NCBI GenBank assembly: GCA_934045905.1
Contig: OW203769.1
Span: 1,637,546-1,701,545, forward strand
Source of the DNA: Leuctra nigra
Lineage: Eukaryota > Arthropoda > Insecta > Plecoptera > Leuctridae
DNA: 64,000 nucleotides
Direction: 5' to 3'
The notes beneath the pieces are model-generated. The model saw only the letters and a list, made by a program, of their open reading frames with translations. It was not told the DNA's origin and searched no databases. Positions 1 through 64,000 of this stretch are shown here, piece after piece. Each line of letters opens with the position of its first letter. Positions within the stretch are counted from its first letter, which is position 1. The translations under genes were made by a program, and so were the position numbers.

Positions 1-1645
1 GCGTACAAAAATATCGAACTTCTATTTACCACATTCAACATGTCGTTTACATATAATAAGTATAATAATGGACCTAAAATTGAACCTTGGGGTACGCCTG
101 ATTTGATAGGTTCAAGTTTGCTAAAAACTGTACCAAGTTTTACAGTCATAAATCTATTTGAAACATAATCGCGGAACCAATTAAGAACTGGACCTCTTAT
201 TCCCACCCTTTCCAAAGCACATATTAACTTTTCATGTAATAAGGTGTCAAAGGCTTTGGAAAAATCAATGAACACAGCCACAACACATAGATTCTTGTCC
301 AGTGCGCTGTAAATTACATCTGAAAAATCATTCAGAAGTTGGCCAGTGCTTTTTCCTTTTTGGAAACCATATTGCTTTGAACTAATCAAATTAAAGGTAT
401 TTAAATAATTCATAATCTGGTCAGCTACGTGCCGCTCCATTATTTTATCTATTGCTGGAAGGATTGCGATAGGACGATAGTTTTTGAAACATTTGTGATC
501 GCCACCCTTAAATATTGGTCGCAAAATTGATTGTTTAAGCAAAGTAGGTATGGTGGCAAACTGAAACGAGAGATTAATAAATTTTGAAATTACAGGGCAA
601 ATTTCATCTGCTACTAATTTTAAATCTTTAAACCTTATTTTGTCTATACCAGGACTTTTATTTGCGTCAAACGACACAATTATTTTATAAATCGATTCTG
701 GCGTGGCACGAATATAATACATTGAAGTATTAGTATTTGTTTCCTCCTTAGCAATGGTCCGAATGTTGCAATCATGTTTAATTGATTCAACTCCTTCCAC
801 AAATGTAGTTACAAACTCCTCGACAATTGTCACAGGCTCATAAACACCTCCCAAATGCTTGAAAATAACATCGTCAACTGATCGTTGCTGCTTTTTCCCT
901 ATTATTGTGTTTATTTCTTTCCAAGTTTTCTTAATATCAAATTTACATTGTTCAAAGCGGTTTCTATAGAAATCAAATTTAGCCTTGCAAAGTTTCTTGT
1001 TGATTGCATTTCTCTGTTCCCTATATTGTTTCCTATATTCTAAGTTAGATTTAGCACCTTTCCATCTTCTGAAAATAGCATCCCTTTTTTTAATGGCCAA
1101 CTTTAGTTCATTTGTCACCCATGGCTTCGCGCCTCTTTTCAGAGTTTCACCATTTGCAGACTGCATTTTAGTTACTTCAGCTTCGACATTTACCTTATTA
1201 AAATAGTTTTTCATTGCATCATACAAAACACATGGGTCATTAATATTTTTTAATTCATTCCAATTAATATTCTTCAAATCTTTTGTAACTTTTGTTTCAT
1301 TTAACATTTTAAGGGGCTCCTTTGCAAAAGATTTATTATTTTGCGCCAGATGCACATTTTTTATGCCTACAAGAATAATATAATGATCTGATATTTTTGA
1401 TTCCAAAATTGCTGAATTTAGTTCACACTGCCTTTCATTTACTCGCACATAAATGTGGTCAATACACGTATTTGAAAACAAACCTAATCTTTCTTCTACC
1501 CTGGTATCACCATAAATACACCTATTCATACCATAACTTGCCATAATGTTTTTGTATCTCTGTACATTTAAAGAGTTATCGTGCAGATCCAAATTAACAT
1601 CCCCTAAAAAAATAATCTGTTCTCTATCTTTCAGTTTCAGCATCT
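1..1645 (-). mobile_element. LINE-A, 3' part: endonuclease end and reverse transcriptase fragment
   Basis: This is a non-LTR retrotransposon of the Jockey/CR1 type, read on the minus strand and running off the window edge. From 1,645 downwards the translation gives the end of an endonuclease domain (GDVNLDL near 1,600), a linker, and then reverse transcriptase motifs: VAVFIDFSKAFDT near 250-295 and SGVPQGSILGPLLYLLYVND near 65-115. The window edge cuts at the point where the catalytic YADD box would follow. The endonuclease half that precedes residue GDVNLDL is missing here and is found at 6,025-6,195, so the element was split by insertion of LINE-B. The class is certain from the motifs; the exact clade is not. 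Confidence 0.85.
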
Positions 1646-1999
1646 TTATTTTGTTTGTTTACAAAAAAGGCGGCATTCAATGTTTAATCCTAGGATTACA
1701 TTGCTGTTCCATGCAAACCTCCTAACTATTAGTAATATTTCTATGACTATAATTTGAATATTTACAAAATAGAATATAATATATATTCAAAATATAATTT
1801 ACAATACAATTACAAGTAATGATAATATGATAATTCAGAAGATTGAAGAAGAAGGGTATGATGTCATATTTATATTGTATAATTTGCAGCTATCACAATA
1901 TCTATAATATTTCATGAGAAGAAAGAAAAAGAAACAAAGGAAAGACACAAAACAAACAGAAAGAGAAACAGAGGAAACAGACGAACAGAGGAAGAGTGT

Positions 2000-4850
2000 T
2001 CATTCAATCTTCGGAATTTTTTTCTTCTCACTCATCTTGAGGAATCTTGGGAAACTTTTTACTCCCAAACTTTTTACTTCTTCAGGTAAACTGTTATACA
2101 ACATTGCAGCGGTGTACGTGAACGATGACTTGAATTTGGATGTACGATGCCTCATCAAGTGAAGCTTGGTGTTTCCTCTCACTGCAACGGAATGGATGTC
2201 CTTCCTCTGTACAAGCTTTTGTCGTATGTACTCGGGCTTGTCCGTACACATCGCCTTATGAACAAGGTTGAGAGTATGCAGTCTACGGCGTTCGGACATC
2301 TTCAGCCATCCGGCCTTCTCGATGAATTTAGTGACGTGATCTTGACGTCTGAGACCGTAAATGAATCGTACACATTGATTTTGGATGCGTTGCACGATCA
2401 TGGAATTCTTTGCTGAGAGGTTCGGACCATACACCACATCGCAATAGTTAAGACTCGAAAGTACAAGGGCATCAGCGAGAATTATTTTTGCGGAGATGGG
2501 TAAAACATTCTTGAATCTGGATAGAGTTTTCAGCTTAACTATTGATTTTCTTTTTAGATGAGTGACATGGCTATCGAAGGTCAAACCATTGTCTATTTGA
2601 AGGCCCAAATTTCTTGCTTCATCAGAGAGCGGCAAAGAGCAGGTATCCATTTGGATGTCAAAATCCTGCAATAACACATTTTCTCTCTGCTTCTTGGTTC
2701 CAAGTAAAAGTGTTACCGTTTTAGATGTATTTAAAACGAGTGCTTGCTCTTTAGACCACTTTACTACTGTGGCAAGCGCAGAGTTCATCAAATCACATGC
2801 TGCTCTTGAGTCTTCTGGCTTGAATGAGATGTAGAGTTGGGTGTCGTCAGCAAATTGATGCAACTTGCACTCACTCACTAAGCTTGGGAGTTCAGCCGTG
2901 AATAGTATGAACAACAGTGGCCCAAGTAAAGATCGTTGTGGAACCCCTGATGTGATGGTGAGGGGATTTGAGATGAGTGTTTCGTTTTTGCGCTGAATTT
3001 CCACTCGCTGTTGCCTGCTGCTAAGGTAGCTGCGGAACCAGTCCACTGCGCTGTCGTGTAGATGGTTTCCCCTGAGTTTTGCCAGGAGCAGATCGTGGTT
3101 CAGCGTGTCAAAGGCCTTACTGTAGTCCAGGAGAACAAGGCATGTAACCTCCGCCCTATCAATAGCTCTGATAGCGTCGTCAGTGATGTTCAGTAGTGCT
3201 GTAGTGGTGCTTCTGTTCTTCCGGAAGCCAGACTGCGCATCAGGTAAGGCATTAGTGCTCTCAAGGAAGTCCGCGAGTTGTGTACACACCACCTTCTCCA
3301 ATATTTTTGACATCGTAGGCAGTATGGTAATTGGTCGTAGATCTTTGAGAATTTTCGGGTGCTTGAGTTTAGGAAGAGGTCGCACTAACCCTTCCTTCCA
3401 GAGAGATGGTACTATCCCTTTAGTTAATGATTGGTTTACTATATCTGTTAGAGTAGTTGCACAGTGCGGTAAGCAGAGTTTCAGCATTTTTAGGGATATG
3501 CCATCAGCCCCAATGGCGTTCGATTTAATTCTACCAATAATGCCCAAAATATCAGAAGTACTTATTTCTGAGAGCTTGAACTCTATAGAAGTATTGCTTG
3601 ATGCTTTTAAGGTCCATGCGTTAATAGTTTCCTTAAGCACGTCCAAGTTACCCGCTGCTTGAATGAAATGCTGGTTTATGGTATCAGGACTGCCCAGCTC
3701 TTCTGGTATATCTGCTCTTTCTTTATTCTTACTGTGAATGTCCCAACGTTTGAGGTTCTTCCAGAAAATCTCGGGTGTATGTCTGCTTGAGGTGAGGTTA
3801 CTAACGATATAAGATCTCTTCTCTCTCCTTATCATACCATTTAAATAGTTGCGTATTTCAGTATATACAGTCCAGTTTTGACTACTTTTTTGCTTCTTAT
3901 ATTTCTTCAGTGCGCGATTTTTTAGCTGTATAGCTTCTTGAATGGCCTCCGTTAACCAAGGAGAGCTTACTTTCCTAGTTGAGATTGTTTTCTGTGGAGC
4001 GAATCTATCGGCGACATCTAATATATTTGCAGTGAGCTGCTGCACCTTAGCCTCAATGTCAGTTCCATCTTGGATATTTTCCCATCGTAAACCTCCAGCA
4101 TACGTATTTAGCTCATCTGTGTTTATATTAGCATAGTTTAGAAATGTCAACGTTCGCTCCACTCTTTTGGGTGTGCAGTATTTGAGAGTGCATACTGTCA
4201 TGTTATGGTCAGTTATACTTAAGCCTCTGTCGTCACACAAGAGGGTGGTGTTTACGACCTCAGTTGATATAATAGGATCTGTGTCTCTGATGTACATGTG
4301 ATCAATGAGGGTGGCGCTGTTACTTGTGACACGGGTGGGCTCTACTACTACTTGCTCCAGGTTATTTTATTCAGATACTTGATGAGATACTTGGTCCCAG
4401 GCGATGTCTTGTCAAGAAAGTTAATGTTAATATCACCCATAAAAATAATATTCTCCACGGTAGGCTCAAGCACCGCCAACGCTTCATCAAGCGAGCTGAT
4501 TTTACTGTAATTAAGGCTTGGAGGTCTGTACCCGACGCCAACAGCGATTTTTCTCCTCTTAATCTGGACTTTAATCCAAAGCTGTTCGAACTCGGCGCAA
4601 GCATCATCAACTGAGGTATTGTTGAGTTCCACAGGAGTGTATCTGAGTGACTTCTTGATGTAAAGTAAAATACCGCCACCTCGCGATTTCCTATCTTTCC
4701 TAAGAAAGAAGTATCCTGGGATATCGACGTTTTCATCTAATGTATCTGATGTTAGCCAAGTTTCACTCACGCCTATGACGTCATAATCACTGTCTAGGAA
4801 TAGGTCCCTGAATTCGTTAAACCCACTTTCTATGGAACGGACATTGATAC
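2000..4850 (-). pseudogene. LINE-B ORF2: endonuclease plus reverse transcriptase, frameshifted
   Basis: The endonuclease section (4,850-4,348) includes VSETWLTSD, a GVGYRPP motif and the MGDININFLD motif typical of AP-like LINE endonucleases. The second frame (4,297-2,000, 765 codons) continues with SITDHN (end of the endonuclease), ADGISLKML, LLDYSKAFDTLNHDLL, SGVPQRSLLGPLLFILF and the catalytic box QFADDTQLY, followed by a long thumb and C-terminal region. The endonuclease and RT frames are out of register near 4,360 (an A-rich run), where a one-base indel would reconnect them. The RT motif GVPQGS reads GVPQRS, a non-consensus change. The protein copies LINE RNA into DNA at the target site; this copy is broken. 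Confidence 0.85.
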
Positions 4851-4908
4851 CAGCAATCTTCAGGTGGCGTCCTGACGTGGGTGCTGTTATGCTGGTGTCC
4901 AGTCGCTG

Positions 4909-6021
4909 TCATTTGTTCCTATTGGCTGGGACCTCCTTTATACGAGTTGATTTTCTCACCTGTCTAACCGGTGGCTCAGCGATCTGGTTCTGGCTTGACA
5001 TAGCCACTGGGGGTACAGTGGTCCGCCTAGACCTCCTTAGTGGAACATCAGCTTTATCGACATCTTCAGATGGAACAGCGACATGGGACAGCGATGGAAC
5101 AGCGACATCATCTTCAGATGGAACAGCGACATGGGACAGCGATGGAACAGCGACATCATCTTCAGATGGAACAGCGACATGGGACAGCGATGGAACAGCG
5201 ACATCATCTTCAGAAGGAACAGCGACATATTCTTCAGAAGGAACAGCGACATGGAACAGCGATGGAACAGCGACATGGAACAGCGATGGGACAGCGACAT
5301 CATCTTCAGATGGAACCGCGACATGGGACAGCGATGGAACAGCTACATCATCTTCAGATGGAACAGCGACATCATCTTCAGAAGGAACAGCTACATGGAA
5401 CCTATCTGTTCTCGCTGGTGTTGTGACTGATGTTGTGTTGCTGTGGCGCCTGCGCGCTGCGGGTTTCGTAGCTCGGCGTCGTGTTCTTCTGCTCGATGAC
5501 ACTTGGCACGCACGTGGCGGCCGCGTGGTGGCTGGACAGTCAGCTGCTCGGGACTCGGCTGGGCTGCTGGAGGCGTGGCGGGTGGTCTCGACGGCGTCCT
5601 CGGCATGCCCGGCGGTCGGCCGGCGAGCTGGTGCTTGAGGGCGGGGTGGAGCGGGGGGAGAAGCAGGGGGCACGATGACGTTGGCGATGGTGTTTAGGAG
5701 GGTGGCTCTTCCTTCACGATTGAGGTGTAAACCATAAGGGGTGAAATCACGTCTTTGAAAAACGGACATGTCGAGAATCGAAACATTTTCATAGAATTCG
5801 GCGAGTTTTGCTAACTGATCATTTGTCGTCCTGATTAATTTATTAACTATTGAATGGTGCTTATTGAATCTAAGAGGTATAGTCGCTACTGTGATATTGG
5901 TGAGAGGAAGTATAGATAGTGTTGTTGCTACATGATGAACTATTGTTTTCGTTGTACTGATGTCAGACCCCTTGGTAATTGCATCGCTGCCTGCCATGAT
6001 GATTATATGATCTTGATACAT
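4909..6021 (-). CDS. LINE-B ORF1 with SGNH-hydrolase-like segment and octapeptide repeats
   Basis: The 370-codon frame starts near the element's 5' end and may be truncated at the N terminus. Its first ~120 residues carry an SGNH/GDSL-esterase-like pattern: an IIIMAGSDAI block near the start and a FTPYGLHLNREG block near residue 92. Several CR1-like and related insect LINEs have an esterase-like domain in ORF1, so this fits. Next comes a Pro/Ala-rich basic stretch (about residues 118-200), then about 14 octapeptides of the type VAVPSEDD/VAVPSLSH, and a short basic end. Role: RNA binding or particle formation is usual for ORF1, but what the esterase-like part does is not known. An overlapping plus-strand frame over the repeat is a mirror product and was not called. 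Confidence 0.6.
   Translation of the reverse strand: MYQDHIIIMAGSDAITKGSDISTTKTIVHHVATTLSILPLTNITVATIPLRFNKHHSIVNKLIRTTNDQLAKLAEFYENVSILDMSVFQRRDFTPYGLHLNREGRATLLNTIANVIVPPASPPAPPRPQAPARRPTAGHAEDAVETTRHASSSPAESRAADCPATTRPPRACQVSSSRRTRRRATKPAARRRHSNTTSVTTPARTDRFHVAVPSEDDVAVPSEDDVAVPSLSHVAVPSEDDVAVPSLFHVAVPSLFHVAVPSEEYVAVPSEDDVAVPSLSHVAVPSEDDVAVPSLSHVAVPSEDDVAVPSLSHVAVPSEDVDKADVPLRRSRRTTVPPVAMSSQNQIAEPPVRQVRKSTRIKEVPANRNK
5056..5405. repeat. 24-bp tandem repeat inside LINE-B ORF1
   Basis: Units of 24 bp alternate between a form with gatggaacagcgacatcat and a form with gatggaacagcgacatggg, repeated about 14 times with few substitutions. Because 24 is a multiple of three, the array keeps the ORF1 frame and also stays open in other frames on both strands. 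Confidence 0.9.
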
Positions 6022-6024
6022 ATG

Positions 6025-6195
6025 ATCTTGTTAAGTGTTTGATACAACACTTAACAAAACATCAATTTCCTCCAAGAAGTTACACATAAGGTCACTATTT
6101 GGTGGCCTGTACAAAGCAATTAACTTCGTTCTGCATCCATTTAACATAAATTTACCCATTATACATTCACAACATCTCAAATTACTTATATCCAA
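6025..6195 (-). mobile_element. LINE-A, 5' part: endonuclease fragment
   Basis: On the minus strand this reads CRTKLIALYRPPNSDL followed by NFLEEIDVLLS, the middle of a LINE endonuclease. It is the part missing in front of the GDVNLDL block at about 1,600. The fragment begins abruptly near 6,195 inside the gag frame of the LTR element, consistent with a 5'-truncated LINE insertion. Confidence 0.7.
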
Positions 6196-6632
6196 TTACT
6201 TATTCCTAGAACCAACCGATCACGTATCAGGCTTTCTTCTTGGTCGCAGAATTCACAAGATTTCGCAGCTTTCTTTAGCTCCGTTGCAAATAAGTCAAAA
6301 GATTGTCTTTCTTTTTGCATAATTTTGAAAAATGTATAACGTTCAAAAACTACATTTTTACGTGGCGTGCAATATGCTTCAAACTTTTCTAGTACGTTGG
6401 CGATGTTATTTCGCTCGGATTCCGTCGCAAAAGTAAACGTATTATACGCCTGTAGCGCGTCTTCCCCGATTAGACTAAGTAAAACAGCAACTTGAACGTC
6501 TTGCGACTCCTTGTCTGTCTTGGTAGCTTTTGAATATATCTGGAACTTCTGCTTCCACCTCTGCCAATTGTCTGAAACATTTCCTTCCAGAGAGAGTTCG
6601 GGCGGCGGCTTATGATGTGCACTCGTAGCCAT
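6186..6632 (-). pseudogene. Gypsy-type LTR retrotransposon gag, truncated
   Basis: The frame opens with ATG at 6,632 and reads about 148 residues. It contains the pattern of insect Gypsy-type Gag N-terminal regions: a GNVSDNWQRWKQKFQIY block near residue 18, LLSLIGEDALQAYNTFTF near residue 51, and a CDQEESLIRDRLVLGI block near the end. The frame breaks where LINE-A enters at about 6,195, so the capsid end, pol and the second LTR are absent from the window. It is preceded by a candidate primer-binding site and an LTR. Confidence 0.75.
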
Positions 6633-6743
6633 TTTCTTCTAGGCTAGAACGTACTTACTGCGTCGCAAAAACGATTCACGTTTTTCGTCAGTTTTCTTAT
6701 AACTTGACTGATTCACGGCTATTCACTTTCACTGCCGACACCA

Positions 6744-6910
6744 TGTTATGTTCTGTTCTTACTTAGGTAAGATTAAGGACGTAATTAAGTACACTTAGTA
6801 ATTAATCTTAAGTTTCTTTATTAGCCATGAACACAGTATGTAAACAGAGACGTCGCCCTCTTGGAACTAGGTTACTAGATCAGTGTTGCCAATCCAAGCA
6901 TATTGTAACA
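6744..6910 (-). repeat. 5' LTR (167 bp) of the Gypsy-type element
   Basis: On the minus strand the segment begins TGTTACAATA and ends ACATAACA, so it has the TG...CA ends of an LTR. It is followed directly by TGGTGTCGGCAGTGAAAG (6,743-6,726), a plausible tRNA primer-binding site, and then by the gag start at 6,632. The partner LTR would lie beyond position 1. Confidence 0.65.
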
Positions 6911-7019
6911 GGTTCTTCAATATGCTACAAATGCATCATGCAGTAGTGACATTATCTCTTTCTCTGTGATCAAAAGCTACAAATGGTTTTAAAATAAGCC
7001 TTCGATGTCAATAGCCCTT

Positions 7020-7250
7020 GAATGTCTTGCCCTAATTGGAGAAATGTTAGTGAACTCTGACAATGCCCGGACCTGGGTTCGAGCCCCGGTTCGGTCGGAT
7101 ATTTTTCACAACGCACATCCCTTCCTAACATCCTGACTCCATGGATGATTTCCACTGAAACCTCAATTCTCATCGAAAGTGCAATGAGACATGGTGACAG
7201 CATCGTCATCGGAGGGATGACGGTTCGCAGCGAGCATGCTCTCTTCATTA
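7020..7250 (+). repeat. SINE-like segment with tRNA B-box
   Basis: A B-box-like sequence, gggttcgagcccc, occurs near 7,073-7,087 in a context resembling a tRNA T-arm, with an A-box-like stretch about 40 bases upstream. No full cloverleaf can be drawn. It precedes LINE-C directly. This is a weak call from one promoter box. Confidence 0.3.
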
Positions 7251-7279
7251 ATCAATTCTTAACTCAAATCAATTTGTCA

Positions 7280-8633
7280 GGTTTATTCCTGATATAAAGC
7301 GGTTTATTAAGAGGAAAAAGGCACTTAAGGGCTCTGGATTCCTTCTGACGGAATACCTTACCCGAACAAGACACGACCTTCTACTCACCACGCAGAAAAT
7401 AATAGGCCCAACAAACTGCTGTACGCAGGATGGGGCAATCATCGCAATCGTCAAAGGTAAGATGTCGAATTACCACTTCAAACGACTTAATTGCCCTCAA
7501 AGCCCTCAAATCTCTTGCCAATGAAGAAGAAACTGATGAAGAACCTGCACTCACAAAATGAAGAGGCTCCCCGATATTCTCATTTAACTAGGACTAACCT
7601 CAGGGCTTAAATCTAGAATAGACTAGCCCATTGGTACCTAATTGCGTAAATTTTTACCTTATAATTTGCTTTTAGTAACACAATAGTCATAAAACTAGAT
7701 TTAAATTTATATAACAATTCCAATTATAGTTTAGACTCTCTATTTTAATCTCTCCCCCAAACAACCTTTATCTGCCAGTCTACTAGAGAACTCCAATTTA
7801 CCTACAAAACATGTCATGGTATAAAAATATTTCATCTAAATATTCGGGGTATAAATTCTTATTATTTCGACGAACTAACAGCTCTTTTGCAAGATATTTG
7901 CATGCCTTTTGACATAATAATTCTCACTGAAACACAGCTTAAATCTAATACAACTCAATTTGCTCTCAACGTACAGCTTTGCTAATAAATCAACAATACT
8001 CACGATGGCATATCAATACTTATCAAAAATGAAACTTTTGACTCGACCAGTGTTAAAGAAAATTACTCTTCCACTCAGGCCCATGTGGGCCAAATGTATG
8101 CATCCAGCAACTGAACATCCTTCAATATCTTGTCGATTTACTGATCTCCATCCGGCAATGTGAAATCATTCGTCTTTGAATTAAGCAACAACAGTAAAAT
8201 GATGCGACACGACTTCAATGTCAACATTGGAGAATTCTGCAATCTCATTGGAATACCTAAACGTATTGAATGCGAATGGCTTTACATGTTGCATAAATTA
8301 ACCAACACGTATTTCTCCCACAACTAGTACTTGCATTGACCATATCTTTATAAAATCTCGCGCAAATAATCATATTAAATTCAAATGTTGTGTACTACAA
8401 ACCAATATCACCGATCACTGTGCAACATGCAAAGGTTGGTACAATAACGATGCTATAGATTCATCTAAAGCGAATGATTATCTTGTGGAAATTAAAAATA
8501 TCAATTATGACATGCTCAAGCTTAATCTAGAAAAACAGGATTGGGAAAACATATTGCGAGAAGATAATCCTAACAATGCTGTCGATATCTTTGTTAAAAC
8601 GCTTACTAAACTTACTGATGCCTGTATAACATA
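7280..8633 (+). mobile_element. LINE-C, 5' part: ORF1 end and endonuclease
   Basis: About 7,290-7,470 translates to GFLLTEYLTRTRHDLLLTTQ and later DGAIIAIVKGK, matching the C-terminal domain of LINE ORF1 proteins (the Baculo_FP-like fold with its LT..R..LL helix). The endonuclease follows from about 7,855: FDIIILTETQLKSNTTQF near 7,907-7,960, then, after damaged sequence, TCIDHIFIKSRANN near 8,328-8,370 and ITDHC near 8,408. The reading frame stops at 8,633, where H1 copy 1 begins, and resumes at 10,452. There are several stops and indels, so the element is dead. Confidence 0.75.
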
Positions 8634-10451
8634 TCCCCATAAAAAACACTCCGTGTAAAAATACCAGCCAAGTCTCTTCAACTTAAAAAAAAATAATGAC
8701 ATCTAAAAATTCTGCACTGAAAAGTAGTGATATCAAAAAAATAGCAAAGTCAAAACTTTATTTGAAAATCAAAAAATACTTGGCGCATCGTGTACATAAA
8801 TAGCTTGGAAGTATAAGCCAATTATAAATTATACATGAAATATACATATACATAGTATACCTATAATGCCCTAAAAAAAACGATGCGCCAAGTATTTTTT
8901 GATTTTCAAATAAAGTTTTGACTTGGCTAATTTTTTGATATCACTACTTTTCAGTGTAGAATTTTTAGATTTCATTATTTTTTTTTAAGTTGAAGAGACT
9001 TGGCTGGTATTTTTACACGGAGTGTTTTTTTATGGGGATATAACTACTTTTTTTAGTTTATTCTTACAACTACGTGTGACACATATCACATGAACAATTA
9101 CTAAATCCTTTAAAAAAAATTACCCTTTACAATTTGGTTATTCTCATGAAAAAAACAAAGGTTTCATTCCAATCGGTCAACCCAGTTCCGAGATATGGCA
9201 ACACGTCGGTTTTCAAAATGGCCGCTGAACTTTCTGCACTGCCACATAGAATTTATAGCTATAAATGATGTGTATCATTTTTAGCTTTCTGAATATGTAT
9301 TTATTGTATAGGAGGGGATTATAATGATTTATAAATTTGAATGACGTCATTTCCGGCCTCATAAATAGGAAAATTCTAGTTTGACTGTTCCTATTCCATA
9401 GAGATGGCCTTCCGAATCGTTTGGCACTAGTTTCATACCGATCTGTCAACCAGTTTTCGAGATATTACGTTTCTTCCGATTTCAAAATGGCTGCTGAAAT
9501 CACTGAGCTCTTGAATTATAATTTAAACATGATTACATTTTATTATAAGCAGTCTCAAATAGTATATTTATTGCATCAAAATGTAAATTTGTGCGATTTT
9601 TAAAATGTGTGACGTCATTTCCGGTTTCAGTATGGGGAAACTGCAAATATTATTGATGATAATACTTAAAGTTGACCGTCTAAATTGCTTAGCGTTGGTT
9701 TCGTTTAAATCTATTAAGACGTTTTTAAGATATGATGTCATTTCTGGTTTCAAAATGGCGGCTTCCGGTTGGTTTTATATCAAGTCAAATAAAATCACAA
9801 AAGAACTTACGTTACATAAATATCAAAATAATTGGATCAAATTTGTTGCCGAAATGCCAATCGATGAATTAAATTTCATGACGTCATTTCCGGTTTCGTT
9901 AACATAAATTTTAGTCTGTTGCTATTGATAATCCATATAGATGACCGTCCGAATAGTTTGGCGCTATTTTCGTTCCAATCGGTCCAGCCGTTGTTGAGAT
10001 ATGACGTCACTTCCGGTTTCAAAATGGCGGCACAAAAAATGCATGGGGTGAAGGTTAAATCAGACGCCAAAAGTGCACACGTGGTAAAAATGTGAGATCA
10101 ATCGGTTAAGCCGTTTAGGCTGTGGCCTGTTTACCGGATTTGAATTCCAGGAGACTACTACTACTACTACTATGATTATTACTGATTAAAACCGCCCTAA
10201 AGCACTGTTTTCACGGCCCTTTAGCGTGCAAAGGGCGTAACCTATTGTTCCCAAATTTGGTATATGTTGTAGGGTGGGCCATAGCTCGAAATTAAGATAT
10301 ATCGCAACAGTGTGAGATTTCCCAATTTTAAGATCCAGTAGGCCTAAAATGCCACTTTGATGCTTACAGTAAAAGTGGGTTTGCTCCAGCCTCTATATGA
10401 GAGTGTGCGCGCCGTACGACTTGGCTGGCGTGGAGCGACCGCTCCACTAGA
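8634..10451 (+). mobile_element. H1 copy 1: non-autonomous Helitron-like element in LINE-C
   Basis: The family has three parts. First, a long hairpin: arms 8,634-8,790 and 8,881-9,039 are inverted repeats of about 157 bp that begin TCCCCATAAAAAACACTCCG and meet at the motif acttggcgcatcg. Second, a tail of degenerate modules, each with an 'aatcggtccagccgtt' stretch followed by tgacgtca and ttccgg (CRE cores at 9,342, 9,610, 9,879 and 10,002). Third, a 3' end with the small stem ggagcg-ac-cgctcc followed by actag. A 5' TC, a 3' stem and a terminal CTAG with insertion between A and T are classic Helitron hallmarks. No Rep/helicase is present. The host LINE-C frame continues in register across the site. 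Confidence 0.7.
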
Positions 10452-12014
10452 TAAGAAATTTGAGCCTAAAGTCAAAAACCTCAAGCCATGGTTTTCATAG
10501 AGACAAGATACATAAAAAGAGGTGTAAATATCCTGACTTAGTAGCCATCAAAGAATACTACAAAGCGTGCCGAAACAATGTGAACTCTCTAGTGAAGAAA
10601 GCTAAAAGTCAGTATTATAAAGATAAAATAGTTGATGCTAGTGGTGACAAAAGAAAAATTTAGAATATTGTAAATGAGTTCACTAAGAGGACTGCCAAAA
10701 ACATGGAAATAACAAAAATTGTAACAAACAATAAATCCCCATCTTGTGGATGATACATTTGTAGACTACTTCAGTGATGTGGGTGAAGTAATGGCGGAGA
10801 ACTTAGTCAAAGAGAACCTCCAGAGTAATCAAAGTAGTGACACAAACAATTAAAATATTAATATTAATTTTAATTCCCATTCGATATTTCTAGAACCAGT
10901 CACCACAAATGAAATCCTTCGTTATATCAATGAAATGAAAACTAATACTGCTTTTGGGCTGGATTCAATAAGTACCATCACTCTCAAATCAGTTAAAGAA
11001 CAGATTGCTGTCCTATTACAACACTTATTCAATTCCAGTCTCGAATCAGGAATTTATCCAGATATATTTAAAATGCCCTAATAAAACCCATTTACAAGAA
11101 AGGGGATAAATCTCTAATTAGTAATTATAGACCGATTTCCCTTCTCTCAAACCTATCTAAGTAATTGGAAAAATTCATCAAACATCGAATATACGACTTT
11201 CTGGAAAAACATGTCTTAATCTCACCTAATCAATTCGGATTCCGGAAGGAAAGAGGTACTGATGACGCAATTGCAAAACATACTTCTCAAATTGCCCTAA
11301 AAATTGATAATAACGAACAATTTCTAGCCGTATTTTTGGATTTAGAAAGGCTTTCGACGCGGTTTCTCATCCACTCCTTTTTTTAAAACTACATAGCATG
11401 GGTATACGAGGCAAACCTTAAAATTAATTGAAAGTTACTTGGAAAATCGGCAACAATTTGTGTGTATTAATGACGCTATTAGCAAACCGCGGATGAATAA
11501 ATACGGTGTCCCACAAGGAAATGTATTAGGTCCGCTCCTATTCCTAATTTTTGTAAATGATCTGTGTTCATTATTGCCCAACGACGACATCACAGTTTTT
11601 GCCAACGACACGGTTTTGCTCTTCTCGGATGTTAACTGGGAATCAGTGCATGATCAGGCTGACAACGGACTAAATATCTGATTTGTATATAAGTATAAAT
11701 TCATAATCAAATATTTTTATTTCAACGAACTTCAAATTATCTACAATCTATCCAGGACCACTAGATCAATGGCGAATCCCGTTTCTTTAATACTCCCCCG
11801 ATTTACGAATAAGTATGGAAAGCGATCTATAAATTACTCCGTCCTTTATATTTTCAATCAGTTGCCTCAAGAAATTAAGTCTTTAGATAATTATAGTTGT
11901 ATCAAGAAAGAGATGCAATCATGGTTGCATGAATACTCTGATGATGTTTTAAAATATTTGTATTTGTTTTCTTTTTTAATCAGGTTATTATGTATTTTTT
12001 CTCTTTTCTTGTAA
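10452..12014 (+). mobile_element. LINE-C, 3' part: reverse transcriptase remnants
   Basis: The sequence continues LINE-C after the H1 insertion: KKFEPKVKN at 10,453, DLVAIKEYYKACRNNVNSL at 10,540-10,597, a degraded palm with ISLLSNLSK near 11,137-11,160, HVLISPNQFGFRKERGTDDA at 11,210-11,270, VFLDLER near 11,330 and YGVPQGNVLGPLLFLIF at 11,503-11,553. The catalytic box reads VFANDTVLLF instead of the usual FADD, which would inactivate it. After a large internal deletion near 11,690, the ORF C terminus follows (KYGKRSINYSVLYIFNQLP at 11,811). It is a decayed copy. Confidence 0.75.
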
Positions 12015-12927
12015 ACTAGAGGGTCCTGTCATGTAAAACATGACCTATGCGCACCAGTGGGGTGTGCTTAAATATAAAACAGCAGCAATACCTATTTGTC
12101 AGCAGAGTGTGCGTCGTTAATACACACGTGACGTCGTTAGCATGACCACATGTCTAACAGAATACGTAAATGAGAAACGAAGGAAAGCAATTTAATGATA
12201 CTATTATGGAAAAATAATTTCAAATAAGTTTCCAAATGTCCACCAGAGTATTTGTAAGAAAAATTAAGAACAATTATAGATTCAGAATGCGCCGTTAAAA
12301 TATATATTCGTGTCGTTGATACCCATAACCCGATGCACACGACTTATTCTTCATTTGTGATGGGTTTCATTATATCCGTTCCTCAGAGGTATAGGTGGAA
12401 GTAAATTTTTTTAATTTTGCGGTACACTTTTTGAATGATGTAATCAAGCTCTATCAATAGCCATTTGACTGACAAATTAAGTTATATCGAAGTATTCTCT
12501 TTCACAATAATTCATGTCACCATTACAAATATGATTGGATGCATTCAGAATTAGGTACTGGTTTTTGAGCTCACTTCAAGAATCATTGAAATTGACTTCC
12601 ACTCATCTGCCTCTAAGGTACCTATCAGTGTACAATGTAAAATATAAACACGGATGCTTAAAACATTATCAACAGCAACTTGACGTCGTTAACATGACTC
12701 AATACCGTACACACCGCTCAATACACACCCATCTACGAAAATGAGATACGAATGAAAATTATTAACCAAATAAACTTTATTTAAAAACTTCATCGGTTAA
12801 TTGGTTTGGGGGTTACAGAGTCGTGTGGAGGAAAATGTAGGAAGAAAACAAATAATATGAAAATTTGAAATTTGTGTAATGAAGAAAACGTTAAAAATCT
12901 ATCGACTTAGGTTGTCACGACCCTCTA
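12015..12927. other. intergenic, no gene recognised
   Basis: AT-rich sequence with two loosely similar stretches containing 'ctgacgtcgttaacatgac'-like text (12,130 and 12,680), which may be a diverged local duplication. No coding pattern was recognised. Confidence 0.4.
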
Positions 12928-13045
12928 AGGCTGCGTTTCACCAAGATTCTAAACCCGGTTTAGAGGCAGTAAACCTGGCTTAGGGGCCTCTAAACCAGGT
13001 TTACCGCCTCTAACCCGGGTTTAGAATCTTGGTGAAATGCAGCCC
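12928..13045. mobile_element. palindromic MITE (about 118 bp)
   Basis: The left side, ggctgcgtttcaccaagatt, is the inverted complement of the right side, aatcttggtgaaatgcagcc, and the interior (aaacccggtttagaggcagt and its complement) continues the fold almost to the centre. The whole element would form one snapback hairpin. Confidence 0.8.
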
Positions 13046-13404
13046 AAAATACAGGGAAATAGAAAGTTAAAAAAAATGAAGTTTCTTGGCTTGGTGGTGT
13101 TTTCTATTTAATGCAACTAATTATTAGTTAAACAGTTATTATGTGTTATAATAGATCTATTACACACTCAAAGGGATAATGATTACGTTTGAGGTAAGTT
13201 TTGGTCATTTCTTGACTCAGTGAAAGCAAAAGACTTAATTTTAGACGTGATAGCCATGAGACACCGTCAATTTTCAATGCATTAAAAGTAATGCGCGCGC
13301 AGAGAGTGATGCGCGCGCAGGCGTTCCGGACAGAACTGGGTAACTATAAGTAAGATTGTCTAAAAATTTATTTTTTTGTATCCACTAATTTTCTTTAATT
13401 ATTA

Positions 13405-13500
13405 CTCCACAGAAAAGCCGTTTGGCTTTGTGAAAAACGGATTGTATGTATTTTTGTAAGTTTCTGATTATAAATAAATAAATAAAAATACATAAATAAA
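13405..13500 (+). repeat. LINE 3'-end-like tail
   Basis: The text gccgtttggctttgtgaaaa followed by 'aacggattgtatgta' and an ataaataaataaa tail resembles the 3' untranslated end of insect non-LTR elements. No coding sequence is attached. Confidence 0.35.
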
Positions 13501-13554
13501 GATGGTTGTAAATTTTAACAAATGGAAGGATTTGGCCGAAACTTTGTAAGAATG

Positions 13555-13832
13555 GGTCCAATGTAAGTTGCAATGACTTTGCTAAATTTCAAATTGATCG
13601 GGCCAACCAATCGAAAGACAAATATCTTATAAAATAAATATAAAATATAAAATGTAATATAATATAATGTAATTTTTTTTTAATATGAACAAATCAGAGG
13701 ATTTCAAAAAATATTAGGGTCTGCAACGCCCAGAGATGGTTCGTAAATGTGTGTAAATTTTCAGCTCGATCAAAGAAAAAATAACAAAAAAACGAGGTCC
13801 GTGTCGAAAGAACCAAAAGGAGTCACTAGCTC
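13555..13832 (-). repeat. H2 family fragment (5' region, inverted)
   Basis: The stretch matches the reverse orientation of the H2 family near 43,210-43,470: gctaaatttcaaattgatcg, then 'ggatttcaaaaaa.attagggtctgcaac', 'tttcagctcgatc' and 'gaggtccgtg'. The GAGCGAGCG end itself is lost, and the 57-bp minisatellite begins where it would be. Confidence 0.6.
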
Positions 13833-14117
13833 AATGACGCTGGTCATCAAGCACGTCTTCACTCCAGGAGATCACCACACCAAGAGAACAATGACGCTGG
13901 TCATCAAGCACGTCTTCACTCCATGAGATCACCACACCAAGAGAACAATGACGCTGGTCATCAAGCACGTCTTCACTCCAGGAGATCACCACACCAAGAG
14001 AACAATGACGCTGGTCATCAAGCACGTCTTCACTCCAGGAGATCACCACACCAAGAGAACAATGACGCTGGTCATCAAGCACGTCTTCACTCCAGGAGAT
14101 CACCACACCAAGAGAAC
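13833..14117. repeat. 57-bp minisatellite, five units
   Basis: Five consecutive, almost identical 57-bp units start with aatgacgctggtcatcaagc. The only obvious variant is 'ccatgag' for 'ccaggag' in one unit. The period is a multiple of three, so short frames are open on both strands; there is no sign of a real gene. Confidence 0.95.
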
Positions 14118-14611
14118 GAATCCAGCCGGATGTCGCTCTCAGTACATTACACAATCTCACCTAGCGTGGTAATATTACGTCATTACTAATAATACACATA
14201 AGTACCAGAAATCATCTCGGAAAACAGCTTGACAGAAACTACCTACGCGACGAAGCAAACGGAAAAGATGACTAGGTAGTACTTAAAACGGCCGCATGTG
14301 AGCCACCTCGACCGTTTAAGCTGTCGGTCTGTTGATGGATCGATTGGACGTAGGAGCAAGAGAAGGCTATTTTGCAGTGGCGATTTGAAATCGTCACAAT
14401 ACCAGGTGTAATCCCAGACACCCATAATCCCATAATCCCATAATCCCATTATCCCATAATCCCAGACAAAACACTCTAGTCTTTACACCCTAAAAACGTA
14501 TACACTATTGTTGATTGCTAAAGTATTGCTGAAATTAGAAAAACAGTACAACAAAATCTAAATCAAATATTTAGGTAAAGGAAGAAAAAAGAGACTTCTC
14601 AGGTTAATAAA

Positions 14612-16968
14612 ACCCAGAAAAAACACTCCGTGTAAAAATACCAGCCAAGTCTCTTTAACTATAAAAAAAAATAGAAGAAATCTAAAAATTCAGCACTGAA
14701 AAGGAGTGATATCAAAAAAGGAGCCAAGTCAACGAATTTTCCAAATTTTAATCGTACCATTGAAATAAAAATATCAACCCCCGAGAAATACTTAAAAAAA
14801 AGGACTTGGCGCATCGTTTTTTTAAAGACACTTTTCTATCCTAAAAGTATAGGAAGAACTCTACAAGTATATTTTCCTGAGTATATCACATTCATTATCG
14901 ACGAATCATACTACGTTTTAATATAACTAGTACTCTTACCTACTGGCAGTTTTGGTATTTTGTCAATATTCAGAGGAAATAAACGGATAAACGAATAACG
15001 AATAAACGGAAGCGGCCTAGTCTATTCGTTATTGCCACTATTTCTAGGGTCATATTAATCAATCATACTTCTCAATATCGTGACTGAGGGAAATAGCGAA
15101 AGCGCTCATTACAAGAAGGCCGTCAATGAGATTTGTATAAGTGACTAGTGCACTGAGCCATGCTGCTCAAATAATTACTGACTAGATTTTTATCTAAAGT
15201 AATACGTTATGTAATTTATGAATTTTTTTGGTATAAAATGTTAATTAATAGCAATTAATTACACGGCGAGAAGGTTCAAAGTATAATGCTGTAGTAGGTA
15301 TGTTGATGTACCCACAAAACTATAGGTACCTACCAATCACAAACACAACTGTTCTGTATTTATTGCTTGTAAGACAATGCTATGTTTCTTTGCGTACTTA
15401 TATTTAAATTTAAAATATTTTTACAGAATGTTCAATATTTAATTTGAAAGTTTTGTCCCAATTTTTCTAGGCATTTCTGAACTACGTAGTATGTGAGTGG
15501 CATAAGCTTAAGAATAGAAAAATGTCTTTAAAAAAACGATGCGCCAAGTCCTTTTTTTAAGTATTTCTCGGGGGTTGATATTTTTATTTCAATGGTACGA
15601 TTAAAATTTGGAAAATTCGTTGACTTGGCTCCTTTTTTGATATCACTCCTTTTCAGTGCTGAATTTTTAGATTTCTTCTATTTTTTTTTATAGTTAAAGA
15701 GACTTGGCTGGTATTTTTACACGGAGTGTTTTTTCTGGGATATCACTTCTTTTGTTAGTTTATTCATACAGCTTGTAGCACATGTCCGAGCAGGGACTAA
15801 TTTCTTTAAAAAAATACGCCTCAACCGATTTGGTTACTATGAAAAGTTGCGTTTGGTATAAGATGAAAATGATTATCCAAGAAGAATAGCTTAAGTTTCG
15901 TTATAATCGATCCAGCCGTTTTCGATACATGACGTCACTTCCGGTTTTGAAATAGCGGCCGAATTCCGGTATAGGTAATAAGAAAACAATCTAGTTTTAT
16001 CTAGTTGATACCTTCATGAACGACCATCTGAATTCCTAATCCCTATATTTCCGTAAAATCGGTCATGCCGTTTGTAATATATGACGTCACTTTCGGTTTC
16101 ATTTAGTGGTTCCTGCCGCCATTTCCGGTACCATTAATTTATTTATTCATTTTTCACAATTGATTTTTCAAATAAATAGCAGAATGAATACGCAGGAGCT
16201 AGTTCAGTTGCAATCGGCACAGGCGTTTTAGATATATGACGTCACTTCCGGTTTCAGGAATGGCGGCCGAGAACACTGCTACCTTGAATATATAAATTGT
16301 ATTGTCTATGTTACAATGTAAGTTAATTATGTACGTATTTTAAGTATAATTTGTTGAAATAAGTTAAATATTGCGTATTTATGACGTCACTTCCGGTTTA
16401 GAAAATAAGAAAATAATATTTATTTTATTGATACTTCATATAGATGACCATCTAAATCGAATGGCGCTAATTTCGTTCTAATCGGTCCAGACGTTTTTGA
16501 GTTATGACGTCACTTCCGGTTTCAAAATGGCGGCTACCGGTTGGTTTTATAAAAAGGCACCTCAGACGCCAAAAGTGCACATGTGGTAAAAATTTCAGGT
16601 CGATCAGTTCAGCCGTTGAGGCTGTGGCGGTGATAGCGACGTTTCGTGATATCATCAGAATCATCATCATCTTCAGAATCAGAAAGTGGTGTAATTTCAC
16701 TGTTTTCTCGGTCCTCTAGCGCGCAAATGGCATAACCTATTGTTCCCAAATTTGGTATATGTAGTGGGGTGGGCCATAGCTCGAAATTAAGATATTTCGC
16801 AACAATGTGAGATTTACCAATTTTGAGATCCAGTAGGCCGAAAATGCCATGTTGTTGCTTACAGTAAAAGTGTTTGGTCTGCTCCTCAGTTTATTAGGCA
16901 TTTACGGTATGTTGAGTGACTGTGAGTGTATAGTACGACTTGGCTGGGTGGAGCGACCGCTCCACTAG
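14612..16968 (+). mobile_element. H1 copy 2, Helitron-like, long form
   Basis: It has the same plan as copy 1. The hairpin arms are longer (about 14,612-14,838 and 15,517-15,740) and separated by a spacer of about 680 bp. The tail carries tgacgtca cores at 15,930, 16,082, 16,237, 16,382 and 16,505, most followed by cttccgg and some by an aaatggcggc block. The 3' end has the stem ggagcg-ac-cgctcc and CTAG ending at 16,968. A near-identical inverted copy lies at 30,029-32,351. Confidence 0.75.
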
Positions 16969-18052
16969 ATATTTAAAAAATATATATTTTACTACCATTT
17001 ATGTTTTAAAATGTATACAATTTTTAATATCAATTTCCCACATCTCTGTCGCATTGTTAAATAATATGTAGTTCTAAGTCGTTAAATAATTACTTATCTT
17101 ATTGTGTTCTTCGCCGTCACTTTGGAAAGCACAGAATAATACCCATAAGATGTGCGAAGCATCTGCAACAAGAAATTCTATTTATTAACAAAGATGATTT
17201 CATAATGAAATTGTTGAACATAAAATGTAGTTAAAATAAAAAAAACTTGTTCTCACAAGAGATAGCCTTTTTCATTCGGTAAAGCTAAGTACCTTCGATA
17301 TACTTTACCATTCTCTAAAAAAATTAGATAATTGAGCGAGCGTAGCGAGCGTCACCACGGTACTCTTATGGCTCTTTCTCTGTGTGTTTTTTTTTTTTTT
17401 TTTTTTTTTTGGTCACACCCCAGGTCAAACCGCTTAAACAATCAATCTGAAATTTTGTACACATACTAACGTACTCTATGCGGTCCCTGCGATCGTTTTT
17501 GAACGGGATCCCGTGATTGGTTCAAATTTAAAAAAAATTATCTTTCGATTAGTTTGTTTTATCAATTTGAAATTTTGACAAGTCATTACCACTAACATTT
17601 TACCCAATTATACAAAGATTCAGCCAAATCCTCCCATTGGTTAAAATTTAAAACCATCTTTACTGTGATTTTTGAAATTTAAACTAGAACCGTTTGACCG
17701 ATCAACTTAAAACTTTGCATGGTCATTGGGACCAACATTATCTGTGTTTTTAACAATGTTCAGACAAATCTGTGTTTAAATCCAAAAGTTATTGACATTT
17801 TACGGACATTTTGCGTGTTGGCTGTCAAATTTCTCGAAAATGTTGATCACGGCTACTTCGACTCTTTCTAGTTCCAAGGTAGTTAGAGCAGAAACTTTCA
17901 AACGTATGAAACTGATATGACCGTTCAACATATCGTCTAATATTGTGTAAGTACACACACCTATATCATATGAGTGGTCCCAGGTATATTTTTGTAACCA
18001 TGATTTTTGAATATTGACTAGGAACAGTTTTATTATAAAGGTTCAATTCATT

Positions 18053-18482
18053 TATTTATTTATTTGTACAATATATCCAACAGAGTAAAACTCCACAAGT
18101 GGACATAGCATATAAAATAACAACAAATTATGAAAAACTAACAGAGAAAAGCAATTGATACAATAAGTTAAAAATTTAAACAGGAAAAATTTAAATTATC
18201 ACCGCAAACTAAATTATACTAATCTAATGCTAGTCTATGAACCTAATCTAAACTGGGGCTAAATCAAATACAAATTTATTAAAAGTGGACCTAATGTTTT
18301 CAATAGAATTGTTAAAAATATATAATGTGTTATCAATTTGGAAGTTAAAATTATCAAAAGTATACATCATCCTATTAACACAAGAATGTTTCAAAATATT
18401 TATCCTACTTTTATGAGTTTTAAATGATGATTTGTGGCGAGTGAGGCGGGAAGGAACTGAAAAATTGATTTTAGACAGAAGT
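18053..18482 (-). mobile_element. 5'-truncated LINE 3' end nested in H2 copy 1
   Basis: On the minus strand the translation ends a LINE ORF2: FSVPSRLTRHKSSF, then NILKHSCVNRMMYTFDNF, then NNSIENIRSTFNKF and a stop. It is followed by an AAATAAATAAATG-type tail at 18,053-18,075. Only the terminal ~130 residues remain. Confidence 0.7.
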
Positions 18483-18519
18483 AATCGATCAACTTAAAAC
18501 TTTGCATGGTCATTGGGAC

Positions 18520-18712
18520 TAAGCCCCATTTACACGGTGCAATTTCTTGTACAACTTCTGTATCACACTTTTGTGTCACACTTCTTGAATGGAAATTAGA
18601 ACATGTTTTAAGTTCTGTGGCAGAAAGTTGCGTCGTGTAAACACAAAATTGTATGAAAAATGGGAATGTGACAGAAGTTGTTCAAGAAATTGCACAGTGT
18701 AAATGGGGCTTA
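18520..18712. mobile_element. MITE with TAAGCCCCATTTACAC ends
   Basis: The two ends are inverted complements (taagccccatttacacggtg and cacagtgtaaatggggctta), and the complementarity runs on through caatttcttg/caagaaattg. It splits the H2 text 'cattgggac / aatactttagg', so it inserted after H2. Confidence 0.85.
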
Positions 18713-19130
18713 ATACTTTAGGAATATTTGGAGATTTTTATACCTACAAGTCTAACGAATTTCAAGAATTGTTGGCTTTTAATGATATTTTCGATAGACA
18801 TAATTTCGGTTCGAGGTGTTGCGCGTGTCAGTGCTCGCTCATCAAAGCGTTACACAGAGCGTTTTCCTAGTATAATGCTTACTACACATAAAATTCTTTA
18901 TTATTTCCTTGGGAAATTGCATGTGCTGTTCATCTCTGCTTGTGAATAATCTAAGCACTTAAAACTTACCGCTTGAAAAGTATCTAAGGAGAACGGGACA
19001 TATCCAGCTCTAAAGACAACAGGTTGATTAGCCATCGACATCATGATCCGCATAGACTGCTTGAAGCTTTCGGACGCTTCGAACCAATCACAACCGTAGA
19101 GAGCCTCCCTCACTAGCGAGCTCTGTAACA

Positions 19131-19245
19131 CGGGACAACAGGTTGATTAGCCATCGACATAATGATCCGCATTGATCGCTTGAAGCTCTCCGACGCTTCG
19201 AACCCATTACAACCGTAGACAGCCTCTTTCACAAGCGAGCTTTGT
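19131..19245 (-). pseudogene. partial second copy of OR-A exon 6
   Basis: This segment repeats the beginning of exon 6 just upstream of the real one: SSLVKEAVYGC, then FEASESFKRSMRIIMSMANQ. It then breaks directly into the splice acceptor of the real exon. Its own acceptor is damaged (acaaag in place of acagag) and a conserved DW reads NG. It is a short intragenic tandem duplication that has decayed. Confidence 0.8.
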
Positions 19246-19965
19246 ACGAGACAAAGGAGCTATTACAAAAGGCACCCAACCTCACGAATTACTTAAAATT
19301 TTCTCACCTGCTCTGTCAGCTGGTCGAAGAGGTAGGAGTAGATATAGACAATGAATGTTGCCACGAAAAGGATTCCGAGAACCAGCACAATGATAACATC
19401 AATTGCAGGTGTCTAAGGACATAATAATGTTGAATGTGAGCATGTATTGTTAGAACTAAAGTACAGTGATTGTGATTGGTCACACACATATATCTATCAC
19501 TTTTGTATTCCCTCAACCTAGTAATTTTGGGCATAGAATTATTGTATAGCATAAGATCTATTGAATATCCATCCATATGGTGACATTCATATTATAACAA
19601 ACAAGTCCTTACCATCATAACGTACAAAACTGCCAGAGATGACGACGTCAGATAGAAAATCATTCCTTCAAGATATATAATTTGCAGTTTATTCTCATAC
19701 TCGCTAAATAACCTAAAAAAAAAGATTATCCGTGAAATATATTAACAAAAATAAATGACAGACGGGTGATGAATAACGTTATTCCTACCTAATGAGAGCC
19801 TGGTGATGCTTGATGCAGTCAACCAAGCGAATCTGCATCACCAAGTCCACCTTATGACTATTCTCTTCACCAACTTCGTCCTTGATGTCCAGATTAACCA
19901 AACGTTTTAATTCCTGGCTTCCTTCATCCAAGTCTGAAAGGACATTTGGAGTTAGTTGGGTGTTC

Positions 19966-20460
19966 TCCTCCTTGACTTAACTCCATCACACCTCGCTCAG
20001 CTGGTATTTGACTGTTCTCAGTCTTCTGGCGACGCTTGGCCATGATGTGCTCGAGACTGTCAGCTCCTCCTTGACTTAACTCCATCACACCTCGCTCCGC
20101 TGGTGTTCGACTGTTCTCAGTCTTCTGGCGACGCTTGGCCATGATGTGCTCGAGACTGCCAGCTCCTCCTTGACTTAACTCCATCACACCTCGCTCAGAT
20201 GGTGTTCGACTGTTCTCAGTCTTCTGGCGACGCTTGGCCATGATGTGCTCGACACTGTCAGCTCTTCCTTGACTTAACTCCATCACACCTCGCTCAGCTG
20301 GTGTTCGACTGTTCTCAGTCTTCTGGCGACGCTTGGCCATGATGTGCTCGACACTGTCAGCTCTTCCTTGACTTAACTCCATCACACCTCGCTCAGCTGG
20401 TGTTCGACTGTTCTCAGTCTTCTGGCGACGCTTGACCATGATGTGCTCGAGACTGTCAGC
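19966..20460 (-). repeat. 33-codon tandem repeat in OR-A cytoplasmic loop 2 (five units)
   Basis: Five units of exactly 99 bp encode a 33-residue unit that begins ADSLEHIMAKRRQKTENS and ends RGVMELSQGG. Variants are S/A before ERG, L/V after DS, and R/G at the end. The units follow CQFRVLCDKLLHIR, that is, just after TM4, and precede HHQALIR before TM5, so they lie in the cytoplasmic loop of the inverted 7-TM topology. The frame shifts soon after the fifth unit. Confidence 0.95.
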
Positions 20461-20880
20461 TCGGATATGCAACAGCTTGTCGCACAGAACTCGGAATTGA
20501 CACGTCATGTGGAGAATTATTGTGAAACAAAGAATCTGTACAACGCCTACGAGAAACAGTGCAGTTCCCCAGGACGTTACGTACAGCACCACAGAGATCT
20601 CGCGGTATGGCGATATCTTGGCAAAGTTAGGACAGTAGAACCTGGAATAGTTTTCGGTAAATAGTACTTGTTCTTGATCATTATGTATTGTCAAATAGTT
20701 TTTCTCTTCGTATTATTTTAAAGTAACCACACAACTGAGCAGATAAAAATGTATTACTCACTTTTTCTGGCAAGCAAGTTTGAAAAAGCTTATTAATATA
20801 TTAGTCTAAAAATGCATTCCAATTGTTAGGTCATTGTGGAATTCCAGAAGGAGAAAGCATCCCATTTTGGACCTTACTAC

Positions 20881-20908
20881 CCCCCCCCCCCCACCCCCCC
20901 CCCCCCCA
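20881..20908. repeat. poly-C tract
   Basis: About 28 bases that are all C apart from one A, in intron 2 of OR-A. Similar tracts occur at 28,460-28,476, 28,782-28,802, 52,958-52,967 and 53,897-53,907, and one of the opposite sense at 52,478-52,492. Confidence 0.9.
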
Positions 20909-21042
20909 ATTAACACCCATTCAAGTTGGTATAATATGGAGGGTACAGGGGAACAAAACAATGAGTACATTTTTTGAAAACTTATTTTAGGTGGCATATT
21001 GCAGTGATTTTTATGAGCTTTCAGAATATTCCCTTGGTTTTT

Positions 21043-21884
21043 TGAGCGAGCGAAGCGAGCGTCTCCTTTTGACTCTTTTGACACGGACCTCTGTTTTTTT
21101 TTTTGTTTTTATTTTTTTTTGTTTTTACTTTTGGCTGCTATCTGGAGCAATAGAAGTCGCACCGTTTCACCAATCGATCTGAAATTTTGCACACATGTAG
21201 AGACAACCTTTTCTGTTTGCTGACCCAAATTTTTTTTGAAATTCATTGATTGGTTAAAATTTAAATAAACATCTCCTGATAGGCTGAAAAATGAAAATGG
21301 TCTTCGACAAATGTGATCAACCTTATATTTTGCATGGTCATTAAGACCAACATTGTCTCTTATTTTACAAATTTTCAGCCAAATCCTCCCATTGGTTAAA
21401 AATTAAAAAAATATTTCATGTGCTTTTTGAAATTTAAACCAGAACTGTATGACCGATCAACTTAAAAATTTGCATGGTCATTGGGTTCAACATTATCAGT
21501 ATTTTTGACAATTTTCAGACTAAACTGTGTTTAAATTCAAAAGTTATTGACAGTTTACGGATATTTTGCGTGTTAGCTGTCATATTTCTCTAATTTCACA
21601 TTTCACGGCATCTTCGAATCTTCAGTTCAAGGTTGTTAGAGCAGAAACTTTCAAACGTATATGAAACTGATGACCGTTTAAAACGAGATCCTGTGATTTT
21701 TGAAAATTAACAAGGAATCGTTCAATCCCAAAGGTTTAATCGATCAACTTAAGTTAAAACATTGCGTGGTTATTGGGACCAATATTTTAGGAATTGGGAC
21801 ATTTTCGATAAACAGAATTTCGGTTCGAGGTGTTGCGCGTATCCGCGCTCGCTCATCAACGCGTTACTCAGAGCGTTTTCCTAG
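21043..21884 (+). mobile_element. H2 copy 2, short form, in intron 2 of OR-A
   Basis: It begins ttgagcgagcgaagcgagcg at 21,043, has the poly-T and gaaattttgcacac blocks, and ends with the ggttcgaggtgttgcgcgt, aacgcgttactcagagcgtt and ttcctag series at 21,884. It is about 0.84 kb, far shorter than the 2.07-kb copies, so the interior is deleted. It is antisense to OR-A. Confidence 0.75.
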
Positions 21885-22372
21885 TAGGAAATATTGCACA
21901 CAAAGTCTTGGAAAAAGCGATTAAAGTATGGAAGTTACTTTCTACATAAAACTTCGTTGATCTTAGTTTCTTCCGAATGTGACTTAATGCGTTCTTCCCC
22001 TGCACCCTTCATATGTATTTGTTACAGATACAACAGCATGGGAAATTCAAACTCACCCAGTTTTAGACATGTCATCACGCATCAAGAAACCGATATTCAG
22101 GAAACAAAAATTAGCCAAACAGATAAAAAATATAGCCCTTATGAGGAAATTCAGCAGGATGTCATTTTTGTTGACAGTTATTTTGACCATCATGATTTGC
22201 CGTGTCCCGTCTGAGCAGTATTTCATGTTGATATCCTCCAGCGATACCAGCAAGTGACGTAGATTTTCAGGATGGACGTACACGTTATATAGATAACAGG
22301 CGCTTTGAATTGATATTAACAGTAAAAATACAACTTAAACTGTTGAAATATGAAATGCGATTGTTTGTCTGT

Positions 22373-24148
22373 CAGTGTTGGACTGGGCCGCCGGGCAACC
22401 GGGCAATGCCCGGTGGGCCGATTCAAAATGGGCCGATCGACCTGTAGAAAAGGACCGGTGTCGACTTCCATAAAGTATCTCTACTTAATTCATAGTCTAG
22501 AATTACAATGTTACGTAGATCACATCCCATTAAGCACACCATCTACTTCAATTGCAAGGTATTCTGATCTTAGAGTATTGTATATACTGTGGCGTGGTGT
22601 GATAATATGATATCGGAACTCGTCTGTCTGGGCCGCTCAAACCTAGGATGATTACTCAAACGGTTCTTCAAGTTCGGGCCGAGCCGCACTGCAATTGACT
22701 GTTTACATTGGCGGCTCAGAAATGCTCTCTCCTTCAGCTCTATCGGCTGTTAACTGGCTGTTTCACTTAACACAAGAATTTTTCTAAAAAAATTATCCAA
22801 TTGTTTTGATTTTTTCTGCTTCCTTAAAGATTGGCTGCGCTCGAAGATTTTTTTTAAAATTAATTCAGACTCTGTAGCAGGACCAGAAAATTCCTAGTGA
22901 CTAGCAAAATCGAAGAAAATTTTTGGTGGGAACGGAAGGAAAATTCACAAATGAATACAATTTAATAATAATACGAACTATTTGATACCAAAACACATAG
23001 AAACTTATTTTGATCATTGCTGTTCTGTTGCTTATTGCACCTTCTTAAAAGGAATTAAAAAATCGATTCATAATCCATTATCTTTACTAGAAATTCAAAC
23101 AATTCCCTGCCAGGGCCTTTGGGGATTTGATAAAATAACAAAATTTGCAGATTATATTGCATGTTGTCTAAAGTTTTCCCAAGAACATTGCATATAACAC
23201 GTTTTTTAATTTCTTTGAAATGGATGCAACATAGCTTCAAAGTCGATTATTTTGTATCAAAGACTCAAAAAATGCCCTGCTGGGCCAATTGGGTTTCTAT
23301 AACACAAATTTCATATTATATCACATTAGTCTAAAGTTTCCCCAAGATTATTGCATAACCCAAATTTAAATTTCTATGAAATTAATGCCAAAATAGCTTC
23401 AAATTCGATTATTTTGGATCAAACACTCAAAAAATTCCCTGCGGGGCCAATTGGGTTCTATAAAACATATGGTTTCAGATTATATCACATGCGTCTAAAG
23501 TTTCCACATGATAATACATATCACAAATTTTGAATTTCTTTGAAATTGATGCCAAAATAGCTTGAAATTCGATTCATTTATATCAAAAACTAAAAAAATG
23601 TCCTGCGGGTTACTACTACCAATTGGGTTACTACTAGGTATAAGACAAATTTCAGATTAGTATCTCATTTGTCTAAAGTTTCCCCACGATAATGCATATC
23701 AACAATTTTAAATTTCTTTGAAATTAATGCCAAAATAGCTTCAAATTCGATTCTTTTGGATCAAAAACTCAAAAACCTAAGACAAATAGTTACAGATTAT
23801 ATCACATTTGTCTAAAGTTTCCACAGGATAATGCATATCACACATTTTAAATTCCTTTGAATAAAATGCCAAAATAGCTTCAAATTCGATTATTTTACAT
23901 CAAAAATTCATAAAAATGCCCTGCGGGGCTACCTGGGTCCCCCTTGTGACGGTGCACTACCTTTTCCTTACATTCATTGATCACCGATAATTTTAACCCC
24001 CACCCAAAAGAAAGTTCCTACGCGCCTGCCGCTGGCTTGCAGCATAGTTTTGCCAAAAAAAGTTCATTCTGAAAATCGGCCGCTTTTTTACCGTGGGCCG
24101 GTTTCTAATCTGTTGCCCGGTAAGAAATTTTACCCCAGTCCGACACTG
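22373..24148. mobile_element. non-autonomous hAT element in exon 2 of OR-A
   Basis: The ends are inverted (CAGTGTTGGACTGGGC at 22,373 and the complement of CAGTGTCGGACTGGGG at 24,148). Identical 8-bp target duplications, TTGTCTGT, lie at 22,365-22,372 and 24,149-24,156. The 8-bp duplication and CAGTG end are diagnostic of the hAT superfamily. The 1,776-bp interior encodes no transposase; from about 23,060 to 23,940 it has about five degenerate copies of a ~165-bp unit (tctaaagttt recurs at 23,166, 23,331, 23,491, 23,670 and 23,810). Confidence 0.9.
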
Positions 24149-24603
24149 TTGTCTGTTCATGTAGAAATACACCCAGCGGTTGAAGAAAGCCTCGAAGCAC
24201 TAATCTGCGACTACGGCACGAGGCAGGTAATATCTCAGACGACTTGCGAAGCTCTCCTTAACCTCGGAGCCGTGTGACGTCATACCTGTGAACAAGATTT
24301 TGTGGTGTTTCGATCTTCATATTCTGACTATTTAGGTACTCATTTAGGAGGGTGTGTTGGGGTGAAGCTATTAGAAACTACTGTGTAAGGAAGATGAGAA
24401 AGACTTTCTATGGTGTTTCATACCTTGTTGGGTGAGCGAATCGTGATTCTCTTCGATCTTTTGGCACGGAGCGATATTTTTTTCTTACTGCTAGTATAAG
24501 TACAATTTGTACCATTTAATCGATCGAGCTGTTATTTTTCACATACCCAAATTATCCGAGTATCCAAAATAGTATAGTTTGTCGCGGTTTTGTTGTTGAA
24601 TAA

Positions 24604-25090
24604 AGCCTGATGCACAATTGAATTAAGGTTTATGGTTTAATGTTTAGTGATTAGTGTTTAAGATGTTATAACAGAGTCCAGTGCACAATTGCTTATTTCA
24701 CGAGGTTATTTCACCACGTGATAAAATTAAATAATTGATCGAAAAATGATATGGAAACAAATATATGAGCAAGATTAGGCACAAATATCAAATTAAAATG
24801 CTTCCAATGACATTAATTCAGACGACTTTTCATTTTCCCGTACGAATTTGACATTGACATTTACTCTGCTCTCTTCTGATTGGTTCGTCATAAGGTGAAA
24901 TAGTGTTTTGCAATAAGAAATGGATTTTGTTGATTTCTTATTTCAGCTTAAACCTTAAACACTAAACCTTATAACGCTTATGACAGTTGTGCATGGTAAC
25001 GTTATAACAGCACCTTTCATTTCTCTTAAACACTAAACACTAAACACTAAACACTAAACCATAAACCTTAATTCAATTGTGCATCAGGCT
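24604..25090. mobile_element. MITE with ~36-bp inverted ends, Harbinger-like target site
   Basis: The ends agcctgatgcacaattgaat and the matching attcaattgtgcatcaggct are inverted complements, and the match continues through 'taaggtttatggttta'. TAA flanks both sides, as expected for a 3-bp TWA duplication. The right inner part has a short run of aacactaa units. It lies in intron 1 of OR-A and has no coding capacity. Confidence 0.8.
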
Positions 25091-25311
25091 TAACCAACCA
25101 CTATTTAACAAACCACGAGGCTATTTAACAAAGCATTTTGAAATTTTGCATGGAGATAAGGCCAACATAATTATCTAATATTTCTAAAAAATTTACAAAA
25201 TCAGTCAAGTAAATACAGTTTGAAATAGCTTTAATTAGGATCTGCGTAGCATCTGGTTGGTCTTTACATGTGTGCAAAATTAAGTGCGGTTGGAGGGACA
25301 GAAAATGTCAA

Positions 25312-27111
25312 ATGTCAAATATAGCCGCTCACTCAGCTCTAGAAGATTCCCGGGAGAGAATAAAGATGGCGAAAAGAATGAAACAAATGTCAAATATAGC
25401 CGCTCGCTCAGCTCTAGAAGATTCCCGGGAGAGAATAAAGATGGCGAAAAGAATGAAACAAATGTCAAATATAGCCACTCGCTCAGCTCTAGAAGATTCC
25501 CGGGAGAGAATAAAGATGGCGAAAAGAATGAAACAAATGTCAAATATAGCCGCTCGCTCAGCTCTAGAAGATTCCCGGGAGAGAATAAAGATGGCGAAAA
25601 GAATGAAACAAATGTCAAATATAGCCGCTCGCTCAGCTCTAGAAGATTCCCGGGAGAGAATAAAGATGGCGAAAAGAATGAAACAAATGTCAAATATAGC
25701 CGCTCGCTCAGCTCTAGAAGATTCCCGGGAGAGAATAAAGATGGCGAAAAGAATGAAACAAATGTCAAATAGAGCCGCTCGCACAACTCTAGAAGATTCC
25801 CGGGAGAGAATAAAGATGGCGAAAAGAATGAAACAAATGTCAAATATAGCCGCTCGCTCAGCTCTAGAAGATTCCCGGGAGAGAATAAAGATGGCGAAAA
25901 GAATGAAACAAATGTCAAATATAGCCGCTCGCTCAGCTCTAGAAGATTCCCGGGAGAGAATAAAGATGGCGAAAAGAATGAAACAAATGTCAAATATAGC
26001 CGCTCGCTCAGCTCTAGAAGATTCCCGGGAGAGAATAAAGATGGCGAAAAGAATGAAACAAATGTCAAATATAGCCGCTCGCTCAGCTCTAGAAGATTCC
26101 CGGGAGAGAATAAAGATGGCGAAAAGAATGAAACAAATGTCAAATATAGCCGCTCGCTCAGCTCTAGAAGATTCCCGGGAGAGAATAAAGATGGCGAAAA
26201 GAATGAAACAAATGTCAAATAGAGCCGCTCGCTCAGCTCTAGAAGATTCCCGGGAGAGAATAAAGATGGCGAAAAGAATGAAACAAATGTCAAATATAGC
26301 CGCTCGCTCAGCTCTAGAAGATTCCCGGGAGAGAATAAAGATGGCGAAAAGAATGAAACAAATGTCAAATATAGCCGCTCGCTCAGCTCTAGAAGATTCC
26401 CGGGAGAGAATAAAGATGGCGAAAAGAATGAAACAAATGTCAAATAGAGCCGCTCGCTCAGCTCTAGAAGATTCCCGGGAGAGAATAAAGATGGCGAAAA
26501 GAATGAAACAAATGTCAAATATAGCCACTCGCTCAGCTCTAGAAGATTCCCGGGAGAGAATAAAGATGGCGAAAAGAATGAAACAAATGTCAAATAGAGC
26601 CGCTCGCTCAGCTCTAGAAGATTCCCGGGAGAGAATAAAGATGGCGAAAAGAATGAAACAAATGTCAAATATAGCCGCTCGCACAACTCTAGAAGATTCC
26701 CGGGAGAGAATAAAGATGGCGAAAAGAATGAAACAAATGTCAAATAGAGCCGCTCGCACAACTCTAGAAGATTCCCGGGAGAGAATAAAGATGGCGAAAA
26801 GAATGAAACAAATGTCAAATAGAGCCGCTCGCTCAGCTCTAGAAGATTCCCGGGAGAGAATAAAGATGGCGAAAAGAATGAAACAAATGTCAAATATAGC
26901 CACTCGCTCAGCTCTAGAAGATTCCCGGGAGAGAATAAAGATGGCGAAAAGAATGAAACAAATGTCAAATATAGCCACTCGCTCAGCTCTAGAAGATTCC
27001 CGGGAGAGAATAAAGATGGCGAAAAGAATGAAACAAATGTCAAATAGAGCCGCTCGCTCAGCTCTAGAAGATTCCCGGGAGAGAATAAAGATGGCGAAAA
27101 GAATGAAACAA
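25312..27111. repeat. 75-bp minisatellite, 24 units, directly inside intron 1 of OR-A
   Basis: Exactly 24 head-to-tail units of 75 bp begin atgtcaaatatagccgctcg and end gcgaaaagaatgaaacaa. Variation is confined to a few sites (ata/aga, gct/act, tcagct/acaact), and variants are scattered rather than ordered. The array ends about 30 bp from the exon 1 donor. With a period divisible by three, it is open for 500-600 codons in three frames across the two strands; these frames are by-products. Each unit has ctctagaagattccc, a close match to a heat-shock element. Confidence 0.97.
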
Positions 27112-27494
27112 ATGTCTGGGAGTGAAACATGTTTTACTCACCCAAATAGTCCATGACCTTGACGACTGACGTGCAAATGGCTGTCTCTTGCTCTCTCGGT
27201 CTCTTAGGCAACGACATGGCTATGATGACGACAACGAGGAAGACGGCGCTACGAACAACCCTCAAACCAGCGGAGCTATGATGCAAGGCGAGGACGACAG
27301 GTCGGCCACTTTGGCGCTAGCGTCGAGGGTGTACTTTTCAATTCAAAGTATTTCTTACCCCACAGTCCGTATTTTTATGTTATATTGTAAGAATTAATGT
27401 TGATATTTGGTTATTAACCGCAAGAGTGGATAATGTTTAGAAATGATAGGGCAATAATGATATTTTGATATTTTCAAATATTATAAAATACATT

Positions 27495-27520
27495 CATGAT
27501 ATATATATATATATATATTA
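27495..27520. repeat. (AT)n microsatellite
   Basis: About a dozen AT dinucleotides upstream of OR-A exon 1. Confidence 0.85.
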
Positions 27521-29200
27521 TGTCAAATATATTTTGACAGCTCACAGATTTTTTTGTTTCCAGTGCTCTCTTGAACCGACTCACTGCACAATGGAATTTT
27601 GTAACTTCCAATTAAAACAATTGAGAGGATGTCGCTTCAGATTGAAATAGAATTTGCTTTAGATATTGCAATATCTTCTTATTTTTACTCATTTTATTAT
27701 ACTAGAGTAAAACATATATGTATCTAAACAGTGAGTACATCTTCTTACGCCTGTCTAAATAAAATTTCGCGAGTTTTAATTTTGAGTGGCACGAAAGCTT
27801 ACTTCACACTTACTTCTCACAAAACCGATGGCAGCACCCCAGAGGGAGATAGTTTGGCTAGTGCCCTATTGCAACTTGACATTTGTGTACGTCTGTTGCC
27901 CATGGCAACCTGTGTTGAATTATATACGAGGAGCTCGGCTTGGCAAAGGAAAATCATTCGGACGGGCCGCCGCACTACACAGCCAAGTCTCAACACTTCA
28001 ATCACTTACACTTACCATACATGATCACATTTGTTTGTGAAGCGTGTTAAACGTGCTTATACTATACATAAATCTTTAATAATGCGTGCATCATTTTGTG
28101 TTAATTTTTTAATATTTTATGACGGCTTTTTAATTATTGTAAATCCATTGTGTACTGTTGAGCTTTGAAGTATGAGGTAATAGAACAAGGTATCTAAATT
28201 ATTATAACAATTAGGAACTATTTACCTCTAAGGAGAGCCTCTCAGAAATTCGCTGAATCAGGCCGAGAGGCCGAGCATGCCCGGAAAACATTTGAATTTT
28301 ACTTGATAATTCAGTGCATTTTAACGCGATTTAACCGCAGATTATGTCCGAAATTGATCATTTAGTTCTTTAAATGACTACTATTTTCATTATTATCGAC
28401 TATCGATATATGTGGTTTTATGGTATTCATTCAATCCAAGTTTTCGGGTCCCCCCTAAGCCCCCCCCCCCCCCCCCGCAACTGTTGTAGCTGCAACAACA
28501 AAGTTACGCCGCAATGACAACTTCGCTAAAATTGTTTTTCTGATTGTTTGTTTTTATTTGAATTCATTAAATTTATATTGGTCTCGCATTTCAATTAAAT
28601 GTTCACTTATAATTAATATATTTAAATATTTATTAAATTTGAATAAATTAATTTTCTTTTTTAAGTAATTTTTAAGTAAATGGTCGCGTGGGGTAGAATC
28701 CCCTTTAAACCCAGAAATCTTGTTCACTACAATTCAAAATAACACAAGAACGAATGACCATGAACCACAATTTTCTTCGACCCCCCCCCCCCCCCCCCCC
28801 CCAATTCCCCCTTCCCTATACAAGTACGTTCTCAAATAATTATTATTTACTTATTTTTAATCGTATTCTTCCCAGGGAGGATAAGCTGGCTGATTTTGTC
28901 AAGTGTTCATGTGTTCTCGATTCATACATACCTAATAGTTACGAGGTAATAACATTGTCTAATAATTTTGTTTGTACTCGGAGCATCCACTTTAGTAGTG
29001 AATAATTTAAAACGTTGCTCAAACATGCGACGCAGTTTTTAGTAAATTATGTGCTCTTGAAAAATCTATTAGTATGTTTATTCGCCAAAAAATACTGGTC
29101 GGATGAATAGATGAATAGGGTCGGGTCGAATGCCCCAAGAAAGTTTTATTTTTCTCCGTTGCATTATAAGCAGACAATCTTTTTCCAGTCACGAACATTC
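27521..29200. other. intergenic region upstream of OR-A, no gene recognised
   Basis: AT-rich sequence with two long C tracts (28,460 and 28,782). A GC-richer patch at 27,780-28,010 has no coding pattern I recognise. I cannot place the OR-A promoter in it. Confidence 0.4.
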
Positions 29201-29204
29201 CCAC

Positions 29205-29345
29205 CAAACTCCATTGTTGTGCAGTCCATAAACCGAACAATTGTGCAAATAGTGATAGAAACATGAAAATTTGTGTACTTACTAATTCGACCATGATAAA
29301 TCCAAAAATGTATGGCCACAAGCTGAATTTCCCCAACTTTCGGAG
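29205..29345 (-). repeat. one arm of an inverted repeat pair of unknown nature
   Basis: This segment is the diverged inverted counterpart of 33,487-33,640: attactccgaaagttg, 'cagctt..ggccata', 'tcgaattagtaagtacacaaattttcatgtttctatcactattt' and 'cggtttatggactgcac' match across the pair. A minus-strand frame with hydrophobic stretches covers it, but I do not recognise a family. Confidence 0.55.
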
Positions 29346-30028
29346 TAATTAAGTAATTAAATTAAACAATTAAATGTTAAATATCACAATAAATTGGCGG
29401 CTTTTTTGAAATTTTAAAATTGAATATTATATAGAATTATTATTTTAAATATAAACCGTCGTTTCTTTAATTAAAATTTGATTAATTCAGACTCAAATTT
29501 AATAATTAAGAAATTGAAATCAATCTCCAAATGTGCATTCATGCATAAGGAATGAAAATCTAGAAGGCTTTGACTTTATTTCTCTACATCCGATCAAAAG
29601 AAATAGTTACCTATGAGTACATACCTTACATCGTTCATGTTGAGTAATCCAAGGTGATTTATGAAGGATATTCACTGCATACTGGAGCTTATCAAAATTT
29701 GCAGTCAATATTATTTAATTTTGCAGTGAAAAACGCGTTGATAAGCGAGCACGGATACGTGCAACACCTCGAACCATAATCAATAATATACGTAAAACAA
29801 TTGAAATCTAGAAGCACGATCCATTAAATTATATTAAAAAAATGAATTTGCTTCTCATTGCAAGTAACACTACACTCATGTGTATTTATTGGAATATTTA
29901 GGTATTATGGATTAATACAAAATAAAAATAAATAGATTCAATCCACAAAATAGACCATTGTCTAAGTGCTAATATGAGCAAACCTAATTTAAGAAATATT
30001 ATCCAAACAGACCCTTCCGTTTAATATC

Positions 30029-32351
30029 GTACTATACACTCACGTCACTCAACATACCGTAAATGCCTAATAAACTGAGGAGCAGACCAAACACTTTTAC
30101 TGTAAGCAACAACATGGCATTTTCGGCCTACTGGATCTCAAAATTGGTAAATCTCACATTGTTGCGAAATATCTTAATTTCGAGCTATGGCCCACCCCAC
30201 TACATATACCAAATTTGGGAACAATAGGTTATGCCATTTGCGCGCTAGAGGACCGAGAAAACAGTGAAATTACACCACTTTCTGATTCTGAAGATGATGA
30301 TGATTCTGATGATATCACGAAACGTCGCTATCACCGCCACAGCCTAAACGGCTGAACCGATCGACCTGAAATTTTTACCACATGTGCACTTTTGGCGTCT
30401 GAGGTGCCTTTTTATAAAACCAACCGGAAGCCCCCATTTTGAAACCGGAAGTGACGTCATAACTCAAAAACGTCTGGACCGATTAGAACGAAATTAGCGC
30501 CATTCGATTTAGATGGTCATCTATATGAAGTATCAATAAAAAAAATATTATTTTCTTATTTTCTAAACCGGAAGTGACGTCATAAATACGCAATATTTAA
30601 CTTATTTCAACAAATTATACTTAAAATACGTACATAATTAACTTACATTGTAACATAGACAATACAATTTATATATTCAAGGTAGCAGTGTTCTCGGCCG
30701 CCATTCTTGAAACCGGAAGTGACGTCATATATCTAAAACGCCTGTACCGATTGCAACTGAACTAGCTCCTGCGTATTCATTCTGCTATTTATTTGAAAAA
30801 TCAATTGTGAAAAATGAATAAATAAATTAATGGTACCGGAAATGGCGGCAGGAACCACTAAATGAAACCGGAAGTGACGTCATATATTACAAACGGCATG
30901 ACCGATTTTACGGAAATATAGGGATTAGGAATTCAGATGGTCGTTCATGAAGGTATCAACTAGATAAAACTAGATTGTTTTCTTATTACCTATACCGGAA
31001 TTCGGCCGCTATTTCAAAACCGGAAGTGACGTCATGTATCGAAAACGGCTGGATCGATTATAACGAAACTTAAGCTATTCTTCTTGGATAATCATTTTCA
31101 TCTTATACCAAACGCAACTTTTCATAGTAACCAAATCGGTTGAGGCGTATTTTTTTAAAGAAATTAGTCCCTGCTCGGACATGTGCTACAAGCTGTATGA
31201 ATAAACTAACAAAAGAAGTGATATCCCAGAAAAAACACTCCGTGTAAAAATACCAGCCAAGTCTCTTTAACTATAAAAAAAATAGAAGAAATCTAAAAAT
31301 TCAGCACTGAAAAGGAGTGATATCAAAAAAGGAGCCAAGTCAACGAATTTTCCAAATTTTAATCGTACCATTGAAATAAAAATATCAACCCCCGAGAAAT
31401 ACTTAAAAAAAGGACTTGGCGCATCGTTTTTTTAAAGACATTTTTCTATTCTTAAGCTTATGCCACTCACATACTACGTAGTTCAGAAATGCCTAGAAAA
31501 ATTGGGACAAAACTTTCAAATTAAATATTGAACATTCTGTAAAAATATTTTAAATTTAAATATAAGTACGCAAAGAAACATAGCATTGTCTTACAAGCAA
31601 TAAATACAGAACAGTTGTGTTTGTGATTGGTAGGTACCTATAGTTTTGTGGGTACATCAACATACCTACTACAGCATTATACTTTGAACCTTCTCGCCGT
31701 GTAATTAATTGCTATTAATTAACATTTTATACCAAAAAAATTCATAAATTACATAACGTATTACTTTAGATAAAAATCTAGTCAGTAATTATTTGAGCAG
31801 CATGGCTCAGTGCACTAGTCACTTATACAAATCTCATTGACGGCCTTCTTGTAATGAGCGCTTTCGCTATTTCCCTCAGTCACGATATTGAGAAGTATGA
31901 TTGATTAATATGACCCTAGAAATAGTGGCAATAACGAATAGACTAGGCCGCTTCCGTTTATTCGTTATTCGTTTATCCGTTTATTTCCTCTGAATATTGA
32001 CAAAATACCAAAACTGCCAGTAGGTAAGAGTACTAGTTATATTAAAACGTAGTATGATTCGTCGATAATGAATGTGATATACTCAGGAAAATATACTTGT
32101 AGAGTTCTTCCTATACTTTTAGGATAGAAAAGTGTCTTTAAAAAAACGATGCGCCAAGTCCTTTTTTTTAAGTATTTCTCGGGGGTTGATATTTTTATTT
32201 CAATGGTACGATTAAAATTTGGAAAATTCGTTGACTTGGCTCCTTTTTTGATATCACTCCTTTTCAGTGCTGAATTTTTAGATTTCTTCTATTTTTTTTT
32301 ATAGTTAAAGAGACTTGGCTGGTATTTTTACACGGAGTGTTTTTTCTGGGA
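30029..32351 (-). mobile_element. H1 copy 3, near-identical to copy 2 and inverted
   Basis: Read on the minus strand it starts TCCCAGAAAAAACACTCCG at 32,351, preceded by A. Hairpin arms lie at 32,125-32,351 and 31,222-31,448, around the same spacer as copy 2, and the five tgacgtca modules are at 30,430-31,040. It stops near 30,029, in the 'tatagtacga' stretch, so the terminal stem and CTAG are lost. Confidence 0.8.
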
Positions 32352-32764
32352 TAGAGCTTACCTAACACATTGCTTACCTAACATAAACCTAACTCGTTGG
32401 ATCTATAAGAAACATATCGACTAAATAAATAAAATATTTTATAAATTAATTTCAATTAACAACTAACCAAACTGTTTCTACAATCAAGCAGACTTGCCGG
32501 TCTGCAAATAATTAGCTCAACCTTTAAAAGGATTTAAAGTAAGACTGCATGTTAAAACTCTTATAATAACCTATACCTACAATAATTACATCTTCTTCAA
32601 GAAAATAATAAAACCTAAGTAGAACCAAGCAGGTATTGCTATAACTATATATCATACCGTAAAACGTATTCTAACAATAAAATAGATAGGCAGCTGCTTG
32701 CTACCGAGCTGTTTTGAATGGGGCGCATCGAGCGGCCGCAACGGACTCCTCGAACCTACAATGC

Positions 32765-32985
32765 TATTTATATGGGAAAACATGATTTTTTTTTTATTTA
32801 TGAACGGATCTTTCTCAAAAACTATACAGGTCTAAGTTAGTATGAGATGAAGGTGTGTGCAAAATTTCAGATCGATACGTTGACCGGTGCGACGTGGGTT
32901 GAACCAGCAAAAGAAAAAAAAAAATCAAACACACACACAGAGAAAGTGCCGCAAGAGTCAGGTGGAGACGCTCGCTCCGCTCGCT
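32765..32985 (-). repeat. H2 family 5' fragment
   Basis: The right end, ggagacgctcgctccgctcgctt, is the inverted H2 5' end, and the preceding 'gtgtgcaaaatttcagatcgat' block is the usual neighbour. The 3' part is missing. Confidence 0.6.
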
Positions 32986-33486
32986 TAACAATACAAATCT
33001 CATGTATACATACGCGTGTGAAGACTGTCAAAACCAAGTGCTGTTTGTTTACACATTACATTCATAATAGTGGATATAATTAATATCTCAACATTTCGTT
33101 GGAAAGAGGAAGAAAGAGCGCATGTTATACATTCTGACATTGCGTCAGGTTTGTGATGCATATGTTCCTTTTTATTAGAGTAATGTTTGCTGTTCTTGTA
33201 AACTCGTAGAATTTCCTTTAACTTCAGGTCTTGATTTAAGAATATTAAGGTGCAAGGAAGTAAAATCATCTAATATGTTATTTTCGCAGTTCTTTTCTGC
33301 GTAGATTAGTTCCAACAGATGTGTCCTAACTTATCTGATGAGTGAGAAGTATTTGCTAAACTGAACCCTTCCAATAGAAAATGTGTAGCTTTTTGGTTAA
33401 AAAGTCACGTGATATACAGCCACCTTAATGACTTAAAAACAGCGTGTTAATTTGACATTTTACTAAAAAATGTGAATTCATTAATT

Positions 33487-33640
33487 AATTACTCCGAAAG
33501 TTGCAGGAATTCAGCTTGGGGCCATAAATTTTTGGATTTTTCATGATCGAATTAGTATGTACACAAATTTTTATGTTTCTATGACTATTTGCATTATTGA
33601 CCCCTAAATTGCGGTTTATGGACTGCACTTATATTTGTTA
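33487..33640 (+). repeat. second arm of the unknown inverted pair
   Basis: This is the partner of 29,205-29,345, in opposite orientation and separated by about 4.2 kb that includes H1 copy 3. The identity is imperfect, so the duplication is old. Confidence 0.55.
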
Positions 33641-33771
33641 TAACATGTTAATGTATTAAAATTAAATGAAAGTTGCGTTTAACGGCCCGTCGACATCTAC
33701 TAGGTAATTTTGCACAGAGTCAAGATTAGATAAAAATAACATGGTATTTGTATCTTTTAATGCATTATAGA

Positions 33772-33970
33772 TCCCAGAAAAAAGCAATCCGTGTAAAAAA
33801 TGAGCCAAGTACCTACCTGTCAACTAAAAAAAATAGAGGAAATCAAATCAAATTCACCACTGAAAAGAAGTGATATCAAAAAAGTAGCCAAGTCATCGAA
33901 ATTTCCGAATATTTAATCGTACCTTGAAATAAAAATCGTAAACCTCAGAGAAATACTTGGAAAAAGAGTG
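33772..33970 (+). repeat. H1 fragment: single hairpin arm
   Basis: It starts tcccagaaaaaagcaatccg after an A and follows the left arm of H1 (actgaaaagaagtgatatca, then 'gagaaatacttgg'). No second arm or tail follows. Confidence 0.7.
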
Positions 33971-34983
33971 AATATCTTACAATACAAGATTTTTGAGTTG
34001 AAGGGTCTGAGAGCTATCGTAATTTTCAACTGTTGGCTTTGTATACGCTCTAGAAGGTATTTGTGAGAATGACCCTAAAATAGACTGTTTGTCACAAATG
34101 CCCCCTTTCAGGGCTAACATCACAAAACCAACTAAAGCGTATACCGTAAAGCCACCAGTTAAAGATTATTGACCAAAAAATAATTTAATGTAAATACAAT
34201 TTCAAGCAATTCAATTACAATTTTTATTGTAAATACAATGTAGAGCTAAAACACTGTTAAAGTTACATTCAAGCTAACTAATTTACAGCATCATGTGCAG
34301 GTATCTACTAGGAACGAAACAATGATCAACGATATCAATTAAATCAATGACAAAGTAACTGAATCCATTCTGCAGTGTAAACCTGTCATGTCAAGTGGCG
34401 GAACTTGAAAACTTTCTCGGTGTCGAAATGGCCAATAAGAAACTTTCTAAAACAGTGAACATGAGGCGCTGCGCAGCGCTCCTGAAATGCTGTAGTGGTG
34501 GGAATTTAGTGAACTATTCGTTACGTATATAATCTTACTAAGTTAAGTAAATATTTGTATAATAAGTATACCTATCGTTCATATTTATAAATAAACATAT
34601 ACATGTGTAAATACATATATTTTTTATTTACGTATTTAATGCGTTTACAATACGGATAACGTATCGACTGAGCCACTGACTGGTCACTACACTGGCATGT
34701 GGAACATAGCGCGTCAGTCTTATGACCCCGTGACACACACTAACGGTTTAAACGGTCCTAAAATATGAACTTGTTTGGTGTTTTCAATGACAATCCCAAT
34801 AAAGTGTCGATCCTCTCCTGCAGACAATCCCACTTCGTCTGTGACGCTTCTCAATGCTTTTAGTCTTCAGTTCGGCTTGATGAGTGACGTCAGCAAAGTG
34901 TAGTAGCTGTATGACGTCTCCAACAGCTGAGAACAAACATCCACTGATTTCCACGACACATTAGGGATGACAATCGTCATCTC
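33971..34983. other. intergenic, no gene recognised
   Basis: AT-rich sequence downstream of the identified part of OR-B. It contains no reading frame with a pattern I recognise. The unplaced last exon of OR-B could lie in this direction. Confidence 0.35.
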
Positions 34984-35512
34984 AGGCCGGGTAGGACCAA
35001 CTTATCGATGGAAAGTGGAATTTAGTGAATCCTATTGGCTGTGGAATTCGCGCCAACTGGATTCATTGGCTATTCGCGTTTTCGAGCAAGGGGGGCACAC
35101 TCTAGTGTGAGAAAGTATTAGTGCTATAGACGGAATCGTTTTCGTTTCGTCCGCAATTTTTATTGATGTTATCAATGTAATTTTGATCAGAAGGCAGTAT
35201 ATATTATGTTCGACAATGCATCACAATTATGGTAAGGAATCTCGTGGAAATGATAAAATTAAGAATAACAAAGTAATAACGTAAACAACACAACTCACAA
35301 GTTATTCCACCTTCACTGACACTTCGATTCCGTAATGACGTCATGACACCAAACCAAAGTAAACTAACCAATGCGCGTCACTGCGCATGACACTTAAGTG
35401 TCATGGTGGTTATAGACTAATTGTCAGTGCTGCCATCTGGTCAGCCCTAAAACGCGAATCTACCCACTAACTATCGATAATTAGCTAATCCAAAGTTAGT
35501 CCTACCCGGCCT
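34984..35512. mobile_element. non-autonomous TIR element, 529 bp
   Basis: The ends aggccgggtaggaccaactt and the matching aagttagtcctacccggcct are inverted complements with one mismatch, and atcgat occurs just inside both. There is no transposase. Confidence 0.75.
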
Positions 35513-35521
35513 AACACCCCT

Positions 35522-35661
35522 TCTACACGCTCACTTTGATAGAGTATATTAAACATACATTTAAATGACGACCTATGTTAAAACATAGGAGGCTTGATCA
35601 TCTACACGGTCTTTTTAAAGTGAAATGCTACTAAAGTCCTATGTTAAAGTGAGCGTGTAGT
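35522..35661. mobile_element. MITE with CTACACGCTCACTTT ends
   Basis: The ends ctacacgctcactttga and ttaaagtgagcgtgtag are inverted complements about 140 bp apart. Inside, 'cctatgtta' repeats in both orientations. Confidence 0.75.
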
Positions 35662-35910
35662 TGGAGTATAGTTGCAACATTCATTGCTTTCCATGAACCA
35701 GATTCAAACGACAACTATGAGTATAAAACGCTCCACTCCGTTTCCAGCACTTACTTTCTGAAATGTTACTAATTTGACGGGCACAAATCCTGCTGCCATT
35801 ACTACTAACGGTTGATTAGCTATCGACATCATGATCCGCATTGATCTCTTGAAGCTTTCCGATGATTCGTACCAATCACAACAGTAGACAGCCTCCCTCA
35901 CTAGCGAGCT

Positions 35911-35945
35911 CTGTAACACGGGACAACAGGTTGATTAGCCATCGT
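35911..35945 (-). repeat. remnant of the duplicated exon 6 in OR-B
   Basis: Immediately upstream of the exon 6 acceptor, the plus strand reads gggacaacaggttgattagc followed by catcg, the same junction as in OR-A, where an exon 6 fragment abuts the acceptor. The rest of the fragment is gone. Confidence 0.7.
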
Positions 35946-37955
35946 ATCTACATAAAAGTGCAATAATGCTTAGAGATCAAATCTGAAGGGACTCTGTAAT
36001 TTATATCCTCAAATTTTATAGTTGAAATGACAGCCATTTTGGATGACAGTGTTAATAAGAATTATCGACTTGACGTTACAATTAGCAATTAAAACACAGT
36101 ATAAGAATGTACATCATTGTTCAGAAACAATTTGTTGACGTTGATTCATCCGCTTCTGCTCATTCATCTTAAGCCTTGTGATTTAATTGCTAATTGTAAC
36201 GCCAAGGCGATTACCTCCTCTGCCAGCTGGTCAGCAAGCCATGCGTTCAATCCAACAAATACGGAAGCCATGAAGATCATTACCAGGATTATAATCGTAA
36301 GTGAGTCGACTAACGGAACCTGAAATCAATCAATCAATCTATCACTAATTAATACCAATTGTATTTCAATACAATAGTTGTTTTTCTTTGTACTAATGTA
36401 CCAATTACAGCCAATTAATTAATTTTAATTTGTACAAATTAATTTTAGTTTATAATCAATCTCAGTGATTGTTATTACGTCTATCTTTTTATTTATAGTT
36501 TCTAATCTTTAAGATTTTCCAGACAAGTGAAGATTTCAATAGTACTACATATATATGTATGAGGGGGAAAGGCTTACTGAAGTTGTATAAACCACGGCGA
36601 TGCAAGAGGCGGTATTCCGCTTATGAATACTGGTTGATATATTCTGACAAAGTCACTGACTAGGCTGAAACAGCATGGGAAAACAGTTGAGAAAGAGCAG
36701 GGAATGTGGTAAGGACATTATGGTGTTGTGGTACGGTAGAACCACCATAACCTCAGTGTTTCCGATTTACTTGAAATTTTGGTGACTTATTGATAATCAT
36801 GCAAAAGTCATTCCATGAAAAATTTAAACACTTCTCTGTCCAGTTTCTGAGATAAATTGATTTGTCTCCCCATGTTATCTTATGGCGGAAAAAGAAAATC
36901 GTGTCATTTTTAGGTTATAATGAAAATCAATTTTTTGTGTGGATAGATTTGAACGTATTGTTTTTTTATGGTAGACATCATGAACATACTGTCAGGGAAA
37001 AAACTGAAAACAATACCAACGTGCGCCATTTCAAAAGTTAATAAACCAAATTCGAAATTATTTTTCTATACCTCCCACGTAAGTTTTGTTCGTTCTCAAA
37101 ATACATAAAATTGAAAACTCATTATTGAACTGGAGTTGCAAACTACATGACATTAAATGAATCTGCTAATCTTAAATATACTTGAAAAGAAAATGTTTTT
37201 TAAACTTGTAATTTCAAGAAATAATATTTTGTAAAATTAATCGACCATAAATATTGCAAAGGGAGTATAAATAATTTAGACCTACTATAGTGATGCGTTA
37301 ATATTATTCTTCCCACCTGAGCCGTTAGAACTATCCTCGACCATTGAGATGAAACCTGATGACAATTTATGTAAGAGTTCACAATTTAATAATAATAATC
37401 TGTTTAAAAATAATTTTATGACAGTAATCCACCCCTGGAACCTTAAGATTCCTTCCTGGAGGCCAGTTTTTGAGCTTTCAAGTTTTGAAACCGTTTTACG
37501 TTTGCATTGCATACAACTTTAAAAAGTAAAAGTCTAAGGCCTAGTTGTAAACATTTTCAGGTTTTATACAATGAAGCCCTTAGAATTGAACCTTTTCAAG
37601 TTTTATACAATGCAAACGTAAAGGGGTTGGAAAGCGTGAATCTCAAGAATTAAGCACCCTCCATGTGGAATTCGCCACCTGTTAAAAACCACTGTAGAAT
37701 AACCGACCTGATGAGTGCCTGATGATGCTGGATACAGTCCATCTGGCGCCTGCGCATCTCCACTCCAAGCTCAATCCGCTTCTTCTCAGCAACTTTCTTC
37801 CTTATGACACGCGCGACAAACTCATTTGTTTTCGGTATATTTTCATCTACGTCTGTCGGAACTTTGAGAATAGAATGTGTTACATTCATCATAAGTGTTC
37901 GACATCCCACTTTCTTCTTGCCTAAGTAGGAGGTGACTTTCTCTTGATTGTCAGC

Positions 37956-38351
37956 TCCTCCTTGACTTAACTCCATCACACCTCGCTCAGCTGGTGTTCG
38001 ACTGTTCTCAGTCTTCTGGCGACGCTTGGCCATGATGTACTCGAGACTGTCAGCTCCTCCTTGACTTAACTCCATCACACCTCGCTCAGCTGGTGTTCGA
38101 CTGTTCTCAGTCTTCTGGCGACGCTTGGCCATGATGTGCTCGAGACTGTCAGCTCCTCCTTGACTTAACTCCATCACACCTCGCTCAGATGGTGTTCGAC
38201 TGTTCTCAGTCTTCTGGCGACGCTTGGCCTTGATGTGCTCGAGACTGTCAGCTCTTCCTTGACTTAACTCCATCACACCTCGCTCAGATGGTGTTCGACT
38301 GTTCTCAGTCTTCTGGCGACGCTTGGCCATGATGTGCTCGAGACTGTCAGC
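37956..38351 (-). repeat. 33-codon tandem repeat in OR-B cytoplasmic loop 2 (four units)
   Basis: Four units of 99 bp encode the same 33-residue unit as in OR-A (ADSLEHIMAKRRQK...ELSQGG), followed by a diverged start of a fifth (ADNQEKV). The frame is open throughout exon 3. Differences between units are single codons (M/K, H/Y, S/A). Confidence 0.95.
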
Positions 38352-39426
38352 TCGGATATTTAACAACTTGTCGCACAGAACTCGGAATTGACAGGTAAGT
38401 TGCATGTAAAATATGAACGTTATTATATGCAACGTAAATAATAGCAACATATTTACCACCCATGCGACTAAGACAACTGTCCCTGAAATTTCACGGGTTG
38501 GTGATTTTGACGTATCATAAGGAAAGTAGAACCTGAAAAATAATGTCATCTTATGATCTTATTAATGGCATTTAAAGTTAATTAAGTATGTTATTGCATT
38601 TGATTGATTGTTTTTGTCACTACCGAGCGAAATGTGTAGGTGTTATTAGAGAGCCTAGTTATATTTTCTATATTTAATATACCTACCAGGTATGAGATTG
38701 TTAACCTAATGATGTTTAATTTCTTACCCCAGTTTATCCATAGACATGATCCAGGGGAGCAGAATCAAAAATGAAATTAACACAAATGCGAACATTGCTC
38801 GTACAACGTGTTTTGCGAAGAAGTCGGTTAGTCTCGTAGTTCTTTGTATCATCAAGAGAGAGCGGTAATGTTGCGAGGAGTATCTACAGATGATGTGTTC
38901 AAGCGACAACATCAAGCCACGAATATTCTCGGGATCCCAGTAAATTGTACACAGGTGGATTGCAAAGGCAGTCACACATATCTCATAGAATATGAGTCTT
39001 GGTAGCTCTTGAAGTGTAATCGTCTTCCAGTAGACGAAGAAGTAAACCCAGCGGATGAAGAAAGCTTCCAGGAAACTTTCAATAACGAAGATGCGGAATA
39101 GGAAAAACTTCAACGTATGTTTCCAGTTCTTGTTGGCGACTGCAGAATACGCGTACATTCCTGTGAACCAATACCAGCTGCTCGAATTCGTCAAGTTAAT
39201 TGAGAGTTGTACACGTACACCTTTTACTCCAGCCAATAGCGACAAGGTACTGCCTTCGATTTAGGGAAATAGGTAAGTGTACAACAGATAATCGAATGAC
39301 AATAGAGCTGCAGAATGCAACGTTATCACTGACATAATTGATTGTAAGTTAAATTGTATCGGTTATTTTAATTTGCTTCCAACGTGCGTCAAAATACTCG
39401 AACATCATAACTCGTCATTTACAATA

Positions 39427-40597
39427 CTAGGAAAACGCTCAGTGTACCGCGTTGATGAGCGAGCACGGATACGTGCAAATTCTCGAACCGGAAATGCGTA
39501 CACAACGCACAGAAAACATATACATCTATATTGAACTGAAATATTGAACACTCAATCAACATAAGTATGCTTTTCATCGAAACTTGAAAATAGCATCTAA
39601 GTACCCTGGCACATATAGCAAATCAAATTCAATTCAATTGGCACTGGAAAACAATCATTTCGATACTTCATATCTGACAGTTATTAAAACTGTCAATAAG
39701 TGCATATGTTCTTGACTGATTGGGATAAAAATTTGTAAAATAAGAGACAGTGTTGGTCTTAACGCTCATGCAAAATACTAGGAAAACGCTCAGTGTAACG
39801 CGTTGATAAGCGAGCACGGGTACGTGCAAATTCTCGAACCGGAAAAACGTACACAACGCACATAAAGCATATACATCCATATTGAATTGAAATATGATCC
39901 ACTCCTTCAACATAAAAGTATACTTTTCATCGAAACTTGAAAATAGCATCTAACCCTGGTATATAAAGCAAATCAGATTCAATTCAACTGGCAATGGAAA
40001 ACATTCATTTCGATACTTCACAACTGACAGCTATTAAACATGTCAATAAGTTCATACGTTCTGAACTGATTGGATGAAAATTTGTAAAATAAGAGGCAAT
40101 GTTGGTTCTAACGACCATGCAAAATATGAGTTGGATCAGATTTATATCAGACCATAAAAAGGGTGGTTTGGCTACAAGCCATTATAAATTAAGCTTAAAA
40201 ATGTCAGTAAAATGTCTATTACTATTAAAGTTCATTATAGACTTTACAGATTTGTCAAAAAATACTTAAAATACTTGTACCAATGACAATGCAAATTTTG
40301 TTGATGATCGGTTAAACGATTGCAGTTATATTGACACACAGAGTTTCTTTCATCCCCATTGCCAAGCACAGCATCAACTACACATCAAGTTTCCGATGCA
40401 ACCAATGGATCGGTCTTTCTGAAAATCATTTTGACCATAACGAGAATAGTAATATAAGTTTTGTGAAAAAATTGGCCTGATCCATTACTTCGTTTGGCAG
40501 GAGACGCCAAATGCACAAATACACACAAAAACAAACAAAAAAAACACAGAGATTCGAGCCATAAGTTTCAAATGGAGACGCTCGCTACGCTCGCTTG
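39427..40597 (-). mobile_element. H2 copy 3 plus a truncated tandem H2 3' end, in intron 1 of OR-B
   Basis: Inverted H2 ends (ctaggaaaacgctcagtgta) occur twice, at 39,427 and 39,778. The stretch 39,427-39,777 is a partial 3' end joined directly to a longer copy that runs to the GAGCGAGCG end at about 40,597. The two 3' segments are alike over about 330 bp, a tandem arrangement. Confidence 0.7.
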
Positions 40598-41434
40598 ATA
40601 AATAAAATAATCAAGAGTCAATCTAAGAAACTTCGCATTGTCAAAAAAAACTTTCTTTGTTTTCAGGGAGGTTAAGGGTATTCGAGGATACCATGTGACA
40701 AAACATATAAAATACGAAATTGGCCAAATTATTGTTCATTAGAGAAAGATAATGTATTTTCCTAATTCAATAAGGATTCTACAACCCACTTGACCTTTTT
40801 CGCCTCTAATATTTTGGTCACAACTTTTTATTAAAAAAAACAAACAAAAAAAACGCCAGCAATCATTCTACAGACTTGCAAGTGGGCTCGTGTTCTTCGT
40901 TATGAATATAGGCAAAGACGGCACTAAATTTCTTTTTGTCACTATCTTGATATCTAGTCATTTCGTCATTTACAATAAATGGCAACCCACAGGCACCAAT
41001 AAATGTGCGTTTTAGGCGAAACTGCCGGTATCTACCGACTTCAATTTATACTAATTGAAATAAAAATAAAATATCGAAAAATAACTAGTTACTCCCTAGG
41101 CTCGCCCAGCTAGGTATAAGTATTATGATTATTCATGCCAAGTTTCAGCTTGCCGTAGTTACGGTGTTGTCTGTGAATCGTTTTATTCAGTTTGGATCGT
41201 CCCGGATATTTTTTTGACTTTCCAAAGTGGGTTTTCGCTAAATATCAATCACTACTAACATCTTCTTACAATAGACGTGTTGACAAGTTTGCGATCGTAC
41301 GAATAGTGATTTGAAAACTATCACCCAATGATCAAAATACATATTTGCCTTGACTTACCTAAGGAATCCATTAAAGATATAATTCGATTGAAAACTGTGA
41401 ACTCTTCCCGTGTCTGCGGATGTAATGTCGTCAT

Positions 41435-42612
41435 GGCTTATAAACGAGTCAGCAATAATGATGTCCACTCAGATAACATTCCAGATTCCTTCTCCTTACC
41501 GCTGACTCAACGCTGTGTCACCAGACGATCTGGCCGGTGGTTTGCTTCTGTGTTCCCATGACGTGTCAATATTTTATTCGTCATAGGTTAGTCTGCTAAG
41601 AACGTCGTCAATTGAGCGTGGTTAATGTGATTATTTATTAAATTTAATGGAACTTAATGTATTTTTTACCTATTCAAATGCAAACTAAACTTTATATTTT
41701 TGGAACTTTCGTCATGATTCTAAAGCAATTGGAAAACGTTTACAACTGAATCAGTTCATAAAATGAACTTCGAAGAAAGCAACATTTTTTTTAATACATT
41801 TATTTACATATTATTGCTTTTGTGGGTCGTCAACTCAGCACAAATGTGGTTTTAAGTTCACTGAAGTGGTATTGTGAATACAAAATATCATGTTTTAATA
41901 AAAATGTTTTCTATACTTCAATAAAAAGTATATTTTTAATTATTTATTTCAATGGGGACTTGTACTAGATACGTGTAAGGTATGTACGTCAGTTGCAAAT
42001 CGATGTTTCGACTAACTTTGCTTTAAAGGCGATCGAATAGAATACAAATTATCTATTGTCGTTTTTGAACTACTTTTGTAGGTAATTATGTTAGAGTCAT
42101 TTAAAATCGCTTACATTCAAAATTATTTACAAATGCATTATTATTAAAATCATTATGCAACAAACCATTCACTGAAGAAACCTTAAAATTAAATTTAATA
42201 AATTTCCCAATGTATAATTCGCATTTGCCAATAAGTTATTCTTTAATTTTGAAATTTGAATATAAAATATTAATATTTTCAAATTAACATACAAATTAAA
42301 ATGTTGCCTTTACGTACAAAAAAAACTCAAAGTAAATTCAATTAAATGGACTTCGATATAAATATGGATGAGTGACGAGATTTTATTCCAGCAGATTTGT
42401 AAAATTCAAAGCGATAAATAATGACAATTACCGTTATTACATGAAAAAATTTAAATTTTCATTCTTGACTATCAAAATCAAATTTTATTTTACATTTAAG
42501 CGGGGAAAATTACAGAAATGTGACATCATTTTTATATCCAACAGTGGTGTTACCATGGAAATGACTTTGTTGCCATAGCAATATAGCAAGAAATTATCCA
42601 CAATAAATATAA
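41435..42612. other. intergenic region upstream of OR-B, no gene recognised
   Basis: Very AT-rich sequence. No coding pattern or clear promoter element was recognised. Confidence 0.4.
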
Positions 42613-43484
42613 CTAGGAAAACGCTCTGAGTAACGCGTTGATGAGCGAGCACGGATACGCGGAACACCTCGAACCGAAATTATGTCTATCGAAAATATCA
42701 TTAAAAGCCAATAAATCTTGAATTTCGTCAGACTTGAATAAAAATCTCTAAATATTCCTAAAATGTTAGTATCAACCCTTATGATTGAACTGTTCCTTGT
42801 TAATATTCAAAAATCACAGGATCTCTTTAAAAAAATATACCTGGGACCACTCAAATCATATGATATTAGTGTGTACACAATATCAGATCAATCTGTTGAA
42901 CGGTCATTATTAGTTTCATTTCGTTTGAAACTTTCTGCTCTAACTACCTTGCCTTGAACTGAAGATTCGAAGTCGCCGTGAATTTGACAGCCAACACGCA
43001 AAATGTCACTAAAATTACAAAACCTTTTGAAAATAACTACAGATTTGACTGAAAATTGGCAAAAATACCTTAAATGTTGGTACCAATGACCATGCAAAGT
43101 TTTTAGTTGATCGGTCAATCGGTTCTAGTTTAAATTTCAAAAATCACAGGAAAAATGGTTTCAAATTTGAACCAATTAATGGATTTGGCTGAAATTTATT
43201 ATGATTGGGTACAATGTTGGTTGCAATGTCTTTGCTAAATTTCAAATTGATCAAACCAACCAATCGAAAGATAATTTTTTTAAAATTTGCACCAATCAGG
43301 GGATTTCAAAAAAATTAGGGTCTGCAACAATCAGAAATGTTACGTACTTGTGTGCAAAATTTCAGCTCGATCGAAGAAAAACTCTGACCTGTATATCGTC
43401 AGTAACAGAAAAAAAAAAAAAAAAAAAAAAAACAGAGGTCCGTGCCAAAAGAGCCAAAAGGAGACGCTCGCTTCGCTCGCTCAA
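42613..43484 (-). mobile_element. H2 copy 4
   Basis: An inverted copy: it starts ctaggaaaacgctctgagta at 42,613 and ends with ggagacgctcgcttcgctcg and ctcaa at about 43,484. It is 0.87 kb, with the interior deleted. Confidence 0.75.
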
Positions 43485-44267
43485 AAACTGTTTTATGTTC
43501 AAGTTCATCTTAACTTTCACATTATTTTACCATTACTCTAACTTCTATTAACAACACTTTCCAATTCAGGAGCGTCAGAACTTTCACGCAGAGTTTGAAG
43601 ATCCAGCCCATCACATGTGACGTGAAAACATCTCATTATATTCTATGTTTGAGTATAAGCTCAAACAAACGTAATCGTGGTCTTATGGCATTTAACATTG
43701 GATCCATTTTCTAGCACTCAGTGGAATAAGAACTAAGCCCAAATGATAATCCGATGACGACAACAATACACATTTAGTTGTAAATATTGATTGATCAACT
43801 TGGTTCTGCTCGTGCGCAGTGTCACTCAGGTGACGATAATATTGCCTACTCTGCGTATGTACACAACAAAGTTGATCAACCAAACTTGTTAGTGTGGACA
43901 CTGGACTTTCTATATTATATGTTTTGAGGGGGAAGTTATGTGACAATCAATTAAAGGGGGCATCGGCTGACCTTGGCTTTTCTTATATAATTCCTGGACA
44001 CAATTTTAGTAATGCGTATTCATTACATTATTAAACTCTTATAAAAGCACCAATATTGATTTTTAGGTGTTTATGTTTTCTAAATTAACTAGGAGCGATG
44101 TAAAATAAGTAGACACATTATCGAAAACACTGTACATAATACACGTTATACAAATAGAATTTGGTCCCTACATTTGCAATATTGAAATTAGGTAATTGTT
44201 TCATCAATTACGTTGATATTAAATTGTACCTATCAATTCGTTCAGAATAATGCCTGTTATAAATCGA

Positions 44268-44302
44268 TTCAGTTCACGTTTGGTTTCATTCCGAAAGGGT
44301 TG
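44268..44302 (+). promoter_or_regulatory. candidate Inr plus DPE core promoter of the gustatory receptor
   Basis: TTCAGTT with A at 44,271 matches the arthropod initiator TCAGTY. GGTTG at 44,298-44,302 fits the downstream promoter element RGWYV at +28 to +32, the required exact spacing. The start codon follows 48 bp after +1. There is no TATA box at -30. Chance matches are possible. Confidence 0.4.
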
Positions 44303-44318
44303 TTGAATTTGAGTGACA

Positions 44319-45530
44319 ATGAAACGTAGCAAGATAAATGTGGAGGTGCCACGTTTACAGGAGCTATCATCAGCTATACGGCACCTCCACTACATCTCCC
44401 GTCTCATTGGTCTCGCGCCATTCTCCCAGGACTTCGTGTCCAACAAGATGGCGGCTGCTTATACCTTGATGCTCGCTGCCGGCTCGCTCACCGTAGCGAT
44501 CTCCTCGGTACAGAATTATCTGGAACAATCCAAGGGGAAATCTCTGGTCCTTTACGCCTCCAGAATCTTAGCAACAGTAACGTCATCACTTGCAATTATC
44601 ACGTCACTTTTGTGTTCGCTTTACTTGCTGCCGAAGTTGAAGGATATTTTAAGTAATTTGGATCGAGTGAACAAGGAACTGGAAGGAAGTGGAACTTTGA
44701 CGAAGATCACCCGAGGTATTATAATAGAGTTGTCAACTGTAAGCGTGTTGTTAGCAGTCGCATTTATTATGGAAGTAGCCATGTGGGGTCAGTTCTCACT
44801 TATCAGCGTCGTGAATTACTTGTCAATTATTTGCATTTACCTCACTGTCATTCAGTTCGTCAGCTTCGTGCTTTTCCTAAAGCTTCTCTTCGCATCAATG
44901 AACCACCATCTTGAATTACTCTCAACTGAACAAGATGGCCGCAGCTTCACAATCATCAAGTTCGATGACGAATCATTGACAACGGATTGGAAGAGTTTTG
45001 TCAGGAATCTGAGCAGGATTTATCAAGATCTTCATCTGGCGTCTCGCTACATCAATTCAGCTTACGGATATCAAATTCTAACGATACTTCTCTCTTTGGT
45101 GTTCAGCATCATTTCTCTAAGCAACAAAATCATCTTTGAATTGAAGATTATTCTAGAACACAATAATTTCGACGGCGTACAATACGAAGGAAAAGAGGTA
45201 TATTTATCTAGTCTAGGTCTCAAAACCACTTTATTTGATTGCTACTGGCTGTTCCTAAACGTATTCATGACAGTGGTTTTAGCCGGGGCATGTCACGTGA
45301 CCTGTGAAGAGGCCAATACGACGTCATTGTTAGCTCAACAATGTATTCTGATTGATGACGTAAGTGTGGGCGTGAAGAAGGAGCTGAAGGAGTTTGTGGA
45401 CCAAATGCATCGTTATCCCGTGATCTTCAGCGCTGCTGACGTCATACAGTTGGACTTGACGTTATTGCTGAGTGTTGTTGCCACGGTGGCGAGCTACACG
45501 ATTATCCTGCTTGGGCTTTACCCGGTGTGA
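44319..45530 (+). CDS. gustatory receptor family protein (7tm_7), single exon
   Basis: The 403-residue protein reads from ATG at 44,319 without an intron. It has about seven hydrophobic segments (roughly residues 47-67, 82-104, 139-158, 163-194, 251-273, 304-330 and 378-402). The N terminus has the short GLAPF motif common before TM1. The C-terminal half has the Gr pattern TTLFDCYW in TM6, then FSAADVIQLDLTLLLSVVAT and SYTIILLGLY, a variant of the family's TYhhhhhQF signature. Length is typical for insect gustatory receptors, which are ligand-gated cation channels of taste neurons with a cytoplasmic N terminus. It lies between OR-B and OR-C on the opposite strand. The ligand cannot be inferred. 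Lack of introns could reflect retroposition, but no poly-A tail or target duplication was seen. Confidence 0.85.
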   Translation: MKRSKINVEVPRLQELSSAIRHLHYISRLIGLAPFSQDFVSNKMAAAYTLMLAAGSLTVAISSVQNYLEQSKGKSLVLYASRILATVTSSLAIITSLLCSLYLLPKLKDILSNLDRVNKELEGSGTLTKITRGIIIELSTVSVLLAVAFIMEVAMWGQFSLISVVNYLSIICIYLTVIQFVSFVLFLKLLFASMNHHLELLSTEQDGRSFTIIKFDDESLTTDWKSFVRNLSRIYQDLHLASRYINSAYGYQILTILLSLVFSIISLSNKIIFELKIILEHNNFDGVQYEGKEVYLSSLGLKTTLFDCYWLFLNVFMTVVLAGACHVTCEEANTTSLLAQQCILIDDVSVGVKKELKEFVDQMHRYPVIFSAADVIQLDLTLLLSVVATVASYTIILLGLYPV

Positions 45531-45551
45531 AGCTTCAATTATACCAAATAT

Positions 45552-45580
45552 CTAGTGGAGCGGTCGCTCCATTTAGCCAA
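45552..45580 (-). repeat. H1 3' tip alone
   Basis: ctagtggagcggtcgctcca is the inverted terminal stem and CTAG of H1, with only a few more bases (tttagcc) of the element. It starts 21 bp after the gustatory receptor stop codon. Confidence 0.65.
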
Positions 45581-45587
45581 AAGAATG

Positions 45588-45742
45588 TGTCGAAGCGTAT
45601 TTTTTACTTTTTTTGTTTATTTCTATTACAATCGGTCTAAAATCAAAATTTTTACTTCCCGAATTTTTCATCGATGAAATTATACAGTGGGGATTGTGGC
45701 CAGACAATAAATAAAGTTATTAAAAAATACCCTTCGACACTT
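45588..45742. mobile_element. small MITE-like inverted repeat
   Basis: gtgtcgaagcgtatttttta and taaaaaatacccttcgacac are imperfect inverted complements about 150 bp apart. Confidence 0.45.
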
Positions 45743-47451
45743 TCTTCGCCTATTCATAACGAAGATAATGATACCACATGCAAATAAGTAGGGTGATAAT
45801 TAAGGGACTAATTGCAATCCCATTGAAAGAGTCATATTCCATAGAAAAATTAGGAAATTAACATTTGTAATGTGAAAAAGATCACATGAGTTGTAATAAT
45901 CACTTTTAAAATGAGAAAAAAACGTTCTTACAACTTGGGGTGCAGTAGTTTGGCCAATGTCGTGTTTTATATTTAATGTCACGGGGTATCACTCAGAGGA
46001 TAACACAATATTATCCTCTTCAGGTATAATGATTTGTGATTATGACATAAAGAGCGAGGTTCGCGCGTTATGTCTCATATTTATCGGAATGTCATACCTG
46101 AACAACCAATCCATCCAACGATGTTTGCAAGCCAAGGGACGATGATGATTGTAGATCCTCATGTCTCCGACTTAGGCATTGTTTTCGATAGCAGCGTGTA
46201 ATACCCGTAGTTTGACTTCATCAACTACCAAACGATAACGAAACATTCAAGAACATTAGTACCTACTGATATATAGTAATGATAAGTATGCTTGGGGAAG
46301 TAGCAAGTATACAGTGGACAGTAGACACTACATCATTAATAGCCAAGGAGCCAAATACATGTGAAGTCTTTAACTTTCTAGCTAGACACATTTGTTTCTT
46401 ATTCGAAGGAAGAATGATGATTGGACTTGGAATGTTGTGCAGTTAGAGGATGTATTGCAGTGTGAACGGGTTCAAGGAATTGCTAAGGGATAATTGTTGA
46501 TGTTTTTTCTTTGAGATATAGAATTAAAGAGTAGAGGGGAAGAACGTTATAAGTCACATTCGGATAAAACTGAGATAAACAAAGATTCATGTTGAAACTT
46601 GTATTGATTTTCCATGCAGATCGATATTTCAATTGCTTTTTTCAAGACTGTGGCAATATTTTCCAAAAACCGAGGGAATATTCTAAAAGCTGATAAAATA
46701 CCACTTCAATAACACCCTAAACTATTTTTTTTAATGGACTTAGAGCGTTCAGCCCATGTACTACACCCTACAATTGGTTGTATCATGTGTGGTAAATGTG
46801 ATTGTTTTCATTACCACACACAATGTAATATTTAGCGATATATAAATACATAATAAATAACAGTGTCAACTATAGAAATTTAGTTTGTTAGTGGGATTAA
46901 CGTAGATATTTGTATCAATGATTCAAATGAATATAAATGTTGAATGTTCATAGAAACGCAGAGAAATGTAATGTTGTAATTATTGTTATTAAACCTTTAG
47001 GTACTACATTAACAAACTGTATATAATTAGATGAAATTGAGAAGAAGAAAAGGAATGAATATCATTAATTCTGAAACCGAAAATAAAAATATCTGCTTGT
47101 AAAATACGCCATGTGAGAATAACTTATATAATTCGTATTAATCATCATCATCATCATCATCTTCATCATCAATATCATCATCATTTTGTACTTTTACTGC
47201 TTTCATTCTAATTCATAGCGTTTTCTATAATTTATAATAATTCTAGCATTAATCATATTTCTTATATTTACAATTTACAATAATGTTATACTGTGTCCTT
47301 GAGGCATGCATTTTATAATGGCAGTGTTTTAAATAAAGTTCTCTCTCAAATGTTTGAAATTTAATGCACTTAAATGCCGGTTTCTAATGCTAATAGTTAC
47401 ACTATTTAAATATATAAATTAATTTTAATACATTCAAACACATATAAATTG
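45743..47451. other. intergenic region downstream of the gustatory receptor
   Basis: AT-rich with no recognised gene. It contains an ATC-repeat microsatellite at 47,143-47,186 (catcatcatcatcatcat, then diverged units). Confidence 0.4.
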
Positions 47452-47488
47452 AACTCTTCGTTACGTTTGGACATCTTTTATTTTTATT

Positions 47489-47613
47489 AATACAATATTT
47501 CGGTTATTACTTCAATAACCTTCATCAGGTAAAGTAAAAATTGATAAAAAACCTTTTTATTTTTTTACTTTACCTGATGAAGGTTATTGAAGTAATAAAC
47601 GAAATATTGTATT
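47489..47613. mobile_element. snapback palindrome, 125 bp
   Basis: aatacaatatttcggttatt, then 'acttcaataaccttcatcaggtaaagtaaaaa', returns as its complement on the right side with one or two mismatches around an AT-rich loop. It directly precedes H2 copy 5. Confidence 0.85.
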
Positions 47614-47615
47614 AA

Positions 47616-49692
47616 TTGAGCGAGCGAAGCGAGCGACTCCATTTGGCTCTTTTAGCACGGACCTCTGTTTTTTTTTTTGTTTTTTTTTTTGTTTTTGTTT
47701 TTGTATGCTAAAGGAAGCAATAGAAGTCGCACCGTTTCACCGATCGACCTGAAATTTTGCACACATGTAAAGACAACCTTCTCTGTTTGCAGACCCAATT
47801 TTTTTTTGAAATCCATCCATTGGTTCATTGTTAAAATAAGTATCTCCTGATAGCCTAAAAAATGAAAATGGTCTTCGAGAAATGTGATCAAACTCATATT
47901 TAGCATGGTAAGTAAGACCAACAAAGTCACTTATTTTACAAATTTTCAGCCGAATCTGTCAAGAAAGTATGCACTTATTGAAATTTTTAATAGTTGTCAG
48001 AAATGAAACATTGAAAATGAATGTCTTTCCAATGCAACTGAATCTGATTTGCTTTAGGTACAAGAGTGTTTTGATGGTATGTACACTTTTTTAGTGAAAA
48101 GCAGATATTTTTATGTTTATTGAGTTGATCAAATTTGAATAATTCAATTTGGATCATAGTTTCCAACAAATCATTTCGAGTTTTTAAGGACCTTGATTGT
48201 CTTTTCTTCAATTCGTAGTTCTGATGGCCGTGCCTCCCGTGTTTCTACTTGGCTGATTTTGCATCCAGGAGGGATTAGAAACATAAGCTCACATTTCAAT
48301 AATATCATTGAGTGGCGTTTGTTCCCTTCTAGCGTTCACACGTCATTCCAAATCTCTCCTGCATTTTGCTTCTTTTCGTTGATAATTTTGGCAATTTGGT
48401 GTACTTTGTGAAGGTATTAGTAAAATTGAATCGCTTTTAAAGCATAGATATTAGGTATCTACAGTTTTTGTCCAGGGGATTGATTATTTCAAATTATTTT
48501 CTTCTTGGAAACGTTGGATTTATTCCGTTTCTGAGCTTCTGTCTAGCCTGACATTTCCTTGAAGGTTGCTATTTTTTTTTGAAAGTTTTGATTCATTCAG
48601 TTCAAAACATTACGTTGTCTTATTTTAATTGTGGAACGTTGGATTCATTCCGTTTCTAAACTAGGTAGTTACTATTTTACCTGATCCGTTTTTTTGTGTG
48701 GAACTTGATTCCTTTCGCTATTTAGTTGAAAGGTGTTTACTTTATTTTCATATTTGCGAAGTTTTGTTCAAGATTCATTTCGTAACATTACGACATTGAA
48801 TACATTACGTCTTTGAGCACACATTTCGTGCATTTCAAACATTGATCACACAAATATTATTGTACTTTAATTAGGTAGGTACTCTACTTCTTACTTTTTC
48901 ATTACCTATCTTATCCCTATTTAAACATGCCGAAAAATGGAAAGACTTCTGCTAGAATGAAAGCCATAAAGGCGAAAAAGCGTCTGCGTGAAATTGAAGA
49001 TCAAGAAACTGACGAAGCTAAATCTAAAAGGTTGAAACAAAATGTCGTTAATAATAAAGCATCAAGGAGCAAAGAGACCCCCGACCAGACTGCTGCAAGG
49101 AGATACTCAAACAATCAACGCAATACCCGCTCTCGTGCAGCGGGTATTGCCGATTGACCGACCAACTAAAAACTTCGCATGGTAATTGGTAGCAACATTT
49201 AAGGTATTTTTGCCAATTTTCAGTCTTATCTGTCGTTATTTTCAAAAGTTTTTGTAATTCTAGCGACATTTTGTGTGTTGGCTGTCAAATTCACGGCGAC
49301 TTCGAATCTTCAGTTCAAGGCAGGGTAGTTAGAGCAGAAAGTTTCAAACGAAATGAAACTAATAATGACCGTTTAACAGATTGGTCTGATATTGTGTACA
49401 CAGTAATATCATATCATATGAGTGGTCCCATTTATATTGTTTGAAGGATATCATGTGATTTTTGAAACTTAACAAGGAACCGTTCAATCAAAGGTTTAAT
49501 CGAACAGCTTAAAACTTAGCAAGGTTATTGGGACCAATATTTTTGGAAATTTTGGAGATATTTATACAAGTCTGTGACGAAATTCAAGAATTATTGGCTT
49601 TTAATGACATTTTCGATAGACATAATTTCGGTTCGAGGTGTTGCGTGTATCCGTGCTCGCTCATCAACGCGTTACTCAGAGCGTTTTCCTAG
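47616..49692 (+). mobile_element. H2 copy 5, long form (2.08 kb)
   Basis: It begins ttgagcgagcgaagcgagcg and ends with tcaacgcgttactcagagcg and ttttcctag at 49,692. It includes a 76-codon frame (48,927-49,157). It is nearly identical along its length to copy 6; differences are scattered single bases and one- or two-base indels. Confidence 0.75.
48927..49157 (+). CDS. 76-residue basic protein frame in H2 copy 5
   Basis: The frame starts MPKNGKTSARMKAIKAKKRL and ends QTAARRYSNNQRNTRSRAAG plus three residues. It is rich in Lys, Arg, Asn and Thr, with ETPDQTAARR resembling the ETPEQ.A.R. repeats in the N-terminal part of many Helitron replicase proteins. That resemblance is from memory of the pattern. 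It may be the first coding exon of an ancestral replicase, kept while the rest was lost. It has no Rep or helicase domain. Confidence 0.45.
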   Translation: MPKNGKTSARMKAIKAKKRLREIEDQETDEAKSKRLKQNVVNNKASRSKETPDQTAARRYSNNQRNTRSRAAGIAD

Positions 49693-49740
49693 TAAAAATA
49701 AAAGAACTTGTGAAATGTCCAAACGTAACGAAGAGTTTAA

Positions 49741-51804
49741 TTGAGCGAGCGAAGCGAGCGACTCCATGTGGCTCTTTTAGCACGGACCTCTGTTTTTTTT
49801 TTTTTTTTTGTTTTTGTATGCTAAAGGAAGCAATAGAAGTCGCACCGTTTCACCGATCGACCTGAAATTTTGCACACATGTAAAGACAACCTTCTCTGTT
49901 TGCAGACCTAATTTTTTTTTGAAATCCATCCATTGGTTCATTGTTAAAATAAGTATCTCCTGATAGCCTAAAAAATGAAAATGGTCTTCGAGAAATGTGA
50001 TCAAACTCATATTTAGCATGGTCAGTAAGACCAACAATGTCACTTATTTTACAAATTTTCAGCCGAATCTGTCAAGAAAGTATGCACTTATTGACATTTT
50101 TAATAGCTGTCAGAAATGAAACATTGAAAATTAATGTCTTTCCAATGCAACTGAATCTGATTTGCTTTAGGTACAAGAGTGTTTTGATGGTATGTACACT
50201 TTTTTAGTGAAAAGCAGATATTTGTATGTTTATTGAGTTGATCAAATTTGAATAATTCAATTTGGATCATAGTTTCCAACAAATCATTTCGAGTTTTTAA
50301 GGACCTTGATTGTCTTTTCGTCAATTCGTAGTTCTGATGGTCGTGCCTCCCGTGTTTCTACTTGGCTGATTTTGCATCCAGGAGGGATTAGAAACATAAG
50401 CTCACATTTCAATAATATCATTGAGTGGCGTTTGTTCTCTTCTAGCGTTCACACGTCATTCCAAATCTCTCCTGCATTTTGCTTCTTTTCGTTGATAATT
50501 TTGGCAATTTGGTGTACTTTGTGATGGTATTAGTAAAATTGAATCGCTTTTAAAGCATAGATATTAGGTATCTACAGTTTTTGTCCAGGGGATTGATTAT
50601 TTCAAATTATTTCTTCTTGGAAACGTTGGATTTATTCCGTTTCTGAGCTTCTGTCTAGCCTGACATTTCCTTGAAGGTTGCTATTTTTTTTTGAAAGTTT
50701 TGATTCATTCAGTTCAAAACATTACGTTGTCTTATTTTAATTGTGGAACGTTGGATTCATTCCGTTTCTAAACTAAGTATTTACTATTTTACCTGATCCG
50801 TTTTTTGTGTGGAACTTTGATTCCTTTCGCTTATTAGTTGAAAGGTGTTTACTTTATTTTCATATTTGCGAAGTTTTGTTCAAGATTCGTTTCGTAACAT
50901 TACGACATTGAATACATTACGTCTTTGAGCACACATTTCGTGCATTTCAAACATTGATCACACAAATATTATTGTACTTTAATTAGGTAGGTACTCTACT
51001 TCTTACTTTTTCATTACCTATCTTATCCCTATTTAAACATGCCGAAAAATGGAAAGACTTCTGCTAGAATGAAAGCCATAAAGGCGAAAAAGCGTCTGCG
51101 TGAAATTGAAGATCAAGAAACTGACGAAGCTAAATCTAAAAGGTTGAAACAAAATGTCGTTAATAATAAAGCATCAAGGAGCAAAGAGACCCCCGACCAG
51201 ACTGCTGCAAGGAGATACTCAAACAATCAACGCAATACCCGCTCTCGTGCAGCGGGTATTGCCGATTGACCGACCAACTAAAAACTTCGCATGGTAATTG
51301 GTAGCAACATTTAAGGTATTTTTGCCAATTTTCAGTCTAATTTGTAGTTATTTTCAAAAGTTTTTGTAATTTTAGGGACATTTTGTGTGTTGGCTGTCAA
51401 ATTCATGGCGACTTCGAATCTTCAGTTCAAGGCAAGGTAGTTAGAGCAGAAAGTTTCAAACGAAATGAAACTAATAATGATCGTTTAACAGATTGATCTG
51501 ATATTGTGTCCACAGTAATATCATATCATATGAGTGGTCCCAGGTATATTGTTTGAAGGATATCATGTGATTTTTGAAACGTAACAAGGAACCGTTCAAT
51601 CAAAGGTTTAATCGATCAACTTAAAACTTAGCAAGGTTATTGGGACCAATTTTTTGGGAAATTTTGGAGATATTTATACAAGTCTGTGACGAAATTCAAG
51701 AATTATTGGCTTTTAATGACATTTTCGATAGACATAATTTCGGTTCGAGGTGTTGCGTGTATCCGTGCTCGCTCATCAACGCGTTACTCAGAGCGTTTTC
51801 CTAG
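49741..51804 (+). mobile_element. H2 copy 6, long form (2.06 kb), tandem to copy 5
   Basis: It has the same ends and interior as copy 5 and is separated from it by 48 bp that contain one arm of the split TIR element. It ends with CTAG at 51,804. Similarity to copy 5 is high throughout, so both are young or arose by one local duplication. Confidence 0.75.
51039..51269 (+). CDS. 76-residue basic protein frame in H2 copy 6
   Basis: The translation is identical to that at 48,927-49,157, although the surrounding non-coding sequence of the two copies differs at scattered sites. The frame ends in the same stop codon just before 'ccgaccaactaaaaact'. Confidence 0.45.
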   Translation: MPKNGKTSARMKAIKAKKRLREIEDQETDEAKSKRLKQNVVNNKASRSKETPDQTAARRYSNNQRNTRSRAAGIAD

Positions 51805-54384
51805 TTAATATTCAAGTTCAAGAGCTAAAGTAATCCTTTACTATAATATGCTTAAAAGAGAAGAACGTCGTCCCCGTAGCAACGTGGTTGAAAATTTGGT
51901 TCTTTATACAAATCTTGAATTTTCCACCGATCAAGTTGAAACTCGCCAGTAATGTACATAATTACGTGACTTGATTTATAGTAACACTTTCGCGACATTC
52001 TGTTCAGTATTTACCGAGTTATTCGTGAAAAACATTGCTTTTACTGACCTCTTAATTTTAAACGTCAATTTCAATTGAGCGGTGAAAATAAATTTTAGTA
52101 GGCAGTGTAACTAATTTTCACAAATCGACCTGAACAATATTTGGCCATGGAATCCTAAGGTTGGAAGTTGCGTTACGATTCGCGTCTATAGACATCGAGA
52201 ATTTAGCACGATTTTCTACGAAACTTTACTTTTCCTGTACATAATTTCAAGCGAACTGCCAAGCAAAAAGTTTCGTTTGAATCCGATAAGTATTTAGAGA
52301 GATATTAAATAGAAACAAAATTGTCATTGAAATAGTCAATTTCTTTCAAACTTTCCAAGTGTAGGAAGCCGTGAATCCATTTGGCAGTGAAGAAAATAAT
52401 GGAATTTCCACTGGAGACCTTGACTAGGATCACGGCAAACCAACATTTCATGTGACTTTTTTGGGGTGGGTTATGCGGGGGGGGGGGGGGGGCACAAGGG
52501 AACATGTCTGTCCAGAGTGTATTTTATTGTTACCTTTTGACATTGGACCTAATTTCCAATATTACGTCTCTCATTTGATATGACTATATAAACAAATATC
52601 AAGCAAGCAAGAATATACATTTTGTGCTGACTTGACAACTTAGAATTTTATCAAAAGATTTTAGTTGGTACACCTACATAATATTGTATTGTTCATTGAT
52701 GTTTTCATGTGTGCAGAGAATATGCGAACGATTAAATAATCAGGATAAGTTATAAAGTGGAAACATGCAAAACATTTTATATAGTACATTTCGTAATTTT
52801 TTAAGATTACATAAAAAGTGACGAACTTCGATTAAATCTCGATACCACTTTTCGTTCATCATAATTGCAAATCAAATCATATTCCATTTTATTATCAATC
52901 ACGCCTATTTGTTTAAATTCAGTCTCAAATATAATATATTCTTATCTTGGACATCCCCCCCCCCCCTTCCCGTGATGGACAAGGCCAGTCGGTTGCGGAG
53001 AAGAATACCCTAGACTATAATGTAACATCTCCTGACATGATAATTAAATTGTAAACAGAATTCGATTAAATAAAATTTTGGAACCTGAATTAGATCATCA
53101 TGTTGGATACATTTTATTCTGTTGTGTTTCAAATATTATAAAAATCATTTTAATTCTATATACCATGCAACTGTAGTTTTTGTTTTTATTCTTCATTGAG
53201 TCGTATCTGATCATATTTTTTTATCGTGCTTAAAATGTTTTAATAATATTGAGATATTCACGATATATTTAAATAGTTTCAAAATAGTTTCACATGTTTT
53301 CTTTGTTTCTAATTTACGTATGTACACTACAGGTGTGCATTGGGATTAGTGTGGGATTATAGTGAACCTTCCACAGATATAACTATAAATAAGCCTTGAT
53401 TTGCATTTATGATTGGTCATTCCGTGAGGTGAAAAACATTGTTACGAGAGACAATTCTTTGCCAGCATATCAGAGTAGTTTTATTTTAATGGTGGTCCAT
53501 CTTCAGTTATGCATTGCCTTGCCCAGAAAGAGAGCTTATTGGGTCATGTATTACTTGGCGGGGCTCTCTAGTTTACATATAAATTGATTATTAAAAAATA
53601 TGTTAAATAAGGAAAACAAATTAGTGGATATGTTTTTAATTTTTTTAATATTAAAACCTGATTAAATTATTGTTATTTGTTTATTTTATATGAACTGTTT
53701 TTGATATTACTACAATATGTGTATTTTCCTTTTTTCTTTGTAGATTTGTTTGGAACTCCATGAATGCGTTCTATTATTGTTACTGTTTTTATTTGTTTGA
53801 ATCATCTCCACAGATGAGCTCCACAGATGAGCTAATAGTAGCTTTGTGGAATTATGAGTTTGTATTATTTTCTGGTTTTCAATAAAGGAGTTAAACCCCC
53901 CCCCCCCTCCCAAAAAAAATCAGTCATTTGCAAATTAGTTTATGTGTCTTGTCGTGTCAATTTCAGTAACGAAATTGTAAGATTTAATTATTCAGTTAAT
54001 TTAAATTGTCAATCCAATTTCAATTGTATGTAATGTGTAATTTGTAATTGCGAATGTATAATATTGTGAATTTGTGTTCCATGAAATGAAATCTGTTTTA
54101 TTTTTAATTTTATTGTCCCAGACTAGCCAATTGGCAATGTGGCATAGTTAGTAGAAAAATGTGTTTTTATTTAAACAGTAATAAAGAATTTGAAACTAAA
54201 AACAAATATGAACTTGGCAACTACCATTATGGACCACCGACATTTCCAGACATAGGAATACAGCCATTTAGCTATATTATAGATACAAGTTTTGTAATGT
54301 TTCTTTTTAAGGACGAGAGCTTCGAAAAGAATGACACTACTTAGCTATTTTCTAAAGAGATTTTCGCTATATCCAAGTACTTAC
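51805..54384. other. intergenic, no gene recognised; G and C tracts
   Basis: AT-rich sequence. A G tract lies at about 52,478-52,492, and C tracts at 52,958 and 53,897. A minus-strand frame near 52,305-52,505 has no recognised family. The last exon of OR-C should lie just below 54,384, but I could not pick it out. Confidence 0.4.
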
Positions 54385-57300
54385 AACTCGATATGTCTCC
54401 AAAGATAAGGGCACGAAACCTGCCACCTTGATTATAAAAGGTTGATTAGCCATCGACATCATGATCCGCATCGATCGCTTGAAGCTATCCGATGCTTCGT
54501 ACCAATCACAACCGTAGACAGCATCTCTCACAAGCGAGCTCTGTAACACGGGACAATCGGACTGTTACAAATGGCGCCGAACGTAAAAATGTGTTACGTC
54601 TTACTTACGTCCTCCGTTAGCTGCTCCAGCAGCCAGGCATACATGGCAAGGAACATCGTTGCCACACAAATCATTGCCATTATTACATATTGGACTGAAT
54701 TGATATATTTAACCTGAAATGAATGTGTGTACCATTATTATTCAAATCATCTGCGTCTATGGGACAACATGTTGTTTGAACAACTGGCACTACGTGATGT
54801 TCTAATATTGACACAAGGAAAGCGACTTTATTTCAGGTTATCCATCAGTAACCGGTGTTCGGTGTAAAAAATCATTCAGTCTCAGTAGAACTGGAAAGTA
54901 ATGAATATTTTGTGAAAAAGATAAGCCATAAGTTTTAAATAGTGACACACGGTTAGATAACGATCAGGACAGTTGAGTAGGTATAATGCATAACTTTCTT
55001 TACCATCCAAATATTTATGCGTAGGTTATTTGTAAAATATTAATTTCTAGAGGCAAATTAGGATTAAAAAATTTATTGGCATACGTTTCGAAAGTTAATA
55101 ATTGATAGTACTTATCGTCGTTTTACTGGGCTTATAAAATGCATATAATATTTAGGACACAAACCTACACTTCAAAAAACAAATATAATATGAAACTATA
55201 TTTTCTTAAATGAAACAGACGTAAACAGTGGTGGGAAACTATCATCCCAGTAACCTATAAAGGGATAAACTATCTCCTCACATTTATTTCTCTATATTTC
55301 TCATATTTTATTTTCTGTCTGAATAAGGTGTTATTTTTGAGAATATTCCACTAGGCTTACCATGGACAGTGAGGTGACCTCCGAGCATGTTGCAATCATG
55401 TACAAAACAATTCCACTCACGCACAGAGGATGCAGCACACGAAGTAGATCGCCACATAACCTGTATGCAATGCAAAATGCAGCTCATTAAAACAATCTTT
55501 ATTGAAGCGACAGAAATTGGCATATTTGAAACGAATATGAATTGTTGCAAGACCTCGAGACAGTGAAGAATATTTTGTTTTGAGAGAAGAGTGTGGAAAA
55601 GAAATTATGTATGAGAAAGAGGTTTGTAGTAAACAAGAAGTAAAGCAACTCTAAGTAATGTTCAATGGCATGGTGCATCGTGATCTTATAATTGTAATGT
55701 TATATATAAATTATTAAAAAGAATGAATCTTTATGGTTAATTCTTGTCAGATTCCCCTACCCTGCAACACCGTTATTTAAAACCAATCAAGTTTCAGCAA
55801 CGAACAAATAATTACCTATAAACTCTCCATGGTATTGATAACTTCGAGAACTCGTTACAAGTAATTATTCTCCCTACCTGATGAGTTCTTGGTGATGCTG
55901 GATGCAGTCAGCCAGGCGCTTCTGCATCACCAAGTCCAGCTCGCGCTGCATCACTTCGTCTTCTGCGGCTCGCAATTTAGAGATAAGTTTTGGGACGACG
56001 TTGATTACCCAAGTCTTTCCGTATAGTTTCGATACTAGTTGAGCTCCTTGGTCCAACTCCATCACAGCTCGCTTATTGGGCGATGTATTCTCTACAGCTT
56101 GAACAATGTTCTCCACCTCCTTGCGTTTATCAACTCTCTCCTTGATGGCTTCGCTTACAGCCTCCTTTAATCCGTGAATAGCTTCATACATCTTGAAAGA
56201 GACAATAGAAGGATTTGCTCCTCCTTGGTCATTCTCCATAACAGCTGGTGTTCGACTGTTCACTCTCTTCTGGCGAAACTTTCTGACGACTTTCTTGAGC
56301 CTGTCAGCTTCACTGTTGTTCGACTCAATCACACTTTGCTTACTGTTCTCGCTCTCCTGGTGACGCTTGGCCACTGTCCACTCTACGCTTACAGGTCTTC
56401 CTTGATCTAAGTCGATTATACCTAGCTCATTTGTCGATGTATGCTCAACTGTCTTAACTCTAACCTTCTTGCAACCTTTATGAATGTAAACTCTCTCCTT
56501 GACGGCTACGCTTACAACCTCCCTTAATTCATGTATTGCTCCATTCATTTCGGACAGGACAAATGAAGTGGAATGACCTCGCCGTTGGTCATACTCCATG
56601 ACAGCTGGTGTGCGAATGCACTTGGTCTTCTGGCGACGCTTGGCCATGATGTGCTCGAGACTGTCAGCTCGGATATTCAACAACTTGTCGCACAGAACTC
56701 GGAATTGGCACGATATTTGGATAATGATTATGAACATGACTATATGTACAGTCCCAAACAATAGTACTATTAACACCCATATGGTCATAACGCTAGCAAC
56801 GGATATGTGCTTAAATGAAGAACTCGAGGTGTCGAATGGATAGTAGAACCTGCGAAACATTAGGGATTTTTATTTTACGCACATTGATGCAAACTTTGCA
56901 TGTAATAAAACCATTGACATCCGCTCTTTATGGGATTCGTGACTGCTATAGCTGCAGCACTGAATGCTTTCGCCGATATCTGAGGCCGCACTGCAAGACA
57001 AGATTCTGGCAATATAAAAACATATTATTAATTTTGTTCAATGCTACGTCATGCCTTCATATTTATAACATACAGCAAAATTAAGCATATTGCTGTGCTG
57101 CGTCAGCTTTCCCTGCAATCTTGGCCTATGTAAGACGATCTCAGCCGGACGAGTGAAGAATTTGACCTTGGTCTGTACGTGAGAACGGGGCGGTTTCGTT
57201 TGTCACTAGACATCGACGACAGATGACTGGCCAGTCGCATGTCCTCAACCCCAGTGTACGTCAATGATGAACCAAAAAGTAGTTGATCGGCATGCCGAAA

Positions 57301-60300
57301 CAAAAATAAACAAAAATAGTCATGTCAACAATATATTAATATTAATATAATATCAATATTGATACCTACATACATAATGTATGTAGGAATCAATAATGTT
57401 GAAGTCTTCTGATTACAATGCAAACCAAACCCCTAAAACGCATGAACCAATTAATACTTTCCTAGACTTATAATTCTTGTTTCTTCTTGCTAATTTCTAC
57501 TGAGTAGAAGTGGACGCTTCAAATTTCTATTGCAAACATAAACTTTAATTATATCGGATTATCTCGGTAGCTCATTTAATTATTCTTCCATATTCACAAT
57601 TCCGCTATCACAAAGTACCTGACCTAATTCGTAATCACATTTTAAATCAAGAAGAAGGTATTAAATAATAAAACCATTCGCTTCTGTTCTATATATTACC
57701 TATTCTTCGAAGTACATTATCTTAGATTGATCTATACTGAGTACTAATAATAATTTTTACATTTAATAATGAATACTAAGGAATCTCACAATCATTAGGA
57801 GAAATAATGCGCGAATAATAAAAACAATACTATTTTAAGGTCTAAAGTAGGTAATAAAATATGTTACCACTATCTTACCCTTCTTTATCCAGTTCAATTA
57901 ACCATGGTAATACGAGGCAATATGTTGAGATCAGTGTTGAATATAAAGCTGGTATCATGTCCGTTATAGCAGACATTCTCCGTACAATCCCGTAACATTT
58001 TTCACTGTCAGTCGCGTATGTTGTCACAATATTATCAAGCGACTTCATCAAATCCCGAATCTTCTCTGGATCTGTGTACACGATGCTAAGATGTATTGAG
58101 AAACATGACGCAGCAAGCTCGTAGAAGACGATCCGAAGGAGTTCTTGGAACGTCAGCAGGTTCCAGTTGATGAAGATGTAAACCCAGCGGTTGAACAGCG
58201 CCTCAAAACACATCTCTGTGACGAGGATCCGAGGCAGAAGGAACTGCACGAGGTTCAGCTTACTCTTCTTCACGGCGTCACTGTAAGCGCGCATTCCTGG
58301 TGGAGGAATAAGTGTTTTAGACTTCTACTCATTCTATAGATAGCTTACACGAACTTTTTTTGTTTTATATCAGCAATGCAAAATATTGAATTTTCCACCT
58401 GAGAACGGACATTTTGTTGGCACGTTAACGGGTCAGATTTATAACTTTATTGAGGTAAATCGATGTATTTTGTGTAATGTGAGTGATTCCTCTTCGTACT
58501 AATATCTGTACAAATATGGAGATAATATCTGTATCTCCGGAGCCTATACAATTTCCCAGGTACCCAACAACTATAAAATATCGTCAAAAAAGCAGATATA
58601 CACAGATATTCTGCGTGCCATCAAGATGTGGCAGGCTACAATGAGATGACATCATGTGCAAACTATGATTGTGTCTTTTTTAACCGAGGCAGGTCAGTCT
58701 TAGGACCGGTTGTAAATGTCCAGATTAGTAAAATAAAAGGTATGTTCGCCTGTCACCTCTTTTCTGGAGTTTTGGAATAACTGGGGTAGCTTTCATCGAC
58801 CTCAAAGCGGCGTATGACACCTGAATCACAGGAAGCTGTTGAAGAAGGTGTACGACCTGACGAAGGATCACCAGTTAACACAGCTCATCAGCATTCAGCA
58901 CCTTCCTGCATAACAGAAGGTTCTATGTTTGTCTACAAGGGAAGAACAGCAGATGGTGGACCCATAAGAATGGCCTACCCCATGGAAGCGTTTTGGCCCC
59001 AGCTCTCTTCAACATCTACACAAACGATCAGCCATTGCCGAACCACACCAGGAAGTTTATCTATGCGGATGACACTGCGGTGGCCGCACAGGGCTCAAGT
59101 TTTGCGGAAGTTGAAGAGAAACTGACGCAGACGTTGGACGAGCTCTTTTTATATTACGACACAAACTACCTCCGGACGAATCCCAGCAAGACGCAGGTCT
59201 GTGCGTTTCACTTAAACAACAGGGAAGCGAGAAGAGAGCTGGACGTCACGTGGCGAGGCGACCAACTCCAACATTGCCCGACGCCGAAATACCTTGGTGT
59301 CACGTGGGATCGTACTCTGACATTCAGGAAACATTGTGCTAACACCGGAGGTAAGGTATGTGCTCGAAATAACATCATTAGGAAGCTGACGAGCAAGTCC
59401 TGGGGCGCCAACCCCCGGACACATAGAACCTCTGCCCTGGCACTGTGCTTGTCTGCCTCGGAGTACGCCGCACCAGTGTGGAGCCAACCTCCGGACACTT
59501 AGAAACTCTGCCCTGGCACTGTGCTTGGCTGCCTCGGAGTACGCCGCACCAGTGTGGAGCCAACCCCCGGACACTTAGAACCTCTGCCCTGGCACTGTGC
59601 TTGTCTGCCTCGGAGTACGCCGCACCAGTGTGGAGCCAACCCCCGGACACTTAGAACCTCTGCCCTGGCACTGTGCTGGTCTGCCTCGGAGTACGCCGCA
59701 CCAGTGTGGAGCCAACCCCCGGACACTTAGAACCTCTGCCCTGGCACTGTGCTTGTCTGCCTCGGAGTACGCCGCACCAGTGTGGAGCCAACCCCCGGAC
59801 ACTTAGAACCTCTGCCCTGGCACTGTGCATGTCTGCCTCGGAGTACGCCGCACCAGTGTGGAGCCAACCCCCGGACACTTAGAACCTCTGCCCTGGCACT
59901 GTGCTGGTCTGCCTCGGAGTACGCCGCACCAGTGTGGAGCCAACCCCCGGACACTTAGAACCTCTGCCCTGGCACTGTGCATGTCTGCCTCGGAGTACGC
60001 CGCACCAGTGTGGAGCCAACCCCCGGACACTTAGAACCTCTGCCCTGGCACTGTGCATGTCTGCCTCGGAGTACGCCGCACCAGTGTGGAGCCAACCCCC
60101 GGACACTTAGAACCTCTGCCCTGGCACTGTGCTGGTCTGCCTCGGAGTACGCCGCACCAGTGTGGAGCGCCTCTGCACACGTTAGTCAGGTGGATGTCGC
60201 TGTCAACGAAACCGTGCGGATTGTGACGGGATGTCTGAAGCCGACTCCCGTTCATAAACTGTATCCGATCATCGGGATAGCTCCACCTCATGTCCGACGG

Positions 60301-61875
60301 AACATCGCTGCAGATGTGGAGAGGATGAAGCAGGACATTGACACCCGACACTCGCTGCACGGACATCAGCCAGCGGCACGGCGGCTTCGGTCCAGGAAGA
60401 GCTTCCTTTCACGAACACATGTCCTGGAAGGAACGCAGGAAGCGAACCGCATCGCCAAGTGGAGGAGCGAGCTGGACAACCCTGACATTCCAGCAAGGAA
60501 GAACTGGCCCCGGGTGGTGACCTGCCCTTTGCAGTGTGGAGAACGCTGAACCGCATGAGAGTCGGGGTACCGCGATGCAAGACCAACCTGCAGAAGTGGG
60601 GCTTCCTGCCAGCCGATGCAGATATCCTGTGCGATTGCGGCGTTGTGCAGGATCCGCTTCACTTACTTAGCTGTCCCCTACTAGATCATCCTTGCACAAC
60701 AGAAGACTTGATGCAAGCAAACGACAAGGCCATTGCCGCCGCTAATTATTGGATAAATACCGTATGACCGGACACGGAAATCAATCACTTCATTCACAAT
60801 ATCATTGCAGTTTTGAACTGCCATTTTGGTGGAGAAAGTGCTGAAACAAAGTGACTGGCGAACAGACCTATTGTAAAGAGTCGATAATACTCGCAGAAAT
60901 TTTCGTTCGCTGTGCTCGCAAAGTAAGATTTCACAGAAGAGATCAAAGAAGTTGCATTCTGATTGTATATTGTATAGTATTGAAGAAATCAATACTCAAC
61001 AGTTTTTCAGAAGCGAACATTTGTAGTGAATGAATTGGATTTGGAAAATATTGTGTCACTTTCTGATAGTAATTGGTTTCCCAGAAGATATGAGCGAAGT
61101 CGCCTATTTCGCTGAATTACAATCCATAGAAAATCCGAATTTATGTATCACCTCATTACTTTGAGATAACTTTTATGACAAATTTGGTACGCTCATAATA
61201 TTCTCAGTGATGTAGCAACTTCTTATCCCAAAATGTGTGGCTTAGAGGCCGGCGTAATCTCCCATTAAGAAATGAAAGACAATTATTATTTTGTATTCTT
61301 TCACAGATAAATGCAATGTTTCTAGTTTCCAATGAAATAATCAGTATTGGTAGGGATCTTTCAAATTGAACTAAACATTTCCATATATTATAACTTTTGA
61401 TTTCAAATCAGTTTATTAAGTAAGATAGCACGAATTTTTTGGAAAATTTACATAATACATTTTTCCAGGTGTTATGAGTGGGCTGAACTCAAAGTAAACA
61501 TTGGCGATAATATTTCTTAAATGTCTCTATTTTTCACTTTCCACTTGTTTGGGCTCGAATATTGTCATTTTAAGTTGGTGTTTTGCTAAAATCGGATATA
61601 AAATTTGCTACACTAATTTGCTTTTACATATTTTATAATTTTATTTGTTCAAAAGTTAGAAATATTAGAGTTAGAGATATTTAGAAAATATTATCTTAAA
61701 GATCTGCTCACACCCCCTATGATCGAATGAACAGTGTTTCCTTGATGTGGAGGAAAAGTCGTCACAAACTTGCACCGTGCGCCGAAATCCCTAGCTCGTG
61801 CGCCTTACCGAAGAAGTCCATGACCTTGAAGACGCTCGTCTCGACGTGCTGTGACTCTGGAGATATCCTCGACAT
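54385..61875 (-). CDS. OR-C: odorant receptor with greatly enlarged cytoplasmic loop 2
   Basis: Exons on the minus strand: 61,875-61,809 (starts MSRISPESQHVE, ends KVMDFF), 58,296-57,879 (FEALFNRWVYIF, TM1-TM3), 56,849-55,878 (TM4, loop 2), 55,460-55,361 (TM5), 54,713-54,609 (TM6; ends EQLTED) and 54,540-54,385 (SSLVRDAVYGCDWYEASDSF, GFVPLSLETYR, leading into TM7). All introns are GT-AG with phases 1, 2, 2, 0, 0. The six exons give 606 codons without a stop; about 15 codons of a last exon are missing. Insect odorant receptors are usually near 400 residues. The excess lies between CQFRVLCDKLLNI (about residue 222) and DCIQHHQELIR (about residue 485), the cytoplasmic loop between TM4 and TM5. 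The protein should act with Orco as an odour-gated cation channel in olfactory neurons. A TCAGTAT initiator-like site lies at about 61,941-61,947. The ligand is unknown. Confidence 0.87.
58780..60767 (+). mobile_element. LINE-D: reverse transcriptase fragment in intron 1 of OR-C
   Basis: The fragment begins VAFIDLKAAYDT at about 58,788, shifts frame, and continues with VLAPALFNIYTNDQP, FIYADDTAVAAQ (catalytic YADD at about 59,062), NPSKTQVCAFHLNNREARRE and PTPKYLGVTWDRTLTFRKHC. A 76-bp tandem amplification (59,407-60,168) then follows. The C-terminal part resumes with HVSQVDVAVNETVRIVTGCL and PHVRRNIAADVERMKQDIDT, and ends with a CDCG...H.L.CP zinc-ribbon-like motif near 60,630-60,690. It is antisense to OR-C and has several frameshifts. 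Confidence 0.85.
59407..60168 (+). repeat. 76-bp tandem array (ten units) within LINE-D
   Basis: Ten units of 76 bp start with gccaacccccggacacttag and include 'gcctcggagtacgccgcaccagtgtggagc'. The unit is itself LINE-D coding sequence (RTSALALCLSASEYAAPVW). Because 76 is not divisible by three, each extra unit shifts the frame. The main unit-to-unit variant is a single site (ttgtctg, tggtctg, atgtctg). Confidence 0.95.
60768..61808. other. intron 1 of OR-C, no further element recognised
   Basis: AT-rich intronic sequence between LINE-D and exon 1. No coding pattern or repeat end was recognised. Confidence 0.4.
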
Positions 61876-62245
61876 GGCTGTGACGTCAGCTATATGAAGA
61901 TCACTCAGGAGATACAGCGACAGTGCCTTAAGACAGCTCTATACTGACCCGCATACATGGAACACGCACTCGAGAACTGATAGGAATAATACCGATATCG
62001 ATTCCAAATGACTGTTGTTGTCCTTCATTCATATTTCATTTCACTGGTTGTTGTAATCTTATTGCTGTATAGGGTGTTCAAGAAAGATAACTGACTGGAA
62101 TACTGAATAATATTAGGAGAGCGATTAAGCTCAGTAAGTTTTGGATTTTTTTGTGACACGAATTCCAAAATTGTTTCCTTCGCAAGAGAGTAATAGGCCC
62201 AGGTGGGTCGTTGACATTTGAATAGAATACCCAGTATAAGGTTTA

Positions 62246-63546
62246 CTCCGTATAAAAATACCAGCCAAGTCTCTTACTCTAAAAAAACAGAAGAAATCTA
62301 AAAATTCAGCACTGAAAAGTAGTGATATCAAAAAAATTGCCCAGTCAAAACTTTTCAAAAAATGCTTGGCGCATCGTACATATAAATAGTAAAGAAGTAG
62401 GCCGGGAATCAAATATACTCATATACATAAAATATATATTTATAATCCTCTAAAAAACGATGCGCCAAGTATTTTTTGAAAAGTTTTGACTTGGCAATTT
62501 TTTTGATATCTTTACTTTTCAGTGCTGAATTTTTAGATTTCTCCTGTTTTTTTAAGAGTAAGAGACTTGGCTGGTATTTTTGTACTGTGTGTTTTTTATG
62601 GGGATATCACTCCTTTTTTCAGTTCATTCTTACAACTTGTAACATTATATTGTGGCACTAACGACTATAATTCCTTTAAAAAATATGCCTTTGTGACTTG
62701 GTTGCTAAGAAGTTGTCCTTGTTACTGTGTTTATGCTATAAATAATATGCTATGAAGTATAGCAAAAGTTTCGTTCCAATCGGTCCAGCCGTTCTCGAGT
62801 TATGGCATCACTTCCGGTTTTCAAAATGGCGGTTGACATCACTGCCACCTAAAATTAGTATCTATAAATGTTATGTAACATTATGAGCCTTCTAAATATG
62901 TGGTTATTGTTATAATAGATGATTTTAGTCAGATTTGGTATTTTTATGACGTCATTTCCGGTTTTGGTAATAGTAAATTTCAATTTCGACTATTGATATT
63001 TTATAAAGAAGACCATCTGAATCGTTTGGCGCAAGTTTTGTATCGATCGATCCATCCATTTTTGAGATATGACGTCACTTCCGGTTTCAAAATGGCGGCA
63101 CAAAAAATGTGTAAGGGCAAGGTATCATCAGACGCCAAAAGTGCACATGTGGTAAAAATTTCAGATAGATCGGTTCAGCCCTTTAGGCTGTGGCAGTGAT
63201 AGCAACGTTTCCTGATATCTGAATCTGAATCTGAATCATCATCATCATCAGATAGCTTTTAAAAGGGGTGTAATTTCACTGCTTTCACGGCCCTCTAGCT
63301 CGCAAATGGCATAACCTATTGTCCCCAAATTTGGTATATGTGGTGGGGTGGGTCATAGCTCAAAAATAAGATATTTCGCAACAATGTAAATTTCACAATT
63401 TTGAGATCCAGTAGGCTGAAAATGCCATGTTGTTGCTTACAGTAAAAGTGTTTGGTCTGCTCCTCAGTTTATAAGGCTTTTACGGTATGTTGAGTGAGTG
63501 TGAGTGTACAGTTCGTTTTGGCTGGGTGGAGCGACCGCTCTACTAG
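62246..63546 (+). mobile_element. H1 copy 4, short form, upstream of OR-C
   Basis: Hairpin arms lie at about 62,246-62,376 and 62,458-62,605, meeting at gcttggcgcatcg/cgatgcgccaag. The tail has tgacgtca with ttccgg at 62,946 and 63,068 and a diverged module at 62,804. The 3' end is ggagcg-ac-cgctct, then actag at 63,546. The left end is more diverged than in the other copies. Confidence 0.7.
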
Positions 63547-63885
63547 ATAGTATTATTTGACGGGTTGCTTGAACTGCGTCAATATAACATTAAATATTTG
63601 AAATTGGGAAACTCAAAGTAACCACATGTTTGCGTCCGCATTTCAAATATCAGAACACGGGGAGACATGAGAAGTTTGGAACCATTACATATATTTTTTA
63701 TTATTTTATAAGTATGAATTATAATATCAGACTAAAATTACATAAAGTTGCTAATGGTATGCTACGACAAGGTGTACAAGTTGAAGAGTTATATTAGATT
63801 TAAATAGAACCCATCTCAAGTATTCCCGACCTTCTCTACTGCTCCATTTCCTCGGAGATCTCTCACCCTCATCAGTGCGTTGTGT

Positions 63886-64000
63886 CTAACGTAGCTCAGT
63901 TGGTAGATCTCTCGCCCGGCATGTATGTCATGAAGTCATTGTCCTGGCACGTATGCAAACGGCTAGTGTGTTGGATACCACGGTTCTCGTCAGATCACCG
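63886..64000 (+). repeat. tRNA/5S-derived SINE-like sequence, cut by window end
   Basis: gtagctcagttggtagatct near 63,891 resembles a tRNA D-arm with an A box. The last bases (about 63,955-64,000) include ggttctcgtcagatcaccg, close to the conserved 5S rRNA segment ggttctcgtccgatcaccga. No complete tRNA or 5S gene can be drawn, so a SINE or pseudogene is more likely. Confidence 0.4.

Follow-up and report, generated by a model that had tools for sequence, protein, structure and literature searches.

Is a tandem repeat that has become part of the coding sequence of an odorant receptor a working component of that protein? The question is raised by the gene OR-B, which lies in a 64,000-nucleotide stretch of Leuctra nigra DNA (contig OW203769.1, positions 1,637,546 to 1,701,545), hereafter the window. 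The initial annotation placed a 33-residue repeat in cytoplasmic loop 2 of OR-B and proposed that, as a basic, Ser/Thr-rich module of variable length, it could alter gating, trafficking or phosphorylation. Our analysis indicates that the module is real, that its OR-B copy is probably non-functional, and that OR-C rather than OR-B is the gene worth study.

The 99-bp array of OR-B and its position in the receptor

A tandem-repeat scan of the window detected a 99-bp repeat of 4.1 copies with 98% matches at 37949-38353, and repeat detection, translation, tblastn, and unit comparison delimit four 99-bp units of 33 residues each (37956..38351, minus strand). The array lies within a 302-codon minus-strand open frame, flanked by CQFRVLCDKLL and HHQALIR, which bears out both its reality and its in-frame placement. 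The units had been described as exact, but they are in fact about 98% alike, with 1 to 3 base differences from one another and 0 to 2 from the consensus of the nine units of OR-B and its paralog OR-A. Read in register from 38351 to 37956, they encode ADSLEHIMAKRRQKTENSRTP(A/S)ERGVMELSQG(G/R), with two more single changes. The coding frame of the nine-unit consensus is the only one without stops, and all five other frames have a stop per unit. The two arrays, of 4.1 and 5.0 copies of 99 bp, are therefore of the coding-minisatellite type, with head-to-tail units, a period that is a multiple of three, and one open frame. The 33-residue unit contains 6 Lys plus Arg, 5 Asp plus Glu, and 5 Ser plus Thr residues, for a net charge of about +1; the description "basic, Ser/Thr-rich" holds for the charge of the 13-residue segment on which it was based but is weak for the whole unit.

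The exon that carries the array joins TM4 to TM5, and the assignment to the second cytoplasmic loop is upheld. According to PMC8878081, insect odorant receptors have their N terminus inside and their C terminus outside, which places the TM4-TM5 loop in the cytosol. Measured from CDKLL to DCIQHH, this loop is 206 residues long in OR-B and 255 in OR-C. The two genes differ in this respect from insect tuning receptors (PF02949, 7tm_6; AaOR10, OR28), in that the Pfam model has some 25 to 30 positions for the loop, a figure estimated from where two separate alignments end, and in that the loops here are built of a 33-residue repeat.

Coding state of the three paralogs

All OR-B exons are on the minus strand. 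The gene model places exon 1 (TM1 to TM3), an open frame with an ATG near its start, at 38728..39158, and a further exon upstream of it is possible. Exon 2 (TM4, the array, and the start of TM5) is at 37708..38532. Exons 4 (TM6; 36215..36319) and 5 (TM7 region; 35755..35910) were also found by tblastn and profile match, and the last exon (LLETSYSYYTLLTSLIKPN and a stop; 34867..34926) was also found by similarity search. These five exons have open frames, and the junctions that could be seen carry GT or AG. Exon 3 (the remainder of TM5; 36578..36664) was located with a two-sequence HMM, which gave an E value of 0.00085 in its intron and matched the first half of the exon alone; its donor, GTAAGCC, is the one that OR-C has. 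It is 87 bp long, versus 100 bp in OR-A and OR-C, and its junction with exon 4 is out of frame, with a stop three residues in; a transcript without exon 3 would meet a stop too. The donor of exon 2, GTCGGT, scores 6.0 bits under a generic splice-site matrix, by which the 14 modelled exon donors span 4.2 to 10.9 bits. Since it falls within the range of the other donors, it is no lesion by itself. Judged from its sequence, OR-B looks like a recent pseudogene, and the array copy that it carries is probably non-functional. A working role for the array in OR-B finds no support, given the frame break at exon 3, and the shortened exon had been overlooked, as had the units of OR-A and the degenerate units of OR-C.

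OR-A (minus strand) carries lesions of several kinds. Its exon 1 (22057..24283; tblastn and sequence inspection) contains one in-frame stop and an insertion, after which a second in-frame stop follows. The insertion (22365..24156, minus strand) consists of a 1776-bp element, whose ends are inverted, together with two 8-bp copies of the target site (ACAGACAA); its interior has tandem repeats of 139 to 164 bp, and from the end sequence and the length of the duplication we take it to be hAT-like. Exons 2 (19789..20641), 3 (19613..19712; 100 bp), and 4 (19308..19412) were placed by the gene model. Exon 2 contains five 99-bp units (19966..20460; repeat scan and tblastn), and the frame shifts directly after them. 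Exon 5 (18973..19241; repeat scan and tblastn) is part-duplicated in tandem (19241-19134 and 19122-18973; 119-bp period, 1.9 copies), and the last exon (17094..17162) was recognized by similarity search. With its two stops and the hAT-like insertion, OR-A is dead.

OR-C, on the same strand, looks like a complete gene in its predicted structure. The gene model comprises exon 1 (57879..58294), which has an ATG near its start and possibly a further N-terminal exon upstream; exon 2 (55878..56849), a 324-codon open frame with TM4, the 255-residue loop with degenerate units, and the start of TM5; exon 3 (55361..55460; 100 bp); exon 4 (54609..54713); and exon 5 (54385..54540), which bears a conserved tyrosine identified by chain alignment. 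The last exon (LMKSNYGYYTLLSKTMPKSET and a stop; 46159..46224) lies about 8 kb past exon 5 and was placed by similarity alone to the last exons of OR-A and OR-B (E 6.2e-6; 45600-54384 searched). The six exons have GT-AG junctions and encode 604 residues from ATG to stop, and the gene model contains no lesion in them. As modelled, the coding frame is intact in OR-C, but not in OR-B, where exon 3 breaks it, or in OR-A.

The family assignment made in the initial annotation is confirmed. OR-C without its last exon scores 92.8 bits against Pfam 7tm_6 (E 2.7e-26; cut-off 25.8), and exons 4, 5, and last together score 62 bits in OR-B and 59.7 bits in OR-A. Exon 2 of OR-B alone reaches 13.9 bits, below the cut-off, and the Pfam profile search gave no 7tm_6 match for OR-B exon 1 or for the part of OR-A exon 2 that precedes its array. 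The match is strongest over TM5 to TM7. OR-C also shares with insect tuning receptors seven hydrophobic segments (eight 19-residue windows exceed 1.2, two of them overlapping) and the tyrosine of the anchor region: Tyr540 lines up with residue 315 in the AaOR10 chain, and Tyr315 is the odorant receptor position with the top conservation score in PMC11235583. The hydrophobicity maximum in the OR-C loop is 0.86, so that no 19-residue window there exceeds 1.2.

The loop of OR-C carries an older, diverged form of the repeat, whose degenerate units extend from about 56668 to 56044. A tblastn search with the unit found weaker copies at 56668, 56389, and 56308. An HMM of the unit matched five stretches of OR-C exon 2 at 42.6, 1.2, 12.3, 19.6, and 9.6 bits (whole-sequence E 1.5e-28), four of which fall below E 1e-3; the 1.2-bit stretch fails. 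The loop consists of two diverged halves, in which 47 of the 112 aligned residues are identical, and it is open over 245 codons, for which the chance is 3.6e-7 in random sequence of the same composition, a rough null. The proposal that the array varies in length thus stands across the three paralogs of this one assembly, with four units in OR-B, five in OR-A, and several degenerate ones in OR-C.

Likeness among the paralogs and predicted form of the loop

In 30-base bins, DNA identity among the three genes is 0.37 to 0.67 over the first five bins (the intron end and TM4) and 0.83 to 1.00 for all three pairs over the next three, from the CQFRVL codons on. Beyond these bins, OR-A and OR-B stay at 0.97 and OR-C falls to 0.53 to 0.63. 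The left flank of the array (CQFRVLCDKLLNIR; 38352..38393, minus strand) is nearly identical in OR-A, OR-B, and OR-C by DNA alignment and, together with the array, is what we interpret as a homogenized tract. Per 99 bases, units differ on average at 3.6 positions within OR-A, 2.17 within OR-B, and 2.85 between the two arrays, and the net divergence of the arrays is therefore nil; both arrays contain the variants 64G>T and 97G>A. Elsewhere in the genes, NG86 dS is 1.1 to 3.2 for all pairs in exon 1 (for OR-A, its 3' part only), exon 4, and the portion of exon 2 that encodes TM4. The parts of exon 2 after the array align poorly among the paralogs (6 to 8% identical residues), and those three comparisons were left out. 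The loop is not the sole similar stretch, since exon 5 is also less diverged (DNA identity 0.78 to 0.79, dS 0.58 to 1.01); it may have exchanged sequence too, or it may be constrained. A sharp local identity in otherwise diverged paralogs is the pattern of concerted evolution, and gene conversion between the paralogs would be the simplest account of the likeness of array and left flank. Nucleotide constraint may instead lie behind the alike tract.

An AlphaFold2 model of OR-C exon 2, built from three aligned rows, draws the TM4 helix to residue 76 (mean pLDDT for the whole 45.2, pTM 0.19). It is confident, with block means of 75 to 90, only to about residue 60, which is the start of the first unit, and past this point the loop is mostly below pLDDT 50. 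A single-sequence model of the OR-B array with the 23 preceding residues consists of helices of about 30 residues that are broken at S-R-T in all four units (mean pLDDT 77.5, pTM 0.23). T-P-x-E at the restart of each helix resembles a helix-capping box. At low confidence, these predictions suggest a chain of helices that prolongs TM4, with one break per unit.

Competing accounts of the array and its surroundings

We favor, at slightly better than even chance, the view that an in-frame minisatellite derived from the segment after TM4 expanded in the TM4-TM5 loop of a small tandem receptor clade, that recombination among paralogs homogenizes the array and its left flank, and that the loop of OR-C is translated. 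The expansion of the loop would predate the split into three genes, or conversion would have spread the array among them; unequal exchange would set the copy number. OR-A and OR-B would now be decaying, leaving the array free to drift in both. In OR-C, the receptor may tolerate the translated loop, which would prolong the TM4 helix far into the cytosol, with the predicted helices restarting at each T-P-x-E. Such an extension could act as a spacer or tether close to the anchor domain formed by TM5 to TM7, the site of contact with Orco, and would take no part in odor binding.

It is rather unlikely that the minisatellite is wholly neutral, having expanded after selection on the receptor genes had ceased, so that no copy, OR-C included, makes use of the array. 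The lesions in both OR-A and OR-B would fit such an account, as would the further tandem arrays outside the receptor genes of the window, among them 24.1 copies of a 75-bp unit and 10.0 copies of a 76-bp unit. So would the changes among the nine OR-A and OR-B units, where nine of 10 distinct changes are nonsynonymous and one is synonymous (about 2.3 of 10 synonymous changes are expected without selection; P 0.29); these units show no sign of constraint, fitting decaying genes. However, the array is stop-free in the coding frame only, the loop of OR-C has stayed open throughout despite its diverged repeats, and the six exons of that gene have no lesion seen. Between the two halves of the OR-C loop, dN is 0.48 and dS 0.79, a difference that is not significant (Fisher P 0.077, from rounded counts). 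For the OR-C units against the consensus (17 to 30 codons each), the dN/dS pairs are 0.16/0.32, 0.31/0.24, 0.36/1.28, and 0.42/0.73, dN exceeding dS in one of the four. We consider it unlikely, and more so, that splicing removes the array wholly or partly or picks its length, which would leave a mature loop that is short or selectable. Each unit of OR-A and OR-B contains the donor-like GAG/GTGTGA (cut after GAG), whose 6.9 bits lie inside the range of the modelled donors, and splice-like pairs that keep an open frame are found in all three loops. In OR-A, a junction from the donor of unit 1 to TGTCCTTTCAG, past the array, gives one open frame and would explain why the frame changes there. For OR-B, acceptors at 37922, 37862, and 37853 were examined, and all three are in phase with all four donors and leave the frame open. 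In OR-C, the sole donor above 6 bits (AAG/GTTAGA) is in phase with the sole pyrimidine-rich acceptor, again with an open frame. The loop may thus not be fully translated. Inside one open frame, however, each phase match has a 1 in 3 chance; a fourth listed OR-B acceptor, at 37916, is out of phase by reading; OR-A is dead for other reasons; GTGTGA is no strong donor; and the OR-C pair would cut out only the middle of the loop.

Slightly less probable still than removal by splicing is a stronger functional account, in which the clade prolongs TM4 by 33-residue helices whose number varies by paralog, is kept alike by conversion, and is perhaps set in the transcript through the per-unit donor, to give a length-adjustable tether on the receptor-Orco channel. 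That the assembly has copied or collapsed the arrays, or that base errors mimic the break at OR-B exon 3, is improbable: near-identical arrays 17.5 kb apart are a likely site of misassembly, but these differ in copy number and carry private variants, and the several lesions of OR-A are of differing kinds, one being an insertion whose target-site duplication is clean. We give the least credence of all to the original reading, in which the array of OR-B works as a basic module, subject to phosphorylation, and changes how the receptor is gated or trafficked. Phosphorylation is a possibility, with PKC-type sites in two of the four OR-B units (and one of the five in OR-A) and a TP in CK2-type context in all four (eight of the nine in OR-A and OR-B), short kinase-type motifs being frequent by chance; a motif scan found a PKA-type site in none of the nine units. 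Moreover, OR-B as assembled has no in-frame connection from TM1-TM5 to TM6 and TM7, and the net charge of the unit is about +1.

If the OR-C protein is made, as our preferred account holds, a tuning receptor tolerates a TM4-TM5 loop 8 to 10 times the estimated family-model length with its core kept, and this long loop is at the place where Orco is regulated. The paralogs would then offer natural length variants with which to probe the role of the loop and a case of paralog recombination acting on one receptor loop. If OR-C is silent, or is spliced too, the locus would be a clear case of a minisatellite that has spread through a receptor cluster without harm.

The second intracellular loop of Orco, which corresponds to the loop considered here, is enlarged as well. 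It is, however, a conserved single sequence, unlike the repeat array in these tuning-receptor-like genes, and the OR-C loop has no sequence match to it; the Orco chains found align only with OR-C residues 441-582, after the loop. Drosophila glue proteins reportedly contain in-frame repeats of this sort. Coding minisatellites under concerted evolution, such as the Drosophila glue genes (PMC10835880), resemble the present arrays in their in-frame repeats, copy-number change, and homogenization among paralogs, but they encode a secreted protein rather than a loop in a seven-helix ion-channel subunit. As for Orco, PMC7881240 and PMC5043534 describe a calmodulin site in its second intracellular loop that bears on trafficking and sensitivity. 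No repeat-built odorant-receptor loop appeared in the titles or abstract openings among the matches listed from the open-licence literature, and a term search of PMC8878081 gave no hit for "tandem," "repeat," or "motif."

A search of a large protein set with OR-C scored 7997 candidates and yielded none at E 1, and the gustatory receptor of the window, run as a control, likewise had none among 7996; the set is therefore uninformative on insects. OR-C exon 2 gave 31 pattern matches against genome contigs, none of them confirmed, OR-B exon 2 had no match in viral contigs, and the OR-B array had none at E 1 among solved structures. Within the window, tblastn with 14 receptor exon pieces returned OR-A, OR-B, OR-C, and the exon at 46224 only, and blastn with the unit (word size 7, E 1) returned the three receptor loops only. 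A candidate extra unit after the OR-B array (ADNQEKVTSYLGKKK...) was rejected, the unit HMM giving negative scores downstream in both OR-A and OR-B.

Other repeats in the window were considered as receptor loops and set aside. Six-frame translation of the 48/72-bp (5061-5401) and 57-bp (13832-14117) arrays joined neither to a receptor exon by eye, and the same holds for the 75-bp array (25309-27116), of which the three plus frames were inspected whole and the minus frames at both ends. The 75-bp unit includes a stretch, ALEDSRERIKMAKRMK, with a faint likeness to the receptor unit, which tblastn and blastn missed at E 1 and which we take as chance. This 75-bp repeat, with 24.1 copies at 98% matching, lies about 1 kb upstream of OR-A, and three frames stay open through most or all of it, one of 647 codons on the plus strand and two, of 617 and 602 codons, on the minus strand. 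An intronless 405-codon gustatory-receptor-like frame (44313-45530, plus strand; Pfam 7tm_7, E 4.1e-31) occupies part of the interval that separates OR-B from the final exon of OR-C and reads in the opposite direction to both. The 48/72-bp and 76-bp arrays occur in or beside frames that resemble retroelement reverse transcriptases by eye: a 373-codon frame with a 24/48/72-bp repeat (VAVPSEDD, VAVPSLSH; 4909-6030, minus strand) is near a 788-codon reverse-transcriptase-like frame (2000-4366), and the 76-bp repeat (59407-60168; 10 copies), whose period is not a multiple of three, overlaps further frames of this kind.
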